A DNA stretch of 64,000 bases, from NCBI RefSeq assembly GCF_000334895.1, contig NZ_BAFM01000008.1, positions 62,001-126,000 of the forward strand, written 5' to 3'. The notes under the pieces were generated by a model, which was not told the DNA's origin, did not search any database, and was given only the letters and a program-made list of their open reading frames with translations. Every line of letters starts with the position of its first letter. The first letter of the stretch is position 1. The position numbers and the translations under genes were made by a program. Shown in pieces: positions 1-64,000 of this stretch. This stretch comes from Halococcus agarilyticus (GTDB taxonomy: Archaea > Halobacteriota > Halobacteria > Halobacteriales > Halococcaceae).

Positions 1-604
1 CGTCGGGATGGGTTGTCAGCGCGAACTGTCGGGCGCGATCCCACTGGCTCGTGATCCACTCCTCCAAGTCGGGCGCGCGCTCCGGAAGCACGTCGCGGAT
101 CGTGCCGATGAACTCGTCGAGATGGTCCTGTGGCGACCACCAGACGTCCTCCTCGCGGATCTCGTAGATGTACGCCCCCTCACCCGACGAGTCGACGAGG
201 TGGGCGAACTGGGTGAGCTGGGCGCGGGTGAACTGCTCCGGATGTTCGACCACGATCTCCCGACGCTCCGGGAAGACGACGACGTGCTCGCGGTCGACGA
301 ACGCGGCGAACTCGGCCGGATACCAGATCACGGGGTCGCCCTCCACGTCAGCACGCTCGATCCCGCCGGTTGCGGCCAGTTCGTCGAGCGCGTCGCTCGC
401 CTCGGCGTGCGACCAGTCGCGTTCGCGGGCGATCTGCCCCGCCGTCGCGACGGGTCGACCGAGGTCTTCGAGCGCCGCCCGGAACTCCGCCGCCGTCATC
501 GCCGGATCAGGATGGTCCTCCGTCGGTTCGGCGTCGATGTCCCGTATCGCCGGTTCGGTCTCCCCCTCGTTCTCTTCTGGCGAGCCGTCGTTCGCGTCGG
601 TCAC
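1..604 (-). CDS. Winged-helix-like haloarchaeal protein, C-terminus cut by window edge
   Basis: An uninterrupted minus-strand frame runs from a GTG at 604 off the left edge, giving 201 codons. The N-terminus is a short acidic tail. Residues about 40-95 read like a small helix-turn-helix domain (a region like TAGQIARERDWSHAEAS, then a wing ending in DPVIWYPAEF). The rest is rich in aromatic and acidic residues. I do not recognise a named family; a DNA-binding role is inferred only from the helical pattern. GTG 604 was chosen because the frame upstream of it no longer looks coding. It is followed on the same strand by the symporter gene's 3' end, with about 80 bases between. Confidence 0.6.
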   Translation of the reverse strand, partial: MTDANDGSPEENEGETEPAIRDIDAEPTEDHPDPAMTAAEFRAALEDLGRPVATAGQIARERDWSHAEASDALDELAATGGIERADVEGDPVIWYPAEFAAFVDREHVVVFPERREIVVEHPEQFTRAQLTQFAHLVDSSGEGAYIYEIREEDVWWSPQDHLDEFIGTIRDVLPERAPDLEEWITSQWDRARQFALTTHPD

Positions 605-685
605 TGCTCGGAGGGAGGGCCACTGCGGACAAACGGTTTGCGTCTCGATCGCGCTCGTGATCGGCCATCGGTCGCCGGAACGGTC

Positions 686-2002
686 TCAGTCGTTCGCGCT
701 GGAGGCGGCTGCATCCGGCGACGACCGGCTGCCGACCCACACACCCTTGGAGAAGTCGATGGCGTCGTTGTACTTCGCCGCGAGCGCCGTCACCGCGAGA
801 TCGCCGGTCACGTTGTTCGTCGTGGCGATCCGACCGAGGATCGGGTCGACGGCGGCGACGAAGCCCACGACGGTCAGGGGGAGCCCGAGCGCATTGAGGA
901 TGATCGTGAGCATGATGAGCCCGGCACCGGGGACGCCCGCGGTGCCGATACTGACGAGCACGACCGTCGCGAGCACCGTCACCTGCTCGCCGATCCCGAG
1001 CGAAACGCCGACGACGTTGGCCGCGAAGACTGCCGTGACGGCCTGGCGGATCGCCGCGCCGTCCATGTTGATCGTCGCGCCCAGCGGGAGGGAGAACCCG
1101 TACACCGACTCGTCGACCGCGAGATTGTCGCGGGCGTCGGCAATCGTCACCGGGAGCGTGCCGCTCGACGACCGGATCGAGAACGCGGTCACCATCGCGT
1201 CCTTCGCGCCCGAGAGGAAGGCGATCGGCGACTGGCCGAGCAGCCCCGCGGTGATGAGTCCGAGGTAGGTCACGCCGATGTGGATCGCGATCCCGAGCGC
1301 GACCACGCCGACCAGCGACGCGAGCGAGACGATCCCCGCGATCCCGTTGGTCGCAAGCGACGCCGCCGTCAGCGCGAACACGCCGAGGACGCCGTACTCC
1401 ATCACGCCCCAGACGATCGCGAACAGCGCCTCCGTGCCGGCGTCGACGAACTCGAAGAACGTCTCGCTCCCCGCCCGCACCCGCTCGTCGTCGGTCCGAT
1501 CCCGGACCCACGCGAGGCCGAGCCCGAACACCACGACGAAGAAGATGATCGAGAGGAGATCGCCCTCCGCCATCGCCCCGATCGGGTTGTCTGGCACGAT
1601 CCCGAGCACGACCTCGGCGATCGAGGGTGCGCTCGCCGACTCGGCCTCGCCGGGGACGAACTCCTGGCCGGCTCCCGGCTGGAGCAGGTTCGCGACCGCG
1701 AGGCCGATGGTCGCCGCGATCGCGGTCGTCACCACGTACAGTCCGACGACCGTGCCACCGACGCGACCGAGCCGCGCGGGCGAGAGGCGCTCCATGCCGG
1801 CGAGCAGCGTGAACACGACCAGCGGGACGACGAGCATGTTGAGCAGCGAGAGGAAGAGATCCCCGAGCGGCTGGAGCCGGGTCGCCGGTTCGCCGACGAC
1901 CAGCCCGACGATCGCGCCGAGAACGAACCCGGCGGCGATGCGGTAGACGATGGGGACCGAGCGGTACGCGCTTGCTGCACGACGGACGGGTGCCGAATTC
2001 AC
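686..2002 (-). CDS. Dicarboxylate/amino acid:cation symporter (DAACS family)
   Basis: A 438-residue membrane transporter of the glutamate/aspartate (SDF) family, expected to couple uptake of a dicarboxylate or amino acid to Na+ or H+. Family landmarks are visible: RSSSGTLPVT (277-286) in hairpin 1, NMDG (312-315), VPGAG in hairpin 2 and NVTGD (397-401) in TM8. There are about eight hydrophobic segments and the length is typical. The TM8 segment before NVTGD reads DPILGRIATTN, whereas GltPh has a shorter segment with Asp394 and Arg397; the usual amino-group and side-chain contacts are not obvious, so the substrate cannot be named. The GTG at 2002 was chosen because the first hydrophobic segment follows shortly and an AT-rich stretch lies just upstream. 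The open frame extends further but without transporter-like sequence. Confidence 0.88.
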   Translation of the reverse strand: MNSAPVRRAASAYRSVPIVYRIAAGFVLGAIVGLVVGEPATRLQPLGDLFLSLLNMLVVPLVVFTLLAGMERLSPARLGRVGGTVVGLYVVTTAIAATIGLAVANLLQPGAGQEFVPGEAESASAPSIAEVVLGIVPDNPIGAMAEGDLLSIIFFVVVFGLGLAWVRDRTDDERVRAGSETFFEFVDAGTEALFAIVWGVMEYGVLGVFALTAASLATNGIAGIVSLASLVGVVALGIAIHIGVTYLGLITAGLLGQSPIAFLSGAKDAMVTAFSIRSSSGTLPVTIADARDNLAVDESVYGFSLPLGATINMDGAAIRQAVTAVFAANVVGVSLGIGEQVTVLATVVLVSIGTAGVPGAGLIMLTIILNALGLPLTVVGFVAAVDPILGRIATTNNVTGDLAVTALAAKYNDAIDFSKGVWVGSRSSPDAAASSAND

Positions 2003-2174
2003 TATACCCGTGTTTGGCGAGCCGGACACCAACCGCTGTCGGTCACGTCGGAATCCGCCGCCATCTCTGACGCAGCGGCCCGAGCTGTCGAATCGTTCCC
2101 GGTGGTCGCACCGCACCCTCTCGAACGGCGGATTATAAGTATCCCCGCCACAACGGAGGGGACGAAGACACGTG

Positions 2175-2489
2175 ATGGGGTTCGAAACCGCGCTCGGCAA
2201 TCTCGGCACGGCGTTCGGCGGGAGCGCGCTCGCGGGCGGTGTCACCGGGTTCGCCGCGAAGAAGCTGGCCAAGATCGCCGTCGCGATCGTCGGACTACAG
2301 CTGGCGGTGGTCACGTATCTCGACCACCAGGGCGTCCTCGACGTCCAGTGGCAGGCACTCGACCACGCGCTCGCGGGCGCACAGCAGCACCTCCAGACGG
2401 TTCCGCCGTGGCTCACGGCGCTCGGCACGACGCTGCCCGTCGGGGCGGGGTTCGTCGGGGGGTTCTTCCTCGGGTTCAGGCGGGCCTGA
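2175..2489 (+). CDS. FUN14 domain-containing small membrane protein
   Basis: A 104-residue protein with a glycine-rich hydrophobic N-terminal segment, a central hydrophobic segment (AKIAVAIVGLQLAVVTYL), an amphipathic middle and a C-terminal hydrophobic hairpin ending in GFRRA. This matches the prokaryotic FUN14 family, small membrane proteins of unknown function in archaea. A TATA-like ATTATAAGTAT lies about 40 bases upstream and a purine-rich GGAGGGG stretch at about 2155-2161. GTG 2172 directly precedes ATG 2175; I take the ATG. It is divergent from the symporter gene and shares its upstream region. Confidence 0.75.
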   Translation: MGFETALGNLGTAFGGSALAGGVTGFAAKKLAKIAVAIVGLQLAVVTYLDHQGVLDVQWQALDHALAGAQQHLQTVPPWLTALGTTLPVGAGFVGGFFLGFRRA

Positions 2490-2682
2490 GCCCCGACGTT
2501 CCGCGACCGGCGATCGACCATCGGCGTTCCGTACGGTATCCGATCCACTTCTCGAATCGCCACGGAACGGCGAGCCGTTCGTTCGACCAGGGTTCGGTCC
2601 TCGTAGCGACGCGTTCGGACTCCGGGGACGTTTCGGCGGCGGCTGTCGGCAGAATTTTTTACCCGGAGTACGGAGGTAGGCC

Positions 2683-3192
2683 ATGGATCATCTCGACGAA
2701 ATCCCGATCGAACGACTGCAGGACGCGCTCGACGAGGTGGACGACGCGAAGCCGGCCCAGCGACTCACCGCGGCGATCGCCTACAAGAACGGCGTCACGC
2801 AGACCGAGCTCGCCGAGTGGTACGGCGTCCAGCGGCGCACGATCTACAGCTGGCTCAAGCGCCTCGACGACGGGCCGCTGGACCAGGCCGTCACCGACGC
2901 ACCGCGGTCCGGCCGGCCGCGGAAGCTCACCGCGGAGCAGCGCGAGGCGTTCGAAACCGCGCTCCACGAGCCCCCGACCGAGGTCGGCTACGACGAACCG
3001 GCGTGGACGCCGGCGCTCGTCGGCCGGTTCGTTCGCGACGCGTTCGGCGTCGAGTACTCCGAGCCGAGCTGTCGCCGGCTGATGAAGGAGGCCGGGCTCG
3101 AGTACCGCAAGCCGCCGCAACCGCCCGCCGGAACAGGATCGAGCGGCGATGGGGCGTCCGACGGACGCGGTAGCGGCCGGTGGACGCCGTAG
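2683..3192 (+). CDS. Stand-alone IS630-type helix-turn-helix protein
   Basis: A 169-residue protein matching the N-terminal DNA-binding half of IS630/Tc1-type transposases. A first HTH (about 25-65, with TQTELAEWYGVQRRTIYSWL) is followed by a PRSGRPRKL linker and a second winged-helix segment (about 85-140). No DDE catalytic domain follows; the C-terminus is a Gly/Ser/Pro tail. Lone proteins of this layout are common in haloarchaea. They may be remnants of transposases or domesticated regulators. No terminal inverted repeats or target duplications were seen around it. Confidence 0.75.
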   Translation: MDHLDEIPIERLQDALDEVDDAKPAQRLTAAIAYKNGVTQTELAEWYGVQRRTIYSWLKRLDDGPLDQAVTDAPRSGRPRKLTAEQREAFETALHEPPTEVGYDEPAWTPALVGRFVRDAFGVEYSEPSCRRLMKEAGLEYRKPPQPPAGTGSSGDGASDGRGSGRWTP

Positions 3193-3481
3193 CGCCCGTC
3201 TGGCCCGAACTGTCGTCGGTCCGAATCGAGCCATCGCGTGCGTTCGCGACGGGACGTTCGTCGTAGTGCTTGTCTCGGCCGGTGCGATTAGTTCTGCAGA
3301 CTTACTCGGACCGACGTGTCGCCGTCGGTCGCCCGTTCGACCGCGTCTCGACTCGAAGACGTCGCGTTCGATGCGGGTGGCCCGTATCGCGTCGTGGCCG
3401 ACGAACACCCACGGGATCGTCGTGGCGTCGCCGCAGCGCGTGCGGGGAAACACCTACCTCGGTCGGACGAGTGCCTCGATC

Positions 3482-3838
3482 ATGCCGGCAGAGACGTTCA
3501 CGCTCGCGGCGGCACAGGTCGAGCCAGTGTATCACGACAAGGAAGCGACCCTCGACAGGACGTGCGAGTGGATCGAGCGAGCCGGTCGCGAGGGCGCGGA
3601 TCTCGTGGTGTTCCCCGAGACGTACTTCCCCGGCTACCCGTACTGGCGCGGCAGCGTCTCGATCCCGCGCTGGACCGATCTCGTGGTCGAACTCCAGAAG
3701 AACAGCTTCCACGTCGAGGACGAGGCGATGGCGGGGAGATACGAGCTATCGCCCGCCGATGTCGAAGCGATCGCAGCCGAACACGAGGTCCCGATCGAGA
3801 CCGTGGAAGCGGTCGTCGATGCAGTCCACGACCTCTAA
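3482..3838 (+). pseudogene. Carbon-nitrogen hydrolase (nitrilase) with internal deletion
   Basis: The first 80 residues are a good nitrilase-superfamily N-terminus: LAAAQVEPVYHDKEATLDRT, then GADLVVFPETYFPGYPYW, which contains the first catalytic Glu (FPET). After HVEDEAM the sequence jumps to a short Glu/Ala-rich helical C-terminus ending in VDAVHDL. The middle of the enzyme, with the catalytic Lys and Cys, is missing. Family members are about 300-370 residues; this is 118. I infer a deletion that stayed in frame. Start ATG 3482 is the conserved family start. Confidence 0.7.
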
Positions 3839-4461
3839 AGAACATAAAACAGATGATGATTTTTCCACCGCTACTGAAATCGCTGCACTTCATCGGTTCG
3901 ACTGAAACTGTCTCGGCTCGATCCACCGCTGCTCCTGTCGGTGGCGATCGATACTGTCGCGATCGGAAACGTCCGACGGAAACACGTTGAAGGCCGGTGT
4001 CGATCGCTCGTACCGAGTCACCCTGTCGGAAGTCCGTCCAGCAACGACTGCCGTTTGATATCCGATTCCGGGATTTCTCCAATCGATTCTACGCACACAT
4101 ACCACAGAATCCGTTTGTGTTGGAACAGCGATCGGCTCACCGCTTACCGATCGGGAAGACAGCGCTGTTTTCGGGCGGGGAGCCTGGCGATTTCGAATCC
4201 GCCGTCGGTCCCGAACCGCCGCTTATCGGTTCCGTTCGAGGGGCGAGACGAACAACCGCTCACGAACGACGGTTCCGCAGTCGGCGTCCCAGCAGTCGAC
4301 ACGCGATCGCCCTCGGCGTCGAACCCGGCGAGGACGCACCCGACGAGCATCTGCATGCAAAATCGGATCGGACCGACGACGGGTTCGTGAGCGGGTTTCG
4401 TGGAAAGCGGCGAAACCGAGTGGACGACCGTTCGCGTGTCGATTCCGGAATCAACGGGGAT
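3839..4461. other. Gene-free stretch, partly AT-rich
   Basis: Between the broken nitrilase and the aldo/keto reductase. The first 80 bases are markedly AT-rich (runs such as ATGATGATTTTTCC). Short open frames here have haphazard composition, and none resembles a protein I know. I see no RNA gene or repeat. Confidence 0.4.
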
Positions 4462-5466
4462 CTACCACCGGTGGTGGACGTGCTCGGCGACGTACTCTTC
4501 GTAGATATCGCGCACCGCACCGTGCTCGCGGTGGCTGAGCGGGTCGAGGTCGGCCGCGGCGGCGTTGTCGCGGACGTGCTCGGGCGACGTCGAACCGGGA
4601 ATCACGGTCGTCACGGCGTCGAAGTCGAGGAGCCACCGGAGCGCGTACTGGGCCATCGTCGCGTCCTCGGGCACCAGCGGTCGGAGCTCCTCGACGGCTC
4701 GGAGCCCCTCCTCGAACGGAACGCCCGCGAACGTCTCGCCGCCCTTGCCGCCGACGCCGTCGGCGACGCCACCCTCGGCAGCGGCCTTGCGGTGGTCACC
4801 CTCCGCGATCTCCGTGTCGGCGTCGAACGCGTCCGCGAGGAGTCCCGACGCGAGCGGGACGCGAACGATCACGCCGACGTCTCGGCGTTTCGCCTCCTCG
4901 AAGAACAGCTCCGCGGGCCGCTGGCGGAAGGCGTTGAAGATGAGTTGTACTGTTTCGACACCGGGGTACTCGATGGCCTTCAGCGCCTCTTCACACTTCT
5001 CGACACTGACGCCGTACGAGTCGATCTTGCCCGCACCCTCCAGTGCCGCGAGCGCCTCGAACGTCTCGGGCTGGTAGTAGGTCTCGGTCGGCGGGCAGTG
5101 AAGCTGGAGGAGATCGAGCGACTCGACGCCGAGGCGCTCGCGGCTCTCGTCGACCGCGGCTTCGAGGTTCTCGTGGGTGTACTGGTCGGCCTCGTGGGGC
5201 GAGAGCCCCCGTCCGGCCTTGGTGGCGACGTGGATCTCCTCGTCGGGATCTTCTTCGGCGAGCACGTCCGCGACGATCTCCTCGGCACGACCGCCGCCGT
5301 AGACGTCGGCGGTGTCGATGAAGTTCGTTCCCGAATCCAGGGCCGCCCGGATCGCGTTCTCGCAGTCCTCTCGGTCGACGTCACCCCAGCTGCCGCCCAT
5401 CGTCCACGTCCCGAGACCGATCTCCGTGACCGCCCGCCCCGTGTCCCCGAGCTCTCGTCGATCCAT
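4462..5466 (-). CDS. Aldo/keto reductase
   Basis: A 334-residue NAD(P)H-dependent oxidoreductase of the aldo/keto reductase superfamily, acting on carbonyl groups of small sugars or aldehydes in the cytosol. The catalytic tetrad is visible: Asp51 and Tyr56 (DTADVYGGG), Lys83 (VATKAGRG) and His123 (LLQLHCPP). A C-terminal cofactor-binding segment reads TTVIPGSTSPEHV. ATG 5466 is used because MDRRELG is the usual family start; an in-frame extension upstream has no family similarity. It stands at the edge of the sugar-catabolism island, so an aldose or keto-sugar substrate is plausible. Confidence 0.88.
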   Translation of the reverse strand: MDRRELGDTGRAVTEIGLGTWTMGGSWGDVDREDCENAIRAALDSGTNFIDTADVYGGGRAEEIVADVLAEEDPDEEIHVATKAGRGLSPHEADQYTHENLEAAVDESRERLGVESLDLLQLHCPPTETYYQPETFEALAALEGAGKIDSYGVSVEKCEEALKAIEYPGVETVQLIFNAFRQRPAELFFEEAKRRDVGVIVRVPLASGLLADAFDADTEIAEGDHRKAAAEGGVADGVGGKGGETFAGVPFEEGLRAVEELRPLVPEDATMAQYALRWLLDFDAVTTVIPGSTSPEHVRDNAAAADLDPLSHREHGAVRDIYEEYVAEHVHHRW

Positions 5467-5582
5467 GTTCCGGGGTCGGACGCCGTCGACATAAATCACA
5501 GCCACGCGGCAGTCGTCGATCCCGACCATCGAGAGTGCGTCCCGGACGGTGGGTTTCAGGTCGACTCGGCAGAGAGGTCGGT

Positions 5583-5744
5583 ATGACGTGCTCGATCGCC
5601 GTCTGGGGCGGGACGCCTGGCGACATCGCCGCCGCAGTCAGGGCCGCTCGGGAGGGCCGGGACACCGTGCCCGTGGCCGATGGCGACCACCTCGGCGGGA
5701 TGATCGACGTTCCCGTGAGAGGGGCGGTGGTCTCGGGGACGTAG
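5583..5744 (+). pseudogene. FAD-dependent oxidoreductase, N-terminal remnant
   Basis: ATG 5583 opens a 53-codon frame beginning with a Rossmann-type FAD-binding motif, slightly degraded (AVWGGTPGDIAAAVRAAREG, then GDHLGGM). Intact relatives have several hundred more residues. Similarity ends at about base 5703. From there the DNA reads as the opposite strand of the next fragment, so the two broken genes are joined tail to tail. Confidence 0.6.
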
Positions 5745-5975
5745 TTGCACCGCCGGAAGTGCTCGACCAGTTCCTCGCAGGTCCGCACCATCTCGCTCGT
5801 CGAGGCCGATCCCTCGAAGACCGTCGTGTCGTCGCGCTCGATCGTCATCGACATCTCGAGGTCGTGGGGGTCGCCCACCGTCACGGACGTTCTCGTAGGC
5901 GTCGAGGTGGGTCTCGCCGACGCTGCCCTCGCCCTCGCGGTTCCCCTGGCTGATCGCGCAGGTATCGACCTGCCG
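5703..5975 (-). pseudogene. Fumarylacetoacetate-hydrolase-family fragment plus an unidentified fragment
   Basis: Read from 5884 leftward on the minus strand, the sequence VGDPHDLEMSMTIERDDTTV, a SEMVRTCEELVEHF helix and a PLTGT segment match the C-terminal third of FAH-fold sugar-acid dehydratases or hydrolases. There is no N-terminus, and the end is cut at the junction with the FAD fragment. Upstream, in another minus frame (about 5885-5975), is a protein-like stretch containing GNREGEGSVGETHLDAYENV that I cannot assign. Both are debris. Confidence 0.5.
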
Positions 5976-6122
5976 CCATCGTCGCTATCACTTGCCGGAC
6001 CGAACCCGACGCTGGACGCGAAGCCCGTGTCAGAGGGGTCGCTCCTGTCGAACGTTTCGTTCTCCCCGACGGTACCGTTCTCGGCGACAGTTCGCCAAGA
6101 GCGACCGTCGATCGATGGCCGC

Positions 6123-7094
6123 TCAGGCGTCCATCGCGAGCCGAAATCCGATGTTCCCGGTGGCGCTGTCGGGGGTGTTCTTGCTCCGGGCGGCGACCCG
6201 GTATCGGTTGCACCACGACCGGTGACAGAGGTACGACCCGCCGCGCATCACCCGCGCATCGCCGTTCTCGGGGCCGGTCGGGTTCTCTCGCGGGCCGTCG
6301 ACGTGGTGATCGGGGCTGAACCAGTCCGCACACCACTCCCAGACGTTGCCCGAGACGCTGTGGAGGTCGTATTCGTTCTGGGCGAACGCGTCGACCGGCG
6401 CAGTGCCACGATACCCGTCGGCTCCGGTGTTGTGCTCGGGGAACTCGCCCTGCCAGATGTTGCAGCGGTGCTCGCCGTCGGGCGTCAGCTCGTCGCCCCA
6501 CGGGTAGCGTTTTCCCACCAAACCGCCGCGAGCAGCCTTCTCCCACTCGGCCTCGGTCGGGAGGCGCTTGCCCGCCCACTCGGCGTAGGCCTGTGCGTCG
6601 GCCCACGAGACCTGCGTGACGGGGTGTTTCAGCCGATCGGTGATCGACGAGGCGGGGCCGTCGGGCCGGAGCCAGTTCGCCCCCTCGATCGCCACCCACC
6701 ACGGCGCGGCGTCGACCGACTGCATGACGTGCTCCTCGTCCGCCGGCGCGACGAAGTCCTCGAAGACGAACGCCCAGCCGAACTCCTCCGTTTCGGTGGT
6801 GTAGCCCGTGTCCCGCACGAACTGGAGGAACTCGGCGTTGGTCACGGCGTGTCTGTCGATGTGGAAGGCGTCGAGGTAGACGTCACGGGTGGGCCCCTCG
6901 CCGTCGGCCGGGAATCCGACGTCGCTGTCGGTGCCCATCCGGAACTCCCCCGCCGGGACTTCGACCATCCGCGACGACGGCTCGGCTTCGTTTCGCTCCA
7001 CGCCGGACCTCGACCGTCCGGCTGCCTGACTCCGGCCGGACGCGCCATCCGACCGGGAGGCGGCACAGCACCGATCCGGGGTGTCGTCGGTCAT
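6123..7094 (-). CDS. Formylglycine-generating enzyme (sulfatase-modifying, SUMF1 family)
   Basis: A 323-residue protein that would oxidise the Cys of sulfatase CxPxR/CxAxR motifs to formylglycine. It aligns end to end with characterised bacterial FGEs as I remember them: VPAGEFRMGTDSD near the start, GKRLPTEAEWEKAARGG and SGNVWEWCADWF in the middle, and the catalytic pair Cys290/Cys295 in YLCHRSWCNRYR followed by SKNTPDS. With both cysteines present it should be a true FGE, not an EgtB/PvdO relative. ATG 7094 is taken; the first 14 residues include RCCAASR, itself a CxAxR pentapeptide. No sulfatase gene is in the window. It is divergent from a ThuA gene. Confidence 0.9.
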   Translation of the reverse strand: MTDDTPDRCCAASRSDGASGRSQAAGRSRSGVERNEAEPSSRMVEVPAGEFRMGTDSDVGFPADGEGPTRDVYLDAFHIDRHAVTNAEFLQFVRDTGYTTETEEFGWAFVFEDFVAPADEEHVMQSVDAAPWWVAIEGANWLRPDGPASSITDRLKHPVTQVSWADAQAYAEWAGKRLPTEAEWEKAARGGLVGKRYPWGDELTPDGEHRCNIWQGEFPEHNTGADGYRGTAPVDAFAQNEYDLHSVSGNVWEWCADWFSPDHHVDGPRENPTGPENGDARVMRGGSYLCHRSWCNRYRVAARSKNTPDSATGNIGFRLAMDA

Positions 7095-7182
7095 TGCCGA
7101 GCCGTAGCCCGAGGCGGGACAAAAGCGTTTCACCGACGCCCCCTGTGACGCCGGGCGCGACGACGGTGACCCGAACGCTTAA

Positions 7183-7196
7183 CCGCCGAACGGCGG
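7183..7196. promoter_or_regulatory. Inverted repeat just before the ThuA start, possible operator
   Basis: CCGCCG-AA-CGGCGG is a perfect 6+6 inverted repeat with a 2-base spacer. It lies between an AT-rich GCTTAA element (about 28 bases before ATG 7207) and the start codon, where a bound repressor would block initiation. The region is shared with the divergent FGE gene. The operator role is inferred. Confidence 0.4.
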
Positions 7197-7206
7197 ATGG
7201 GGAGAT

Positions 7207-7947
7207 ATGACGACCGTCACAGTCTGGAACGAGTTCCGACACGAGCAGGAGAACGACACCGTCGCCGAGGTGTACCCCGACGGGATCCACACCGTCGTCG
7301 CCGAGGCGCTCGAATCACACGGCTTCGACACCCGGACGGCGACGCTCGACGAGCCCGAACACGGGCTCACCGAAGATATCCTCGACGACACCGACGTGCT
7401 GACGTGGTGGGGCCACGCCGCCCACGACGAGGTCGACGAGGAGATCATCGACCGGGTCCACGAGCGGGTCCTCGACGGGATGGGACTGATCGTGATGCAC
7501 TCCGCGCACTACTCGAAGATCTTTCGGAAGCTGATGGGAACCACCTGCTCGCTCAAGTGGCGTGAGGCCGCCGAGACCGAACGGCTCTGGACCGTGGAGC
7601 CGGGTCATCCGATCGCCGACGGGATCGACGAGTACGTCGAGGTTCCCGAGGCCGAGATGTACGGCGAACGCTTCGATATCCCGGCTCCGGACGAACTCGT
7701 GTTCACCTCGTGGTTCGAGGGCGGCGAGGTGTTCCGGTCGGGCTGTTGTTACCGCCGCGGCAGCGGACGGATCTTTTACTTCCGTCCCGGTCACGAGACG
7801 TACCCGGTCTACCACGACGACGCGATCCAGCAGGTGCTCGCGAACGCCGCCGAATGGGCCACGCCGGACGACGGCCCGACGCCCGACTTCGGCAACCACG
7901 ACCCGATCGAGGACGTCGACACCGACGACGATCGCAGCGTCCACTGA
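7207..7947 (+). CDS. ThuA domain-containing protein
   Basis: A 246-residue ThuA-family protein (class I glutamine-amidotransferase-like fold without the glutaminase Cys). Family features: [10 protein letters not shown] at the start, [14 protein letters not shown], the [13 protein letters not shown] core and [14 protein letters not shown] near the end. ThuA acts with ThuB (a Gfo/Idh/MocA dehydrogenase) in Sinorhizobium trehalose catabolism, which goes through 3-keto sugars. Here two Gfo/Idh/MocA genes follow directly on the same strand, about 100 bases on, so a related 3-keto-glycoside step is plausible. A very short leader is expected from the AT-rich element 28 bases upstream. Confidence 0.85.
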
Positions 7948-8044
7948 CCGCTCGCCAAGCCCACCCTCCGCCGGACTCGGCCTGTGTCGTACCGCCGACC
8001 GCAACCGCTTTCTGTGTGGTGACGACACGGTATGCAGACACACG

Positions 8045-9058
8045 ATGTCGGGAGAACCACTCCGCTACGCGGTCGTCGGTTGTTCGGGGATCGGGCGGAC
8101 GCACGCCGACGGGGTCCGCGCCGCCGATGGCGTCGAACTGGTCGCCGGCGTCGATCTCGACGACGCCGCGGCCCGCGAGTTCGCCGCGACGTACGACGTC
8201 GTCGGCACCACCGATCTGACGGCGGCAGTCGAGAAGCTAGCCATCGACGCCGTCAGCGTCTGCACGCCGAGCGGGACGCACTCCTCGATCGTACGGGAGT
8301 GTGCCGATCTCGGCCTCGACGTGCTCTGTGAGAAACCGCTCGACGTCACGGCCGAGCGGGTGAACGGCATGATCGCGGCCTGCGAGCGGGCGGACGTCAC
8401 CCTGTCGGGGATCTTCCAGCGCCGCACCCATCCCGGCGCGCAGCGTGCCAGGCAGGCCGTCACGGCGGGCGACCTCGGCTCGCTCGTGCTCGCCACCGTC
8501 GACGTCCGGTGGCACCGCTCCCAGGAGTACTACGACAGCGCCGACTGGCGCGGCACCCGCGAGATGGACGGCGGCGTGTTGATGAACCAGGCGATCCACG
8601 GGATCGACATGCTCGGGTGGCTCGGCGGCGGCGTCGAGCGCGTCTCGGCCGACCTCGACACGCTCGCACGCGACATCGAGGTGCCGGACACCGCAGTCAT
8701 CGACGTTCGCCTCGGCTCGGGTGCGCTCGGCCAGATCCGCGCGACCACGGCCGCTCACACGGATCACCCGATCACACTCGAACTCACCGGCGAGAGGGGG
8801 TCACTCCGACTGCAGCGCGACGAGATCGACGCGTTCGAAACCACGGACGGGCCGATGGCAGTCGACGTCGACGACCGACCGGAGTGGGGTGTCGGCCACA
8901 CGACGCAGATCCAGGAGTTCGTCGATTCGCTCCACGAGGGCCGCGAACCGATGGTGCCCGCGAACGAGGCCCGGAGGGCGGTCGACGTCGTTCTCGCGGC
9001 CTACGAGTCGGACGAACGTGGCGAACCGGTGGCGGTCGCCGAGATCCGCGAGCAGTGA
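8045..9058 (+). CDS. Gfo/Idh/MocA family oxidoreductase (1)
   Basis: A 337-residue NAD(P)-dependent sugar dehydrogenase. An N-terminal Rossmann fold (YAVVGCSGIGRTHADGV) is followed by the family EKP motif (LCEKPLDVT) and the C-terminal domain motif MNQAIHGIDMLGWLGG, whose His is the usual catalytic residue. ATG 8045 is the only start consistent with the Rossmann beta strand. It lies 97 bases after ThuA and 58 bases before a second family member. A TATA-like element precedes the start by about 27 bases. Confidence 0.88.
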   Translation: MSGEPLRYAVVGCSGIGRTHADGVRAADGVELVAGVDLDDAAAREFAATYDVVGTTDLTAAVEKLAIDAVSVCTPSGTHSSIVRECADLGLDVLCEKPLDVTAERVNGMIAACERADVTLSGIFQRRTHPGAQRARQAVTAGDLGSLVLATVDVRWHRSQEYYDSADWRGTREMDGGVLMNQAIHGIDMLGWLGGGVERVSADLDTLARDIEVPDTAVIDVRLGSGALGQIRATTAAHTDHPITLELTGERGSLRLQRDEIDAFETTDGPMAVDVDDRPEWGVGHTTQIQEFVDSLHEGREPMVPANEARRAVDVVLAAYESDERGEPVAVAEIREQ

Positions 9059-9116
9059 TCCGCGGGCAACGGCTGCGAGCGGTAGCTTTTTTCGCTCGCC
9101 GGGGAACCCTACGGCG

Positions 9117-10199
9117 ATGAGTGACGATCACCGGATCGCCGTCGTCGGCATCGGCGCGGCCGCGGAGATGCACGCCAACGCCATCGAGAGCCTCGATCGC
9201 GCGACGCTGGTCGCCGGATCGTGTCGTGCCGAGTCGAAGGGCGAAACCTTCGCCGAGGCGTTCGACTGTGCGTGGTACGAGGACGCGGCGACGATGCTGG
9301 AGGGCGAGACGCCGGACGTCGTCACGGTCTGTACCCCGAGCGGCGCACACCTTTCGAGCGTCGAACTCGCCGCCGAGCACGGGATCGACACCCTCTGTGA
9401 GAAGCCGCTGGAGATCACGACCGACCGGATCGACGCGATGGAGCGTATCGCCAACGAGGCCGACGTCCTCCTCGGGGGCGTGTTCCAGCAGCGCTTCAAC
9501 CCCGTGGTGCGGGCGGTTCACGAGGCCGCCGCCGGGGGCCGCTTCGGCGATCTCGCCGTCGCGAACGCTCACGTTCCGTGGTGGCGCGACGACGACTACT
9601 ACGCGCCCGAGCGCTGGCAGGGAACTCGGGATCTCGACGGCGGCGGCGCGCTGATGAACCAGTCGATCCACGCGATCGACGCGCTCTGCTGGCTCGCCGG
9701 GGCGACGATGGACCTCCCGCGCGGGGAAAACCCCGTGGCGGAAGTGAGCGCCTACACCGCGCGGCGGGCCCACGACGAGGACCGACTGGAGGTCGAGGAC
9801 ACCGCGGTCGCCGCTCTCGAATTCGAGAACGGTGCGCTCGGCCAGGTACTCGGCGCGACGTCGATGTACCCCGGATCGCGGCGTCGCCTCCAGCTCGCCG
9901 GCCGCGACGGCACGGCGACGGTCCGCGAGGACGAACTCCGCACATGGAAATTCCGCGACGAACGGGAGAGCGACGCCGATCTGCGCGAGCGCTTCGCCGG
10001 CAGCGAGACCAGCGGCGGTGCGGCCGACCCCACCGACGTCGATCACGACAACCACGCTCGCAACATCGAGGCGTTCCTCGACGCCCGCGAAGGTGACGCT
10101 CCCTACCCCCTCGACGTGACCGCCGCACGCACGGCCGTCGCGGTCATCGAGGCGATCTACGAGTCCGCCGACCGGGGTGCGCCCGTCGTGCTCGACTGA
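9117..10199 (+). CDS. Gfo/Idh/MocA family oxidoreductase (2)
   Basis: A 360-residue paralog of the preceding gene. The Rossmann start is IAVVGIGAAAEMHANAI, the EKP motif is LCEKPLEIT, and the catalytic-helix motif is GGALMNQSIHAIDALCWLAG. The C-terminus contains a charged insertion of about 30 residues (around SDADLRERFAGSE) before DHDNHARNIEAFLDA. A T-rich element (AGCTTTTTTCG) centred about 27 bases upstream suggests its own promoter and a leaderless transcript. The pair may oxidise and re-reduce different positions of a sugar. Confidence 0.88.
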   Translation: MSDDHRIAVVGIGAAAEMHANAIESLDRATLVAGSCRAESKGETFAEAFDCAWYEDAATMLEGETPDVVTVCTPSGAHLSSVELAAEHGIDTLCEKPLEITTDRIDAMERIANEADVLLGGVFQQRFNPVVRAVHEAAAGGRFGDLAVANAHVPWWRDDDYYAPERWQGTRDLDGGGALMNQSIHAIDALCWLAGATMDLPRGENPVAEVSAYTARRAHDEDRLEVEDTAVAALEFENGALGQVLGATSMYPGSRRRLQLAGRDGTATVREDELRTWKFRDERESDADLRERFAGSETSGGAADPTDVDHDNHARNIEAFLDAREGDAPYPLDVTAARTAVAVIEAIYESADRGAPVVLD

Positions 10200-10275
10200 C
10201 GCTGTACGTGGGGTTCTTGAGAGGGAGAGCACTCGCCGAAAGAGTCATTGCCCTCTCACGACGAACCACCGTTCG

Positions 10276-10532
10276 ATGACGACACGATCGGACGCCCAGT
10301 TCGTCCTCAGCGGGTTCGCCGACGAGATCGACGACTCGCTCACCGTCCAGCTCGACGTGCTCTGTGAGCCGGGGATCGGGCACATCGACCTTCGAGGGAT
10401 CGATGGAACGAACGTGCTCGACCTGAGCGACGGGGCGGGGCGAAAAGCGGTTTCTCGGGCCCCGAGGGGTTCGAACGGGCCACGGCAGCGTTCCGGTCGG
10501 TGCTCGACGAGGCGGACGTGAGGGACGGATAG
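10276..10532 (+). pseudogene. Sugar phosphate isomerase/epimerase, N- and C-terminal remnants joined
   Basis: ATG 10276 starts a typical TIM-barrel isomerase N-terminus (FVLSGFADEIDDSLTVQLDV, then HIDLRGIDGTNVLDLSD). The barrel is then lost: within a few bases the DNA reads, in a different frame, a typical C-terminal helix (GFERATAAFRSVLDEADV) ending at TAG 10530-10532. About 200 residues are missing. This is an internal deletion with a frame change. Confidence 0.65.
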
Positions 10533-10554
10533 CGACCCGCGGCCGATCCCCGGA

Positions 10555-11286
10555 TCAGAGCGAGCCGAGGAACGACGCGCCGGTGTCGATCGATTCCACC
10601 GGATCGTCGGGATCGTCGTGTTCGTAGATCAGCCAGTCCGCACCGATCTCGCGGGCAGCGTCGGCACAGGCCGCCATGTCGACGTCGCCCTCGCCGATCT
10701 CCGCGAACACACCGTCCCGGGTGTGCATGTCCTTCATGTGAACCAGCGAGAGTCGATCGCCGTACTCCCGGAGGAGAGCTTCGGGATCGTGACCCGCCGT
10801 GGCGACCCAGCCGACGTCGATCTCCGCGCCGAGCCCCGGTGCGGCGTCGAACAGCCGCTCGAAGGCAGTGTGGCCGTCCACGTCGACGAACTCGTGGTCG
10901 TGGTTGTGGTAGTGGAGATCGAAGCCGCGCGAGTCGAACGCCTCGACGAGCCCCGAGAGCCGATCGGCGGTCGACGCGACGGCATCGGACGATTCGAACG
11001 CGTCGGGACCGAGGTACGGAACGACGAGGGCGTCGGTGCCGAGGTCGCGGTAGGTGCGGGCCGTCGCGTCGGGGTCGGATTCGAGCGCGTCGACACCGAC
11101 GTGGGGACCGACGGCGTCGAGGCCGTGATCGTCGAGTCGGCTCCGGACGTCGGCGGGGTCGTGGCCGTCGAGTCCGCCCGAGAACTGCACGCCGTCGTAG
11201 CCGGCGTTGGCGACGCGGTCGATCGTCTCGGGAAGCGGTTCGTCGAGCGCACGGACGCTGTAGAGATTGATGGCGATCGGTAGCAC
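10555..11286 (-). CDS. Sugar phosphate isomerase/epimerase (xylose-isomerase-like TIM barrel) 1
   Basis: A 243-residue AP-endonuclease-2/xylose-isomerase-like barrel. Visible landmarks are LPIAINLYSVR (strand 1), GYDGVQFSGGLDG, HYHNHDHEF (metal-binding His cluster), GAEIDVGWVATAG (Asp), LVHMKDMH and DWLIYEHDDP. The metal ligands expected of the family (Glu/Asp/His/Glu) appear present. GTG 11286 is chosen because it immediately precedes strand 1. It reads leftward behind the next isomerase gene. The substrate is unknown. Confidence 0.82.
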   Translation of the reverse strand: MLPIAINLYSVRALDEPLPETIDRVANAGYDGVQFSGGLDGHDPADVRSRLDDHGLDAVGPHVGVDALESDPDATARTYRDLGTDALVVPYLGPDAFESSDAVASTADRLSGLVEAFDSRGFDLHYHNHDHEFVDVDGHTAFERLFDAAPGLGAEIDVGWVATAGHDPEALLREYGDRLSLVHMKDMHTRDGVFAEIGEGDVDMAACADAAREIGADWLIYEHDDPDDPVESIDTGASFLGSL

Positions 11287-11431
11287 GCCCGGCGGTTCGT
11301 CGGGACGGGTGTTGAGTCTGTGGGTTCCCGTGAATGGGGCCGTCGCGGCCGCTCCGAAAGGCGGGGATCCCGAGCGGCCGAGCCGGCTCAGACGTCGACG
11401 AGCGTCACGGTCGGCCGCCGCGTAGACGGCC

Positions 11432-12403
11432 CTACTCCGCCCAGTAGGCGTCGCCGGGCGTGGTCTCGAACACCGCACGCGAGAGCACGTCGACCGCCTT
11501 TTCGAGGCCCTCGCGACCGCTGGTGAGCGAGTCCTCGTGTTCGATGCTCATGGCGTCGTCGTAGCCCACCATCCGGAGGGTCGAGGCGACGTCCTTCCAG
11601 TGGGTCTCGCCGTGGCCGTACCCGATCGAGCGGAACAGCCACGAGCGGTCTTCCTCCTCGGTGTACGGTGCGGTGTCGAGAACGCCCTTCGTCCGCGCGT
11701 TCGCCTCGTACACTTTGGTGTCCTTCGCGTGGAAGTGATGGATCGCGTCGTGCTCCCCGAGATAGCGGATCGAGTCGGTGATGTCGATGCCCTGCCAGTA
11801 GAGGTGGGAAGGGTCGTAGTTCGCGCCGATCCGCTCACCCGTGGCCTCGCGGAGTCGGACCATCCCCTCGGGCTCGTACACCAGCATGTTGGGGTGCATC
11901 TCGATCGCGACGTCGACGCCGTGATCCTCGGCGTGGTCGTTGATCTCGGTCCAGTAGGGGATCCCGACCTCCTCCCACTGGTAGGCGAGCATCTCGGCGT
12001 GCTCGGTCGGCCACGGCGCGGTGATCCAGTTGGGCGTCTCGTCGTTCGGGCCGCCCGCGGGGAGACCAGAGAAGCACGTCACCGCGTCGACGCCGAGCTC
12101 GCCGGCGAGTTCGATCGCCCCACGGAGGTCCTCGTCCGCTTCGCTCGATCGGTCGTCGTCGGGATGGAGCGGGTTGTTGTGGGTCGCGAGCGCCGAGATC
12201 CGGAGATCGTGTTCGTCGAGCAGGTCCTGAAGGTCCGCCTGGGCGTCGTCGTTCCCGAGGTACTCGTCCTGGGGAAGGTGGTCGTCGCCGACGAGTCCGC
12301 CACAGCCGAGCTCGACCGCGTCGACCCCGATGTCCGCGAGGTACTCGAACGCGTCTTCCTTCGATCGGTCCGCCAGCGGGACGGTGAGCACGCCGATGTC
12401 CAT
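11432..12403 (-). CDS. Sugar phosphate isomerase/epimerase (xylose-isomerase-like TIM barrel) 2
   Basis: A 323-residue barrel enzyme. It starts MDIGVLTVPLADRSKEDAFE and contains ISALATHNNPLHPD, VDVAIEMHPNMLVYEP (Glu and His), GANYDPSHLYWQGID (Asp, His), IHHFHAKDTKVY (His) and DAMSIEHEDSL (Glu). These are the family's metal ligands in order. It resembles isomerases found beside Gfo/Idh/MocA dehydrogenases in bacterial keto-sugar pathways. ATG 12403 is preferred over a GTG two codons upstream. The promoter would lie in the 12404-12528 gap, divergent from the next fragment. Confidence 0.87.
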   Translation of the reverse strand: MDIGVLTVPLADRSKEDAFEYLADIGVDAVELGCGGLVGDDHLPQDEYLGNDDAQADLQDLLDEHDLRISALATHNNPLHPDDDRSSEADEDLRGAIELAGELGVDAVTCFSGLPAGGPNDETPNWITAPWPTEHAEMLAYQWEEVGIPYWTEINDHAEDHGVDVAIEMHPNMLVYEPEGMVRLREATGERIGANYDPSHLYWQGIDITDSIRYLGEHDAIHHFHAKDTKVYEANARTKGVLDTAPYTEEEDRSWLFRSIGYGHGETHWKDVASTLRMVGYDDAMSIEHEDSLTSGREGLEKAVDVLSRAVFETTPGDAYWAE

Positions 12404-12528
12404 GCACACGGATCATCGCGTCAGCAAATAAACGTTCCGGCGACGTCGGTGGCGGCGTCCGGTGGGTTCGGCACGCGGCGACACCCCCTCGACTACAACC
12501 GTGCGGAGCGTGTCGTCGCGCTCGACCG

Positions 12529-12710
12529 ATGACCGACTGGAGGGTCGCCGCCGTCGACTTCGATCACGATCCACGTCGCCGAGAACCTGCGGTGGCCCAC
12601 GAACATCCCGACACGACGGTCGTCGGCGTCCGTGACGGGGAGCGCGAGCGAACGATCGGTGACGACATTGGGGCGGCGGTCGAGGCTTCGACGTTGACGA
12701 CGCCGACGCG
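12529..12710 (+). pseudogene. Gfo/Idh/MocA oxidoreductase, N-terminal remnant
   Basis: ATG 12529 opens a frame with MTDWRVAAVDFDHDP, then VAHEHPDTTVVGVRDGERER, which mirrors the first beta-alpha-beta unit of one haloarchaeal Gfo/Idh/MocA subgroup. Within 50 residues the composition turns into Ser/Arg-rich sequence and similarity stops; the EKP motif and the C-terminal domain are absent. The exact 3' boundary is uncertain. Confidence 0.5.
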
Positions 12711-12832
12711 CTGGTGCTCGATCCAGTCGATCCTGGACTCGCCGCTCTCGATGACGTCGAGGTCGATCCGATGGCTCCTCGCCGCTCCGCCGTCACCGAT
12801 CGTCCGCTCGCGCGCCGCTCCCTCCACGCACG

Positions 12833-13831
12833 TCATCGACGGTCGATCGACACGCGCTCGCCGGTTCGGGCCGACTCGTAGGCGGCCTCGGTGACCGCGG
12901 TGACGGCGAACGCATCCCGGACGGTCGCTGGCGGCTCGGTTCCCTCGCGGATCGACTCGACGAACGCGTCGCCCTTGGTCCGCGTGTCGAAGCGGTCGTA
13001 GTGTGGCGTGTAGCGCCCGCCGGCGGCGTCGATCTCGGTCACCTCGGGCGATCCCCACTGGCTGCTCTCGAAGTACGTCGCGCCCTCGTCGTCCCAGACG
13101 TGGATCGCCTCCTGGTGGCTGCACGCGCCGCCGTGGGTGGTGATCGTCGCGGTCGCGCCGTTCGTGAAGTCGAGCGAGAGCCGGGCGCGCTCGTCGACTC
13201 TCGCGGCGTCGTCGGCGAACGACATGTCCGCCGCGACCGAGACCGGTTCGAGCCCGACCATCCAGAGAACGATGTCGAGGAGATGGCTGCCGGTGTCGTA
13301 GAGGAACCCGCCACCGCTCGTGTCGGGGTCGAGCCGCCACGTTCCCTCGTTCGCAGTCACCCAGTCCTGGGTGATCTCGGCGGTGAGACAGTCGGGTTCC
13401 CGATCGTGCCAGCGCTCGCGGCCGGCGACGAACGCGGGATCGAGATGGCGCTGGTAGCCGACCATCACCGTCCGATCGCTCCGCTCGGTCCGCTCGGCGA
13501 TCTCCCGTGCGCTGTCGAGATCGACCGTCAGCGGCTTGTCGCAGAACACGTGGAGGTCGTCGTCGAGCGCGGCCAGTATCTGATCGTGATGCAGCGCGTG
13601 CGGCGTGCCGATCGAGACGGCGTCGAGCGCCTCGTTCGCCAGCATCGCGCCGTAGCTGGTGTAGAGCGCCCCCGACGAGAGGTCGAACCGCGTCGCGATC
13701 TCCTCGCGGGCGGCCTCGCTGGGGTCGGCGAGCGCCGCGACCCTCGCGTCGGGGTTGTCGAAGAACTGTGCGCCGACGACGCCGCCGATGAAACCGCCAC
13801 CGACGAGACCGATACGGAGTGGTTCGGGCAT
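12833..13831 (-). CDS. Gfo/Idh/MocA family oxidoreductase (3)
   Basis: A 332-residue NAD(P)-dependent dehydrogenase. The Rossmann motif is RIGLVGGGFIGGVVGAQF, the EKP-type motif is FCDKPLTVD, and the catalytic motif is GGGFLYDTGSHLLDIVLWM (Asp-x3-His form). The C-terminal sheet includes ATITTHGGACSHQE. This Asp-x3-His form differs from the Asn-x3-His form in paralogs 1 and 2, so its substrate probably differs. ATG 13831 is taken over a GTG three codons upstream. Confidence 0.88.
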   Translation of the reverse strand: MPEPLRIGLVGGGFIGGVVGAQFFDNPDARVAALADPSEAAREEIATRFDLSSGALYTSYGAMLANEALDAVSIGTPHALHHDQILAALDDDLHVFCDKPLTVDLDSAREIAERTERSDRTVMVGYQRHLDPAFVAGRERWHDREPDCLTAEITQDWVTANEGTWRLDPDTSGGGFLYDTGSHLLDIVLWMVGLEPVSVAADMSFADDAARVDERARLSLDFTNGATATITTHGGACSHQEAIHVWDDEGATYFESSQWGSPEVTEIDAAGGRYTPHYDRFDTRTKGDAFVESIREGTEPPATVRDAFAVTAVTEAAYESARTGERVSIDRR

Positions 13832-13915
13832 CGTCGGCACGGTACGGAGGCCGACGGCCTAAACCCACCGCTCGCCGACGAAGAGAGCTCGGTCGGCCTC
13901 GCCGCACCCCGGAGC

Positions 13916-14125
13916 ATGGTGTTCGACACGCACACCCACGCGTGGGGACCGCCGAGCGAGGCCCACCCGTGGGTCACGACCGAGATCATGAGCGACGTCG
14001 AGGGCTACTCGGTCCCGCCGGTCTACACCACCGAACGTCTCCTCGCGGACATGGATGCGGGAAGCCGATACGGGCGCTGGAGGCGGTATCAGTCACACCG
14101 CGATCGAGAACCGATCGGTTCGTGA
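13916..14125 (+). pseudogene. Amidohydrolase (TIM-barrel), N-terminal remnant
   Basis: MVFDTHTHAWGPPSEAHPWV carries the amidohydrolase-2 metal motif DxHxH in the form DTHTHAW. It is followed by YTTERLLADMD, where relatives continue into the first barrel helix. After residue 48 the sequence becomes unrelated and stops at 14125. About 220 residues of the barrel are gone. Confidence 0.6.
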
Positions 14126-14142
14126 TCGGCCGACGGCCGTGA

Positions 14143-14502
14143 CTACTCCTCGTCGAGGTTCCCCTTCGAGTCCCAGATCTCGGTCATCAGGTCGGCGAAC
14201 AGCACCGTGCGGAGCGGGTAGCCGTCCTCGTCGGTTTCCCCGAGTGGAGTACCCTTCACGTTCTCGACGAACGATCGCTCGAACGTCATGCTCGCGAGAG
14301 TCTCGCGAACGTCGAACGTGATCCGCCCGTCCGCGTCGGTCCGGAGCCACGCTGCCGTCCGGGCCCGATCGTCGTACTCGATGGTGTACGTCTCGCCGCC
14401 GACGAGGTCGTGGATGTCGTCGATCTCGCCGACGTCGAACCAGCCGTCGTCGGCCTCGATCGCGTACGTCCCGTCCTCGAACCGCGTCTCGTATCGTTCC
14501 AT
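14143..14502 (-). CDS. Hypothetical haloarchaeal protein
   Basis: A 119-residue acidic cytosolic protein, predicted mainly beta, without membrane segments or a Cys motif. The pattern GGETYTIEYDDRARTAAWLRT is clean coding sequence with strong third-position GC bias. I recognise no domain. It lies just upstream of, and reads in the same direction as, a ThuA gene's 3' end, but with a gap of about 120 bases. ATG 14502 starts MERYETRFEDG. Confidence 0.65.
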   Translation of the reverse strand: MERYETRFEDGTYAIEADDGWFDVGEIDDIHDLVGGETYTIEYDDRARTAAWLRTDADGRITFDVRETLASMTFERSFVENVKGTPLGETDEDGYPLRTVLFADLMTEIWDSKGNLDEE

Positions 14503-14623
14503 GATCGTCGTAGTGTAGTCTGAGTCTTAAGACGTACAGGATTCGTCGCCCCGAGCCGTGATCCGCCTGGCCGACCCCGCAGCGGCCGCCCCACTCGATG
14601 GCGAGATCGATCCCAGGGCCCTC

Positions 14624-15268
14624 TCACGTGTCCGCGGCCCACCGGATCCCTCGCGTGAGAAGGCGCTGGACCGCGGGATGGGCGAACGCCGCGTTCGTGT
14701 GGCCGAGCGAACAGTAGAACACGCTTCCGTCGCCGTAGGGCTTGGTCCACGCCACCGGCAGGTCGCCGAGCTCCGGGTGGGCCATCCGCGCGAGCACACG
14801 CACCGACTCGTCCCATCGGACCTCGTAGGGTTCGTCGTGAATCGTGAACGCGGGATCGACGCCCTCGGTGATCGGGTGGTCGGCGTCGACGACTCGCACG
14901 TCGAGATCGCACGGCTCGGGGTGATCGACGAACGCGCCGCCGACGAGCTCCTCGAAGTGGTCGGCCGGTTGGTCGGCGAACGTCTCGTGGTCGGCCGCAC
15001 AGTGGATCCCGACGTACCCGCCACCGTCGCGGACGAATCCGAGCAGTCCCTCGCGTTCCGCGTCGGTCATCGTCGGGTCGGTCAGGTAGTCGACCACGAC
15101 GTCGTACCCCGCGAGATCGGCGAGCGCGGCGCGATCGGTCGTTCCGTCGAGGGCGATGCCGTCGGCCACGAGGAACGCCCGCAGGAGTGGGTACTTCGCG
15201 CCGAACCGGTGGAACTCGAACGCGTCTTCGCCGATCACGAGGGCGCGAACAGGTGCGGTGTCGTTCAT
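14624..15268 (-). CDS. ThuA domain-containing protein (short form)
   Basis: A 214-residue ThuA-fold protein, distinct from the one at 7207. Family features: RALVIGEDAFEFHRF (strand 1), YDVVVDYLTDPTMTD, LLGFVRDGGGYVGIHCAADHETF (the elbow region holds a Cys, HCAAD), VVDADHPITEGV and GDGSVFYCSLGHTNAAFAHP near the end. It is likely to bind or process a sugar in the same pathway as the dehydrogenases. ATG 15268 is the clear start. Confidence 0.85.
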   Translation of the reverse strand: MNDTAPVRALVIGEDAFEFHRFGAKYPLLRAFLVADGIALDGTTDRAALADLAGYDVVVDYLTDPTMTDAEREGLLGFVRDGGGYVGIHCAADHETFADQPADHFEELVGGAFVDHPEPCDLDVRVVDADHPITEGVDPAFTIHDEPYEVRWDESVRVLARMAHPELGDLPVAWTKPYGDGSVFYCSLGHTNAAFAHPAVQRLLTRGIRWAADT

Positions 15269-15365
15269 CGTGCTCCGCGTCGATCGGTCGGCGGATAAGC
15301 GTGGCGGTGAGACGACCCCCCTCCACCCCTGTCGATCCCGTGGAGTCGGCCCCGGGAGCTAGGCG

Positions 15366-15371
15366 TTTATA
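15366..15371 (+). promoter_or_regulatory. TATA box of the universal stress gene
   Basis: TTTATA centred 27 bases before ATG 15396, the spacing expected for a leaderless haloarchaeal transcript. This decides the start over an upstream in-frame ATG at 15375, which lies too close to the box. Confidence 0.6.
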
Positions 15372-15395
15372 CCGATGGACGTGATGGGGACATGC

Positions 15396-15854
15396 ATGGA
15401 TCGCGCACTCGTCGTCGTCGATTCCGACGACCCGAACCACGAGCTGCTCCGCGAGGCCGGCACGCTCGCCGCCGGCGTCGGGGGATCGCTCGTCGTGCTC
15501 GCACTCGCCACCGAGGAATCGTTCGAGGCCGACATGGAGACGTTGGAACGGATCGCGGAGGTCGAGGGCACCTCCCCCGAATCGCACTCCGGTCCCGAGT
15601 ACGCCCGCGCGGCCGCCACCGACGCCGCGAAGACCGCCCTCGCCGACATCGAGGTCGATCACGAGAGTTCCGGCGTGATCGACGACGAGGCCGAATGGGC
15701 GGACCGGATCGTGAGCGTGGCCGAGGAGCGCGACTGCGATCACGTCTTCCTCCGCGGTGCGCACCGCTCGCCGACCGGGAAGGCGCTCTTCGGCGACACC
15801 GCCCAGGCGGTCATCCTCAACTTCGACGGTGCGGTCACGGTCACCACCGACTGA
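15396..15854 (+). CDS. Universal stress protein (UspA family)
   Basis: A 152-residue UspA-fold protein. It starts MDRALVVVDSDDPNHELL and has the middle helix region with VIDDEAEWADRIVSVAEERDCDHVFLRG. The C-terminal ATP-type motif is altered: GAHRSPTGKALFGDTAQAVI, where the usual form is G-2x-G-9x-G-S/T. Nucleotide binding is possible but not assured. It is a single gene with its own promoter. Usp proteins respond to stress; no partner is evident here. Confidence 0.85.
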   Translation: MDRALVVVDSDDPNHELLREAGTLAAGVGGSLVVLALATEESFEADMETLERIAEVEGTSPESHSGPEYARAAATDAAKTALADIEVDHESSGVIDDEAEWADRIVSVAEERDCDHVFLRGAHRSPTGKALFGDTAQAVILNFDGAVTVTTD

Positions 15855-15936
15855 TCGTCGCTGCGACGGTCGGCGAACCGTTCGCCCTCCGGACGGAGTT
15901 CGATCCAGCGATCGCTGCCGTGATCGGAGCTGCCGA

Positions 15937-16083
15937 TCAGCTGTAGCCGACGAGGCACAGCGCGATATACACAAGAGCGGCGTACACCAGCGTGCTCACG
16001 CCCACGATGCCGAGCAGCCCCACGGCGCTGCCGTCGAGCGCGGTCGCAGCGAGCAGCAGCATCACGGTCCGCGAGGAATCCAT
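15937..16083 (-). CDS. Small membrane protein, 48 residues
   Basis: ATG 16083 gives a 48-residue peptide, almost entirely hydrophobic from residue 7 on, forming one or two transmembrane helices (VMLLLAATAL and GIVGVSTLVYAALVYIALCL). Coding on this strand is supported by the clean hydrophobic pattern and by its position convergent with the UspA gene. The function is unknown. Confidence 0.45.
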   Translation of the reverse strand: MDSSRTVMLLLAATALDGSAVGLLGIVGVSTLVYAALVYIALCLVGYS

Positions 16084-16307
16084 CACCGAGGCGTCACGAG
16101 TGATGGAGCTCTCGACGACGCATATCCACGTGGCCGAAACACACCTCGTGGACGGAAGCGAGCTCGTTCTCCGAGCCGGCAGCCGGGAACGCGACGATCG
16201 CGCCGCGCTCGCCGATCTCGGGGACGAACTCGACGAGTCGGGGGTCGAGTGTCGAACTGCCGTTCGACCCTCACGAACGATCCGACACACCGTGGCACGT
16301 TCCACAA

Positions 16308-16315
16308 CGTATAAC
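16308..16315 (+). promoter_or_regulatory. TATA-like box of the kinase-enolase pair
   Basis: CGTATAAC centred about 28 bases before ATG 16340. It supports a leaderless start and argues against the upstream in-frame extension. Confidence 0.5.
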
Positions 16316-16339
16316 ATCCGTCACGACGCCCCTCCTCGC

Positions 16340-17434
16340 ATGAGCACCGAACTGGGGCCCGGCACGGTCGTCGAATACCTTCGCGGGCGGGACGAGATGG
16401 ATCTCGGGAGCGAGGCGACCGCCGAGCGACTCGGCGGCGGGGTTTCGAACAGCGTACTGCGTGTGCGGACCGATCCCGGCTGCGTCGTGGTCAAACGGCC
16501 GTACCCCGACCTCGCGGTCGAGCGCGAGTGGCCCGCCGACGTCGACCGCGTCCACAACGAGGCCGCGGCGGCGCGCGCGTACGCCGACGCCCTCGATCGG
16601 CCGGCCGAGCGCGATCGATCCGGCAGGGGGATCGAACGCGCACGGGTTCCCCGCGTGGTGTTCGAGGATCACGGCTCTCACACCATCGGGATCGGGTGTG
16701 CGCCCGAGACGGCGACGACGTGGAAGCACGAACTCCTCGATGGCCACGTCGACGTGCGCGTCGCGACGCTCGTCGGTCGCGTTCTCGGTGCGGTCCACAC
16801 GACGGCGACCGGTGACGTCGGCCTCCGCGAGGCGTTCGCGAGCGGACGACCGTTCGAGCAGCTCCGGATCGACCCCTATCACCGAGCGGTCGCGCGGCGT
16901 CACCCGGACGTCGCCGGGGCGATCGAGACCGAGATCGATCGCGTGACCGGCGTCGAGCGGACCCTGGTCCACGGCGACTACAGCCCGAAGAACGTGCTCG
17001 TCGATCGCCCCGGGACGGTCGGCGACGATCCGGATACGGGGAACACCGACGCCGACGGCGAGTTCGAGGCGTGGATCCTCGACTTCGAGGTGGCTCACTG
17101 GGGCGATCCGGCGTTCGACGTCGCGTTCATGCTGAACCACCTCTTCATCAAATCGCTCTACAATCACGAGCACGGCGAGGCGTACGCGGAGGCCGCGATG
17201 GCGTTCCGGGCGGCGTATCGTGACGCCGTGGAGTGGGAGATCGAGCGCGAGACGGTGGCGGAGCTCGCGGTTCTCATGCTCGCTCGCGTCGACGGGAAGT
17301 CGCCCGTGGAGTACGTCGCGGACGGACCCGTTGCCGAGGCGCTGCGGGGAGTCGCGAAGCGTGCGCTCCGGTCGACGCCGGAAACGGTGGCGGATTTCGC
17401 GGCACTCGTCGCCGAGGAGCGTGAGTCGCTGTGA
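16340..17434 (+). CDS. Phosphotransferase (APH/choline-kinase-like fold)
   Basis: A 364-residue kinase-fold protein. The N-lobe has LGGGVSNSVLRVRT (glycine loop) and CVVVKRPYPDLAV (ATP-binding Lys). The C-lobe has the Brenner motif LVHGDYSPKNVLVD (catalytic Asp, Asn) and AWILDFEVAHWGDPAFDVAF (metal Asp). It probably phosphorylates a small hydroxylated molecule (sugar, aminosugar or choline type). Its stop overlaps the next gene's GTG by four bases, so the two are translationally coupled. That neighbour resembles enolase, which suggests the kinase product or a derivative enters a lower-glycolysis-like dehydration. Confidence 0.85.
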   Translation: MSTELGPGTVVEYLRGRDEMDLGSEATAERLGGGVSNSVLRVRTDPGCVVVKRPYPDLAVEREWPADVDRVHNEAAAARAYADALDRPAERDRSGRGIERARVPRVVFEDHGSHTIGIGCAPETATTWKHELLDGHVDVRVATLVGRVLGAVHTTATGDVGLREAFASGRPFEQLRIDPYHRAVARRHPDVAGAIETEIDRVTGVERTLVHGDYSPKNVLVDRPGTVGDDPDTGNTDADGEFEAWILDFEVAHWGDPAFDVAFMLNHLFIKSLYNHEHGEAYAEAAMAFRAAYRDAVEWEIERETVAELAVLMLARVDGKSPVEYVADGPVAEALRGVAKRALRSTPETVADFAALVAEERESL

Positions 17435-18729
17435 GTCGAATCGCGTCGGTCGACGCGTGGGAGGTGCTCGACTCGCGCGGATCGCCGACAGTGCGCGTCC
17501 GCGTCGAAACCCCCGACGGCAGCGGCACGTTCACGGTCCCATCGGGGGCGAGCACCGGTGCGCACGAGGCGGTCGAACGCCGAGACGGCGGCGACCGCTA
17601 CGGCGGGCAGGGCGTTCGCGACGCGGTCGCAGCGGTTCGTGAGGAGCTCGCGCCCGTGGTGTGTGACCGCGACGCAACCGATCAGCGCGCGATCGACGCC
17701 GCGTTGGTCGAGTCGGATGGAACCGCGGATCTCTCGCGGTGTGGTGCGAACGCCGTACTCGGCGTCTCGGGTGCGGTCGCGCACGCGGCGAGCGCCGCGC
17801 GCGACGTATCGATCTACGAGCACGTCGCCGGGCTCGCGGCAGACGACACGCGGAGCGCCGACCCGGGCGCGCTCCCGCTGCCGATGGTCAACGTCCTCAG
17901 CGGCGGGCTCCACGCCGAGGGAGGGATCGAGATCCAGGACTTCCTCGTGATTCCGGCGGGAGCCGGCTCCTACAGCGAGGCGCTCGAAACCGTCCGGGGC
18001 GTGCGCGAGGCCGTCCGGCGGCGGATCGTCGACGCCGGCCATCGACCACTGGTCGCCGACGAGGGCGGGTTCGCGCCGCCGCTCGCGGGGATCGACGACG
18101 CGTTCGACCTGCTCGCGGCGGGCGTTCGCGACGCCGGTCACGAGCCTTCGCGCGAGGACGTGGCCTTCGCCGTCGACGTCGCCGCGACGCACTTTTACGA
18201 CGAGGCGTCGGGAACCTACGCGCTCGACAGCGTGGATCACCGGCTCGACGCCGAGGGCATGGCCGACCTCGTCGCCCGGTGGACCGACGAACGCCCGCTG
18301 GTATCGGTCGAGGACCCGCTGGCAGAGGACGACTGGGACGCGTGGACGACGCTCCACGACCGGATCGGCGACGACGTCCAGCTGCTCGGCGACGATCTCA
18401 TCGTCACCGACGCGGATCGACTCGACCGCGCGATCGAGCGCGGGGCGGCGAACGCGGTGCTCGTCAAGCCGAACCAGGCGGGCACGCTGACCCGCGCGAT
18501 CGACGTCGTCCGCGCCGCCCAGCGAAACGGGGTCGCGCCGATCGTCTCCGCACGCTCGGGCGAGACCTGCGACGCCACGATCGCCGACCTCGCGGTGGGG
18601 CTCGACGCCGGACAGATCAAGATCGGGTCGCTCGCCCGTTCGGAACGCCTCGCGAAGTACAACCGCCTGCTGGCGATCGAGCGCGGGATCGGGCGCTACG
18701 CACGGCCGACGTTCGGCGGCGGGCGCTGA
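17431..18729 (+). CDS. Enolase-like protein with altered active site
   Basis: A 432-residue full-length enolase homolog. It starts MSRIASVDAWEVLDSRGSPT and keeps SGASTGAHEA (mobile loop), ADEGGFAP (acid/base Glu), metal ligands in FAVDVAATHF, VSVEDPLAEDDW and LLGDDLIVTD, Lys346 (VLVKPNQAG) and Lys397 (GQIKIGS). The conserved SHRSGETED motif reads S-A-R-S-G-E-T-C-D: the catalytic-site His (yeast His373) is Ala374 (GCA at 18550-18552). It may have weak or changed activity, and it is probably not the cell's housekeeping enolase. The GTG start overlaps the kinase stop. Confidence 0.85.
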   Translation: MSRIASVDAWEVLDSRGSPTVRVRVETPDGSGTFTVPSGASTGAHEAVERRDGGDRYGGQGVRDAVAAVREELAPVVCDRDATDQRAIDAALVESDGTADLSRCGANAVLGVSGAVAHAASAARDVSIYEHVAGLAADDTRSADPGALPLPMVNVLSGGLHAEGGIEIQDFLVIPAGAGSYSEALETVRGVREAVRRRIVDAGHRPLVADEGGFAPPLAGIDDAFDLLAAGVRDAGHEPSREDVAFAVDVAATHFYDEASGTYALDSVDHRLDAEGMADLVARWTDERPLVSVEDPLAEDDWDAWTTLHDRIGDDVQLLGDDLIVTDADRLDRAIERGAANAVLVKPNQAGTLTRAIDVVRAAQRNGVAPIVSARSGETCDATIADLAVGLDAGQIKIGSLARSERLAKYNRLLAIERGIGRYARPTFGGGR

Positions 18730-18764
18730 TCGCGGATCGACGGTGATCCCCGCACGGTCGAGCC

Positions 18765-18995
18765 CGAGGCCGGACGGCGTCGCGTTCCAGGAGTTCCTCG
18801 TGACCCCATCTGGTGAACGCGTGTTCGCCACCCGAGGCCGGGATGGCGGTCGCGGCGTTGATCTCGGCATAGCCGTCGATGTCGTCGGGGATCACCGGCT
18901 CCTCGATTCACTCGAGGTCGTACTTCTCCAGCCGGCTGCACATCTTCTTCGCGTAGCGCACCGAGCACCCCATGTAGGTGTATCTCTCCACGAAT
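18765..18995 (-). pseudogene. Enolase-superfamily dehydratase (rhamnonate-dehydratase-like) fragment with nonsense codon
   Basis: The minus strand reads a YTYMGCSVRYAKKM segment and LEKYDLE, then a TGA where relatives have Trp, then IEEPVIPDDIDGYAEIN and ASGGEHAFTRWGHEELLERDAV. That is the metal-ligand Glu region of the mandelate racemase/L-rhamnonate dehydratase group. Both ends of the gene are missing and the Trp codon has become stop. It is clearly dead. Confidence 0.65.
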
Positions 18996-19439
18996 GGCAG
19001 GGATCGGACACGAATGCTGTACATCGTCGCGGTGCTTCTCGACAGCGAGAGCGCGTGAAACCCACGAACAGCGAAAGCACGCCCGCTGTATGCGATCGAT
19101 CGAAAAGCACGGGAGCATCACGACCACCACAGCCGAAGCGGTCCGTCGGCGAACCCCGAGCGTGTTCGCCGTTAGCGGACGAACGGATCCGGACCACGAT
19201 CGGTCTTCGAGCCGGAGAGAGCGTCAGTAACAGGGATACTGGCGTTACGGGAACGGGGTGCCGAGACGTACCTACGGAGCGACGACGGATCGATAGCGGC
19301 GTTCCAGTTCGACGGACAGTGGTGGTTCTCACAGAACGTCGTGAATCCGTTGCTGTTCCCGGATTCGGTCGGCGTTGCGTCCGATACTGTTGTCGAGCAG
19401 CGGTCGGGATCGGTTCGTCCGACGACACCGAACACGGTG
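18996..19439. other. Gene-free debris between two pseudogenes
   Basis: Several short frames are present but none has haloarchaeal composition or a recognisable domain. Some may be upstream pieces of the decayed IclR gene; I cannot show it. Confidence 0.35.
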
Positions 19440-19717
19440 TCGGGGGCTGATCGTTCCCGTCTGCGGAAGAATCGCGAAGCGTTGCTCGGGAAGCTGGATC
19501 GGATCCGCGAACGGGATACTCGGTCGACGACGAGGAGCGGGTCAAGGGAATGCGCTGTGTCGGCTGTCCGATCGTCACGCAGCCGGACAGGGTGGTCGGG
19601 GCCACCAGCGTTTCAGCACCGGTCAATCGGATGCAGGGCGAACGCTTCGAGACCGAGATCCCGCGGCTCGTCCGCCAGACGGCCAACGTCATCGAAATCC
19701 AGCTCGACTACTCGTGA
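19440..19717 (+). pseudogene. IclR-family regulator, C-terminal remnant with frameshift
   Basis: The segment REALLGKLDRIRER is in one frame, and YSVDDEERVKGMRCVGCPIV, SVSAPVNRMQGERFETEIP and a final ANVIEIQLDYS in another. Together they are the end of the IclR effector domain. One G missing in a G-run near 19512 separates the two frames; restoring it gives the usual ERGYSVDDEE. The DNA-binding domain is absent. It probably once regulated the neighbouring sugar genes. Confidence 0.65.
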
Positions 19718-19917
19718 GGGTCGGATCGCTCCAGATCGGCATCGCCCTGTTCGGCGTCGGTCGCCACGATGAAGGATCCACCGCACTCCCGGCACGTCTG
19801 GTACTCGCGATCGAACCCCGCGCCACACTGGATGCACCGGTATGCCTCTTCGGCCCCGTCTTCGGGTGCGGACGCGCTGAACAGACCCCAGAGACGCCGG
19901 AGCGGTCCCGGGCTCAT
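19708..19917 (-). CDS. Small zinc-ribbon protein
   Basis: A 69-residue protein with two CxxC knuckles (RCIQCGAGF and TCREC), a typical single zinc ribbon between residues 28 and 46, and an acidic tail. Small proteins with paired CxxC motifs are widespread in haloarchaea, mostly uncharacterised. ATG 19917 overlaps the stop of the upstream isomerase remnant by four bases, so it was probably the downstream cistron of that gene when intact. Confidence 0.6.
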   Translation of the reverse strand: MSPGPLRRLWGLFSASAPEDGAEEAYRCIQCGAGFDREYQTCRECGGSFIVATDAEQGDADLERSDPHE

Positions 19918-20085
19918 GGTTCGCCGAGCCACTCCCGAAGACGGTCGAGGCTCGTGCGGGGCTCGGGGAGCGGGTCCCGGTCGAACGGTTCGTGTTCGAT
20001 CGTCACCCACCCGCCGTAGCCGGCGTCGCCGAGCGCACACGTCTCGTGCTCGGGGGACTCGACGTCGATTCCGTCGTCCATGCCC
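19914..20085 (-). pseudogene. Sugar phosphate isomerase/epimerase, C-terminal remnant
   Basis: The minus frame ending at 19914 closes with CALGDAGYGGWVTIEHEPFD, then PEPRTSLDRLREWLGEP, which is the family C-terminus including the metal-ligand Glu (TIEHE). Upstream of about 20085 the frame is unrelated and has no proper N-terminus. It has lost some 200 residues. Confidence 0.6.
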
Positions 20086-20227
20086 GAACACTCTCCGGGC
20101 AGCCACATGAATCTGTCTTCCGCAGCGCGACCACGACGGGACCCCAGCGGCCGTTTCGTTCCGTGGATCGGATCGAAATCACCGGTGGACCGCCATCTCG
20201 TGCCGTGAGCCGTCGATAGTTCCGCCG

Positions 20228-20707
20228 TCACTTCCGGATCGAGGTTCCCGATCCGAGCTGTATCGGTTCGAACTCGGAGACGGCTTCGAACACCACCTTC
20301 ACGTCGACGTGCTCGATCGTGGAGCTGGTCACGAACGTCCGGAGCTGTTCGTGCATCGTTTCGGTGGTTTCGTACTTTCCGATCGCGATCAGATCGGTGT
20401 CGCCGGTGACCCGATAGACCGCCACCGTGCGCCGGTCGTCTCGAAGTTCGGACGTGACGTCACACAGCGCGTCGGCGGCAACCGCGAGTTCGAAGATCGC
20501 GGTGACGTCGAACCCGAGCGCCGTGTAGTTCAGCCGTGGCACGTATCCCGTGATCACGCCGGTCGCTTCGAGGTCCCGGAGGCGCTCACGAACGGTCGAG
20601 ACAGGAACACCGAGCTGTTCCGCGAACGCACTCGCCCCACACCATCGATCACGGGAGAGAGCGTTCAGCAGCTGTACGTCGATGTCGCTCCGATCGGTGT
20701 CTCTCAT
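20228..20707 (-). CDS. Lrp/AsnC family transcriptional regulator
   Basis: A 159-residue regulator. An N-terminal winged HTH (DIDVQLLNALSRD, GASAFAEQLGVPVSTVRERL, LEATGVITGYVPRLNY) is followed by a RAM-type effector sheet (FDVTAIFELAVAA, VYRVTGDTDLIAIGKYE). The length is right for the family, which senses amino acids or other small molecules. It is divergent from the nitrate assimilation genes with 868 bases between, so it may or may not control them. ATG 20707 starts MRDTDRSDIDV. Confidence 0.88.
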   Translation of the reverse strand: MRDTDRSDIDVQLLNALSRDRWCGASAFAEQLGVPVSTVRERLRDLEATGVITGYVPRLNYTALGFDVTAIFELAVAADALCDVTSELRDDRRTVAVYRVTGDTDLIAIGKYETTETMHEQLRTFVTSSTIEHVDVKVVFEAVSEFEPIQLGSGTSIRK

Positions 20708-21575
20708 CGGGGTGGCCGTGTCCTGCCCGTAATCCCCTCGAAAGCACCGAAACCGGTCTGCACGGAGGGGAGCCGGGTCGTCACCGAGAGCACCCACCGT
20801 CGTCGACACCGCTGGTCGACGCTCCGGACACGCCCCCGGTTGGGAAGGGACGTGCCCCTTCGCTTTCCCACTTCGGTGTGGTTTTCCCGGTTTGTTTCCC
20901 GTTCGTCCATATCACCACCGTTTTCGTCCAACTTCGTCACCCGAATCACGTGAGACACTCACCCGAAGCTGCTACATAAAGACACGTGTTTTCAACCGCC
21001 GGTTTGCTGACGAATCGGTGGACGAGCGTGGCATTTCAAATGGGATATTATCTCTATAAGCACGTATTCCTGCAGAAATGGTTCGTTCACACCGTCGAAA
21101 CGCCACGTTCGTCGACCGTGTTCCGGCGGCACTGTGAGGCCAGGCGTCGCGCGCGGACCGACGACCGGACGGACCACACCCGGTGAACCTCCTCGTGGAT
21201 CCGTCGTTCCCCGAGGAATCGGTCACGGAATCTGGCCCACGAACGGGCGCTTTCGTCGGCCGCTACGGTCGCTCAGTCGGTTTCACTGCTGCGAGACGTG
21301 AAACGTGGTCGAACGCTCGGAGTCGGGGAGAGCACTCCCGGTGGGAGTCGATCCAGCGTTTCCGTGGCGACACGCCGGCCCGGCCTAATATTACCTTAAA
21401 TACTGAGCTGGCCATGCCACATCGACCACACGTTCCTTTCACAAACGAAAAAGTGTACAATGTCAACGGATAGTTTTATCTGCATCCGTTGTGGAGCCCT
21501 CTCCGTGTCGAACGAATCATACGGGTGGAAGAACCGTGGAAAAGCGACCGATGGCACGAAAAGCACTGTTGGACG
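20708..21575. other. Long intergenic region upstream of nirA
   Basis: No convincing gene in 868 bases. It contains AT-rich patches at about 20970-21100 and 21385-21480. Two TATA-like elements point toward nirA: TTAAATAC at 21396-21403 and GTTTTATC at 21473-21480. The second would start a transcript near 21503 with a leader of about 70 bases. Confidence 0.45.
21473..21480 (+). promoter_or_regulatory. TATA-like element, probable nirA promoter
   Basis: GTTTTATC in an AT-rich stretch is the nearest box upstream of ATG 21576. It implies an unusually long 5' leader (about 70 bases) for a haloarchaeal gene, where control could act. Confidence 0.4.
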
Positions 21576-23333
21576 ATGAACGACAAGGAGGAGTGGAAGG
21601 ACGGGCTGTACGGCGACGACGTGCGCGAGAGACTGGTCGAGTTCGCCGAATCGGGGTGGAAGTCGATTCCCGACGAGGAGCGCGAGCGGTGGTTCTCCCG
21701 GTTCAAGTTCTGGGGAGTCTTCCACCAGCGCACCGGCCAGGAGAGCTACTTCATGTTGCGCCTGACCAACTGTGGCGGCGTCCTCGAACCCGGTCAGTTG
21801 CGGGCGATCGGCGAGGTGGCGCGCGACTACGCCACCGGCCCGGTCGACAACCCGGAGTTCGGCGATGGATGGGTCGATCTCACTACCCGTCAGTCGATCC
21901 AGCTCCACTGGATCAAACTGGAGGACGTGCCCGCGATCTGGGAGAAGTTGGAGAGTGTGGGCGTCTCCACGCGATCGTCGGGCGGGGACACCATGCGCAA
22001 CGTTTCGGGCTGTCCGGTCGCCGGTAAGGACGCCGACGAGTACGTCGCGACGCGACCGCTGCTGGACCGCATCCAGACGGAGTTGCGCGGGGACGACGCG
22101 CTCTGCAACATGCCCCGGAAGTTCAACATCTCCGTGACGGGCTGTCGGGAGGGGTGTGCCCAGGACTCGATCAACGACGTGGCGCTCGAACCCGCGCGGA
22201 AGCTCGTCGACGGCGAGCGTATGAGAGGTTTCAACCTCCGTGCCGGCGGCGGGCTCGGCGGGCGCGAGACGCGCCGGGCGCGCTCGCTCGACGTCTTCGT
22301 GCGACCGGACCGGGCGTACGAGGTTGTGCGCGCGTTCGTCGAACTCTACCACGAGGAAGGGAATCGCGAGAACCGCAACAAGAATCGCGCGCGCTTCTTC
22401 GTCGACGACTGGGGTGTCGAGGCGGTTCGCGAAGCGCTGGTCGAGCGGACCGACTTCGCGCTCGAATCCGCGGGGACGGACCTCCGCGAGGAGTACACCT
22501 ACAACGCCGGGAGATCCGATGACGAGGGCGACCACGTCGGCGTTCACGACCAGGCCGACGGCCGACACTACGTCGGGCTGAGCACGCCGGTCGGGCGGAT
22601 CCCCGCCGAAGAGGCGATCGAGCTCGCCGACCTCGCCGACGAGTACGGCAGCGGCGAGGTCAGGCTCACCCGCCGACAGAACCCGCTCGTGATGGACGTT
22701 CCGGCGAACAGGCTAGAGGAGCTGCTCGCGGAACCGTTGCTCGACGTCCATTCACCCGAGCCGGATCTCTTCACCCGGGGAGCGATGGCCTGTACGGGCA
22801 CCGAGTTCTGCTCGCTCGCGCTGACCGAGACCAAGGCCCGGATGGCGGCGATGATCCGGTGGTTCCGGGCCACCCTCGAACTCCCCGACGACCTCGGCCA
22901 GCTCAAGATCCACTTCTCGGGCTGTACCGCCGACTGCGGCCAGGCGATGACCGCCGACATCGGGCTGCAGGGAATGCGCGCGAGGAAGGACGGCGAGATG
23001 GTCGAGGCGATGGACGTCGGCGTCGGTGGCGGTATCGGGCAGAACCCCACATTCGTCGAGTGGGTCCGCCAGCGCGTGCCCGCCGACGAGGTCCCGGGAA
23101 TGGTGAAAAACCTCCTCGAAGCGTTCGCCGCCCTCCGGGAGGACGACCAGACGTTCCGGGAGTGGGTCGCAGCCACCGGCCACGCGACGATCGTCGAACT
23201 CGCCGAGCCCGAGGAGACGAGCTACGACGACCCCTGTCTGACCGACGCCAAACAGTCGTGGTACCCCTTCGCCGACGGCGAGAGCCCCGCACCGACCGCC
23301 GCCGACGGAACCCCAACTCCGAGCGATGACTGA
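21576..23333 (+). CDS. nirA: Assimilatory ferredoxin-nitrite reductase
   Basis: A 585-residue siroheme/4Fe-4S enzyme reducing nitrite to ammonium with ferredoxin electrons in the cytosol. Two ferrodoxin-like half domains are visible: SGWKSIPDEERERWFSRFKF and GQESYFMLRL, then WVDLTTRQSIQLHWI. The cluster/siroheme cysteines are Cys406, Cys412 (CTGTEFC), Cys450 and Cys454 (CTADC), the expected Cx5C...Cx3C. ATG 21576 (MNDKEEWKDGLYG) matches family starts; upstream in-frame GTG/TTG codons would add atypical sequence. It is the first gene of the nirA-nasA-transporter cluster. Confidence 0.95.
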   Translation: MNDKEEWKDGLYGDDVRERLVEFAESGWKSIPDEERERWFSRFKFWGVFHQRTGQESYFMLRLTNCGGVLEPGQLRAIGEVARDYATGPVDNPEFGDGWVDLTTRQSIQLHWIKLEDVPAIWEKLESVGVSTRSSGGDTMRNVSGCPVAGKDADEYVATRPLLDRIQTELRGDDALCNMPRKFNISVTGCREGCAQDSINDVALEPARKLVDGERMRGFNLRAGGGLGGRETRRARSLDVFVRPDRAYEVVRAFVELYHEEGNRENRNKNRARFFVDDWGVEAVREALVERTDFALESAGTDLREEYTYNAGRSDDEGDHVGVHDQADGRHYVGLSTPVGRIPAEEAIELADLADEYGSGEVRLTRRQNPLVMDVPANRLEELLAEPLLDVHSPEPDLFTRGAMACTGTEFCSLALTETKARMAAMIRWFRATLELPDDLGQLKIHFSGCTADCGQAMTADIGLQGMRARKDGEMVEAMDVGVGGGIGQNPTFVEWVRQRVPADEVPGMVKNLLEAFAALREDDQTFREWVAATGHATIVELAEPEETSYDDPCLTDAKQSWYPFADGESPAPTAADGTPTPSDD

Positions 23334-23460
23334 CGACCCATCCACCTCGGTCGACGCGATACCGCAGGCACCGATGGACGTCGCGCCGGAGCTCGCCCCG
23401 ACGACGGCCGATCGGACTAGGCGCGAGCCACGCGCCGAGGGGAGGTCGACCGATGAGTGA
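23326..23460 (+). CDS. 44-residue ORF bridging nirA and nasA
   Basis: ATG 23326 overlaps the nirA stop region, and its TGA (23458-23460) overlaps the nasA ATG at 23453. The frame fills exactly the gap between the two genes. The peptide is Ala/Pro/Thr-rich and acidic at first, then basic (RTRREPRAEGR). I know no homolog. It could be a translational coupler or a small accessory protein, or simply non-coding linker; the double overlap is the only support. Confidence 0.4.
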   Translation: MTDDPSTSVDAIPQAPMDVAPELAPTTADRTRREPRAEGRSTDE

Positions 23461-25711
23461 GCCGGTGCAGACCACGTGTATGCGGTGTGCGGTCGGCTGC
23501 GGCCACGTCCACGAGGGCGTCGACATCGGCTACGGCATCGCCTCGGTGCAGGGCGACGTCTCCCATCCCGTCAGCAAGGGCCTCGCGTGCCCGCGCGGCA
23601 TCCGCGAGAGCGGCGATCCGGACGGCGAGTGGCTGACACAGCCGCTCGTCAGGAAGGGAGGTGAACTGCTCCCCACGACGTGGGACGTCGCGCTCGGTCG
23701 CGTCGTCAGGGTGTTCGAGGAGATTCTCGACCGCGATCGCGACGGGATCGGGGTGCTCGGCAGCGGCCAGCAGACCAACGAGGCGGCGTACGCGCTCGGC
23801 AAGCTCGCCCGCGGCGGTTTCGGGACCCGCCATTACGACGCCAACACCACCCTCTGCATGGCGAGCGCGGTCGCGGCCTACTACGACGCCTTCGGCAGCG
23901 ACGCACCCCCCTGCACCTACGACGACATCCCCGACGCACGGACCCATCTCGTCTGGGGGGCGAACCCCGCGGTCGCCCATCCAGTCATGTTTCGCTGGAT
24001 CCACGAGAGCGCCCAGGATCCGGACAGTCGGCTCGTGGTGGTCGATCCCGTCGCAACGACGACGGCCGAGGCAGCCGACGCGCACGTCAGTCCAGAGCCG
24101 GGCGGCGACCTCGCGCTGGCGCGGGCCGTCCTCGCGAGGATCGTCGAGCGCGGCCGCGTCGACAGGGAGTTCGTCGATCGGGCGACGACCGGGTTCGACG
24201 ACCTCTGTAAGGATTTGCCGACGCCGACGGCAGCGGCCGCGACCGCCGGCGTTCCCCTCGAAACGGTCGACGCCTTGGTGGAGGCGCTCGCCGATCCGAC
24301 GCTGCTCTACTGGGGAATGGGCGTCAATCAGAGCACGCAGGGAACGGCGACGGCGGGCGCGCTGATCGATTGCTGTCTCGCGACCGGGAACGTGGGCCCC
24401 GGCTCGGGCCCGTTCTCGCTGACCGGTCAGGCGAACTCGATGGGAACCCGAGTGTGTTCCTCGAAGGGAACCTGGCCGGGCCATCGCGACTTCGGCGATC
24501 CCGACGAACGGGCCGTCGTCGCGGACGCATGGGGGGTTCCCGAGGGACGACTGCCCGACGACACCGGTCCCGGCCCGGTCGGCATCGTCGAGGCGATCAA
24601 CGACGGCCCGATCGAGGCGCTCTGGACCGTGGCGACCAACCCGGTCGCGGGGCTGCCCGACGCGACGGCGGCCCGCGAGCGCCTCGACGAGACGTTTCTG
24701 GTGGTCCAGGACGCGTTCCGGAGCGAGACCGTCGAACTGGCGGACGTCGTGCTCCCGGCGGCGACGTGGGGCGAGTCGAGCGGGACGGCGATGAACATGG
24801 AGCGCACCGTCTCGCGGGTCCGCCCCGCGACCGACAGCCCCTCGGGTATCAGAAGCGATCTCGCCATCGTCGCGACGCTCGCGGACCGACTCGTACCGGG
24901 GTTGTTCGACGCTCGCGATCCCGAGGGAATCTTCGCGGAGTTCGCCGCGCTGACCGAGGGGACCGACGCCGACTGCTCGGGGATCACCTACGACCGCCTC
25001 GAACAGGAGGTGGCGGTCCGCTGGCCCGCACCCGATGCGGCGACAGCGGGTGGCTATCGCTACTACGACCCCGACGGTGATCGATCGATCGGGACCGACG
25101 GCGATCCATCGACCGGGGTCGACGACGACTCACGATCCACGACCGACGAGGAGTCCGGGACCGCTAACGGCGGGGCGGCGTGGACGTTCCCGACGCCCTC
25201 TGGCCGGGCGCGTTTCTCGACCGGCTTCGCCGGGAGCGTTCCCGAACCGCCGAGCGAGGCGTACCCGCTGACGCTCACCACCGCGCGCGATCCCGACGGC
25301 TACAACACGGGCGTGCGGACGCGACCCTCGATCGACGAAGCGGATCCCCTCGTCGCGCGCGTCGATCCGGCGACGCTCGCCGATCACGAGGAGTGCGTTC
25401 GCGCGGACGACGAGTCGAAACCGATCACCACCATCGAATCCCGGCGTGCGTCGGTATCGGCGCGCGTCGAACCGGACGACGCCATCCCCGAAGGGATGGT
25501 CTGGCTGCCGATCCACCAGCCGATGACCAACCACCTCACCATCGCGGCGACCGACCCCGACTCGGACGAACCGAACTACAAGCAGTGTGCGGTGCGCCTC
25601 GCCGCCCCCGAGCGCTCGAAGCGCGGGACGGAGACCGGTTCGGAGGGCGCGAGTGCGACCGAACGTGAACGTTCCGAACTCGCCGGTCATCCCGCGGGGG
25701 TGCGTCAGTGA
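23453..25711 (+). CDS. nasA: Assimilatory nitrate reductase, molybdopterin subunit
   Basis: A 752-residue enzyme of the DMSO-reductase superfamily reducing nitrate to nitrite in the cytosol. The N-terminal 4Fe-4S ligands are Cys9, Cys12, Cys16 and Cys46 ([21 protein letters not shown]). Molybdopterin-binding segments include [20 protein letters not shown] (with Cys as the likely Mo ligand region) and [21 protein letters not shown] hydrophilic Asp/Thr/Ser-rich insertion lies at about residues 540-575. No Tat signal is present, in agreement with an assimilatory role. Its stop overlaps the next gene's GTG by four bases. Confidence 0.93.
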
Positions 25712-27027
25712 GCCTCGTCCGGATGACGAAGTGGCGGACGCTGGTGCTCGCCACCGCGGGATTCAACCTCTCCTTTCTGATCTGGTTTTCCTTCGCCCCC
25801 TTCACCGGCCCGATGGCCGCGGAGTTCGGCCTCTCGCTCGCGGAGATCGGGATCCTCGCGAGCGCGGCGATCTGGCTCGCGCCGTTCGGGCGGATCCTGA
25901 CGGGGTGGCTCTCGGACAAGTACGGCGCGCCGACCGTGTTCGCGATCGTGCTCGCGTACGTCGGCGTGTTCTCGATGGCGAGCGCGTTCGCGGAGAGCTA
26001 CGCGGTCTTCTTCGTCGAGCGGTTGATCGTCGCCACCGCGGGGATCACGTTCGTCATCGGCATCCAGCACGTCTCGGAGTGGTTTCCCGAGGAGCAGTTG
26101 GGCACCGCCGAGGGGATCTATGCCGGCATCGGCAACGCCGGGGCCGCGGGCGGCGCGTTGATCCTCCCGCGCGTGTTCGGCACGAACTGGAACGGGCCGC
26201 TGTTCGACACGAACTGGCGGGCGGCCTTCTTCTACACGGGCGTCGTCGCGATCCTGATGGCCGTCGTCTACTACGCGATCGGTGAGGCCGCATCGAGCGA
26301 GCAGCGTCGCCAGACGACCGCCGAGAGCGCGACCCTGAAGCAGTGGGTTCACACGGCGACGCGGTACGGAACGGTCGTGCTCGCGCTCGCGTACGTGATG
26401 AGCTTCGGTCTCGAACTCTCGATGAACGGGTGGCTCGCGACCTACTACCGGGAGGGGTTCGCCACCGACGATCTCGTGCTCGCGAGCACGTTCGCGGCGA
26501 CGTTCTCGCTCGCGGCCGGCCTGTTGCGCCCCATCGGTGGCTACGTCAGCGACGTGCTCGCACGGCGTGAGCGGGACATCCTGCCGTTCTTCCGGGGTCG
26601 CTACCGCGAGCAGTGGACGTTCGTCGCGCTCGTCTTCGTCGTCGTGACGATGATGTTGATGACCCTCGCCGGCCTCTCCGGTGCGGTCACCGTGGCGGTC
26701 GGGGCCGGCTTCCTCGTCGGGACGGCGTGTGCGTTCGCCGAGGGAGCGATCTTCGCCCAGGTGCCGGCGATGTTCCCGAACAGTTCGGGGGCCGTCGCGG
26801 GCGTCGTCGGCGGGATCGGTACCATCGGCGGCATCGTCTACCCCCTGGTGTACTCCTCGTCGCTCTTCGGAACCCTCCACGTCGGCTACGCCGTCGTGGG
26901 GATCTCGATGATCCCCATCGTGCTCCTCAACGCGTGGGTCTACCGCCCCGAGATCGCCCGTCGCGCCCATCTCGACGGCTTCCTCGCTCGAAAGAGCGGT
27001 GTCGACGCGACCGGTAGCGACGACTGA
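25708..27027 (+). CDS. nasB: Nitrate/nitrite transporter (NarK-type MFS)
   Basis: A 439-residue major facilitator protein with about 12 hydrophobic segments. NarK/NasA-type signatures are visible: [19 protein letters not shown] at TM1, [18 protein letters not shown] (loop 2-3), and the nitrate signature regions [17 protein letters not shown] and [15 protein letters not shown]. It imports nitrate for the reductase encoded just upstream. The GTG start overlaps the nasA stop (GTGA), so the two are translationally coupled. Confidence 0.92.
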
Positions 27028-27134
27028 CGCGGACCGGGAACCGATCGGGAAGCCGGTCGGTCGAGGCGGTGTCGGGGCACGCTCGATGGGCGCGGAGCAC
27101 CCCCCTCGGGACGACGCGGGGAGGCGACTCCGTG

Positions 27135-27236
27135 CTAGTCCGCACCGTGTCGCGGTGTGTAGCCGCAGTTCTCACACTGTAGCGATCCGTCGACGCGCGC
27201 GATCCGTTCCCTGCAGTTCGGACAGTCGAACTGCAT
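27135..27236 (-). CDS. Zinc-finger microprotein, 33 residues
   Basis: ATG 27236 gives a 33-residue protein with two CxxC knuckles (FDCPNCRERI and LQCENCGYTP), a minimal zinc ribbon. Haloarchaea encode many such one-domain zinc-finger microproteins; some in Haloferax are implicated in swarming or biofilm control. The longer frame upstream has atypical composition and is left out. An AT-rich ATCCAATAAACC stretch lies about 30 bases upstream as a possible promoter. Confidence 0.65.
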   Translation of the reverse strand: MQFDCPNCRERIARVDGSLQCENCGYTPRHGAD

Positions 27237-27560
27237 CGTGACCGGTTGGTGGCGGAGATCGACATCCAATAAACCTTCCCACGTCGATCGTCGATAGTCG
27301 GTCGAAGCGATCCCGTTCGTCGATGTGAACGAATCGTGCGTGCTTCGGGAAGTGTGGTCGAGAAATACAATCGGTTGGACAAACCACACGGTCGATTCGC
27401 TCCTCGTTCGTTATCGACGCGAGCAACCGCTACTGCGGTTGGTCCGGTCGATCCTCAAGTAATACTTGTTTCGCAGGCGATCGGATAGTGCAGCTGGTTA
27501 TGTACGGTCTACGTTCCTCGGTGAACTCGGTACCGCCTCTCGGAAGCGGCGGGATCCGAT

Positions 27561-29522
27561 TCAGATGTTCGTCACACGCTGGTACTCGTCGCTGAGCGCG
27601 GCGGCGTCCTCGGGGAGGAGGGCCACCACCAGGTACTCGGCGTACTCTTCGAAGTACTCGACCAGCGCCGCGATCCGATCGGAGTCGAGCGCCTCCAGCG
27701 AGTCGATCACGATGAACGGCAGCGACTCGTGGAGGTCGTGGACGAGGTAGCCCGCGAGCGCAAAGACCAGCCCGGTGACTTCGCGTTCGCTCTCCGAGAG
27801 GTGGGCGATCGAGTCCTCGTAGGTCGCACCCTCGTCGGTGCTCCGGATCACGTGGAGGTCGAACACGCCGCGCTCGACTTTCCGCCGACCTTCCCGTACT
27901 GTCTGCTGGGTGCGCTCGATCCAGATCCGTTCGATGTTCGCGTAATCGAGCACACCGAGGATGGTCTCCATGTGGTCGTTGAACGCCTCGACCGCCTCGG
28001 CCTCCAACTGTTCGATCCGGGTGCGGAGGTCGGCGAGTTCGTCCTGGAGCTCCTCGCGGCGGTCGGTCAGTCGATCGCGTTCGTCGAGATCCTCCTCCAC
28101 GCTCGCGATCTCCTCGCGAACGTCGTCGAGATCGCTTTCGAGCCGGCCGAGTTCGAACTCGAGCTGGTTTGCCTCCTTGTGCCGATCGAGCAGCTCGCTC
28201 TGTTCTTGCCCCTCCAGCTCCTCGACGGCGGCCTCGCGCTCGTCGATCTCGTCCTCCAGAGTGCTGCGCTCGTCGGTGAGCTCTTCGAGGGTCGACTCGC
28301 GCTGGGTGATCTCGCGCTCGACCTCGTCGAGCTTGCGGTCGACGCGCTCGCGTCGGTCGCGATCGCCCCGAAGGTCGTCGCGTCGGTCGGTCAGCTCGTC
28401 GAGTTCGGCGTCGACCTCGTTGCGTTTCGACGACCGGTCGCGACGGAGCTCCCGGAGACTGTCGAGCGTGTCGTCGATCGTGTCGCGCTCGACCTCGCTC
28501 CCGCAGGTCCAGCACACCGTGGTGTCCTCCACCAACTGGTCGGTGAGCGCCTCGCCCTCGGTCTCCGTGCCGGTACTCTCACGGTCCTGAAGTGCGGCGT
28601 GAAGCTCGGGGTTGTCGCCGTCGAGGAGGTCCTCGTTGAACTGGAGGATGCGCTGGAGCTGGTTGATCGTCGACTCCAGGGATTGCTTGTGATCGCGGAG
28701 GCGGTCGATCTCGGCCTCGATCTCGTCGAGATCGCCCGCGGGCGTCTCGGGGAGGTCGGTCATGTTCGCTTCGAGCTCGTCGCGCTCGTCTTCGAGCGCC
28801 CCGATGCTCTCGCGTTCGGTGTCGATCCGGTAGCGAACGTCCTCCAGATCGGAGCGCACGTCCTGGAGATCGTCGAGCGCGTCCTCGAAGGCGTTTTTCT
28901 GTTCTCTGGTGTCGTCGACGCTTTCGTCGGCGTCCTCGATCTCGGCCTCCTTCTCGTCGAGCTCGGCGCGCTTGTCCTCGATCCGGTCCTCGAGGCGTGT
29001 CTTCTCGGTTTCGAGCTCGGGCAGTCGCGAGTCGAGCGATTTCAGCCTGTCGAGCTCGTCGTCAAGGTTGCGTTTCTCGGCCTCCAGCTGTTCGATCTCG
29101 GCGTTGACCGCGGCGGTGTCCACGGGCTGCATGATGACCTCGCGGAGGTCGTCGTCGCGCGCGACCGCCTGGCGGGCCTCGTTGGATTCGAGCAGGAACG
29201 CGAACAGTTCGGCAGCCTCGGTGTCCTCGAGGTAGGGATCGCCGTCGAAGACCACCGTACCGTTCCGGCGTTCGAGCGTGCGAGTGTAGGTCTCGCCGGC
29301 GAGATCGAGCGCGACCTCGCCGTGGTCGGCGTCCCCCTTGAGCGAGACGCGATCGCTCCCGAGCGTGGCCATCAACGCCTGGAGGAGCGACGTTCGGTTG
29401 GTAGCGTTTCGGCCGGTGAGGGAGGTGACGCCGGGCGAAAACGCGATCTCGGTGGTGTCGATGCCGCCGACGTTCTCGACGGTGAGCTCGGCGTGTTCTT
29501 CGGTAGCCCGTGATTGACTCAT
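27561..29522 (-). CDS. Archaea-specific SMC-related protein (Rad50/Sph-like)
   Basis: A 653-residue protein. An N-terminal ATPase half (1-130) is followed by a coiled coil (about 140-330), a zinc-hook-like CWTCG (Cys337/Cys340), a second coiled coil (about 350-510) and a C-terminal ATPase half. The nucleotide motifs are unusual: the P-loop reads GRNATNRT (37-44, Arg for Lys), the signature is LSESE (575), and the Walker B Asp607 is followed by Ser608 where Glu is usual. I recall the same wording in related haloarchaeal Sph/SMC-like proteins. Relatives are often next to rdfA (rod formation); no rdfA is seen here. ATG 29522 starts MSQSRATEEH. Confidence 0.85.
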   Translation of the reverse strand: MSQSRATEEHAELTVENVGGIDTTEIAFSPGVTSLTGRNATNRTSLLQALMATLGSDRVSLKGDADHGEVALDLAGETYTRTLERRNGTVVFDGDPYLEDTEAAELFAFLLESNEARQAVARDDDLREVIMQPVDTAAVNAEIEQLEAEKRNLDDELDRLKSLDSRLPELETEKTRLEDRIEDKRAELDEKEAEIEDADESVDDTREQKNAFEDALDDLQDVRSDLEDVRYRIDTERESIGALEDERDELEANMTDLPETPAGDLDEIEAEIDRLRDHKQSLESTINQLQRILQFNEDLLDGDNPELHAALQDRESTGTETEGEALTDQLVEDTTVCWTCGSEVERDTIDDTLDSLRELRRDRSSKRNEVDAELDELTDRRDDLRGDRDRRERVDRKLDEVEREITQRESTLEELTDERSTLEDEIDEREAAVEELEGQEQSELLDRHKEANQLEFELGRLESDLDDVREEIASVEEDLDERDRLTDRREELQDELADLRTRIEQLEAEAVEAFNDHMETILGVLDYANIERIWIERTQQTVREGRRKVERGVFDLHVIRSTDEGATYEDSIAHLSESEREVTGLVFALAGYLVHDLHESLPFIVIDSLEALDSDRIAALVEYFEEYAEYLVVALLPEDAAALSDEYQRVTNI

Positions 29523-30046
29523 CGTTCGTCCTCCCGTAACAGGGGGGGCTACTAAGTTCTTGTTGCTCGGGACACTACTCGGTCGCCCCGCGTCACGGTC
29601 TGTAACGATACTACGGCTGTTATAGCGACGGAGCCGCACGTCACCCCCGCATCTGTTGAGTGACGAACACTCGATCGCGACTGGTTCACACCGGGTGAAA
29701 AACAACCGATACGTCGAGTAGCCACGCATCATCGTGAGGCTCGGTATCACGACACTGCCCGTTCGAACCCATCGTTTACCGTGTATGAACGGTGTGGCGA
29801 CGAGGGTGCTTCGCCTCTGGTGAAAAATACCGTCTCGTTCGTCCCGAGACGACAGGGTAGATCGGGCCCGTCGTTTCGTTCGTCACTTCCGAGTGAAAAA
29901 CTACCGTCTACAGGATCGGATCCGGCCGAGAACCGTCGCAATCGGCAGTTATCGAACAGATATCACGGGAACGTCCCGAATCGTACCACGTCGTCGTTTC
30001 TCCCCTGACGAAATCCTTTTGATCGCGCGGCCGTTCGGGTCGCGGT
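29523..30046. other. Intergenic region, AT-richer, no gene seen
   Basis: It lies between the divergent SMC-like and IclR genes. It contains AACTTAGTAG-like and TTATAG-like stretches suitable as promoters for the minus-strand gene, and AAATCCTTTTGATC about 30 bases before the IclR start. Short open frames lack coding character. Confidence 0.4.
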
Positions 30047-30838
30047 ATGTCCGGGAGCAACACGCCGCGGTTGGTGAACGCGACGGAGACGTCGCTCGCC
30101 ATCGTCGAGGCCGTTCGCGATCGCGACGGGGCGACGCTCACCGAGGTCGCCGACGGACTCGACATCGGGTACAGCACCGCCCACAACCACCTCGCGACGC
30201 TCTGTGCGAACAACTGGCTCGTCAAGCACGACGGCGAGTACGACATCGGCCTGAAGTTCCTCTCCTTCGGGGAGTACGCACGGCGTCGAACGCCCCACTA
30301 CGACGTCGCGAGGCGACACATGCACGAGCTGACCGAGCGGACCAACCTCGAAGTCGAGTTCCTCGTCGAGGAGTACGGCCGGCTCATTTCGATCGTGGAC
30401 ATGATCGGCGACGCCGGCGGGTTCGGGCCGCCGGAGGACGGCAAGTGGCTGCGGGTTGGCGAGTACTACTACCTCCACAACACGGCCTCGGGTAAGGCGA
30501 TCCTCGCCGAACTCCCCGACGAGCGGGTCGAGGCGATCCTCGATCAGTGGGGTCTCCCGGCGGAAACCCCGTACTCGGTCACCGACCGCGACGAGCTCGA
30601 CGCCCAGCTCGCGACGATCCGCGAACAGGGGTACGCCGAGACCGAACAGGAGGTCGTCGAGGGGTTCGCCAACGCCGGGACCGCCGTCCAGTACCCCGAC
30701 GGGCGGGTCCTCGGTGGGATCAGCGTGGGCTGGCCGACGTACCTCTACAGCGACGGCGTCGATGCCGAAGTCATCGAGCAGCTGCTCGACACCGCCGCGT
30801 CGATCGAAGAGCGGATCGCTGCCACGTCGTCGGACTGA
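30047..30838 (+). CDS. IclR family transcriptional regulator
   Basis: A 263-residue regulator. The N-terminal winged HTH (TSLAIVEAVRDRDGATLTEV, DIGYSTAHNHLATL) precedes an IclR effector domain (PHYDVARRHMHELTER, NTASGKAILAELPDERV, QEVVEGFANAGTAV). The end of the protein (GRVLGGISVGWPTYLY) is normal length. It sits immediately upstream of, and in the same direction as, the CoA-reductase gene, so it is the best candidate for local control of the amine/C3-acid cluster. ATG 30047 is preceded by an AT-rich element at typical promoter distance. Confidence 0.88.
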   Translation: MSGSNTPRLVNATETSLAIVEAVRDRDGATLTEVADGLDIGYSTAHNHLATLCANNWLVKHDGEYDIGLKFLSFGEYARRRTPHYDVARRHMHELTERTNLEVEFLVEEYGRLISIVDMIGDAGGFGPPEDGKWLRVGEYYYLHNTASGKAILAELPDERVEAILDQWGLPAETPYSVTDRDELDAQLATIREQGYAETEQEVVEGFANAGTAVQYPDGRVLGGISVGWPTYLYSDGVDAEVIEQLLDTAASIEERIAATSSD

Positions 30839-30915
30839 GGACGAACTATCTCCGAGATGTCGGAGCTGCGACGAAAGTGTTTTGTCGGGCCGTTTCGTCG
30901 GCCGACGTGGATACC

Positions 30916-32814
30916 ATGGCAGCCGACGACACCACCATCGGTAGCGCTATCGACGACGAAACCAGGCGTGAGCTCGTCGACACCGACGATCTCCTTCCGA
31001 CCGGTTCGGCGTTCGTCCCGGGCGAAACGCCGATCCCCGACTACCAGTTGGCGTGGGGGATCACGAGCGACGACGAGGGCGACCCGATTCACGGCGAGCC
31101 CACGGCCGACGACGCCGAACGGGAGCTCGTGATCCCGGTCGAGGAGCCGGGGCCCAACGAGGCGCTGCTGTACATGCTCACCTCGGAGGTCAACTACAAC
31201 GACGTCTGGGCGGTCACCGGCGTGCCGGTCTCGACGTTCGCGGGCCACGACCGCGACTGGCACGTCACGGGTTCGGGCGGGCTCGCGCTGGTCGCCGAAA
31301 CCGGGGCCGGCGTCGCGGACGAGGGCCGGATCGCGGTCGGCGACCTCGTCCACGTCTACGCGGGGAAGTTCGACGCGCTCTCGCCGAAGGCCGGCCGGGA
31401 CCCGATGTTCGCCGACTTCCGGATCCAGGGGTACGAGACGCCGGACGGCTCCCACCAGCAGTTCGTGACCGCCCAGGCGACCCAGCTGTTCGAGCCCCCC
31501 TCGACCCTCGACCTCACCGAGGCGGGCAGCTACATCCTCACGATGGGGACCATCTACCGCGCGCTGACGAACACGCTCGACGTGGAGCCGGGGAGTGATC
31601 TCTTCGTCGAGGGGGCCTCGACCGGTACCGGCCGTGACGCCGTCGAGATGGCGGTGAGCCGGGGGCTCGACGTCACGGGGCTCGTTTCGAGCGACGAGCG
31701 CGCCGAGCGCGCAAAGGGGGTCGGAGCCGACGCGGCGATCGACCGCACGCAGGACGCACTCTCCGGAGCCATGCGGATGGTGCCGAACGATCCCGCCGCG
31801 GTCGAGGACTGGGTGGCCGCCGGCGAGCCGCTGCTGGAGGAGTTCCGTGCGAAAAACGACGGCGAGCTCGCCGACTACGCCATCTCCCACGCCGGTCAGG
31901 AGGCGTTCTCCCGATCCTACCAACTCCTCGACGAGGGCGGCCGGCTCACGTTCTACGGCGCGTCGACGGGCTACGAGATGGCGTTCGTTGGCAAGGGCGG
32001 TGCGACGACGCCGGGCGAGATGTACGACCGCTCGGCGCTCCGGCCGGGCGGGGGCGTGCTCGTCTGGTACGGCACCCCCGACGGGATCGAGGGGACCACC
32101 GACGAGGTCGGCGAGGCCGCGATCGAGGCGGCGCTCGATCGGCGCGCACGTGTGGCCGTCGTCACCGAATCGGAGGAACAGGCCGACGCCGTCGAGTCGG
32201 CACACGACGTCGAGGGTGCGGTCAGCCTCGAACACCTGGCGGCCGAGAACGACGCGGTCGCGTTCGAGCCGCTGCCCGAGCTTCCGAAACCATCCGAACC
32301 CGACGCGCTCGCCGCGACGGTCGGCGAGTACACGAACAAGCTGTTCAAACCCGTCGGGATCGCCACGGGCGAGCTCCTCGCCACGCCGAACAATCCCCGT
32401 GGGAACCCGGACGTCGTCTTCGAGCGCGCGGGTCAGAACACGCTCGGGACGTCGACGATGCTCTGTGCGTCGTTCGAGGGCGAGGTGGTGTACGCCGAGG
32501 CGATGGCCGACCGGCGCTACTCGTTTTACGCGCCCCAGGTCTGGATGCGCCAGCGCCGGATCCACATGCCGACGACCGAAATCTTCGGCACGCACATGAA
32601 GAACACCTACGAGGTGCTGAAGATGAACGAGGAGATCGAGCGCGGGGTTTTCGACGTCCCGCGGACCCATCTCGTCGACTGGGACGACGCCCCCGAAGCC
32701 CATCAGGACATGTGGGAGAACAACCACGAGGAGGGATCGTACGTCATCAACCACGCGCTCCCCGAGGACGGGATCGAATCGAAGGACGAGCTCTTCGCGG
32801 CCTGGGACGTCTGA
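30916..32814 (+). CDS. Crotonyl/acrylyl-CoA reductase-like MDR-family enzyme
   Basis: A 632-residue zinc-free medium-chain reductase resembling crotonyl-CoA reductase/carboxylase and the reductase domain of propionyl-CoA synthase. Features: NEALLYMLTSEVNYNDVWAV (GroES-like part), DLFVEGASTGTGRDAVEMAV (nucleotide fold), VTGLVSSDERAERAKGVGAD, and a repeated C-terminal half with LFYAPQ-like sequence (SFYAPQVWMRQRRIHM). It would reduce an enoyl-CoA such as acrylyl-CoA to propionyl-CoA with NADPH. It is longer than the usual 330-450 residues. It is preceded by the IclR gene and followed by a convergent crotonase gene. Confidence 0.78.
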   Translation: MAADDTTIGSAIDDETRRELVDTDDLLPTGSAFVPGETPIPDYQLAWGITSDDEGDPIHGEPTADDAERELVIPVEEPGPNEALLYMLTSEVNYNDVWAVTGVPVSTFAGHDRDWHVTGSGGLALVAETGAGVADEGRIAVGDLVHVYAGKFDALSPKAGRDPMFADFRIQGYETPDGSHQQFVTAQATQLFEPPSTLDLTEAGSYILTMGTIYRALTNTLDVEPGSDLFVEGASTGTGRDAVEMAVSRGLDVTGLVSSDERAERAKGVGADAAIDRTQDALSGAMRMVPNDPAAVEDWVAAGEPLLEEFRAKNDGELADYAISHAGQEAFSRSYQLLDEGGRLTFYGASTGYEMAFVGKGGATTPGEMYDRSALRPGGGVLVWYGTPDGIEGTTDEVGEAAIEAALDRRARVAVVTESEEQADAVESAHDVEGAVSLEHLAAENDAVAFEPLPELPKPSEPDALAATVGEYTNKLFKPVGIATGELLATPNNPRGNPDVVFERAGQNTLGTSTMLCASFEGEVVYAEAMADRRYSFYAPQVWMRQRRIHMPTTEIFGTHMKNTYEVLKMNEEIERGVFDVPRTHLVDWDDAPEAHQDMWENNHEEGSYVINHALPEDGIESKDELFAAWDV

Positions 32815-32896
32815 GAACGCGCGGTTCGTTCGGCTTTCTCGCTCCGGTCCACTCGCTTCGCGATCCGGACGAATCACCGAACGGTCGCGGTGCTGC

Positions 32897-33703
32897 TCAG
32901 TTCTTTTCGGCGGTTCGCATCCAGTCGATGGCGGCCGAGACGCCCTCCTCGTCGGCGATCTCGTGGAACTCCTGGGCGGTCTCGGTTTCGGCGGAGGCCG
33001 CGTAGAGGTACTTCGCGACGTTCGCGGCGGAGTTCGACCGGTAGCCCTGGGTCTCCTGGACGTCGTTGAGGGTGTCCTTCAGCAGCTTCGTGATCGCGCT
33101 CGGGACGCGCTTCATGTGATCGACCTCGTCCATCACCGTGTCCATGAGTTCCTCCTCGGACACGACGCGGTTGACGATCCCCATCCGCTCGGCCTCCGTG
33201 GCGTCGACGTGCTTGCCCGTGTAGAACAGCTCGCGCGCGTGTTTCAGCGATCCCGTCACGAACGGCAGCACCATCGCCGGCGGGAGCTCGCCCATCCGCA
33301 TGTCGGGGAAGCCGAACTCCGAGCGCTCGGTGGCGAACGTGAGGTCACAGACCAGCGCGAGGTTGCAGCCGCCGGCGAGGGCGTAGCCGTCGACGGCGGC
33401 GATCACGGGAATGGATAGATTGTAGATCGCGTCGAGATGGGTGTACTCCGACTCGATGATCGTGTCCATCGACGGCTCCTCGTCGGCCCCGAAGTCGTAG
33501 CCCGACGAGAACGCGCGGCCGTTGCCCGTCAGCACGACCGCGCGCACGTCGGCCGCGTCCTCCGCGGCCGCGAGCGCGGCTTCGAGTTCGTCGAGGAGCC
33601 CCGTACTCAGTGCGTTGAGCGTGTCGGGGTCGTCGAGGGTGACGATACGCGCGCCGTTCTCGGTTCGCACGTCGAGGTGATCGTAGTCGCTCATCGGTTG
33701 CAT
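32897..33703 (-). CDS. Enoyl-CoA hydratase/isomerase family protein
   Basis: A 268-residue crotonase-fold protein. Oxyanion-hole segments are RAFSSGYDFGAD and VDGYALAGGCNLALVCD. The two Glu of hydratases (rat Glu144 and Glu164) correspond here to Asn (GGCNLAL) and Asp (FPDMRMGE), so classical hydration of enoyl-CoA is doubtful; isomerase, lyase or other CoA chemistry is possible. ATG 33703 is preferred to ATG 33694 because a TATA box centred at 33729 would place the transcript start there. It probably acts with the reductase and acyl-CoA synthetase nearby. Confidence 0.82.
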   Translation of the reverse strand: MQPMSDYDHLDVRTENGARIVTLDDPDTLNALSTGLLDELEAALAAAEDAADVRAVVLTGNGRAFSSGYDFGADEEPSMDTIIESEYTHLDAIYNLSIPVIAAVDGYALAGGCNLALVCDLTFATERSEFGFPDMRMGELPPAMVLPFVTGSLKHARELFYTGKHVDATEAERMGIVNRVVSEEELMDTVMDEVDHMKRVPSAITKLLKDTLNDVQETQGYRSNSAANVAKYLYAASAETETAQEFHEIADEEGVSAAIDWMRTAEKN

Positions 33704-33725
33704 CTCCGTCTCGCTCGCAGTCGGG

Positions 33726-33732
33726 CTTATAC
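33726..33732 (-). promoter_or_regulatory. TATA box of the crotonase gene
   Basis: On the minus strand GTATAAG is centred about 26 bases before ATG 33703. This spacing favours leaderless initiation at the upstream of two nearby ATGs. Confidence 0.5.
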
Positions 33733-33770
33733 CCGTCGGTACCTGTCAGCCAGGAGTGGTTCCCACCCAG

Positions 33771-35000
33771 TCAGCTCCGCTGCGCCTGCCACGACGCCAT
33801 CGGGGCGAAGTCGAAGTCGGTGTCACGGGTGTCGAACCGATCGAGCCGGTGGGGGTCGCGCGGGAAGGGACACGCCTCGTCCGTGAGGAACGATCTGACG
33901 GCGGCACCGATGCTCTTGGTCGCCATCACCCCGGCCCCGTGAAAGCCCGCAGCGACCGCCAGGCCGTCGGGCCCCTCGTCGGGCGCGTCGACGATCGGCC
34001 TGGCGTCCGGCGTCGTGCAGTCGGCCATCGGACAGACTTCCCAGCGAACGACGTCGTCCGCGGGGTCGACGTGCGCGAGCAGTTCCGGAAGGTCCTCGTT
34101 CAGCAACCGTTCTAGCCGGGGACCGATCTGCTCGTGATCCTCGCCGCGAACACCCGAGGGCTCCGCCTCCTGCGCCCCCTCCGCACCGTTGCGGGTGCTG
34201 CTGTGGGGCCCTCGATCGAGCGCCTCGTCGCCGTAGTAGTGTTCGATACCGACGATCAGGTGATCGTCCCGCGTGGGTCGCCAGTAGCATTGCTCCTGCC
34301 AGTCGCCACCCATTGGGTACTCGTCCGGCAGTTCGACGTCGAGATAGGCGACGTTCCAGACGAACTTCCTGATGGGGAGCGGGAGCACGTCCGCGAGCAG
34401 GGGTCGCGTTCCCGATCCCGCCGCGACGACGACCGACTCGGCGTCGACCCGTTGGTACTCCGTCTCGACGCCCACTGCGGCTCCGTTCTCGACGCACACC
34501 GACTCGACCAGCGTGTCCGGCCGAAACTCGACGCCACGTTCCACGCACAGGCGCTGCAGCGTCGACAGCCACTCGTCGATGTCGAAGTAGCCGGTGTACT
34601 CGTCCCAGACGAGCACCTTCTCGTACGGCGAGTCGTCGTCGAACGTCTCGTTCCACCGATCGTACTCGCCCGGCTCGCGCAGCGTGACCCACTCCCGCTC
34701 GGCGACCGTCTCGGCCCGCTCGATTTCGCCGGTGCGGACGCCCCGGACGAACTCGCGCTCCGTGTACTCGAAGACGCCCGTTCCGTCCATCTCCTCGAAG
34801 AACTCGACGGCGTGACGGGCCCACTCCGGCTGCTCGGGGTAGTCGACGGGCGTCGTGATGACGCCGGAGGCGCGGCTCGACGTCCCGTTGCCGATACGAT
34901 CGCCGTCGACCACCAGCACGTCGTGATCGGGTGCCAAGTGCCACGCGGAAGACAGACCCGCGACACCGGATCCGACGATGACGACATCGAACTCGGACAT
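33771..35000 (-). CDS. FAD-dependent amine/amino acid oxidoreductase (DAO family) 1
   Basis: A 409-residue flavoprotein of the D-amino acid oxidase fold. The dinucleotide motif FDVVIVGSGVAGLSSAW starts at residue 3, followed by SRASGVITTPVDYPEQPEW and a C-terminal FAD motif (PDGLAVAAGFHGAGVMATKS). A polar insertion of about 30 residues (around SSTRNGAEGAQEAE) interrupts the substrate domain. Such enzymes oxidise secondary or primary amines or gamma-glutamylated amines; PuuB belongs to the same fold. ATG 35000 starts MSEFDVV. It is divergent from the acyl-CoA synthetase gene and paralogous to the enzyme at 40386-41552. Confidence 0.85.
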   Translation of the reverse strand: MSEFDVVIVGSGVAGLSSAWHLAPDHDVLVVDGDRIGNGTSSRASGVITTPVDYPEQPEWARHAVEFFEEMDGTGVFEYTEREFVRGVRTGEIERAETVAEREWVTLREPGEYDRWNETFDDDSPYEKVLVWDEYTGYFDIDEWLSTLQRLCVERGVEFRPDTLVESVCVENGAAVGVETEYQRVDAESVVVAAGSGTRPLLADVLPLPIRKFVWNVAYLDVELPDEYPMGGDWQEQCYWRPTRDDHLIVGIEHYYGDEALDRGPHSSTRNGAEGAQEAEPSGVRGEDHEQIGPRLERLLNEDLPELLAHVDPADDVVRWEVCPMADCTTPDARPIVDAPDEGPDGLAVAAGFHGAGVMATKSIGAAVRSFLTDEACPFPRDPHRLDRFDTRDTDFDFAPMASWQAQRS

Positions 35001-35243
35001 TGCGGTTGGTACGCACACCCGCACTCACTAAACGCTATCGGGCACGGCAAACGGCAGGACGGCCGGTCTCGCCAGCGAAACGCAGTTCTACCGAAGGAAT
35101 CGACGAGGAACAGCCGATTGTAAGCAGGATCGTCGTGGCGACCGCTCGTTTCGGGCTCGCCGTCACTCGCTGCGGCCGCAGGCGCTGACACGCCGATCCT
35201 GACGACCGAAAGCTACTAACGAGCGGTGTGCGAACCTCCACCG

Positions 35244-37358
35244 ATGTCCGAGCAGCTACAGCGGCTCTTCAACCCGGAGTCCGTCGCGGTCGTCGGTGCG
35301 TCGACGAACCCCGAAAAGCGCGGCTACCGGACGATCGAGGACCTCGACGAGTGGGGGTACGATGGCGAGGTCTACCCCGTGAACCCACGGTACGACGAGA
35401 TCCGCGGCCACGAGACCTACGCGTCGGTCGCCGACGTTCCTGGGGGCGTTGACCTCGTGTTCGTCGCCATCCCCGCCCCGTACGTCCCCAAAGTCATCCG
35501 CGAGAGCGGCGCGGCGGGCGCGGCTGGCGCGGTCGTCAACACCGCCGGGTTCGACGAGGTTGGCGAGGACGACCTCGCCGCCGATCTCGCGGCGGCGGCG
35601 CGGGAAGCGGGCGTCCGGATCGTGGGCCCGAACATCCAGGGGATCGACGCGGTCCACCAGCAGCTCCACCTCCTCGGGAGCTATCGGACGACGCCCGGCG
35701 GGCTCGGGCTGCTGACCCAGAGCGGCAACATGGGCGTCGATCTGTCCGTCGACGCCCAGCACCGCGGCAACGTCGGCTTCAGCTACAACATCGGTGTGGG
35801 CAACGAGACCGACCTCCAGTTCGGCGAGTACCTCGACTTCCTCGCGACCGACGAGAACACCGACGGCGTGACGATCTACACCGAGGGGATGGAGGACGGC
35901 CGATCGTTTCTCGAAACTGCCCAGCGCGTCTCGTCGGAGACCCCCATCGTCGCGTTCAAGGCGGGCCAGACGTCGGCGGGAAAGGAGTCCGCGGCGTCAC
36001 ACAGCGCGTCGCTCGCGGGCGACATCGACGTGGTCGACGCGGCGTATCGCCAGGCAGGCGTGACCCGAGTCGAGAGCCTCGATCGCGTGGTCCCCGTGGC
36101 GTCGGCGCTCACTCAGTCGCCGACCCCCGACGGCCCGAACGTCGCGGTGCTCACCGACGGCGGCGGTCACGGTACGGTCGCATCGGACGTGCTCACCGAA
36201 GCGGGCCTCACACTCCCGGAGCTCACCAAGGAGACTCGGGCCGAGCTGGCGGAGCTGTTCCCCATCTCACCGAACCTCGCCAATCCCGTGGACGTGATGG
36301 GGCAGTCCTCACACATCGACATGTGGGCGGCGGCCCCCGAGATCATCCTCGACGACCCGAACGTCGACATGCTGTTGATAACCGGCGCGTACGGTGGCTA
36401 CGAGGAACACTGGACCGGCCACGAGACCGAAGCCGAACCGGACGAGGAGCCGCGTGCGGCCGATCGCATCGTGAACGCCAGAGACGAGACCGGAAAGCCG
36501 GTCGTGATCCACAGCCTCTTCGCCGAGCTGGGGTCGGCAGCGTTCCGACGACTCCGCGCTGGCGGCGTCCCGGTCCACGATGCCGTCACCGACGCGGCGG
36601 CGTGTCTCGACGCGCTCGCGGCGTACGGACGGCACTGCCGCCACGCCGACGAGAAGTCCGACTTCGCTCTCCCCGCGCGCGACGAGAACCGGAGCCGTAT
36701 CGTCGACGGCTCGCGGCTCGCCGAACACGACGCGAAACGCCTTCTCGCGGAGTACGGTGCGCCGGTCGCGCCGTTCGAACTGGCCGCGAATCCCGAGGAG
36801 GCAGTCGACGCCGCCGCGGGGTTCGACGGCCCGGTCGCCATGAAGATCGCCTCGTCCGACATCGTTCACAAGACCGAGGCCGGCGGCGTGGAGCTCGACA
36901 TCGCCAGCGAGGACGCGATCCGAGCGGCGTTCGAGGCGATCATGGACAGCGTCGCGGCGTACGACCCGTCGGCCGAAATCGACGGCGTCCTGGTCTCGCC
37001 GATGGTCGACGACGGCGTCGAGCTGATCGTCGGCGTCGTCGAGGACCCGGAGGTCGGCCCGGTCGTGACCTGCGGCATCGGCGGCGTGCTCGTCGAGGCC
37101 ATCGACGACGTGGCGTTCCGCGCGCTCCCGCTCACGGCGTACGACGCCCGAGAGATGATCGACGAGATCGAGGCCCAAGCCCTCCTCGATGGCCCGCGCG
37201 ACCGGCCGGCGGTCGACCGCGACGCGCTCGCCGACCTTCTGTGTACTGTCTCCGACCTCGTGATCGAGAACCCCGCGATCGACGAACTCGACCTCAACCC
37301 CGTCGTCGCCACCGACGACGGACTCTCGATTCTGGATGCAGCAGTCGAACTCGACTGA
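35244..37358 (+). CDS. Acyl-CoA synthetase, ADP-forming (fused alpha and beta)
   Basis: A 704-residue fused NDP-forming acyl-CoA synthetase. The CoA-binding Rossmann part is SVAVVGASTNPEKRGYRT, and the succinyl-CoA-synthetase-like part carries the phosphohistidine His253 (SAASHSASLAGD). The C-terminal ATP-grasp half is VAMKIASSDIVHKTEAGGVEL and VTCGIGGVLVEAIDD. It interconverts acyl-CoA + ADP + Pi and acid + ATP + CoA. In this cluster a C3 or C4 acid (for example 3-hydroxypropionate, GABA-derived acid or acetate) is plausible. ATG 35244 (MSEQLQRLFNPESV) is the family start. Confidence 0.9.
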   Translation: MSEQLQRLFNPESVAVVGASTNPEKRGYRTIEDLDEWGYDGEVYPVNPRYDEIRGHETYASVADVPGGVDLVFVAIPAPYVPKVIRESGAAGAAGAVVNTAGFDEVGEDDLAADLAAAAREAGVRIVGPNIQGIDAVHQQLHLLGSYRTTPGGLGLLTQSGNMGVDLSVDAQHRGNVGFSYNIGVGNETDLQFGEYLDFLATDENTDGVTIYTEGMEDGRSFLETAQRVSSETPIVAFKAGQTSAGKESAASHSASLAGDIDVVDAAYRQAGVTRVESLDRVVPVASALTQSPTPDGPNVAVLTDGGGHGTVASDVLTEAGLTLPELTKETRAELAELFPISPNLANPVDVMGQSSHIDMWAAAPEIILDDPNVDMLLITGAYGGYEEHWTGHETEAEPDEEPRAADRIVNARDETGKPVVIHSLFAELGSAAFRRLRAGGVPVHDAVTDAAACLDALAAYGRHCRHADEKSDFALPARDENRSRIVDGSRLAEHDAKRLLAEYGAPVAPFELAANPEEAVDAAAGFDGPVAMKIASSDIVHKTEAGGVELDIASEDAIRAAFEAIMDSVAAYDPSAEIDGVLVSPMVDDGVELIVGVVEDPEVGPVVTCGIGGVLVEAIDDVAFRALPLTAYDAREMIDEIEAQALLDGPRDRPAVDRDALADLLCTVSDLVIENPAIDELDLNPVVATDDGLSILDAAVELD

Positions 37359-37446
37359 GTTCGTGGCGACTCACGCACGCGGCGAATAGCAACGGAAAAC
37401 GGCGTCGACGCGCGACGACCGTGTCAGTTCGGTGACGAACCCTCGC

Positions 37447-38826
37447 TCACTCGTCGGCGATGGCCCGGAACGCGTCTTCGGCGATCTCGATCGCCTCGTC
37501 GATCTGTTCTTCCGTATTGGAGTAGGCGGTGAAGAAGCGCTCGTACTGGTCGTCGTTGCCGAACAGTGCGCCGTTCGCCGCGGCCTCGAACCACCAGTCG
37601 GCGAAGCGGTCGGCGTCGGCCTCCCACGTCTCGCGCTGGGTCTCGGGGACCTCGTCCATCATGAACACCGTCCCCATCGAGCCGATGTGCTGGACCGCGG
37701 CGTCGACGCCGGCCTCGTCGGCGGCCTCTTCGAGCCCGGTGAACAGTCGGTCGGCGAGCGGCTCGATGTGGTCGTACACCGGTTCCCCGTCGAGCAGTTC
37801 GAGGGTCGCGAGGCCCGCCGCGCACGACACCGGATGGCCGTTGTAGGTCCCGCCGTGGAACGCCGACTCGCGCCACGCGGCCTCGGGATCGTCCGCCGGG
37901 GGCTCGATCTCGCGCATGATCTCCTCGCGGCCGCCGAACGCGCCGAGCTGGTAGCCGCCGCCCGCGACCTTCGCGAGCGTCGTCATGTCGGGCGTGACGC
38001 CGAACCGGCCCTGGGCGCTCTCCGGCCCGAGCCGGAACCCCGTCATGACCTCGTCCCAGAGCAACACGATGTCGAGCTCCGCGGTGAGTTCGCGGAGGAA
38101 CTCGTGGTAGCCGTCGGCGGGCGGCAGGACGCCACACGACGCGAGCACGGGTTCGATGACGACGCAGGCGAGGTCGTCGGCGTGCTCGCGAAGGATCTCT
38201 TCGGTGGCCTCGCGGTCGTTGAACGGGAACGCCACGACGGTCTCGGCCACCTCGTCGGGGATCCCAGTCCCATAGGGCACGGTGTTCGGACGCTCTTCCG
38301 GCCCGAGTGCCTCGACGGAGGCGGAAACCGACTGGAGCGCGTAGTCGTGCGCGCCCGCGTACCCGCCCTCGGGTTTGGCGATCATCGACTTGCCAGTATA
38401 GGAGCGCGCGACCCGGATCGCGTGCATCGTGGCCTCGGACCCGCTGTTCGCGAGCCGGACCGTCTCGATGCTGGGCGTCATGTCCCGGATCTGCTCCATC
38501 ACGTCGATCGCCACGGTCTGGGGCAGCGCGGAGATGTCGCCACACTTCTCGACCTGGGCTTTGACCTGCTCGACGACCGCCGGGTGGTTGTGGCCGAGGA
38601 TTCCGGGCCCCAGCCCCATCAGGAAGTCGAGATACTCGTTGCCGTCGATGTCGGTGACGTACGACCCCTCGGCCTCGCCGAGGTAGAACGGATAGGGGTC
38701 CATCGACCGGACGTTCGACTCCACACCGAGCGGCGTCACCTCGCGGGCGCGCTCGTGGTACGACTCGCTTTCCGGCGTCTGCTCGCGCAACCGCTGGAAG
38801 TGGCTGTCTGAGTCTTGCAGACTCAT
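37447..38826 (-). CDS. Class III aminotransferase (omega-amine/HemL-like)
   Basis: A 459-residue PLP enzyme. NSGSEATMHAIRVAR (127-141) forms the phosphate cup, VLLWDEVMTGFR carries Asp258 that holds the pyridine N, and Lys286 is in TTLAKVAGGG. HGGTYNGHPVSCAAGLA is the HemL-like C-terminal motif. It is not hemL itself by context. It sits back to back with the glutamine-synthetase-like gene, so it probably moves the amino group from an omega-amino acid such as GABA or beta-alanine, or from a diamine. ATG 38826 follows an AT-rich TTATTACC promoter. Confidence 0.87.
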   Translation of the reverse strand: MSLQDSDSHFQRLREQTPESESYHERAREVTPLGVESNVRSMDPYPFYLGEAEGSYVTDIDGNEYLDFLMGLGPGILGHNHPAVVEQVKAQVEKCGDISALPQTVAIDVMEQIRDMTPSIETVRLANSGSEATMHAIRVARSYTGKSMIAKPEGGYAGAHDYALQSVSASVEALGPEERPNTVPYGTGIPDEVAETVVAFPFNDREATEEILREHADDLACVVIEPVLASCGVLPPADGYHEFLRELTAELDIVLLWDEVMTGFRLGPESAQGRFGVTPDMTTLAKVAGGGYQLGAFGGREEIMREIEPPADDPEAAWRESAFHGGTYNGHPVSCAAGLATLELLDGEPVYDHIEPLADRLFTGLEEAADEAGVDAAVQHIGSMGTVFMMDEVPETQRETWEADADRFADWWFEAAANGALFGNDDQYERFFTAYSNTEEQIDEAIEIAEDAFRAIADE

Positions 38827-39022
38827 GAGCGGACCCAATCGGTGGGAGGTAATAAGCGTATTTACCCGCTCGCTGTCATCACGATCCCGGCACGACGATC
38901 GGGACAGCCACCATTCGCTTCGGTCGATCGGTACCGACCCCTCGGCAGGGGTAGTTACAAGTACCGACTGGTCATAGAGCGAGCGAACGGGACGAAGCAA
39001 TGTCACCACAGCCGATTCAGCC

Positions 39023-40330
39023 ATGACAGCACCCACGACCGCCGCCGAGATGGAAGAGCGGATCGAGACCGCCGGGATCGAGCACGTCCTCACCGAGTTC
39101 GCCGACCTCAACGGGATCTCGCGCTCGAAACAGTTCGCCGCCGAGCAGTTCCTCGAAACCTGGAGTGAGGGCCCGAGCATGAACCTCGCCGTGCTCGGCC
39201 AGACGCCAGGCAACGAGATGCCCGTCGGATCGGGGCTCGCGGCGGCGGTCGACTACGCCGACGCCACGCTCCGACCGGACCCGACGACGTTCCGCGTGCT
39301 GCCGTGGCGCGAGAACACCGCCCGCGTGCTCTGCGATCTGGCGTTCGACGGCGAGCCCGTGGCGGCCGCGCCGCGGGACGCCCTCCGACGGGTCCTCGAC
39401 GACCACGAGTTCGGGTTCGAGTTCGGCGTCGGCAGCGAGCTCGAGTTCTACCTGCTGGAGGACACCGACGCGGGCTACGAGCCGGTCACGGATGGCCCCC
39501 ACGAGTACGTCTCGTGGGCGACCGAGGAAATCACGCCGTTCTACGAGCGCCTGGCGGCGTGGGCGCGCGAGTACGGTATCCCATTGGATTCGCTCCAGCA
39601 CGAACACGGGCCCGGCCAGTTCGAGATCCTCTTCGAGCACGGCGCACCGCTCGACCAGGCCGACCGGACGTTCGACTTCGAGAGGGTCGTCGAGCGAACC
39701 GCGCGGGCCGCCGATCGGTACGCCACGTTCATGGCGAAACCGTTCGCCGACCACTCCGGCAGCGGCTATCATCTCCACGTGAGCGCGTTCGACGGCGGCG
39801 AGAACGTCTTCGCCGACGGCGACGGCGGCCTCTCCGAGCGGGGACGCCAGTTCGTCGGCGGGCTCCTCGAACACGCTGCCGGGCTGACAGCTATCGGCAC
39901 GCCGACGATGAACGGGTTCAAGCGCTACGATCCGGAGGGGTTCGTCCCGACCACCGCCTCGTGGGGCCGGGACAACCGCCGCGTCGCCGTCCGGCTCCCG
40001 AACGGGACGCCCCGCGTGGAGACGAGGATCGGGAGCGCGGACGCCAACCCCTACCTCGTGATCGCCGCGACACTGGTGGCGGGGCTCCACGGGCTTCGCG
40101 ACGAAATCGATCCGGGCGAGGCGGTCGAGGGCAATCCATCGGGCCGGCGGCCGCGGCTGCCGCGCACCCAGGGCGAGGCGCTCGCCGCGCTCGAAGCCGA
40201 CGACGAGCTCGTCGACGCACTCGGGGCGGAGCTCGTCCGGGCGTACGTCGCGTCGAAGCGCCGCGACCGCGCCGCGTTCGACGAGACGGTGACCGACTGG
40301 GAGCGCGAGCGGTACGTCCCCACGCTCTGA
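39023..40330 (+). CDS. Glutamine synthetase-like gamma-glutamyl-amine ligase (PuuA/GlnT type)
   Basis: A 435-residue GS-fold ligase. Metal and glutamate residues are in VGSELEFYLLE, HEHGPGQFEI and SGSGYHLHVS; the ATP/substrate region is TASWGRDNRRVAVRLP; ADANPYLVIAATLVAGLHGL closes the catalytic core. The reading MAKPFADHSGSGYHLHV with TMNGFKRYDPEGFVP matches PuuA/GlnT-type proteins more closely than assimilatory GlnA, as I remember them. It would join glutamate to an amine (putrescine, diaminopropane, ethylamine or similar) using ATP, the first step of gamma-glutamylated amine degradation. It is divergent from the aminotransferase. Confidence 0.88.
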   Translation: MTAPTTAAEMEERIETAGIEHVLTEFADLNGISRSKQFAAEQFLETWSEGPSMNLAVLGQTPGNEMPVGSGLAAAVDYADATLRPDPTTFRVLPWRENTARVLCDLAFDGEPVAAAPRDALRRVLDDHEFGFEFGVGSELEFYLLEDTDAGYEPVTDGPHEYVSWATEEITPFYERLAAWAREYGIPLDSLQHEHGPGQFEILFEHGAPLDQADRTFDFERVVERTARAADRYATFMAKPFADHSGSGYHLHVSAFDGGENVFADGDGGLSERGRQFVGGLLEHAAGLTAIGTPTMNGFKRYDPEGFVPTTASWGRDNRRVAVRLPNGTPRVETRIGSADANPYLVIAATLVAGLHGLRDEIDPGEAVEGNPSGRRPRLPRTQGEALAALEADDELVDALGAELVRAYVASKRRDRAAFDETVTDWERERYVPTL

Positions 40331-40385
40331 GCACGACGCCGTATCGTTTCTCCCGGCTGTGCTCGGACTGCCGTGATCGCCTTGC

Positions 40386-41552
40386 TCACTCCGTCGCGCT
40401 GATGCTCCGAAACTCGAAGTCGGGTGATCGGGACTCGAACCGATTCACCCGGAATGGATCGAGCGGGAACGGCGCGTCGGCGTCGGTGACGAGCGAGCGG
40501 ACCGCGGTCGCGGTCACGGGAGCGGTCATCACCCCGCGGCCGTGGAAGCCGGTGGCGACCACGAGGCCGTCGGGAGCGTCGGCCGGCGCGTCGATCACAG
40601 GTATAGTGTCGGGCGTCGCGGCGTCGACGCCCGCCCAGCCGTCGACGAAGCCTGCCCCGTCCATCCCCTCGAAGATCCGCGGGACGACCCGCGCGACGTG
40701 ATCGCGGAACCCCTCGTCCTCGGAGCGACTCGCCGCTGCGGGCTCCTCGACGGCGAACGACCACCCGCCGACGAGGAGGTCGCCGTTCCGTTCGGGTCGC
40801 CAGTAGACGTGCTCCTCGGGGAGCGACCCCATCGGGAGATCCGAGACGTCCTCGCCGGGATCGAGCACGAGACACTGGGTGCGGTACGGCCGGATCGGGA
40901 GTTCGACGATTCCGTCGAGCAGCCGCGGCGTCCACCAGCCCGCCGCGACGACCACCGTCGGCGCGCGGAACGTCGTGTCCGGCGTCTCGACGCCGACGAC
41001 CTCACCCCCCTCGACGAGGAGGTCGGTCACGGGCGTCTCGGTGTGAACGGTGGCTCCGCGGGCCTCCGCGTCGTCCTGAAGCGTCGCGGCGAAGGTGAAC
41101 GGGTCGAGCCAGCCGTGGCCTGGCGCGGCGTCGTACTCGACCCCGCCGGCGAATCCGTCCGCGTTCAGCCGCCGGTATCGCTCGCGGAGCTCCGCCGGCG
41201 TGCGAAAGGTGCCGGCGTGACCGTCGCCGGCGGCGTTCGCCTCGCGGTGGATTTCGACAGCCGCGTCCGACGGGACGAGCCGGACGTACTCCCGGCGCTC
41301 GTAGGCGAACTGTCCGGTCCCGTCGTACGACTCGAAGAAGGCCGCCGCGTGGTCGCTGATCGCGGGCTCCTCGGGGTAGGTCGCACGGAGCCCGATGAGG
41401 CCCGCCGCGAGCCCCGACGCCTCGGCGGCGACCTGGCCCTTCTCGATCACGGCGACGTCGTGGTCGGCGGCGAGATCGCGTGCGATCGCGATCCCCGCGA
41501 CCCCGCCACCGACGACGATCACGTCCGCTGTCTGGGTCTGCTCGGCCGACAT
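40386..41552 (-). CDS. FAD-dependent amine/amino acid oxidoreductase (DAO family) 2
   Basis: A 388-residue flavoprotein. The FAD motif is ADVIVVGGGVAGIAIARDL, then EASGLAAGLIGLRATYPEEP, and the C-terminal motif is DGLVVATGFHGRGVMTAPVT. A central YRTQCLVLDPGE beta segment is typical of the sarcosine-oxidase-like DAO group. It probably oxidises the (gamma-glutamyl-)amine to an aldehyde in the pathway opened by the neighbouring ligase. It ends convergent with the ligase gene and starts 58 bases downstream of the aldehyde dehydrogenase, in the same direction, so the dehydrogenase and oxidase form an operon. Confidence 0.86.
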   Translation of the reverse strand: MSAEQTQTADVIVVGGGVAGIAIARDLAADHDVAVIEKGQVAAEASGLAAGLIGLRATYPEEPAISDHAAAFFESYDGTGQFAYERREYVRLVPSDAAVEIHREANAAGDGHAGTFRTPAELRERYRRLNADGFAGGVEYDAAPGHGWLDPFTFAATLQDDAEARGATVHTETPVTDLLVEGGEVVGVETPDTTFRAPTVVVAAGWWTPRLLDGIVELPIRPYRTQCLVLDPGEDVSDLPMGSLPEEHVYWRPERNGDLLVGGWSFAVEEPAAASRSEDEGFRDHVARVVPRIFEGMDGAGFVDGWAGVDAATPDTIPVIDAPADAPDGLVVATGFHGRGVMTAPVTATAVRSLVTDADAPFPLDPFRVNRFESRSPDFEFRSISATE

Positions 41553-41609
41553 GGTCGTTCCGTTCGTTCGATGGTGGGGGCCTTAACTGGATCGGCGGGC
41601 GGCCGCTCG

Positions 41610-43034
41610 TCAGTCGTTTTTGTAGTTCATCATGACGGCCTTCACCTGGGTCATCGATTCGAGATGCCACTTGCTACCGTAGCGGCCGCCGGAGCCGCTC
41701 TCGCCGTACCCGCCGAACGGCAGCAGGCGCTCCCAGTAGTTGTTGGTCTCGTTGACGAACACGCCGCCCGCCTGCAGCCTGTTCGCGGCGTCGTGGGCGC
41801 GTTCGAGCGAGTCGGTGAAGATCGCAGCCTGGAGCCCGTAGCGCGATCGGTTGGCGATCTCGATGGCGTCGTCGTACCCTTCGGCCCGGATGACGGGCGT
41901 GACGGGCCCGAACGTCTCCTCGCGAGCGATGTCCATGCGCTCGGTCACGTCGTCGAGCACGGCGGGGGTGTAGTAGCGCCCGTCGGTGTCGCCGCCGGTT
42001 CTGAGCGTCGCGCCCGCCTCGACCGCGCTCTCGACGTGCTCGACGGCCGTTCGCTGGATGCGCTCGCTGACCATCGGTCCGATCTCGGTCGCCTCGTCGA
42101 GCGGGTCGCCAACCTGGAGCGCCTCGGTCTTCTCGGTGATCGCCTCCACGAGCTCGTCGTGGACGCCCTCGGTGGTGATGACGCGCTCGGTGCCACAGCA
42201 GACCTGACCCGCGTTCGCCGTGCTTCCGACGACGATGCTCTCGGCGGCGTGCTCCACGTCGGCGTCGTCGAGCACGAGGATCGGATCCTTCCCGCCCATC
42301 TCCAGCAGGCACTGGGCGTTGCGTTCGGCGGCGGTCTTCGCGATCTCCTGACCGACCGCGGTGCTGCCGGTGAACGCGATCAGCCTGACGTCGCGATGGT
42401 CGACGAGCGACGCGCCGGTGTCGCCCGCGCCGGTGACGAGGTTGAACGCGCCGTCGGGGAGGCTCGACTGGTCGAACGCCCGTGCGACGTGGTAGGCGGT
42501 GAGTGGCGTCTCCTCGGCGGGTTTGAACACCACGGGATTGCCGGTCGCGATGGCGGAGTAGATGCTGCCACCCGGGATCTCCAGCGGGAAGTTCCACGGG
42601 CTGATGACCGCACACGGGCCGTACGGCTCGCGCTGGGTGTAGGCGAACCGTCCCCGGAACTCCGAGGGGACGACGTCGCCGAAGAGGCGGATCGCGTCGT
42701 GGGCGTAGTCGTCGCTCGACGCGATGACGTACTCGGTCTCCTCGTAGGACTCCTCAAGGGGCTTGCCCTCCTCGCGCGTGATCCCCTCGGCGATCTCGTC
42801 CTCGTGGGCCTCGAAGTACTCGGTCACCTCGTCGAGCACGGCCGCGCGCTCGAACACCGTCATCGCCGCCAGTTCGCGCTCGGCACGGCGCGCCGCCTCG
42901 ACCGCACGCCGCACGTCCCCTGCCGAACCGTCCGGCACCTCGTCGAGCACCGATCCGTCGATCGGCGAATCGACCTCGATGCCGTCGTTCGAATCGGCCT
43001 CGACCCACTCGCCGTCGATGTATAGCTGTCTCAT
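41610..43034 (-). CDS. Aldehyde dehydrogenase (NAD(P)-dependent) 1
   Basis: A 474-residue ALDH. The Rossmann part has SPWNFPLEIPGG and VVFKPAEETPLTA (Lys171), the general base Glu245 is in LEMGGKDP, and the nucleophile Cys279 is in GQVCCGTER. EETFGPVTPVIR and GGVFVNETNNYW complete the pattern. It would oxidise an aminoaldehyde, for example gamma-glutamyl-aminobutyraldehyde in a PuuC-like role. ATG 43034. Divergent from the ABC importer genes, and 58 bases upstream of the FAD oxidase start, consistent with co-transcription. Confidence 0.9.
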   Translation of the reverse strand: MRQLYIDGEWVEADSNDGIEVDSPIDGSVLDEVPDGSAGDVRRAVEAARRAERELAAMTVFERAAVLDEVTEYFEAHEDEIAEGITREEGKPLEESYEETEYVIASSDDYAHDAIRLFGDVVPSEFRGRFAYTQREPYGPCAVISPWNFPLEIPGGSIYSAIATGNPVVFKPAEETPLTAYHVARAFDQSSLPDGAFNLVTGAGDTGASLVDHRDVRLIAFTGSTAVGQEIAKTAAERNAQCLLEMGGKDPILVLDDADVEHAAESIVVGSTANAGQVCCGTERVITTEGVHDELVEAITEKTEALQVGDPLDEATEIGPMVSERIQRTAVEHVESAVEAGATLRTGGDTDGRYYTPAVLDDVTERMDIAREETFGPVTPVIRAEGYDDAIEIANRSRYGLQAAIFTDSLERAHDAANRLQAGGVFVNETNNYWERLLPFGGYGESGSGGRYGSKWHLESMTQVKAVMMNYKND

Positions 43035-43249
43035 GTGTCCTCACGGCCATGCGAACTACTACCGCAAAAACCTTTCTCGCGCACGGCTCTCGGCTCGGGC
43101 CGTCGGCCAGGCGCGAGCGGCTCGCAGTTCGTTCGACCCGCAGCCTGTTCGGTTCGGGACGCTTTCACGTTCTCAGCCCTCGTACGCACGTATCGAGTCA
43201 CCTGAGTCGAATCCTCGCGTGCGACGGCCTGGCCCGGAGAGGGGAAACC

Positions 43250-43257
43250 TTCTTATC
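43250..43257 (+). promoter_or_regulatory. TATA-like box of the importer operon
   Basis: TTCTTATC about 35 bases before ATG 43289. It lies in the 254-base divergent region shared with the aldehyde dehydrogenase operon, which may hold common operators. Confidence 0.4.
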
Positions 43258-43288
43258 GTCCGAGTCGAGACGTGGCACACGATACGAC

Positions 43289-44290
43289 ATGGCAACTGAT
43301 CACGCGCGCGGCGAGTCGGTCGACCTGTTCGACCGGCTCCGCCGCCACCGGTACGTCGGGTTGGTGTTCAACATCGCGCCAGCGAGCGTGTGGCTCGTGG
43401 CCTTCTTCCTCGTCCCGCTCGCAGTCATGTTCTACTACAGCTTCGGCACCCGCGGGGCGTTCGGGGTGGTGCTCCTCGACGCCGCCAACCTCGGCCTCCA
43501 GCAGTACGTGACGTTTTTCATTCCTGACGACGCGTCCGTTCTGGAGGCCGCGTGGTACACCGTCGGCTGGCTGTTCGGCCAGTTCGTGCCGTTCGTGCCG
43601 AACGTCGCGGGCGGGACGCCGACGCCGTACGTCCAGCTGCTGTTCAAGAGCCTCTACTTCGGCGTGATCACGACGGTCTTCGCGCTTGCGATGGGCTACC
43701 CGCTCGCATACTTCGTCGCTCGAAAGACGCCGTCGGGCTATCAGAACCTCCTCGTCGCGCTCGTCGTGCTGCCGTACTGGGCGTCGTACCTCGTCCGGAT
43801 CTACGCGATCAAGATCCTCCTCGCGAGGGGCGGCCTCGTCGACAGCCTGCTCACCACCCTCGGGATCGCGGACAACGTCACGCTGCTCTACTCCGACATC
43901 GCGGTCGGGACCGGCCTCATCTACGTCTACGTCCCGTTCATGATCCTGCCCGTGTACGCGAGCCTCGAACAGTTCGACCCGACCCTGGAGGAGGCCGCGA
44001 TGGACCTCGGTGCGGACCGTCTCGACGCGTTCCGGAAGGTGACGCTGCCGCTGTCGCTGCCCGGCGTGATCGCCGGCAGCATCCTCGTGTTCATCCCCGC
44101 GGTGGGGACGTACGTCATCCCGGAACTGCTCGGCGGGACGAGCACCGCGACCATCGGGGAGTTCATCGCGAGTCAGTTCGGCGCGGCGGGCAACTGGCCG
44201 CTCGGGGCGGCGGCGGCGTTCGTCCTCATGGTCATCATGTTCGGCGCGCTCTGGGCGTACCAGACGTGGGCCGGGGGTGACTTCCTGTGA
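43289..44290 (+). CDS. potB: Polyamine-type ABC transporter permease (PotB-like)
   Basis: A 333-residue membrane protein with about six hydrophobic segments and the permease EAA loop (LEEAAMDLGADRLDAFRKVTLPLS, positions about 238-262). The first TM has IAPASVWLVAFFLVPLAVMF, a PotB/PotH-like start. A long first external loop (about residues 60-110) separates TM1 and TM2. It forms the channel with the next gene's product and is powered by the PotA-like ATPase. ATG 43289 is used; upstream sequence in frame is not coding-like. Confidence 0.88.
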   Translation: MATDHARGESVDLFDRLRRHRYVGLVFNIAPASVWLVAFFLVPLAVMFYYSFGTRGAFGVVLLDAANLGLQQYVTFFIPDDASVLEAAWYTVGWLFGQFVPFVPNVAGGTPTPYVQLLFKSLYFGVITTVFALAMGYPLAYFVARKTPSGYQNLLVALVVLPYWASYLVRIYAIKILLARGGLVDSLLTTLGIADNVTLLYSDIAVGTGLIYVYVPFMILPVYASLEQFDPTLEEAAMDLGADRLDAFRKVTLPLSLPGVIAGSILVFIPAVGTYVIPELLGGTSTATIGEFIASQFGAAGNWPLGAAAAFVLMVIMFGALWAYQTWAGGDFL

Positions 44291-45132
44291 GCACCACCAC
44301 CGTGAGCCGGTTCAAGCGGATCCGATCGCGGCTCATCGACCGCCACGGCGGCACCGCGCTGGGGATCGAGGCGATCCTCGTCTACGCGTTCCTCTACACC
44401 CCGATCGCGGTGATGGTCGCGCTCTCCTTTAACGACTCCCGGCTCGCGATCGTCTGGCAGGGCTTTACGACCGAGTGGTACGCGGCGCTGTTCAGCGGCG
44501 AGACCATCGCGCGCGTCAACCCCACGGTCGCGTGGAACGCCCTCCAGAACTCCCTCCTGATCGCCGTCGTCACCGTCGTCGTCTCCACGACGTTCGGGAC
44601 GATGCTCGCGCTCGCGCTGAACCGCTACGAGTTCCCCGGCAAGGGCCTTCTCCAGGGTGTGACCTACATGCCGCTCATCATCCCGAGCATCGTGATGGGG
44701 ATCTCGCTGCTCCTCTTCTTCAATCTCCTCGGGATCGCCACCGGCGTCGGGACGGCGATCGTCGGCCACATCGCGTTCGACATCTCCTACGTGACCGTGA
44801 TCGTGCTCGCGCGCCTCCAGAGCTTCGACCGGACGCTCGAGGAGGCCGCGAAGGACCTCGGCGCGCGGGAGTTCGAGACGTTCCGGTGGGTCACGTTCCC
44901 GCTGATCAAGCCGGGGATCATCGCGGGGGCGCTGCTCGGCTTCGCGATGTCGTTCGACGACTTCGTGGTGACGTTCTTCATCATCGGGAACGAGAACACC
45001 CTCCCGATCTTCTTCTTCGGGATGGTTCGCCAGGGGATCTCCCCCGGCGTGAACGTCATCGCGACGGCGATCCTCGTGGCGACGTTCGGGTTCGTCGCGC
45101 TCGCCCAGTGGATCGGCGGGATCACGTGGTGA
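44287..45132 (+). CDS. potC: Polyamine-type ABC transporter permease (PotC-like)
   Basis: A 281-residue permease. TM1 is AILVYAFLYTPIAVMVALSF, then the EAA loop is LEEAAKDLGAREFETFRWVTFPLI (about 188-211). The segment GFAMSFDDFVVTFFIIGNENTLP is characteristic of PotC/PotI, where it contributes to substrate passage. The GTG start overlaps the PotB stop by four bases (GTGA), giving coupled translation. It is followed by a separate promoter for the binding protein. Confidence 0.9.
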   Translation: MSTTTVSRFKRIRSRLIDRHGGTALGIEAILVYAFLYTPIAVMVALSFNDSRLAIVWQGFTTEWYAALFSGETIARVNPTVAWNALQNSLLIAVVTVVVSTTFGTMLALALNRYEFPGKGLLQGVTYMPLIIPSIVMGISLLLFFNLLGIATGVGTAIVGHIAFDISYVTVIVLARLQSFDRTLEEAAKDLGAREFETFRWVTFPLIKPGIIAGALLGFAMSFDDFVVTFFIIGNENTLPIFFFGMVRQGISPGVNVIATAILVATFGFVALAQWIGGITW

Positions 45133-45172
45133 GATCTTCCCGCCACATCTGACGGTGGATTTTACCGGAACG

Positions 45173-45179
45173 TTTATTA
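45173..45179 (+). promoter_or_regulatory. Promoter and ribosome site of the binding-protein gene
   Basis: TTTATTA centred 40 bases before ATG 45216. A purine-rich GAGAGGAG (45198-45205) lies 11 bases before the start and is a possible Shine-Dalgarno. A separate promoter would allow the binding protein to be made in excess over the permeases. Confidence 0.45.
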
Positions 45180-45215
45180 CCGAAGTTCCCAACTGTCGAG
45201 AGGAGCGGTACGATC

Positions 45216-46472
45216 ATGAAAGGAGATACCACAGCGTCCCGTCGGAAATTCCTCCAAGCAACCGGCACGCTCGGCGTCGGCTCCGCCATCGCACTCGCGG
45301 GCTGCGTCGGCAGCGGTGGCGGAGGCGGGAGTGACGGCGGCGGGAACACCAACGGGGGCACTGGCGGCGGGAACATCAGCGGCGGGGGCGGCGGAACGGG
45401 AAACAACAGTAGCGTTCCGTCGGGCGGTGACGCGTCGGTTCGCGAGGAGTACGGGCTCCCCGAACTCGACTACGAGCTGGAGAACAGACTCAATATCTTC
45501 CAGTGGACCGACTACTGGCCCTCGGAGACGGTGGGGATCTTCGAGAAGGCCTACGGGGTGAAGGTGAACGTCTCGAACTTCGCGTCGAACGAGGAGATGT
45601 TCAACAAGCTCAAGGCCGGTGGCTCCGGCCAGTTCGACCTCATCTTCCCGTCGGACTACATGGTGAACATCCTCGCGTCCCAGGACCTGATCCAGCCGAT
45701 CGACAAGGGAAAGATCCCGACGTGGGACAACCTCGAAGAGCGGTGGGCGAAGAACCCGTCGTACGATCCGAGCGACAAGCGCTACTCGGTTCCGTACTTC
45801 TGGGGCACCAGCGGGACGGGCTGGAACACGAACATGGTCGACGGCATCGGCGACACGCCCTCGTGGGACCTGATGTGGAACGAGGAGTACAAGGGGCAGA
45901 TGACGATGCTCAACGACATGCGCGAGACCATCGGGGCCTCGCTCAAGCGACTCGGCTACTCGCTGAACACGAAGGACGAGGCCAAGATCGAGGAGGCGAA
46001 GGAGGCGCTCATCGAGCAGAAGCCGCTCCTGACGACGTACTCGTCGGTGAGCCGCGACGCGGCGCTCCAGAAGGAGAACGCGAGCCCGGTCCACCTCTGG
46101 AACGGCGACGCGATCAAGGCGTACTACGCCATGGTCGAGGACGGCGAGGCACCGATCGAGTACTTCGTCCCGAAGGAGGGCGGCGTCGTGTGGATGGACA
46201 CGATGGACATCACGAAGAACGCCTCGCACGTCAACGCCGCGTACGCGTTCATGACGTTCCTCCTCAACGCCAAGATTGCCGCGAAGAACGCGAACTACGT
46301 CGCGTACGGCAGCCCGAACAAGGCCGCCAAGGAGTACATCGACGACTCCCTGCTGGAGATGAAGGCGATCTACCCCGAACAGGCCACGATGGACAAACTC
46401 GAGTTCATCGAGAACATCGGCCAGGCGACCCAGACGTACAGCCAGGCGTGGACCGAGATCCAGAACGCCTAA
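45216..46472 (+). CDS. potD: Spermidine/putrescine-type substrate-binding lipoprotein (PotD-like)
   Basis: A 418-residue exported protein. A Tat signal (twin Arg 9-10 in SRRKFLQAT) is followed by a lipobox (ALAGC, Cys30), then a Gly/Ser/Asn-rich linker (about 33-65) holding it off the membrane. The mature domain starts LNIFQWTDYWPSETV and includes FDLIFPSDYMVNILASQDLI and VPYFWGTSGTGWNTNMV, the PotD/PotF fold. The predicted ligand is a polyamine or related cation; ligand residues cannot be proven by eye. It is located between the permeases and the ATPase. Confidence 0.9.
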   Translation: MKGDTTASRRKFLQATGTLGVGSAIALAGCVGSGGGGGSDGGGNTNGGTGGGNISGGGGGTGNNSSVPSGGDASVREEYGLPELDYELENRLNIFQWTDYWPSETVGIFEKAYGVKVNVSNFASNEEMFNKLKAGGSGQFDLIFPSDYMVNILASQDLIQPIDKGKIPTWDNLEERWAKNPSYDPSDKRYSVPYFWGTSGTGWNTNMVDGIGDTPSWDLMWNEEYKGQMTMLNDMRETIGASLKRLGYSLNTKDEAKIEEAKEALIEQKPLLTTYSSVSRDAALQKENASPVHLWNGDAIKAYYAMVEDGEAPIEYFVPKEGGVVWMDTMDITKNASHVNAAYAFMTFLLNAKIAAKNANYVAYGSPNKAAKEYIDDSLLEMKAIYPEQATMDKLEFIENIGQATQTYSQAWTEIQNA

Positions 46473-46541
46473 CTCGCTCTCCGCTCAACGCACCAGCATG
46501 ACAACACCACGCGCGCACCAATCCGGCGGTGGAACGGATCG

Positions 46542-47696
46542 ATGACCCAGCAGGACGTCAGCCTCGACCACGTCACGAAGCGCTTCGACGACGTCGTGGC
46601 GGTCGACGACGTGAACTTCGATATCGAGCAGGGCAAGTTCCTCACCCTGCTCGGGCCGTCGGGGTGTGGGAAGACCACGACCCTCCGGTGTATCGCGGGG
46701 TTCGAGACGCCGACCGAGGGCGAGGTCGCCATCGACGGCCGGCGCGTGAACGACCTCCAGCCGTTCGAGCGCGACACCGCGATGGTGTTCCAGTCCTACG
46801 CACTCTTCCCCCACATGACGGTGGGCGAGAACGTCGCGTTCGGCCTCCAGATGCAGGGGATCCCCGAAACGCGGACGGCGGCCGACGGCGGTGCGACCGC
46901 CACCCGGAGCGGGGTCGGGACGTCGCTGCGCCGGCTCGTCAGCCGGGAGGACTCCGAGGAGATCGACACGCGGGTCTCGGAGACGCTCGAACTCGTCGAG
47001 CTGCCGGGAATGGAGGACCGCGACATCGACCAGCTCTCGGGCGGCCAGCAACAGCGGGTCGCGCTCGCCCGCGCGCTCGTGACCGAGCCCACAGTCCTGT
47101 TGCTCGACGAACCCCTCGGGGCGCTCGACCTCAAGCTCCGGAAGAACATGCAGGTCGAGCTGAAGGAGATCCAGGAGCAGCTCGGGATCACGTTCGTCTA
47201 CGTCACCCACGACCAGGAGGAGGCGCTCACGATGAGCGACGAGATCGCGGTGATGAACGACGGCCGGCTCGAACAGCTCGGGACGGCGACCGAGATCTAC
47301 GAGGAGCCCGCCTCCGAGTTCGTCGCGGACTTCATCGGCGAGACCAACCTCGTGCGCGGCGAGTACCGAGAGGACGCGAAGGGCGGTGTGATCGAGGCCG
47401 ACGGCACCGAGTATCGAGTCCCCGCGACCGAGGGGGCCGACGGCACCGTATCGTTCGCCATCCGGCCGGAGAAGATCCGGCTCGGCGAGGAAGCCGCCGG
47501 GCTCGCAAACCGGTTCGAGGCCGAGGTGATCGAGGAGATCTACAAGGGCAACGTCGGGAAGTTCACCGTCCGCCTCGCGAACGGCCGGGAGCTCAGTCTC
47601 GACCTCCAGATCACCGACCGGGGCGAGTATCTCTCGGCCGGCAACGACGTCACCGTCGGCTGGAAGCCGGGGAACGCGGTCGTCCTCACCAGGTAG
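46542..47696 (+). CDS. potA: Polyamine-type ABC transporter ATPase (PotA-like)
   Basis: A 384-residue ATPase. The Walker A is GPSGCGKTT (38-46), the Q-loop is FQSYALFPHM, the signature is LSGGQQQR (165-172), the Walker B is LLLDEP (186-191) and the switch His is in VTHDQEEAL. A C-terminal TOBE regulatory domain follows (FAIRPEKIRLGEE). An extra loop of about 30 residues (109-140) sits between the Q-loop and the signature. It powers import by the two permeases. ATG 46542 lies 69 bases after the binding-protein stop. Confidence 0.92.
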   Translation: MTQQDVSLDHVTKRFDDVVAVDDVNFDIEQGKFLTLLGPSGCGKTTTLRCIAGFETPTEGEVAIDGRRVNDLQPFERDTAMVFQSYALFPHMTVGENVAFGLQMQGIPETRTAADGGATATRSGVGTSLRRLVSREDSEEIDTRVSETLELVELPGMEDRDIDQLSGGQQQRVALARALVTEPTVLLLDEPLGALDLKLRKNMQVELKEIQEQLGITFVYVTHDQEEALTMSDEIAVMNDGRLEQLGTATEIYEEPASEFVADFIGETNLVRGEYREDAKGGVIEADGTEYRVPATEGADGTVSFAIRPEKIRLGEEAAGLANRFEAEVIEEIYKGNVGKFTVRLANGRELSLDLQITDRGEYLSAGNDVTVGWKPGNAVVLTR

Positions 47697-47747
47697 TCGT
47701 CTCTCGATCGCCGAATCCCGTTTCGTCCGAGGAACCCCGAATCGACG

Positions 47748-49181
47748 TCAAGGGTACCGATCGTGCCACGGCCGCTGCCGCTCGAACGCGGCGCTGGCGG
47801 CGATGACCGTGGCGTCGGCGTGGCGTCGGCCGGCGATCTGCATCCCGACGGGCAGTCCGTCGACGAACCCGGCGGGCACCGACGCGGCGGGGTGGCCGGT
47901 GAAGTTGTACGGCTGTGTGAGCACCCACCCGCGGAGCGGTTCGATCTCGACGCCGTCGATTCGGGTTGGCTCCTCGCCGTGGGGGAACGCCGTCGTTCCG
48001 AGCGTCGCGGTGACGAGCAGATCGTACTCCTCGAAGCAGTCCTGTAGCCCGTCGAAGACGTGGGTCCGAACCACGTCGGCCCGCTTGTACTCCCGCACGG
48101 TCGGTTCTTCGGTGTCCACGACGAGATCGGCGAGATAGGGGCGCACGCGGTCGCGGTCCTCACCGCGCGGGTCGAACCCCTGGGCCTCGAGGTCGTCGAA
48201 CAGCGATTGCCACCGGACGGTGGCCATCGTGTAGTAGGCGTCCACGATCTCACCCTGGTCGTGGCCGAGATCTGGGTCCACCTCGTCGACGGTCGCACCG
48301 GCCCGCTCGAACGCCGAGACGGCGTCGTCGAGCGTCTCCCGGACCGCCGGCTCGACGGGGAAGGTCCCCATTTCGGGACTGTAGGCGATCTTCATCCCGT
48401 CGATCGGCCGGTCGACGGCGGCGTGGTACTTCTCTTGTGCTGGTATCGAGAACGGATCGCGTGGATGCGCGCCGGCCATCACGTCGAGCGAGAGTGCCGC
48501 GTCCTCGACGGTGCGGGCCATCGGCCCGTTGTGTGACAGCGGCGTGTGGTCCGCGAAGGCGTTGGGGCGCGTGACGTTCGGCACCAGTCCGTAGGTGGGT
48601 TTGAGTCCGTAGACACCGCAGAGACTCGCCGGGATGCGGATCGAACCGCCCGCGTCGGAGCCCGGAGCGAGCGGCACCAGCGAATCGCCGAGCGCCGCGG
48701 CCGCCCCACCCGAGGAACCGCCGGCGACGCGGTCGGGATCGAACGGCGTTCCCGTCGGCCCCACTAACAGATTATCGGTCGTCGTGCCGAGTCCGAATTC
48801 GGGCGTGTTGGTCTTGCCGACGACGATCGCGCCCGCGCTCCTCAGCCGCGCGACGAACGGCGAGTCGGCGTCGGCGACGCGGTCCGCGAAGAGCAGGGAG
48901 CCGTCCGTGGTCCGCACCCCTTCGACGTCGGCGAGGTCCTTGATCGCGATCGGGACGCCGTGAAGCGGGCCGAGCGGTTCGCCGTCGTCGATGGCGCGCT
49001 CGGCGGCCGCGGCCGTCTCGCGGGCGAGGTCGTCGGTCACCGTCACGAAGGCGTTCGTCCGCGCGTTTCGCTCGTGGATGCGGTCGAGATGCGCTTCGAC
49101 CACTTCGGTCGGTGAGAGATCGCCATCCCTGATCCGTCTCGCGATACCGGCAGCGGTCATTCGGGTACTGGTTTCTGCCAT
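47748..49181 (-). CDS. Amidase (amidase signature family)
   Basis: A 477-residue Ser-cisSer-Lys hydrolase. Lys81 is in VPIAIKDL, the cis-Ser in GGSSGG (154-159) and the nucleophile Ser180 in GSDAGGSIR. It would cleave an amide. In this setting candidate substrates are gamma-glutamyl amides, N-acetyl-polyamines or an omega-amide, but the family is broad. It is convergent with the ATPase gene and divergent from the semialdehyde dehydrogenase. ATG 49181 starts MAETSTRMTAAGIA. It lacks the GatA-specific context (no gatB or gatC nearby). Confidence 0.88.
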   Translation of the reverse strand: MAETSTRMTAAGIARRIRDGDLSPTEVVEAHLDRIHERNARTNAFVTVTDDLARETAAAAERAIDDGEPLGPLHGVPIAIKDLADVEGVRTTDGSLLFADRVADADSPFVARLRSAGAIVVGKTNTPEFGLGTTTDNLLVGPTGTPFDPDRVAGGSSGGAAAALGDSLVPLAPGSDAGGSIRIPASLCGVYGLKPTYGLVPNVTRPNAFADHTPLSHNGPMARTVEDAALSLDVMAGAHPRDPFSIPAQEKYHAAVDRPIDGMKIAYSPEMGTFPVEPAVRETLDDAVSAFERAGATVDEVDPDLGHDQGEIVDAYYTMATVRWQSLFDDLEAQGFDPRGEDRDRVRPYLADLVVDTEEPTVREYKRADVVRTHVFDGLQDCFEEYDLLVTATLGTTAFPHGEEPTRIDGVEIEPLRGWVLTQPYNFTGHPAASVPAGFVDGLPVGMQIAGRRHADATVIAASAAFERQRPWHDRYP

Positions 49182-49318
49182 GAGGCAGGGACGAGCCGGT
49201 CGAACAAAAAGTCATACCCCCGTCTCACGAGTCACGACAGGGAAGCGTGGGACGGTGATGCAGAACGTCCACGAACCGGGCCGACGTCCGTCTGGCGCTA
49301 CCGCTACGGCCACCGAAG

Positions 49319-49326
49319 GTTTATGC
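49319..49326 (+). promoter_or_regulatory. TATA box of the semialdehyde dehydrogenase gene
   Basis: GTTTATGC centred about 27 bases before ATG 49350. This sets the start at 49350 and implies a leaderless transcript; an in-frame ATG inside the box (49323) is excluded. Confidence 0.55.
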
Positions 49327-49349
49327 ACCAGTCTGTCGATAGCCCGCTC

Positions 49350-50867
49350 ATGGCGTCGAGCGAAACGCGTTCCACGGAGGAGACTGTCGAGAACTACGTC
49401 GACGGGGCGTGGCGAACGCCCGATAGCGACGACGGCGAGGCGGTCGTGAATCCCGCGACCGGCGAGTCGCTCGCCACGGTCGCGTTCAGCAGCGACGGCG
49501 AGATCGACACGGCCGTCACGGCCGGGACCGAGGCGTTCGAGGAGTGGTCGCGACGGCCGGTCGAGGAGCGGATCCAACCGCTGTTCCGGCTCAAAACGCT
49601 GCTCGAAGAGCATCAGGAAGAGCTCGCCGAGCAGCTCACGGCCGAACACGGCAAGACCCTCGCGGAGGCGCGCGGCGAACTCCGCCGCGGGATCGAGAAC
49701 GTCGAGGTCGCCTGCGGGATCCCCTCGATGATGCAGTCCGGGACGCTCGCGAACGCTGCCCCCGGGATCGACGAGAGCGCGGTCCGCCAGCCCCTCGGCG
49801 TGTTCGCGGCGGTCACGCCGTTCAACTTCCCCGGGATGATCCCGCTGTGGTTCCTCCCCTACGCGGTCGCCACCGGCAACGCGTTCGTCCTCAAGCCGAG
49901 CGAGCGGACCCCGCTGACCGCGAAATATCTCTTCGAGTTGATCGACGAGGCGAGCTTCCCGGACGGCGTGGTCCAGCTCGTCCACGGCAGCCAGGCCACC
50001 GTCGAGGCGCTCATCGATCACGACGACGTCGCCGGCGTCTCGTTCGTCGGGAGCACGCCGGTCGCGCGGAGCGTCTACGAGCGCGCCGCGACCTCCGGCA
50101 AGCGGGTCCAGGCCCAGGGCGGCGCGAAAAACCACGTCATCGTCGCCGACTCCGCCGACGTCGCGTTCGCGGCCGAGCAGTCGATCTCCTCGGCGCTCGC
50201 GTGCTCCGGCGAGCGATGTCTCGCGAACGACATCGCACTCGTGGATCGGTCGGTTCACGAGGAGTACGTCGACCACCTCGTTCGACTCGCCGGCGACCAG
50301 GTCCTCGGCGACGGCACCGCTCCCGAGACGGATGTCGGCCCGCTCATCACGGCCGCACACGAGGAGCGCGTCCGCGAGCTCGTCGAGACCGGGATCGAGG
50401 AGGGGGCGGATCTGGTGTACGACGGCCGGGACGCGACGGCCGCGGCGGGCGGTTCGACAACCGAGGGCGACGCGGTCGAGGGAGACGCGGACGGAAACTA
50501 TCTCGGTCCGTGCATCTTCGACGGCGTCACACCCGACATGACGCTCGCGCGCGAGGAGGTGTTCGGGCCGGTGTTCGGCGTCACGCCGGTCGACGACCTC
50601 GACGAGGCGCTCTCGGTTCTCAACCGGAGTCGGTTCGGGAACGCCGCGAGCCTGTTCACCGAACGCGGCGGCGACGCGCGGCGCTTCCGCCACGAGGCCG
50701 AGGCCGGCAACCTCGCGGTCAACGCGGGCACGGCCGCGCCGATGGCGTTCTTCCACTTCGGCGGGCAGAAGGACTCCTTCTTCGGCGATCTCCACGCCCA
50801 GGGCGAGGACATGATCCAGTTCTACACCGACAAGACGGTCTACATCGAGCGCTGGCCCGATCGGTGA
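49350..50867 (+). CDS. Methylmalonate/malonate-semialdehyde dehydrogenase (CoA-acylating)
   Basis: A 505-residue ALDH-superfamily enzyme of the MMSDH type, which turns malonate or methylmalonate semialdehyde into acetyl-CoA or propionyl-CoA with release of CO2. Diagnostic marks: TPFNFPGMIPLWFLP, and the base Glu of ordinary ALDHs replaced by QGGAKNH (Asn261 region). The nucleophile is Cys290 in ACSGERC, and the C-terminal FFGDLHAQGEDMIQFYT is typical. A 25-residue Gly/Asp insertion is present near 370. In this cluster it could process the semialdehyde from beta-alanine, a product of spermidine or diaminopropane breakdown, as BauC does in Pseudomonas. Confidence 0.88.
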   Translation: MASSETRSTEETVENYVDGAWRTPDSDDGEAVVNPATGESLATVAFSSDGEIDTAVTAGTEAFEEWSRRPVEERIQPLFRLKTLLEEHQEELAEQLTAEHGKTLAEARGELRRGIENVEVACGIPSMMQSGTLANAAPGIDESAVRQPLGVFAAVTPFNFPGMIPLWFLPYAVATGNAFVLKPSERTPLTAKYLFELIDEASFPDGVVQLVHGSQATVEALIDHDDVAGVSFVGSTPVARSVYERAATSGKRVQAQGGAKNHVIVADSADVAFAAEQSISSALACSGERCLANDIALVDRSVHEEYVDHLVRLAGDQVLGDGTAPETDVGPLITAAHEERVRELVETGIEEGADLVYDGRDATAAAGGSTTEGDAVEGDADGNYLGPCIFDGVTPDMTLAREEVFGPVFGVTPVDDLDEALSVLNRSRFGNAASLFTERGGDARRFRHEAEAGNLAVNAGTAAPMAFFHFGGQKDSFFGDLHAQGEDMIQFYTDKTVYIERWPDR

Positions 50868-50904
50868 GCGAACGAAGCGGTACCCACGCTGTTGTGTGAG
50901 TCGG

Positions 50905-51564
50905 TCAGTCGTCGCCCGCCGCCACACTCTCGGTCGCTCGCCGGTCGCACTCGGCGGCGAAGTTGTCGAGCACGCGGGTCGCGTTCGAGTCCGCGAACGT
51001 GTGTTCGCCGTCGGTCCAGTCGCTCGGTCGATCCCTCACGCGCTCGGTGAACTCCGGATGGAACTGGACGGTCCAGACGGGTGCGTCGGCGTGCCGCGTG
51101 CAGAAGTGGTCGTTGTAGGCGGTCCGTGCTGTCGACTCCATCCCGTCGCCTGGCTCGACCACGAGATCCGAGTGCAGCACCGGCACGACGGACTCGACGC
51201 CGTCGAGGATCGAGTCCGCCTCCAGAACCTCCATCTCGACGAACGTCGCCCGGCGACGCCGCCCGACCACCTCGCCACCGAGCGCGGCGTTCACGAGCTG
51301 GTGGCCGAAACAGACGCCGAGCAGCGGGACGCGCCGCTCGATACACGCCTCGACGAGGTGCTTCTGTTCCGGGATCCACGCGTGCTCGGTGTCGTAGACG
51401 CTCGCGGTGCTGCCGCTGATGACGACTCCCTCGTACGCCCCGAGGTCGGGCAGTTCGGCGTCGTCGGCGTAGACGCGGTACTCGCTCTCCGAGAGGAGCC
51501 GGGCGATCTCGGGCGCGAGATACCGATACTCCGGCCTGACTTCGTCGTCGAGGACCAGGATCAT
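50905..51564 (-). CDS. Class I glutamine amidotransferase-like hydrolase
   Basis: A 219-residue stand-alone GATase1 domain. The nucleophile elbow is LLGVCFGHQL (Cys85), and the triad partners are in VQFHPEF (His169, Glu171). No synthetase partner is fused or adjacent, so it probably hydrolyses a free gamma-glutamyl compound. In the neighbourhood of a PuuA-like ligase this is the natural candidate for a PuuD-like release of GABA or beta-alanine from its gamma-glutamyl form; it belongs to a different GATase subgroup than E. coli PuuD. It is convergent with the MMSDH gene. Confidence 0.85.
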   Translation of the reverse strand: MILVLDDEVRPEYRYLAPEIARLLSESEYRVYADDAELPDLGAYEGVVISGSTASVYDTEHAWIPEQKHLVEACIERRVPLLGVCFGHQLVNAALGGEVVGRRRRATFVEMEVLEADSILDGVESVVPVLHSDLVVEPGDGMESTARTAYNDHFCTRHADAPVWTVQFHPEFTERVRDRPSDWTDGEHTFADSNATRVLDNFAAECDRRATESVAAGDD

Positions 51565-51778
51565 GCCCGGTCTTCGCGGTCGGCCATCATAAACCCTGCC
51601 GGGCGGGGTTGGGATCCGTTGGGCGGGGCGCTCCGGTCGGCGAGGTTGTCTGGCGAGGCAGCCTCTCGATCATCGGTCGGTTTGGCACGGTCGCGCGCTG
51701 TCCGTGCCGGGGAGGGAAACGAATAGCGGCCACGATTGCTGGTAACGAGTCGATTATGAACGATTGGTGTCTGCGCCT

Positions 51779-51834
51779 ACTCGGTAGTGAAGCGGAAACG
51801 TCAGTACCGACCCACGCGTCCGCCGCTACCGAGT
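51779..51834. promoter_or_regulatory. Spaced 9-bp inverted repeat before aldehyde dehydrogenase 2
   Basis: ACTCGGTAG (51779-51787) and its exact complement CTACCGAGT (51826-51834) lie 38 bases apart directly before ATG 51842. It could be a two-site operator or a stem over the start region. Confidence 0.35.
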
Positions 51835-51841
51835 CAGAGCC

Positions 51842-53356
51842 ATGAGCACACCGACATTCACCGACACCATCGACGAGAACCACGCGGACGCCATCGAGCG
51901 AGCCACCGCCGACCTCGCGATCGAGCACTGGATCGACGGGCGGAGTTCGGCCGACGGCGAGACGTTCGAGACCGTCGACCCTGCCGTTGCCGACCCCATC
52001 ACGACAGTCGCCCGCGGGGATGCGGACGACATCGATTCGGCAGTAGCGGCTGCACGCTCGGCGTTCGACGAGGAGTGGCGCGAGACTACGCCCCAAGAAC
52101 GCAGCCAGTACGTCCACGAGTGGACCGCCGAACTCCGGGACCATCTCGACGAACTCACCCTCCTGGAGAGCCTCGACACCGGGAAGCCGCTCGCGTACGC
52201 CCGCGACGAACTCACCGAGGCGCTCGAACAGTTCGAGTACTACGCCGCGGTCGCGCAGGCCCACGAGGGCTCTCAGCTCCCGCAGGGCGCGGACAACCAC
52301 GTGTACACGCGGAGCGAACCCTACGGCGTCGCGGGCCAGATCCTGCCGTGGAACTACCCGCTCAGCCTGTTCGGCTGGAAGACCGGCGCGGCGCTTTCGG
52401 CGGGCAACACCGTCGTCTGCAAGCCCTCGGAGGAGGCCCCGCTGTCGATCACTCGTGCAGCACAGCTCTCCGAGAATATCCTCCCGGACGGCGTGCTCAA
52501 CGTCGTCAACGGCTACGGCGAGGAGGCGGGCGCGGCGCTGACCGACCACGCCGGCGTCGACAAGCTCTCGTTCACCGGCTCGGTCCCGGTCGGCCGGGAA
52601 GTGATGGCCGCCGGCGCGGATCAGATCACACCGGTGACGCTCGAACTCGGCGGGAAATCACCCTACGTCGTCTTTCCGGACGCCGACATCGAGCAGGCCG
52701 CCGAGACCTCCGCGTCGGGCATCTTCTACAACACCGGCCAGTCGTGCGACGCGTGTTCGCGCATCCTCGTCCACGAGGACGTCCACGACGAGTTCGTCGA
52801 TGCGTTCGTCGAGACCGCCGAGGCGTGGGAGCCTGGCGATCCGCTCGCCGACGGCACCACGATGGGGCCGCTGACGTTCGACGACCAGCACGAGAAGGTG
52901 TCGAACTACGTCGACGTCGGCCGCGAGGAGGGTGCGGAACTCATCCTTGGCGGTGACGGCAGTGCTGGGATCGAGAGCGACGACGGGTACTTCTTCGAGC
53001 CGACGGTGTTCGACGACGTCGACAACGACATGCGGATCGCCCAGGAGGAGATCTTCGGGCCGGTCCAGTGCATCATCACGTTCGCGGACTACGAGGAGGC
53101 GATCGAGCTCGCGAACGACGTCGAGTACGGGCTCGCCTCCGGCGTCGCCACCCAGGACGCATCGACCGCCCACCGCGCGGCGGCAGAGATCGAGGCCGGC
53201 AGCGTCTGGATCAACGAGTACCACGGCGGCGGCGTGGGCATCCCCTTCGGCGGGTACAAGGCCTCGGGGATCGGCCGGGAGTGTGGGAAGGACACCCTCG
53301 ACGAGTACACCCGAACGAAGTCGGTCAACGTCGCCCTCGACGACCCGCTGTCGTAG
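51842..53356 (+). CDS. Aldehyde dehydrogenase (NAD(P)-dependent) 2
   Basis: A 504-residue ALDH resembling betaine-aldehyde/gamma-aminobutyraldehyde dehydrogenases. Marks: WIDGRSSADGETFETVDP, GQILPWNYPLSLFGWK, VVCKPSEEAPL, base Glu268 (LELGGKSP), nucleophile Cys302 (GQSCDACSR), EEIFGPVQCIITF and a C-terminal GGGVGIPFGGYKASGIGRE. With about 30 extra N-terminal residues it is longer than ALDH 1. It probably oxidises an aminoaldehyde such as 3-aminopropanal or 4-aminobutanal. It closes the cluster on the right; the DNA beyond becomes AT-rich and gene-free. Confidence 0.9.
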   Translation: MSTPTFTDTIDENHADAIERATADLAIEHWIDGRSSADGETFETVDPAVADPITTVARGDADDIDSAVAAARSAFDEEWRETTPQERSQYVHEWTAELRDHLDELTLLESLDTGKPLAYARDELTEALEQFEYYAAVAQAHEGSQLPQGADNHVYTRSEPYGVAGQILPWNYPLSLFGWKTGAALSAGNTVVCKPSEEAPLSITRAAQLSENILPDGVLNVVNGYGEEAGAALTDHAGVDKLSFTGSVPVGREVMAAGADQITPVTLELGGKSPYVVFPDADIEQAAETSASGIFYNTGQSCDACSRILVHEDVHDEFVDAFVETAEAWEPGDPLADGTTMGPLTFDDQHEKVSNYVDVGREEGAELILGGDGSAGIESDDGYFFEPTVFDDVDNDMRIAQEEIFGPVQCIITFADYEEAIELANDVEYGLASGVATQDASTAHRAAAEIEAGSVWINEYHGGGVGIPFGGYKASGIGRECGKDTLDEYTRTKSVNVALDDPLS

Positions 53357-53835
53357 GCACCACGCCGTTTCCACCACGGTCAGGCGACCCGTGCTCGTCG
53401 ATGGACGACCGACCGTCGTCCCCCATTCGTTAGAATATTCGACTCGTTCGTACGCAACGTGCGATCGAACTCGACGATACCGGAAACCGACTACTCCAGT
53501 CGGGAACGAGAGCTCCAGAACGATTCGAATGAAGATTTGTCATTTCGGCCGTTCTGTAGTCGTTTTCCAGATCGGTTCCTCTCGACCGTTCTCTCATTTC
53601 ATCGCGATGTTTCGTTTTGTCGTTTACGACTTCGATCGTTCGCTTTCTCAGAGTATTACGTCGATTTGGAGAGTTCTTTCGCCGAAGAAGTTGGATAAAA
53701 TCTCTCTAGCAGCGATATTCTTCCGAGTTGCGACATTCGACATCAGCTCGACAGCTCTACGAAGATCGAGTTGATGATTTTGAGCTACTGGAGAACAGCA
53801 GGTACGGCCATCTCCCCCAAAGCTCGAGAGGTGAG
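53357..53835. other. AT-rich intergenic region
   Basis: About 480 bases with clearly lower GC than its surroundings, for example 53520-53720. No convincing coding frame, RNA or repeat is seen. Composition suggests a foreign or decayed segment ending at a surface-protein remnant. Confidence 0.45.
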
Positions 53836-54434
53836 CGGCGGCGTATCCGGCCGGAAGCTACCAGCACTACGCCAACGCTCAGTACGTCGAAGGCGTCGAG
53901 TACGTCCGCGAGCGAATCGACGGCCCTGCGGCCACGAACCGACTGTACGCGGCCCCGCCGCGGACGAGCGAACAGGTCATCCACGGGCTGTCACCCGACG
54001 TCGAGCCAGCCCGATCGCTCGCGGTCACGCTGCGCGCCAACGGGTCGGCGTTCTCGCCGGTCGGCCGGGACACGATGGGTGAGGCGTTCGTCCGGAGCGC
54101 GCTCGAAAACGGCGTGAACGAGTCGCGAGCGGCGACGGCGGCCGCCGGGTGGGGTGCGGATCGGCGAGTGATCGCACGAACCGACGACGGCGACGCCGGC
54201 CACGCGTGGGCGCTGCGCTGGGACGACGCCGCGAACGCCAGCGAGTTCGTCGTCGCGTTCCAAGAGTATCGGGCGGCGCACGCCATGGAAACCGACACCG
54301 CGATCCGACTCACGCACGTGACCGACGAAACGGTGGTCGTCCTCGCCGGCGACCCTGGATTCGTCGACGCCGCCACGGCGAACGGCACGAGCGATCGGGT
54401 AACGGTGACCGTCAACACACAGAACTCCTCGTAA
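53836..54434 (+). pseudogene. Haloarchaeal surface-protein C-terminal remnant (Hvo_1808-like)
   Basis: From a TGA at about 53833 an open frame of about 200 codons runs to 54434 with clean haloarchaeal coding character. It reads YPAGSYQHYANAQYVEGVEY, then PPRTSEQVIHGLSPDVEP and GEAFVRSALENGVNESRAA, and ends with a beta-rich TDETVVVLAGDPGFVDAA segment. I recognise the TxEQVIH region of Hvo_1808-type surface proteins. The signal peptide, lipobox and peptidase-like HExxH half are missing, and no start codon precedes the similarity. Internal ATG 54075 could give a 119-residue product, but a functional gene is unlikely. Confidence 0.55.
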
Positions 54435-54521
54435 CGTGCCGGGAGACTCAACGTCGGTTTCAACGACAGGACTCTACTCGGAAGTGATCGTCTGACTGCA
54501 TAAACAACGCTGGTCCAAAAA

Positions 54522-55082
54522 TTACTGTCCGGAGTCGGAACCGAAACTGCGTGCAGCGTCGAGAGCGAGCGGGAGTGACTCCTCGATCGCCGACCGCTGT
54601 TCGGCCGACGGCCACGCGTTGCGGACGAAGTACTCCTCGCGGAACTCGCAGCGTTCGTCCGCGGTCGCGGTCTCGATCCGGCGGGCGTAGTGGTTGCTCA
54701 TGAAGTCGGCGAACGCCCGGGCGTTCGCGGCGTGAACGTCGCCGTGGCGCTCGGCGACGCGGGCGACCACCCGATCGTTGTGGGCCGCGACCTGTCGCCA
54801 GTCGTCGGGATCGCCCGGCCCTGAGAGCCGGCGCTCGATCGCGCGATCGGTGTCCTCGATCCGGTCGGTCCGAACCGTTCCGTCGTCGAGCCATTCGTCG
54901 GGGTAGCAGACGAGCACTGCGTCCGATCCCTCCTCGCGGATCCGTGCGGTGAAGCCGTGGTCGGCGAGGACGGACGCACGTTCCTCGCGGTACGCCTCGC
55001 GCTCGGCCTCGTCGGTCGCCGCGCGCGCGAGGCGGGTGAGACGCTCTGCCTCGTCGACGGCAGCGGCGGGGAGCTCACCCAT
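54522..55082 (-). CDS. Haloarchaeal protein co-transcribed with rnhA
   Basis: A 186-residue acidic, helical, cytosolic protein (ELPAAAVDEAERLTRLARAA and EREAYREERASVLADHGFTA, then LVCYPDEWLDD). The middle region is rich in Arg and Glu. I believe it belongs to a haloarchaeal family always found beside rnhA (DUF7108), but I cannot check. Its ATG (55082) overlaps the rnhA stop by eight bases, so the two are co-translated. The function is unknown; a link to RNA-DNA hybrid or RNA handling is inferred from position only. Confidence 0.75.
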   Translation of the reverse strand: MGELPAAAVDEAERLTRLARAATDEAEREAYREERASVLADHGFTARIREEGSDAVLVCYPDEWLDDGTVRTDRIEDTDRAIERRLSGPGDPDDWRQVAAHNDRVVARVAERHGDVHAANARAFADFMSNHYARRIETATADERCEFREEYFVRNAWPSAEQRSAIEESLPLALDAARSFGSDSGQ

Positions 55083-55668
55083 CCTCGAACGCCTCGTTGG
55101 CGAGTCCGTCGGCACGATCGTTCGCCTCGCGCGGGACGTGCTCGATCGACCAGTCGTCGAACCCGTCGAGGAGCTCGCGGACCCGAACCCGGCGCTCGCG
55201 GAGTGCGGGTTCGTTGGTGTCCCACGTCCCTCGAACCTGCTCGACGACGAGCTGGGAGTCGCCGCGGACATCGACCGTACCGAAGTCGTACTCGCGTGCG
55301 ACGTCGAGCACCCGGAGGAGGGCCTCGTACTCCGCGCGATTGTTGGTGGTGTCGTCGATACGTTCGCCGCCCTCGTCGACGATCCCCTCGCTCGTGACGA
55401 TGACCCACCCGATCGCCGCCGGGCCGGGGTTTCCGCGCGACGCGCCGTCGAAATAGCAGTGGGCGCGCCCGCCGGTCTCCTGGAGCAGCGCCGCGAGTCG
55501 GACGGGATCGTTCCCCTGAATCACGACCTTTCCCTCGTAGGCGACCGCGGTCGCGTCGTCGCGTGCGGCGCGCCAGCGTTCGTGATCGGTGTTGCCCGAC
55601 TCGATCGCTACGCCAGCGGCTTCGAGCCGTTCGCGGGCGCGCTCGGCGTCACACTCGATGACCGGCAT
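55075..55668 (-). CDS. rnhA: Ribonuclease HI
   Basis: A 197-residue enzyme that cuts RNA in RNA-DNA hybrids. An N-terminal domain of about 65 residues typical of haloarchaeal forms is followed by the RNase H fold. The four acidic catalytic residues are visible: Asp74 (YFDGASRGNPG), Glu113 (NRAEYEALL), Asp137 (VRGDSQLV) and Asp187 (NDRADGLANEA). ATG 55668 starts MPVIECDAER. Its promoter and first codons are copied in inverted orientation near 60884-60934. Confidence 0.93.
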   Translation of the reverse strand: MPVIECDAERARERLEAAGVAIESGNTDHERWRAARDDATAVAYEGKVVIQGNDPVRLAALLQETGGRAHCYFDGASRGNPGPAAIGWVIVTSEGIVDEGGERIDDTTNNRAEYEALLRVLDVAREYDFGTVDVRGDSQLVVEQVRGTWDTNEPALRERRVRVRELLDGFDDWSIEHVPREANDRADGLANEAFEDG

Positions 55669-55708
55669 TCGTCGAGACTCGCCGAGGACGGCGGATAGCG
55701 TTTCCGAT
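55658..55708 (-). repeat. rnhA: 51-bp inverted repeat, copy at rnhA start
   Basis: Read on the minus strand this covers the last 40 bases before the rnhA ATG and the first codons. It matches 60884-60934 on the plus strand at 50 of 51 positions. This is the functional copy because the full gene follows. Confidence 0.85.
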
Positions 55709-55800
55709 TTGCCCAACGACGATGATCGAGACCGGAGTCCGGAATCACTGTTGACGGCGGTGAGAGGGTGGTGGCGCGCGGGAGCGCCAAAGGCGCGACC

Positions 55801-55853
55801 CGTGCGAGGGATGACTGAGCGAAGCGAAGGAATCGGTTGGGGAGGTATGTGGC
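55801..55853 (+). repeat. Dispersed haloarchaeal repeat, copy A
   Basis: It starts CGTGCGAGGGATGACTGAGC and ends GGTTGGGGAGGTATGTGGC. Copy B at 59605-59666 has the same ends with a longer middle. It lies between rnhA and a DUF5789 gene. I recognise similar elements next to genes in other haloarchaea. Confidence 0.65.
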
Positions 55854-55973
55854 GTAGTACGGTACTGTGGCGGTAGCGGAGGCGGCGAGTATCCACGCGA
55901 GCGAAGCGAGCCGACCCGACGAAGGAAGAAGCTGGTTCGAAAGCTCTAATCGGCCCCCCGCCGGAGTGGGGGT

Positions 55974-56273
55974 ATGGCTGACGACGAGAACGGCGAAGGC
56001 GAGGACGAGGGGGCGGTCGTCGAGCTCGGCGAGGGCGAATCGATCGACGGCGTTCCGCTCGCGCGGGCGACGTCACGACTGACGTGGGGGATGGAGAAGT
56101 CCCGGCTCGAACGGCGGATCGGTGACATCGAAATCCGGACGTCCGATGGACCACGCCGGATCGACGACGTGCTGGCGGAGATCGACCAGACGTACTTCGA
56201 GCGCCGCCAGGAGTTCGAGTCCCACGTTCACGAGGTCGTCGGCACGGGACCGGTGCCGACCTCGGACGAGTAG
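55974..56273 (+). CDS. DUF5789-like small haloarchaeal protein
   Basis: A 99-residue, very acidic protein. The first 25 residues are almost all Asp/Glu/Gly, and the rest contains VPLARATSRLTWGMEKSRLE and RIDDVLAEIDQTYFERRQEF. I recognise the pattern as the haloarchaeal DUF5789 family, of unknown function. ATG 55974 is preceded by an AT-rich CTCTAATC about 28 bases upstream. The next gene starts three bases after its stop. Confidence 0.75.
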   Translation: MADDENGEGEDEGAVVELGEGESIDGVPLARATSRLTWGMEKSRLERRIGDIEIRTSDGPRRIDDVLAEIDQTYFERRQEFESHVHEVVGTGPVPTSDE

Positions 56274-56276
56274 GTC

Positions 56277-56960
56277 GTGGCGGTCCGCACGTTCGATCGC
56301 CCCCGGCTCTCGTGGGTGCAGGTGTCGTTGCTGTGGGGCGGCGTCCTCGCGGTCGTGTGGATGGCGTGGAGCGACGCCGCGGGGAACACCGGGCTGTGGG
56401 CCCGTGCGGCCCGCGACGCGATCGTGTATCTCGCCGGGCCCGGCGCGCTGGCATGGCTGTACGGCGAGCGGCTGGGATGGTGCGTCGATCGCGAGGCACT
56501 TCGGAACACCCTGCTGCTCGCGCTGTTCGTCTGCCCCTTCTATCTCGTCGGCTCGTCACTCCCGACCGTGCGGGCGTACTACCCGATGTGGGGGACGAGC
56601 ACGGCGTTCGGGGCCTTCTTGCCGCACGCCGTCGGCCAGTTCGTGATCGTGCTCGCGGCCGAGACCTATTTTCGAGGACTGCTCTGTGTGGGCGTCAGCG
56701 ACCTCGGCGTGAAGAGCGCGTTCATCAGCCCGGTTCTGTACGCGCTCCAGCACGCGGCGAAACCGCCGATCGAGCTGCTCCTCTCGGGACCGACCGACGT
56801 CCTCTTCGGCGTGGTGGACTACCGGAGCGGCTCGATTTTGCCCTCGGTCGTGGCCCACGGTCTCGGACTGGTCCTCCTCGACTGGCTCGTGCTCCACCCG
56901 CCACTGCTCCCGCCCGAGCGGGTCGCCGGGTGGCTCCGATGGCTTCCAGTGCCGGTCTGA
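56277..56960 (+). CDS. CPBP (CAAX-protease-like) membrane protein lacking the first catalytic Glu
   Basis: A 227-residue protein with about six hydrophobic segments. The CPBP motif 1 region reads A-A-E-T-Y-F-R-G (Ala128, Glu129, Arg133) where active enzymes have Glu-Glu-x3-Arg, so the first Glu is Ala. The later histidine motifs appear as ALQHAAKPP and VVAHGLGLV. It may be a non-catalytic relative acting as a chaperone or receptor-like membrane protein. The GTG start lies three bases after the DUF5789 stop, implying one operon. Confidence 0.72.
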   Translation: MAVRTFDRPRLSWVQVSLLWGGVLAVVWMAWSDAAGNTGLWARAARDAIVYLAGPGALAWLYGERLGWCVDREALRNTLLLALFVCPFYLVGSSLPTVRAYYPMWGTSTAFGAFLPHAVGQFVIVLAAETYFRGLLCVGVSDLGVKSAFISPVLYALQHAAKPPIELLLSGPTDVLFGVVDYRSGSILPSVVAHGLGLVLLDWLVLHPPLLPPERVAGWLRWLPVPV

Positions 56961-57067
56961 TGCGATCGTGATGGCGGGCGCAGCAGGATGGTTCCGACAG
57001 TGAGGTGTGCTGGTGATCGTCGTCGGGACGTTCGCCGCTCTCGATGTCGATTGCCCGGCTCGACGAG

Positions 57068-57256
57068 TCAGTTCTGCTCCCGTTCGAGGTCGTCGACGCG
57101 ACGTTCCAGATCGTCGATTCGCCCCTCGTTCGAGCCACCGACGGCACGACCGAGAGCGCGCACCACGACGAACACGAGTCCCGTGACGACGATGACGAGC
57201 AGGAGGGTGGCGACCACCGGTCCACCCGGGAGGGTGGGTGCCTGAGCGACCAGCAT
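57068..57256 (-). CDS. Small membrane-anchored coiled-coil protein
   Basis: A 62-residue protein with a single transmembrane helix (about 14-36, VATLLLVIVVTGLVFVVVRAL) and a short charged coiled coil at the end (IDDLERRVDDLERE). Similar short proteins are common in haloarchaea, without known function. ATG 57256 lies upstream of, and in the same direction as, the 3' end of the CPBP protease gene's neighbourhood. Confidence 0.65.
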   Translation of the reverse strand: MLVAQAPTLPGGPVVATLLLVIVVTGLVFVVVRALGRAVGGSNEGRIDDLERRVDDLEREQN

Positions 57257-57317
57257 GATTCACAGCTCCGTCGGAGGGAACAAAGACGTTTCGTGAGGCG
57301 CGGTCGGTGCAGTAGCG

Positions 57318-58082
57318 TCACAGCAGCCCTGGCGGCTGGGCCGGTCCGTAGCGCAGTCCGATGTAGACGATCCCGAAGATGGTCGCGTTGTACGCGCCGT
57401 GGATGACCGACGGGACGACGAGGTTGTCGGTGAGTTCGTAGGTCACGCCGAAGACGAGCGCGGGGACGAACAGCAGCGAGATCGTGGCCGCGAGCGCCTG
57501 GATCGAGCCGGTGAGCGCGAGGATGTGCGCCGGGGCGAACGTCGCGCTCGCGAGCACGACCGCACCGACCGGGCCGAACGACTCCCGGAGTCGACTCTGG
57601 ATGATCCCCCGGAAGAGGAGCTCCTCGCCCGGCCCGATCACCAGCAGCGAGAGCGGGATGAGCCAGATCAGAGTTCCCGGATCCTGGAGTGCGGCCTGAT
57701 CCGTTCGACTCGCGGTCGGGACACCGAGGTTGACGACGAGCAGGAGGAGCACGAACACCAGCGCGAACACCAGCACGTAGCCACTCAGGATCCAGAGCAC
57801 GTCACGGAGGGTCGGCAGGCGTGCCTTCAGGAACGAAAACGACAGTCCACGTAATCGGAGATAGCCGAACGCGGTCAGCGGGAAGGCGACGCCCTGTAAG
57901 AGCAGTACCGTCAGGACGAAGCCCGTGGTCAGCGAGAGTTCGATATCGAGTAGACCTACTACGTTGCCGACCACATAGCCGAGCACGGCTGCCGCCAGAA
58001 AGCCCGCCACGGTGATCGACGCCCCGACGCCGACGGCACGGAGCCGACCCCATGCCCCGCCCATCTCGACCGTCGTATTCAT
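57318..58082 (-). CDS. CPBP family intramembrane metalloprotease
   Basis: A 254-residue integral membrane protease (CAAX-processing/bacteriocin-type family). About seven hydrophobic segments; the complete motif 1 GPGEELLFRGIIQ carries both Glu and Arg; the histidines are in FAPAHILAL and SVIHGAYNAT. Unlike the protein at 56277 all catalytic residues are present, so it is probably active. ATG 58082 begins MNTTVEMGG. It lies 101 bases downstream of nreA on the same strand. Confidence 0.87.
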   Translation of the reverse strand: MNTTVEMGGAWGRLRAVGVGASITVAGFLAAAVLGYVVGNVVGLLDIELSLTTGFVLTVLLLQGVAFPLTAFGYLRLRGLSFSFLKARLPTLRDVLWILSGYVLVFALVFVLLLLVVNLGVPTASRTDQAALQDPGTLIWLIPLSLLVIGPGEELLFRGIIQSRLRESFGPVGAVVLASATFAPAHILALTGSIQALAATISLLFVPALVFGVTYELTDNLVVPSVIHGAYNATIFGIVYIGLRYGPAQPPGLL

Positions 58083-58183
58083 GCGTGACGGTCGGGCGGC
58101 AGGACGCAAAAATCCCATCACCGCCGTACGCTCGCGTGGCGATCGATCATCGATCGAACCGAACGCCGACGAACACGCCGGAC

Positions 58184-59449
58184 TTACCCGAACTCGGCGA
58201 GCTGTGACTGGACACCCGCCGCCAGCGACGACTTCCGACGGAGGCGCGCGAGCGAGACCGGGAGCTGCGGGCCGAGTTCGCGGAGCGCCGCCCCGAACGA
58301 CTGGGCCGTGCCCGGCTCGTCCGCGAAGGCATCCCTGACTGTCTCGCGCACCTGCCAGACTCCAGTGGGGCCCCAGTAGTCGGGCGTGACGTGACGGCAG
58401 ACCAGCACCGAGGCCTGCCGGTCGTGCTCGTCCAGGTGTTCGAGCACACCGAGCCGCGCGGCGTAGTACGCACCCGCGGTCTCGTCGACGTAGCTCGTCC
58501 GACCCTCGTAGCCTTCGCGGTCGGCCGCGATCCACATCCCGCGATCGGGATCGGGGTTCCAGACGCTGCCGGGCGCTTTGAACTCCACCAGCTCGAACTC
58601 CCAGCTGCCGGGCGCGAGCACGATCCAGAACTTGTTTCCCAAATATTCGTTGTAGTACACCTCGGTCTTGTCGACGGAGGTCGCGTTCCGGAGCCCGCCC
58701 CGGAGAAATTTCCCGACGGTGTCGTCGACCGCGGTGATCGACCATCTGGTGGGCACGAGCCGCCGGTTCGCGCCCTCCCCGAGCGCGCCGGCCGAGAGGA
58801 TGGTGTTGATGTCGTAGACGTCGAACCCCCGGTTGTAGAGGTAGTTCATCGCGCCCGCTGCGTGCCAGTCGTCGTCCTCCAGGGTCTTCTTGACTGGCTG
58901 CGGGACGTGGGGGTTCTCGGTCAGCGTCGCGCTCTTCGCTTGGGCGCGCGGCCCGGTCGGCGAGGAAACGTCCTGTTCGGAGACCTCGAAATCCACGTCG
59001 AGCGGTCCGTCGAGCCCGATCTCGACGTCGACAGGTTTGTCGGCGATCGCGACCTCGCGCTGGGTGCCCAGAAACCCGTTCCACGCGTCGGCGACGTTGT
59101 CGACGGCGGCGCGCTGAGTCGAGTTCACCAATCCTGTGCGGTGCTGGAAGACGTCCTCGATCGAGAAGTTCCGGTCGTACCAGTGACCGCCGGTCTCGAA
59201 GTCGGCGGCACGCTTCTCGTTGCCCACCGGGGAAAGCACGCCCGTCGAGACGTTCGGATAGGAGGATCGCCCGACGAAGATCGTCGGCGACGTGGAGCCG
59301 AGCAGCGCGTCGTCCGAGACCCGCCGATCGAACTCGTGTTCGACGTCTTCGAGGTAGTCGGTGATCGCGTAGGATTTCTTTTTCACCAGCTCGCGGCGCT
59401 CTGCGGCCTCGTCGCGCTCGATTTCCTCGAAGTACTCGTCGAGCCGCAT
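58184..59449 (-). CDS. nreA: DNA repair protein NreA
   Basis: A 421-residue archaeal repair protein of the NreA family (Haloferax NreA is involved in mitomycin C damage repair). Marks: IFVGRSSYPNVSTGVLSP, SIEDVFQHRTGLVNSTQR, NRRLVPTRWSITAVDDT and a C-terminal PCNA-interacting peptide-like end (VQSQLAEFG). Some NreA proteins carry an N-terminal zinc finger; this one starts directly with MRLDEYFEEIE. It would work with PCNA at damaged DNA. Confidence 0.9.
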   Translation of the reverse strand: MRLDEYFEEIERDEAAERRELVKKKSYAITDYLEDVEHEFDRRVSDDALLGSTSPTIFVGRSSYPNVSTGVLSPVGNEKRAADFETGGHWYDRNFSIEDVFQHRTGLVNSTQRAAVDNVADAWNGFLGTQREVAIADKPVDVEIGLDGPLDVDFEVSEQDVSSPTGPRAQAKSATLTENPHVPQPVKKTLEDDDWHAAGAMNYLYNRGFDVYDINTILSAGALGEGANRRLVPTRWSITAVDDTVGKFLRGGLRNATSVDKTEVYYNEYLGNKFWIVLAPGSWEFELVEFKAPGSVWNPDPDRGMWIAADREGYEGRTSYVDETAGAYYAARLGVLEHLDEHDRQASVLVCRHVTPDYWGPTGVWQVRETVRDAFADEPGTAQSFGAALRELGPQLPVSLARLRRKSSLAAGVQSQLAEFG

Positions 59450-59807
59450 CGTTCAACCGAAGGTGTCGTGAGAGCTTGAATCTTGAGTCCGCGGTGGATG
59501 TGGTGGTGCGCCGACGCGGGGTGTGGTCGGTACGGGAGCAGAGTGTGCGATGATGTGAACGTGGTTGGCGCACGGCTGTGCGCCGCTCGTCGGCGCACAC
59601 CTCTCGTGCGAGGGATGAGCGAAACGAGCGGAGCGAGTGAGCGAATCGGTTGGGGAGGCGTGTGGCGGTCGCGGTGTGGCGCGGCTGGAAGCCAGTGATC
59701 GTACCGTGAACGACCGTAGGGAGTGAACGGGAGTTTTTAGTCCAGGTTTTTGCGACGAGTGGTGGCCGACCGGAGGGAGGCCACCCGAGGAGTAAAAAAG
59801 TGGGTGT
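59450..59807. other. Intergenic region carrying repeat copy B and hairpins
   Basis: 358 bases between tfb and nreA. It includes GGCGCAC-GGCT-GTGCGCC, a 7+7 stem near 59567-59584, the dispersed repeat, and a T-rich GTTTTTAGTCC near 59732. No gene is seen. Confidence 0.45.
59605..59666 (+). repeat. Dispersed haloarchaeal repeat, copy B
   Basis: It starts CGTGCGAGGGATGAGCGAAA and ends GGTTGGGGAGGCGTGTGGC; the middle holds a GAGCGGAGCGAG run absent from copy A. Same orientation as copy A, 3.8 kb away. Confidence 0.65.
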
Positions 59808-60785
59808 CTACCCGTGAATCCCCATCGCCTCGATCTGCTCCTGATACCGATTGCGGATGGTGACCTCGGTCACCTGGGCGACGTCGGCGACCTCGCGCTG
59901 GGTCTTCTTCTCGTTACAGAGCAGGGAAGCTGCATAAATGGCGGCAGCGGCGTACCCGGTGGGTGATTTCCCCGAGAGCAGGCCCTTCTCGGCGGTAGTC
60001 TCGATGATGTCGTTGGCCTTCGACTGGACTTCTTCGGAGAGGGTGAGTTCCGAACAGAAGCGGGGGACGTACTTCTTGGGATCGACGGGACGCATTTCGA
60101 GGCCGAGTTCCTGGGAGATGTATCGATAGGTTCGGCCGATCTCCTTGCGATTGACGCGCGATACTTCAGAGATCTCCTCGAGGCTTCGGGGGATGCCCTC
60201 CTTCCGACAGGCCGCGTACAGCGCCGACGTGGCGACGCCCTCGATCGAGCGCCCGCGGATGAGGTCGTCCGAGAGTGCGCGCCGGTAGATGACGGAGGCG
60301 ACCTCGCGTACCGAGCGGGGAACGCCGAGCGCGCTCGCCATCCGATCGATCTCGCTGAGCGCGAACTGGAGGTTTCGCTCGCCGGCGTCCTTCGTTCGGA
60401 TGCGCTCCTGCCACTTGCGGAGTCGGTGCATCTGGGAGCGTTTCTTCGAGGAGATCGATCGCCCGTAGGCGTCCTTGTCCTTCCAGTCGATCGTAGTGGT
60501 GAGCCCCTTGTCGTGCATCGTCTGGGTGGTCGGCGCACCCACACGGGATTTCTGCTGGCGCTCGGCGTGGTTGAACGCGCGCCACTCCGGGCCCGGATCG
60601 ATGTTCTCCTCCTCGACGACCAGGCCACAGTCGTCACAGACGATCTCCCCGCGGTCCGCGCTCTTGACTAGGTTTTCAGAATCACACTCGGGACAGTCCC
60701 GCACTCCCTCCGTTTCCCCCTCCCGTTCGTCCGCCTCGTGTTCGGTCTCGGCCTGCCGCTCCCGCTGACGAGTGGACCGTGTCAT
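59808..60785 (-). CDS. tfb: Transcription initiation factor TFB
   Basis: A 325-residue archaeal TFIIB homolog that bridges TBP-bound promoter and RNA polymerase. The N-terminal zinc ribbon has Cys31, Cys34, Cys50 and Cys53. The B-reader/linker is [20 protein letters not shown], and two cyclin repeats follow ([18 protein letters not shown] to [12 protein letters not shown], then [18 protein letters not shown] to the end). The recognition helix at the C-terminus reads [17 protein letters not shown]. Haloarchaea have several TFBs; this looks full length and canonical. ATG 60785 is chosen; two AT-rich boxes lie upstream. Confidence 0.95.
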
Positions 60786-60883
60786 TGCACTTTTATAGTA
60801 GTATCGTGCGAGGACATAAACCCTTGGGAGGGGGTGAACCGATCGCTCCTTCCCGGTGGATCGCGGCGATCGCCTCACCGGGA

Positions 60884-60934
60884 TCGGAAACGCTATCCGC
60901 CGCCCTCGGCGAGTCTCGACGAATGCCGGTCATC
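60884..60934 (+). repeat. 51-bp inverted repeat, orphan copy of the rnhA start
   Basis: It matches the complement of 55658-55708 at 50 of 51 positions and includes the ATGCCGGTCATC start. The frame then diverges and ends after 20 codons, so this copy is not a gene. Confidence 0.85.
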
Positions 60935-60986
60935 ACGGCCCACTTTTTTACTGTGCTACGAGACGGCATCTTCGTTCCCGCTTAGT

Positions 60987-61011
60987 GACGAGAGAGCTTC
61001 GCTCTCTCGTC
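60987..61011. repeat. Perfect 11+11 hairpin
   Basis: GACGAGAGAGC-TTC-GCTCTCTCGTC forms an uninterrupted stem with a three-base loop. It could be a transcription terminator-like structure or protein site, but there is no T-run after it. Confidence 0.5.
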
Positions 61012-61211
61012 GTTCGAAACGGCTTCGTCCTCGATCCACCGAGGAACCGCACCGCCGAAGCCCTCGGGCGCTCGTTTACTTCGTTCACTCACGCCCTCGC
61101 CCTTCATCCGCCAGGCCCGCACCGCCACCGCAACCGCCCGCCACCCAGCTGCGATGACGCCATCCGGCGACGAACCACAACGTTGTTACTTCGATCGGAG
61201 AAGGGTGTGAC

Positions 61212-62243
61212 GTGCAGACCCAGCACGTGACCGCGGTCGGCGACGCCCGCGACCTCGCCCTCGCCGACGACGCGATCGATCTCGTGGTCACGTCGCCGCC
61301 GTACCCGATGATCGAGCTCTGGGACGAACTCTTCGCCGACCTCGATCCGGCGATCGGCGACCATCTCGAAGACGAGGATGGCGAGGCGGCCTTCGAGGCG
61401 ATGCACGCGGCGCTCGCCCCGGCGTGGGACGAACTCGCGCGCGTGCTCAAACCGGAGGGAATCGCGTGTATCAACGTCGGCGACGCCACCCGCTCGATCG
61501 ACGGCGAGTTCCAGCAGTACCCGAACCACGCGGTCGTCGTCGAGGCGATGCGCGAACGCGGGTTCCGGTCGCTCCCCGATATCCTCTGGCGAAAGCCCGC
61601 CAATCGCCTCACCAAGTTCATGGGCTCGGGAATGGTGCCGACGAACGCCTACACCACCCTCGAACACGAGTACGTTCTCGTCTTTCGCAATGGATCGACC
61701 CGCGAGTTCGTTCCGGGCGAACGTCGACGCTACGAGAGCGCGTACTTCTGGGAGGAGCGCAACGAGTGGTTCTCCGACCTCTGGACGCTCACCGGCACCG
61801 ATCAGGCGCTCGACGGCGAGGGCCGCGACCGCTCGGGCGCGTTCCCCCTCCAGCTCCCCCTCCGACTCGTCAACATGTACTCGGTCTACGGCGATCGCGT
61901 GCTCGACCCGTTCTCGGGCACCGGCACCACCACGCTCGCGGCGATGCTCGCCGGTCGAAACTCCGTCGCCTACGACCGCGACCCTGCCCTCCTCGCTGGA
62001 TTCGACGATCGCATCGCCGACCTCGAAACCCGTTCTCGGTCCTACGTCCAGCGACGACTCGATCGTCACCGCGAGTTCGTCACGGAGCGCGAAGCGGCGG
62101 ACGAGGAACTCGGCTACGACGCCGAACACTACGATTTCCCCGTCGTCACGAACCAGGAACGACGGATCCGGCTCTACGCCGTCGAGGACGTCCGCCCGAC
62201 CGTCGGCGGATACGCTGTCGAGCACGCGCCGTTCGAGCCGTAG
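61212..62243 (+). CDS. Site-specific DNA methyltransferase (probably m4C type)
   Basis: A 343-residue amino-methyltransferase. Catalytic motif IV TSPPYP (27-32) comes before the SAM motif DPFSGTGTTTLAAMLAG, the circularly permuted order of the beta class used by many m4C enzymes. VLKPEGIACINVGDATR is the motif between. Haloarchaea conserve an orphan CTAG m4C methylase (called Zim); size and order fit, but specificity cannot be read from sequence. No restriction gene is adjacent. GTG 61212 is used. It is followed by aroD after 34 bases. Confidence 0.82.
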   Translation: MQTQHVTAVGDARDLALADDAIDLVVTSPPYPMIELWDELFADLDPAIGDHLEDEDGEAAFEAMHAALAPAWDELARVLKPEGIACINVGDATRSIDGEFQQYPNHAVVVEAMRERGFRSLPDILWRKPANRLTKFMGSGMVPTNAYTTLEHEYVLVFRNGSTREFVPGERRRYESAYFWEERNEWFSDLWTLTGTDQALDGEGRDRSGAFPLQLPLRLVNMYSVYGDRVLDPFSGTGTTTLAAMLAGRNSVAYDRDPALLAGFDDRIADLETRSRSYVQRRLDRHREFVTEREAADEELGYDAEHYDFPVVTNQERRIRLYAVEDVRPTVGGYAVEHAPFEP

Positions 62244-62277
62244 GTGGGTTTTTGTTCGCCCGGCCGGACTCGGGGAC

Positions 62278-62967
62278 ATGAACTTCGAATCCCTCGTTCT
62301 CGCGGCGGCCACGGCCGACCCCACGGAGGAACCGGCCGCGCGCGAACACGCCGACGCGGTCGAGTTCCGGATGGACCTCGCGACCGACCCGCTCGCGGCG
62401 CTCGACGACTACGACGGCGAACTCCCGATACTGGCGACCAACCGGACGGAAGCCGAGGGCGGTGGGGTCGCCGAGGAGCCGGAACGACTCGACGTGCTCC
62501 GCCGGGCCGCCGAGCAGCCAGCCGTCGAAGCTATCGATGTCGAACTGGCGACAGTCACGGAGAACGAGAATACAGGAGAAGGTGGCGGTACGGATGTCGT
62601 CGCCCACGCCCACGAGCACGATGCGAGCGTCGTGGTCTCGGTTCACGACTTCTCGGGGACGCCACCCCAGTCGGAGCTTCGACGGACGCTCTCGCGAGCC
62701 TGTGAGCACGGCGACGTCGGGAAGCTCGCTACCACCGCCGAATCGGTCGACGACGTGCTCACGCTGCTCTCGGTCACCCGCGATCTCGATAGGGATGGCC
62801 GCCGGGTGGCGACGATGGCGATGGGTGCGGCGGGGCGACACTCCCGCGCGATCGCGCCGCTGTACGGCTCGCGGATCGCGTACGCGCCCGTCGACCCGGA
62901 CGCGGCGACCGCGCCTGGCCAGTACGACCTCGCGACGCTCGCCGGCCTGCTCGACGCGCTACGGTGA
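62278..62967 (+). CDS. aroD: 3-dehydroquinate dehydratase, type I
   Basis: A 229-residue TIM-barrel enzyme of the shikimate pathway that dehydrates 3-dehydroquinate to 3-dehydroshikimate through a Schiff base. VEFRMDLATDPL carries the substrate Glu/Arg region, His123 is in SVHDFSG, the Schiff-base Lys149 is in VGKLATTAES, and the terminal RIAYAPVDPDAATAPGQ lines the active site. An Asn/Glu/Gly-rich loop (about 95-105) is an insertion. ATG 62278 starts MNFESLVLAA. Its stop overlaps the end of the convergent DUF373 gene by nine bases. Confidence 0.93.
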   Translation: MNFESLVLAAATADPTEEPAAREHADAVEFRMDLATDPLAALDDYDGELPILATNRTEAEGGGVAEEPERLDVLRRAAEQPAVEAIDVELATVTENENTGEGGGTDVVAHAHEHDASVVVSVHDFSGTPPQSELRRTLSRACEHGDVGKLATTAESVDDVLTLLSVTRDLDRDGRRVATMAMGAAGRHSRAIAPLYGSRIAYAPVDPDAATAPGQYDLATLAGLLDALR

Positions 62968-64000
62968 CTCGGCGGGTTCCTCGACCGCGAGCCAGTCGCC
63001 GAGCCGGGCGGCCACGCCGACGCCGAGCAGGCTGATACAGACGCCCAACACCACGAACGCCACCAGCCGGACGTCGCCGGTGACCGCGAACCCTCGGACC
63101 GAGACGATCCCGAGCGCCATCGGTGGCACAGTTAGCGGTTCGATCACGCCGGCTCGTTCGAGGAAGTACGCCGCGAACCCGCGGACGACGAACGCGACCG
63201 CTACTACCACGAACGGGAGGTTGAGCGCGGCGTTTCCGACCCGATCGTTCCGGAGCCACTCGTCGAGCGCACGGCCGACGCTTGCGGTCAGCGCGGCGAT
63301 CGCCAGCCACGGCACGCTGTCGAACAGGAAGGCCATCGCGGTCGTCAGCACGTTCGCCTCGCTTGCGAGTGGCGTGGCGCTGATGACGCCCGCGACGATC
63401 CCGACGAGGGCGAGCCCCGCCGCGACCACGGTCGTCACGATCGAGACCCGGCCGGTGTAGAGCCCGTCGCGCACCCCGCCCGCGAGCACCGCGAGCGCGT
63501 GGTCGACGCCGAGGCCCTTGTAGAGGAGGAAGAGGCCGGCGACGCTGGCGACCGCCGCGAGCGCGGCCGTCACGTTCTGCACGGCGACCAGGACGGGCAT
63601 CGCGAGCAAGAAGAGGCCGATCGGGACGAGGACAGTAGTGCGGAGCTGTTCGTCGGCGAGGAACTGCTTCAGGAGGTAGTACGTGGATTCGAGGTCGCGC
63701 GCCTGGCGCACCACGACCCGCGAGACCCCATCCACTCGAACGCGGCTCTCGATCACGTGGACCAGCCGCTCGTCGGCCGCGTTGTCGGTCACGATCACCG
63801 CCGATTCCACGGGGTGGGCGGCGAGGAGATCGTCGACCTGCTTGGCGATCGCCCGGTCGCTGTCGACCGACTCGTCCGGGGCCGACACCACCGCGAGAAC
63901 TGGCTCCTCGCCCTCGTCGTGACGCTCGCGTGTGAGCCGAAGGCCTTCGAGCAGGCAGTTCACCCGACTGTCCTCGGGGTCGTCGAGCCCGACCTCGGTG
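62959..64000 (-). CDS. DUF373 family membrane protein, N-terminus beyond window
   Basis: The minus-strand frame enters from the right edge with no start in the window; 346 codons are visible. A soluble N-terminal part (NCLLEGLRLTRERHDEGEEP, VLAVVSAPDESVDSDRAIAK, a QVDDLLAAHPVESAVIV Rossmann-like unit) is followed by about six to eight transmembrane helices from LRTTVLVPIGLFLLAMPVLV onward. DUF373 proteins are archaeal membrane proteins of unknown function. The part right of 63963 stays in frame (TEVGLDDPEDSRV), so the gene continues beyond 64000. Confidence 0.85.
   Translation of the reverse strand, partial: TEVGLDDPEDSRVNCLLEGLRLTRERHDEGEEPVLAVVSAPDESVDSDRAIAKQVDDLLAAHPVESAVIVTDNAADERLVHVIESRVRVDGVSRVVVRQARDLESTYYLLKQFLADEQLRTTVLVPIGLFLLAMPVLVAVQNVTAALAAVASVAGLFLLYKGLGVDHALAVLAGGVRDGLYTGRVSIVTTVVAAGLALVGIVAGVISATPLASEANVLTTAMAFLFDSVPWLAIAALTASVGRALDEWLRNDRVGNAALNLPFVVVAVAFVVRGFAAYFLERAGVIEPLTVPPMALGIVSVRGFAVTGDVRLVAFVVLGVCISLLGVGVAARLGDWLAVEEPAESP

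Follow-up and report, generated by a model that had tools for sequence, protein, structure and literature searches.

Introduction

Archaea-specific SMC-related proteins (ASRPs) are treated as SMC ATPases in Yoshinaga 2022 (PMC9389158), where their Walker A and Walker B motifs are stated to be present. For the Sph proteins, the haloarchaeal members of the family, the sections of Schiller 2024 covered here (PMC10869688) report that 42 of 50 SMC-like genes adjoin rdfA, and that deletion of either sph3 or rdfA leaves H. volcanii cells disk-only and non-motile, with no rods. The corresponding sections of PMC11276520 describe reduced survival in a gene-conversion assay on deletion of sph1 through sph4, an absence of rods in sph3 deletion mutants, a mostly rod-shaped delta-sph2 strain, and an inability to delete sph2 and sph4 together. 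The portion of PMC13286277 covered reports the opposite of PMC10869688 and PMC11276520, namely that Sph3 promotes plates and that its deletion leads to rods.

In the portions searched of PMC9389158, PMC10869688, PMC11276520, PMC9764264, PMC10769869, PMC13286277 and PMC5373644, we found no mention of ASRP or Sph proteins that lack the Walker A Lys and the catalytic Glu; the original coalescin and Sph papers lie outside this coverage, and an earlier report is possible. Here we describe such a protein from Halococcus agarilyticus, encoded in a stretch of 64,000 nucleotides of contig C8 (hereafter the window, to whose numbering the feature coordinates refer). The family is already known, and the window protein is a typical member of what is apparently its commonest haloarchaeal type.

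Family assignment and predicted fold

The gene lies on the minus strand of the window (27561..29522), with an ATG at 29522 following the sequence GGGAGGA and a stop at 27561, and encodes a protein of 653 amino acids (P0001). The protein matches model NF045487 (archaea-specific SMC-related protein) with 715.1 bits, against a cut-off of 300, over profile positions 1-593 of 593. It falls short of the cut-offs for Rad50 (75.1 bits for the best NCBIfam Rad50 model, against 700) and for canonical SMC (42.3 bits for SMC_prok_B, against 567.35). On these scores we assign it to the ASRP/Sph family, and by the residues described below to the Arg-type within that family. NF045487 finds matches above its cut-off in 253 of 292 genomes of the class. 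The host genome encodes two ASRPs, the window gene on C8 and a Sph1-type gene on C10. The closest named relative found for the window protein, at 70.7% identity, is encoded on a Halococcus dombrowskii plasmid.

An AlphaFold2 model of the window protein, made from 50 sequences and with a mean pLDDT of 87.1, predicts an SMC/Rad50-type head and a coiled coil. The ascending arm, residues 137-300 (28623..29114, minus strand), is made up of predicted helices 137-199, 206-256 and 262-300, and the descending arm, residues 346-525 (27948..28487, minus strand), of predicted helices 346-437, 442-480 and 482-525. Between the arms is the zinc-hook motif CWTC, residues 337-340 (28503..28514, minus strand), both Cys residues of which occur in all 147 aligned ASRPs. 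Structure comparison pairs the model with the Smc head 5xns (Z 22.8, 322 residues aligned, 4.2 A) and with Rad50 5da9 (Z 22.5, 314 residues aligned, 4.6 A). A search of PDB sequences with the single window protein gave seven weak matches, none of them named SMC or Rad50.

An ATPase site without the usual Lys and Glu

The preliminary description of this locus, made from the DNA letters and their translation, had reported a P-loop GRNATNRT without Lys, a Walker B motif IDSLEALD with Ser in place of Glu, a CxxC hook and a signature-like LSESE; all of these were present when the sequence at 27561-29522 was read again. The degenerate Walker A occupies residues 37-44 (29391..29414, minus strand), and in alignments to Rad50 its Arg43 (29394-29396) takes the usual position of the Lys. 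The altered signature, LSESER at residues 575-580 (27783..27800, minus strand), in which Ser578 replaces the usual second Gly, was placed from the sequence together with a family-profile alignment to Rad50 structure 3qku. The same alignment places the degenerate Walker B and D-loop, FIVIDSLEALD, at residues 603-613 (27684..27716, minus strand), where Asp607 is kept, Glu610 is conserved, and Ser608 (27699-27701) stands at the usual position of the catalytic Glu. The window protein is further unlike canonical SMC proteins in that Asn42 replaces the last Gly of the P-loop and residues 634-636, where the switch His is expected, read ALL.

The register of these motifs rests on two comparisons. A profile comparison with Rad50 from the same genome sets Arg43 opposite the Walker A Lys, and CWTC opposite the Rad50 hook CPTC, and stops near residue 498, before Walker B. 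The family profile aligned to the solved Rad50 3qku (E 1.9e-10 over the whole sequence, with E values of 0.014 and 0.0002 for two head stretches) sets GrNatnrtS opposite GQNGSGKSS and D607-S608 opposite D-E. The preliminary description had allowed that an alignment might put a different Lys or Glu at the active site; neither comparison does so, and the alignments to Rad50 rule out a misplaced motif as the cause of the missing residues. The SMC and Rad50 proteins of the same genome, taken as controls, are canonical (GPNGSGKS, MSGGEK and LDEIDAFLD for SMC; GENGAGKS, LSGGEK and LDEPTANLD for Rad50). Three marks of a functional SMC-superfamily ATPase, the Walker A Lys, the catalytic Glu and an LSGG signature, are replaced in the window protein by Arg43, Ser608 and LSESE. 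The Walker A and Walker B motifs expected at the two ends of an ASRP can be placed, but without the Lys and the Glu, as in 89 of the 147 aligned ASRPs.

Variation of the site across the family

A first set of 113 ASRPs, mainly best profile matches, comprised 92 proteins of the Sph2-4-like clade, 16 of the Sph1-type and five from outside the haloarchaea. Arg43 and Ser608, whose conservation the preliminary description had proposed as a check, each occur in 89 of these 92 clade members, which rules out a chance oddity of the window protein; the other three have Lys with Ala. Proteins with a Lys-type P-loop were then sought deliberately: the Lys version of a P-loop DNA pattern occurs in 37 of 391 haloarchaeal genomes, from which 34 loci were added, the other three being in the set already. 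One SMC (L003), three Rad50-like proteins (L056, L057, L088) and rows with identical C-terminal ends were left out before counting. Because Lys-type loci were sought by pattern, proportions within the resulting 147 non-redundant ASRPs are not frequencies.

The pairs of residues at positions 43 and 608 in these 147 are Arg/Ser in 89, Lys/Ala in 30, Lys/Gly in 10, Lys/Ser in eight, Lys/Arg in four, Lys/Asn in three, Lys/Glu in two and Lys/Asp in one. Arg43 has no partner other than Ser608 (89 of 89). Glu608 is absent from all 142 haloarchaeal ASRPs, including the 53 that have Lys43, and present in two of the five non-haloarchaeal ones. To judge from this alignment, lacking the Glu characterizes the haloarchaeal branch and not just the window protein, and loss of the Lys is the mark of one type inside it (89 of 142). 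The Arg version of the P-loop DNA pattern (NA[S/T][N/H]R[S/T]S...) occurs in 323 of the 391 genomes, a figure that is approximate because the pattern accepts some other codons too (AGY Ser, for example), and in 78 of 86 genera; a reversed control pattern hit three genomes. Full-length Sph1-type matches, at E 1.6e-94 or better, were found in 14 of 78 genomes.

Neighbouring positions vary by type. Asn42 (His in four proteins) and Ser578 are common to the Arg/Ser, Lys/Ala and Lys/Ser types; the Sph1-type keeps Gly at both 42 and 578, and the five non-haloarchaeal ASRPs combine Gly42 with Ser578. Ser578 alone is therefore no mark of lost catalysis, since it occurs in all five of these, two of which have Glu608. 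Every one of the 119 Arg/Ser or Lys/Ala proteins has Glu at position 610, where the two non-haloarchaeal ASRPs with Glu608 have Thr. Among the 89 Arg-type proteins, positions 37, 39-41, 45, 575-579, 607, 610 and 613 are identical throughout; columns 43 and 608 are uninformative here because they define the set. Seven loci (L223, L228, L233, L234, L235, L247, L248) encode a shorter ASRP type, in frames of 610-632 amino acids, with an NA[S/T]NK P-loop, an LAESE signature, a Walker B that reads DS and a His at 636; these form a separate clade (support 100).

Phylogeny and selection

A tree of 101 ASRP sequences was built after removal of the active-site columns, with one outgroup row that forms a long branch. 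The Sph1-type forms a single clade (11 rows, support 100). A single group of 64 (support 97) takes in 56 of the 58 Arg/Ser rows and also encloses a Lys/Ala clade of eight (support 100). Outside this group lie a second Lys/Ala clade of 16 (support 99), a Lys/Ser clade of seven (support 100) and the Arg/Ser rows L078 and L081, in a basal order that is unsettled. Within the large Arg/Ser group, Lys seems to have been regained once, with Ala rather than Glu at 608. Because residue 43 changes only twice (sign test p 0.5), the pairing of 43 with 608 is without statistical support, and we do not claim statistical coupling.

Purifying selection acts on the gene. In comparison with the G044 copy, which is 90% identical, dN/dS is 0.104 overall, and 0.102, 0.103 and 0.088 for the N-terminal head, the coil plus hook, and the C-terminal head, respectively. 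Against more distant copies it is higher yet well below 1 (0.123 to G208, where dS is saturated, and 0.295 to G255). Mean column identity among the 89 Arg-type proteins is 0.74 and 0.75 for the two parts of the head and 0.54 and 0.55 for the arms. The remaining pocket being invariant and the gene being under purifying selection, the degenerate site is fixed rather than decaying.

RdfA and genomic surroundings

Two genes of the genome match the Pfam RdfA model (PF21811), one on C10 beside the Sph1-type ASRP and one at C2:79132-79713, in a 19 kb stretch that holds no ASRP. The preliminary description had stated that the window gene lies apart from any rdfA gene. This holds, and the separation is not a contig-edge artefact, C8 having 157,917 bases with the gene near 90,000 and C2 having 289,782 bases with the gene near 79,000; what has to be added is that a likely cognate rdfA exists on another contig and that relatives keep the pair adjacent. 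In an RdfA tree, the C2 gene belongs to a group of six rows (99/99) with the RdfA proteins encoded directly beside the orthologue of the window protein in the same-genus genome G208 and in Halococcus dombrowskii, along with those of G044, G249 and G255, which have no ASRP alongside. The ASRP tree contains the matching group, minus G249, which had been thinned out. From these groups we conclude that certain members of the genus have separated the pair, and that the probable cognate RdfA of the window protein is encoded elsewhere in the genome.

Across the haloarchaea, RdfA is found in the stretch around the ASRP gene at 122 of 142 loci, with flanks of unequal length (1.5 kb in most cases, and in some truncated where the contig ends). 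The RdfA tree tracks the active-site type of the neighbouring ASRP, needing four changes of type, against a mean of 22.7 for shuffled labels and with none of 200 shuffles as low, in a test on 84 of 105 rows matched by locus id, where RdfA next to the Lys/Ser type was left out and near-copies help labels to cluster. RdfA and ASRP are, on the evidence of these trees, co-inherited, which does not of itself prove contact. A confident structural model of one RdfA protein (L141:9115-9759, pLDDT 90.9) shows a helical core, a long helix and a C-terminal part in which conserved cysteines occur. A Foldseek search with this model for likeness to known SMC partners (kleisin or kite) returned nothing with an E value of 0.001 or lower, and among solved structures Z reached at most 4.8.

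Downstream of the window gene, a 33-codon frame on the minus strand (27135-27236) has the appearance of a small zinc ribbon, its two CxxC pairs lying in MQFDCPNC...CENCGY..., and possibly encodes a small zinc-finger protein; the longer frame around it had no Pfam match. Farther along on the same side, the plus strand (23453-27027) encodes NasA, an assimilatory nitrate reductase of the haloarchaeal kind (1195 bits), together with an MFS transporter resembling NarK. Window positions 30047-37358 encode an IclR-type regulator, a crotonyl-CoA carboxylase/reductase-like protein, an enoyl-CoA hydratase and a protein resembling ADP-forming acyl-CoA ligases. None of them reaches the curated cut-off of its nearest model; together they perhaps constitute a CoA-ester pathway. 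Among nine other window genes tested for synteny, the IclR regulator alone had matches (28-37% identity), in three of five stretches around orthologues.

Discussion

The reading we favour, at a probability of about 0.65, is that Arg-type Sph proteins, which combine a head of the SMC/Rad50 kind with a pair of coiled-coil arms and a zinc hook, do not hydrolyse ATP and serve as an RdfA-linked scaffold in cell shape and gene conversion. On this proposal, the head would not hydrolyse ATP, the protein would dimerize through its zinc hook, and Sph and RdfA, as physical partners, would together build a bracket or filament-like scaffold that acts in cell-shape control and gene conversion. The preliminary description had left a choice between hydrolysis by other residues and a structural relative of SMC proteins that does not hydrolyse ATP; the sequences speak for the latter but cannot settle the choice. 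Retention of Thr44, Asp607 and Asp613 points to a pocket that still binds something, and a binding-only clamp, static or passively released, is possible because the Mg-ligand positions Thr44 and Asp607 are retained. More tentatively, and at less than even odds, a haloarchaeal branch of SMC proteins may have given up ATP hydrolysis to become a cytoskeleton-like scaffold with RdfA, in which the pocket is strictly selected as a lock or sensor and changes at 43 go hand in hand with changes at 608 (Arg paired with Ser, Lys with Ala).

The invariance of Glu610 in Arg/Ser and Lys/Ala proteins, the Thr found at this position in the two non-haloarchaeal ASRPs with Glu608, and the retention of Asp607 and Thr44 would all fit a head that does hydrolyse ATP, with Arg43 holding the phosphates and Glu610, two residues past Ser608, acting as the base. 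We regard this, the main rival reading, as unlikely: seven Lys/Ser and 16 Sph1-type proteins have Glu neither at 608 nor at 610, and 610 is the site of a conserved non-catalytic Asp in canonical SMC proteins (DEVDAALD). Still less probable is a mixed dimer in which a partner supplies the missing residues, an arrangement with precedent in ABC transporters that have one degenerate site. The Sph1-type ASRP on C10 has the Walker A Lys and the signature Gly (GTNWGGKS, LSEGE), but it too is without the catalytic Glu (VDGVSSL), and a mixed pair would therefore still have none. Moreover, six of nine same-genus or same-family genomes (G156, G208, G235, G249, G252, G255) have Arg-type copies only; of the other three, G044 and G124 carry a Sph1-type copy as well, and the search threshold leaves G070 without any ASRP. 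A partner from outside the family, an SMC or a Rad50 for example, is conceivable.

Simple decay of the gene, the site having been lost by drift, has nothing in its favour beyond the missing residues themselves. Given a dN/dS of 0.104, a frame open over the full profile and residues that recur in 89 of 92 clade relatives, we reject a pseudogene as having negligible probability. One special case of the favoured non-hydrolysing reading, included in its probability rather than adding to it, is that ATP is bound unsplit and that binding closes the head, making the protein a sensor or lock instead of a passive scaffold. The pocket is conserved as much as any part of the protein, beyond what a passive scaffold would appear to need, and NBD1 of CFTR offers an example of an E-to-S site that binds ATP but does not split it. 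Replacement of the P-loop Lys by Arg usually weakens nucleotide binding or turnover, however, and we consider this special case possible but rather doubtful.

From their Haloferax relatives we infer that the Sph proteins of H. volcanii probably carry the same residues: L187, chromosomally encoded in one species, and L191, from an H. mediterranei plasmid, are both Arg/Ser. L192, beside rdfA on an H. lucentense plasmid, is of the Sph1-type, with Lys/Arg. If the heads cannot split ATP, loop-extrusion and ATP-cycling models would not apply to these proteins, and the scaffold model with RdfA would be the first to test. Residues 43, 608 and 610 make the question addressable by point mutants.

Among known systems, the window protein is closest to the ASRP and haloarchaeal Sph proteins, which it resembles in profile, head, coil and zinc hook; its same-genus relatives adjoin rdfA, whereas the window gene has no rdfA neighbour. 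Coalescin ClsN of Sulfolobus is assigned to the ASRP family, with a zinc hook, in the part of PMC9389158 covered. The likeness to Rad50 lies in the head fold and the aligned zinc hook; the difference is that GENGAGKS, LSGGEK and LDEP are intact in the host genome's own Rad50. The head fold is likewise shared with canonical SMC, but the window protein has 653 residues, a zinc hook and a degenerate site, against 1194 residues for the SMC of the same genome. The nearest published parallel that we found is SMCL-1 of Caenorhabditis, which in the sections covered of PMC5373644 is described as lacking the catalytic Glu, having an imperfect signature and being predicted not to hydrolyse ATP. Unlike the window protein, SMCL-1 keeps its Walker A motif, has no coil or hinge, and is reported in those sections from Caenorhabditis only (PMC5373644).

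Follow-up and report, generated by a model that had tools for sequence, protein, structure and literature searches.

The window, the stretch of 64,000 nucleotides of Halococcus agarilyticus DNA that was analysed here, encodes a reductase, a crotonase-fold protein and an ADP-forming acyl-CoA synthetase as near neighbours, which raises the question whether the activities of propionyl-CoA synthase (PCS) also exist as separate proteins in haloarchaea. PCS, known from Chloroflexus and from Erythrobacter NAP1 (6eqo), is one fused polypeptide made of an acyl-CoA synthetase (ACS), a crotonase-type dehydratase (ECH) and a reductase, and it seals the toxic acryloyl-CoA inside a reaction chamber of these three domains. 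In the window, by contrast, three separate genes are found on both strands. A sequence-only reading had recognised a crotonyl-CoA-reductase-like enzyme, a crotonase-fold protein and an ADP-forming synthetase within 6.4 kb, and the gene map confirms all three at this place, each family assignment being backed by Pfam as well as NCBIfam. The IclR gene (30047-30838) and the DAO oxidase gene (33771-35000) had been left out of that reading. The genes of the cluster are the following:

30047..30838, plus strand: transcriptional regulator of the IclR family, immediately upstream of the reductase gene (Pfam IclR_C/HTH_IclR)
30916..32814, plus strand: stand-alone PCS-type reductase, 632 aa, probable NADPH-dependent acryloyl-CoA reductase (6eqo alignment, tree)
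32897..33694, minus strand: crotonase-fold protein, 265 aa, with Asn111/Asp131 replacing the two catalytic Glu (Pfam ECH_1, active-site alignment)
33771..35000, minus strand: FAD-dependent oxidase of the DAO family, between crotonase and synthetase (Pfam DAO, gene map)
35244..37358, plus strand: ADP-forming acyl-CoA synthetase, 704 aa (Pfam CoA_binding_2, Succ_CoA_lig, ATP-grasp_5; solved relatives 9y43, 8wzu)
37447..38826, minus strand: class III aminotransferase that may act on beta-alanine/GABA (Pfam Aminotran_3)
39023..40330, plus strand: glutamine-synthetase-like ligase, candidate gamma-glutamylpolyamine synthetase (best NCBIfam match gamma-glutamylputrescine synthetase, below cut-off)
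40386..41552, minus strand: second FAD-dependent oxidase of the DAO family (Pfam DAO)
41610..43034, minus strand: aldehyde dehydrogenase (Pfam Aldedh)
43289..47696, plus strand: spermidine/putrescine-type ABC transporter genes PotB, PotC, PotD and PotA-like (PotD and PotA by NCBIfam, PotB and PotC by position and relatives)
49350..50867, plus strand: CoA-acylating methylmalonate-semialdehyde dehydrogenase (NCBIfam TIGR01722, 502.5 bits, cut-off 448.5)
50905..51564, minus strand: class I glutamine amidotransferase, candidate PuuD-like hydrolase (Pfam GATase/Peptidase_C26)

The crotonase and the adjoining DAO oxidase genes are 77 bases apart and are apparently co-transcribed.

Residues 14-630 of the reductase align with residues 1221-1839 of the PCS chain 6eqo_A at 650 bits, its best solved relative, whereas the crotonyl-CoA reductase (Ccr) 4gi2 reaches 160 bits. 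The homology to PCS extends over the whole length of the protein and includes the segment linking the Rossmann and C-terminal parts, which makes the reductase longer than Ccr; the motifs are likewise those of PCS. Ccr belongs to the same MDR subfamily, and its Asn, Phe/Tyr-Glu and His region aligns with N95, Y173-E174 and H560. The window reductase is however about 200 residues longer and lies outside the Ccr rows of the tree, and with 214 bits it stays below the cut-off of the Ccr model TIGR01751 (378.55), which together rule out Ccr identity. PCS type is thus a more specific description than the former label.

In a tree of 69 rows, the reductase falls into a clade made up of eight proteins from haloarchaea, none of them a PCS (support 99): seven consist of the reductase only, and one (L032) is a PCS-like fusion of crotonase and reductase that lacks a synthetase. 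This clade joins the PCS of bacteria and haloarchaea (99) and is separate from Ccr and quinone reductases, and the short MDR reductases of the quinone reductase/AcuI type split off at 100 without the window protein among them. Whether the reductase would group with quinone reductases, Ccr or PCS had been left to such a tree, and it is the PCS reductase domains with which it falls. The AcuI/YhdH and archaeal MDR acryloyl-CoA reductases, with which the window reductase presumably shares the conversion of acryloyl-CoA to propionyl-CoA, are a separate group, and their models TIGR02823 and NF041172 give only 21-23 bits. Quinone reductase identity is ruled out by the tree; an unrelated quinone reductase or zinc alcohol dehydrogenase in a coincidental neighbourhood, to which weak matches with PIG3 and ADH models could point, is refuted by the tree together with the full-length PCS alignment and can be given next to no credence. 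Most likely, as judged from these comparisons, the protein is a PCS reductase module living on its own and reducing acryloyl-CoA with NADPH to propionyl-CoA. This step is well supported; the substrate of the branch and the chemistry of the crotonase can be proposed in more guarded terms.

The L032 fusion is colinear with PCS residues 845-1796 at 52% and therefore still has a PCS-type crotonase, indicating that reductases of this lineage have worked together with a dehydratase of that type. In the genomes with a stand-alone reductase, no ACS or ECH of the PCS type was found other than in PCS itself and in L032; in the genome of the window, the best relative of the ACS domain shows only 38% identity and that of the ECH 44% over 187 residues.

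The crotonase of the window belongs to a different family. It shares about 28-35% identity with the ECH domain of PCS, and both catalytic glutamates (E144/E164 of the rat enzyme) are replaced, by N111 and D131. Of its 12 closest relatives, 11 have the same pair and one (L163) has D/G, whereas PCS domains and the L032 fusion keep both glutamates. A detached PCS dehydratase domain is thereby ruled out. The proposal of a dispersed PCS consequently holds for the reductase and fails for the crotonase, and the trio is not simply a PCS taken apart. For hydration, hydroxycinnamoyl-CoA hydratase-lyases are known to need just one of these two acids.

As had been proposed, the synthetase is ADP-forming: it shows CoA-binding, succinyl-CoA-ligase-like and ATP-grasp domains in Pfam and conserves the phosphohistidine H253. 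The ACS domain of PCS, by contrast, is AMP-forming and unrelated to it. Its best solved relatives are the Nitrosopumilus-type ADP-forming 3-hydroxypropionyl-CoA (3HP-CoA) and 4-hydroxybutyryl-CoA (4HB-CoA) ligases (9y43, 8wzu) of the same superfamily, with the 3HP-CoA ligase 9y43 at the top, but the domain order is the reverse of that in 9y43, and the NCBIfam models for 3HP-CoA ligases (NF045492) and 4HB-CoA ligases give 402.5 and 383 bits, far below the cut-off of 1300 in both cases. No curated cut-off for a substrate is reached, and 3-hydroxypropionate, the substrate suggested in the sequence-only reading, is without direct support. That reading as a whole, in which 3-hydroxypropionate is turned into propionyl-CoA by the trio with an ordinary 3-hydroxypropionyl-CoA dehydratase as its crotonase, agrees with the clade of the reductase, with the existence of ADP-forming 3HP-CoA ligases and with the single acid that suffices in the hydratase-lyases. 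We nevertheless regard it as quite unlikely, considering the missing glutamates of the crotonase and its relatives, the distance of the synthetase from the 3HP-CoA ligases and the cluster itself, in which no gene for 3-hydroxypropionate formation was recognised.

Do the three genes belong together? In another family of the same order (locus L033, genome G246), the trio is found in the same order and orientation, with identities of 69% for the reductase, 65% for the crotonase and 63% for the synthetase, and in L031, a locus of Haloferax marinum, it forms one operon-like row (73, 47 and 50%). Of these two other haloarchaea with the trio, one has it beside the same amine-catabolism genes: in G246, the surrounding 90 kb or so contain scattered relatives of the glutamine-synthetase-like, aminotransferase, aldehyde dehydrogenase, IclR, amidotransferase and Pot genes. 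Of the 8 genomes that encode such a reductase, 4 also have the synthetase type, as against 15 of 391 overall (hypergeometric p 9e-5), and 3 have the crotonase, as against 22 of 391 haloarchaeal genomes searched (p 0.007), neither value being corrected for genome relatedness.

Alternatively, the reductase might act alone as an acryloyl-CoA reductase or detoxifier, with crotonase and synthetase in a different route such as the side-chain breakdown of another amine-derived acid. Indeed, L154, a second Haloferax marinum locus, has crotonase and synthetase without the reductase, and in L034-L036 the reductase is accompanied by an AMP-forming ligase and glyoxylate-cycle genes with no crotonase nearby. 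In addition, the crotonase family is found by itself in many genomes: only three of the 22 with the N/D form have the stand-alone reductase, and nine N/D-crotonase neighbourhoods that were examined contain neither synthetase nor reductase. The adjacency of the three genes in the window, L033 and L031 and the association of synthetase and reductase beyond chance speak against such a division, which we consider unlikely, if worth keeping in mind.

An IclR gene accompanies reductase and/or synthetase in L031 (39%), L037 (37%), L154 (45%) and L164 (40%). In L031 and L037, the reductase, synthetase and IclR genes stand with BCCT (betaine-type) transporters rather than polyamine genes, and L164 combines IclR, BCCT and synthetase with a short MDR. 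These arrangements would suit an onium propionate, i.e. beta-alanine betaine or dimethylsulfoniopropionate (DMSP), whose CoA ester would lose trimethylamine or dimethyl sulfide to give acryloyl-CoA and then propionyl-CoA; moreover DddX (7cm9), an ATP-dependent DMSP lyase of the same superfamily as the synthetase and with the same phosphohistidine, makes acryloyl-CoA from DMSP (PMC8163506). The cation-pi residues W391 and F435 of DddX are however M and E in the window synthetase, which rules out a DddX-type DMSP lyase, and the window encodes an ABC transporter of the polyamine type and no BCCT beside the trio, so that an onium substrate appears improbable here. At the general base E432 of DddX the alignment also shows an E in the window synthetase, but within a gapped region.

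The BCCT transporters of L031 and L037 also match the CaiT model, below its cut-off, and polyamine routes yield C4 acids, which might suggest that the reductase acts on crotonyl-, 4-aminocrotonyl- or crotonobetainyl-CoA in a set built like carnitine caiTABCD (transporter, CoA ligase, crotonase, reductase). As the reductase has the motifs of PCS, the substrate of which is acryloyl-CoA, and scores short of the Ccr equivalog cut-off, a C4 substrate is very improbable.

The amine-catabolic setting is real, with PotABCD, the glutamine-synthetase-like ligase, two DAO oxidases, aldehyde dehydrogenases and the class I amidotransferase in the cluster. The haloarchaeal glutamate-putrescine ligase GlnA-2 of Hfx. 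mediterranei is part of a Puu-like scheme, for which no CoA-dependent C3 branch is described, and is flanked by transporter genes (PMC8394153). The window cluster resembles this scheme in its ligase, DAO oxidase, aldehyde dehydrogenase, amidotransferase and class III aminotransferase genes and differs in gene setting and in the CoA-dependent branch. For C3 units from polyamines, as predicted from family assignments, the aminotransferase and the methylmalonate-semialdehyde dehydrogenase would offer a simpler route, from beta-alanine via malonate semialdehyde to acetyl-CoA. As a sink for propionyl-CoA, the genome of the window has two methylmalonyl-CoA mutase-type and four carboxyltransferase genes. 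In G246, a mutase gene and a carboxyltransferase gene lie at distances of 0.4 kb and about 2.3 kb from the fused PCS, showing where haloarchaeal PCS chemistry leads.

The explanation that we favour, at somewhat less than even confidence, is a branch under IclR control within the amine-catabolic island, leading from a beta-substituted propionate through its CoA ester and acryloyl-CoA to propionyl-CoA. The ADP-forming synthetase would load the propionate, in the window perhaps beta-alanine or an N-substituted form derived from a polyamine or diamine, onto CoA; the N/D crotonase, or a different one from the same cell, would eliminate the beta-substituent; and the reductase would trap the toxic acryloyl-CoA as propionyl-CoA, which propionyl-CoA carboxylase and methylmalonyl-CoA mutase could convert to succinyl-CoA. 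The substrate, elimination by the crotonase and the sequence in which carbon would pass through the three proteins are what we infer. The N/D crotonase genes away from the other two, the pair without reductase in L154, the BCCT neighbours of the close relatives in L031 and L037 and the possible consumption of the same C3 units by the aminotransferase and semialdehyde dehydrogenase count against it. A more specific form, an unfused counterpart of PCS for amine carbon in which beta-alanyl-CoA or another 3-ammonio- or 3-onio-propionyl-CoA is cleaved by the Glu-less crotonase as an ammonia or amine lyase before reduction to propionyl-CoA, is possible but rather unlikely; if true, it would mean a crotonase-fold beta-alanyl-CoA lyase and a route from polyamines or betaines to propionyl-CoA in archaea.

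These results suggest that separate proteins, among them another kind of ATP-using enzyme and an atypical crotonase, can also carry out the steps of PCS. As the reductase is free in seven haloarchaea of the clade and fused only to a crotonase in one, the chamber is either dispensable or replaced by something else, and the clade offers small pieces for testing how and why the PCS fusion arose. If flux is as proposed, haloarchaeal metabolism would gain a CoA-dependent C3 branch from amine or betaine carbon via propionyl-CoA to succinyl-CoA, and it would become directly testable what the Asn/Asp crotonases do. No paper describing PCS in haloarchaea was found among literature titles and snippets, a weak negative given their thin coverage of subscription journals.

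Single genes of the cluster have further relatives elsewhere: the IclR regulator in L176 (55%), the glutamine-synthetase-like ligase in L177 (66%) and L038 (52%), and the class I amidotransferase in L176, L033 and L169 (58-67%). In L154, a 38% relative of the class III aminotransferase adjoins the synthetase.

Genes in the window (G+C about 67%; haloarchaeal genome of 3.48 Mb in 58 contigs) were mapped by codon usage and families were assigned by Pfam and NCBIfam:

30047-30838, plus strand, IclR regulator beside the reductase
30916-32814, plus strand, reductase of the propionyl-CoA synthase (PCS) type
32897-33694, minus strand, crotonase-fold protein
33771-35000, minus strand, DAO-family oxidase between crotonase and synthetase
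35244-37358, plus strand, ADP-forming acyl-CoA synthetase
37447-38826, minus strand, class III aminotransferase
39023-40330, plus strand, GS-like ligase
40386-41552, minus strand, second DAO oxidase
41610-43034, minus strand, aldehyde dehydrogenase
43289-47696, plus strand, Pot-type ABC transporter
between the transporter and the next gene, amidase
49350-50867, plus strand, CoA-acylating methylmalonate-semialdehyde dehydrogenase (score above its NCBI cut-off)
50905-51564, minus strand, class I amidotransferase
51842-53356, plus strand, third aldehyde dehydrogenase

The reductase, crotonase and synthetase lie exactly where the sequence-only reading had sited them, although it had left out the oxidase and the adjoining IclR regulator. 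The amine cluster holds three aldehyde dehydrogenases (41610-43034, 49350-50867 and 51842-53356), one being the methylmalonate-semialdehyde dehydrogenase.

In a phmmer search against PDB the reductase matched best to chain 6eqo_A (650 bits over reductase residues 14-630). That chain is labelled 'acetyl-coenzyme A synthetase' in its file but is the PCS of Erythrobacter, and the fused relatives of 1,800 aa that this analysis brought up agree with this. Crotonyl-CoA carboxylase/reductase (Ccr, 4gi2) reached only 160 bits, in two separate pieces, and lacks the long region between the Rossmann and C-terminal parts that is common to PCS and the window reductase. A quick-method tree of 69 rows (bacterial and haloarchaeal PCS domains, Ccr and short MDRs) contained groups of stand-alone reductases (support 99), haloarchaeal PCS (100) and bacterial PCS (98), no order among the three being implied; their joint set was split from Ccr at 99 and from quinone-reductase-like MDRs at 100. 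By this grouping with the PCS domains, a check that the sequence-only reading had itself put forward, the window reductase is truly of the PCS type.

Full-length relatives in 391 haloarchaeal genomes were of two kinds, one with 66-73% identity in 8 genomes including the window's own, the other a fused PCS of about 1,800 aa with 53-55% identity in about a dozen (about 15 haloarchaeal genomes with further searches). No further stand-alone reductase was found in the whole families of genomes G246, G244 and the window's own, and within the window's genus it occurs in this genome only.

Locus L032 (genome G021) encodes a 956-aa protein whose C-terminal part is a reductase of the stand-alone clade, at the base of which it is placed (80). 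With 52% identity it runs colinear to residues 845-1796 of PCS and so amounts to PCS minus its synthetase domain. In one Chlorobiota and two Acidobacteriota genomes PCS is broken within the crotonase domain, at about residue 1025:

L112, 5771-8857 and 9398-11884, split PCS
L059, 9446-11911, split PCS
L062, 9446-11902, split PCS

The first half in the L059 and L062 genomes is found at a separate locus (G396:C38 and G397:C117, Acidobacteriota). The PCS-type reductase thus occurs in full fusions, in split fusions, joined to the crotonase only, and by itself.

A full-length fused PCS of G246 (L039, 9187-14622, with neighbours at 14985-18490 and 6738-9024) stands in a row with methylmalonyl-CoA mutase and carboxyltransferase genes; on its other side lie what look like genes for an iron-type alcohol dehydrogenase and for a protein resembling 3-hydroxyacid dehydrogenases, both named by sequence starts only. 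This row looks like a gene set leading from 3-hydroxypropionate to succinyl-CoA. A 3-hydroxypropionate route was suggested earlier for Haloferax mediterranei (review PMC7137286), so that haloarchaeal 3-hydroxypropionate chemistry as such is no novelty; a description of a full-length haloarchaeal PCS was not found in the literature searched.

The PCS crotonase domains differ from the window crotonase (28-35% identity), which has Asn111 and Asp131 where the catalytic glutamates stand. Of the 12 closest relatives, 11 likewise have Asn/Asp and one has Asp/Gly, whereas the active-site alignment gives Glu/Glu for the PCS domains, L032 and one canonical hydratase. The family with Asn/Asp occurs in 22 of 391 genomes, mostly apart from synthetase and reductase. 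Loss of the water-activating Glu would fit an eliminating lyase or isomerase better than a hydratase, but hydratases with one acid are known.

Domain make-up and the phosphohistidine H253 agree in making the synthetase ADP-forming, as had been claimed. It falls far under the cut-off of the NCBIfam 3HP-CoA- and 4HB-CoA-ligase models, and W391 and F435, which bind sulfonium in DddX (PMC8163506), are absent from it in the alignment.

Relatives' gene maps were drawn from composition and BLAST rather than curated annotation; the genomes that show the linkage are few, and p-values for co-occurrence ignore kinship. In G246 (L033) the three genes have the order and orientation of the window, and genes for DAO, GS, aminotransferase, ALDH, amidotransferase, IclR and Pot proteins abound in the surrounding stretch of about 90 kb. 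This island also holds a broken reductase fragment with four stops (L038 9973-10467, G246:C2:275434-276180), adjoining GS and aminotransferase genes, and an ORF resembling an IS110-type transposase (L175 16752-17792); the latter and the sporadic distribution suggest horizontal transfer.

The sequence-only reading had suggested that the trio could be dispersed counterparts of PCS that turn 3-hydroxypropionate into propionyl-CoA, for C3 units from spermidine or diaminopropane. Its observation is confirmed, as the trio is real and recurrent and the reductase is of the PCS type, but the interpretation is only partly supported: crotonase and synthetase are, by their sequences, different enzymes, and the trio is no simple dispersal of PCS. 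In its most likely working, which joins observed families, clade, residues and linkage to a predicted substrate, elimination and order of flux, polyamine-type uptake, gamma-glutamylation, oxidation and hydrolysis genes of the window could supply amino acids of the C3 and C4 kind; a glutamate-putrescine ligase is known from a haloarchaeon (PMC8394153). The synthetase would join CoA to beta-alanine or a relative, elimination would give acryloyl-CoA and the reductase would form propionyl-CoA, a scheme that employs all three proteins. For the onward route, mutase and carboxyltransferase genes exist in the genome. However, beta-alanine would reach acetyl-CoA through the aminotransferase and methylmalonate-semialdehyde dehydrogenase with no need of the trio, and this makes the proposed link to spermidine-derived C3 units weaker.

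In this proposed working, the PCS-type reductase acting on acryloyl-CoA would be the constant step and the acid loaded on CoA the variable one. A small alignment separates synthetase sub-types MGxS (window, L033, L154; with DAO/Pot genes), MGLQG (L031, L037, L164; with BCCT transporters) and VAGGTD (L165, L170, L171, L172; beside Pot genes and a pair of crotonases, to which three of the four loci add Lrp and two or more a nitrilase-like gene). As these track three settings, the acid probably varies by setting.

Haloferax marinum (L031, a contig that also appears as L050) has in one row IclR, crotonase, synthetase, an EamA protein, a Rieske oxygenase, reductase and BCCT; the oxygenase (11615-12715), in the reductase operon, matches best the glycine betaine monooxygenase model, under cut-off. 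At a second locus of this species, L154, the crotonase and synthetase stand with an aminotransferase, three DAO genes and IclR, and there is no reductase. L037 (G290) combines IclR, synthetase and BCCT with a reductase in two frames (8702-10658), which like the L038 fragment counts as a remnant. L164 (G247, 3191-11162) joins IclR and BCCT to a Glu/Glu crotonase, the synthetase and, in the reductase's place, a short MDR; it may be a counterpart of the window's set that uses an unrelated reductase. At L034-L036 the reductase adjoins an isocitrate-lyase-family protein, malate synthase, an NhaC-type antiporter and an AMP-forming ligase that matches the 3-methylthiopropionyl-CoA ligase model under cut-off; at L167 a different crotonase and an AMP-forming ligase accompany the synthetase. 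A recurring haloarchaeal cassette without reductase (L165, L166, L168-L173) has the ADP-forming synthetase flanked by two crotonases, which are Glu/Glu and Asp/Phe at the loci whose residues were checked. It usually includes a Pot-type ABC transporter as well as an Lrp-type regulator, and in several cases a nitrilase-like gene.
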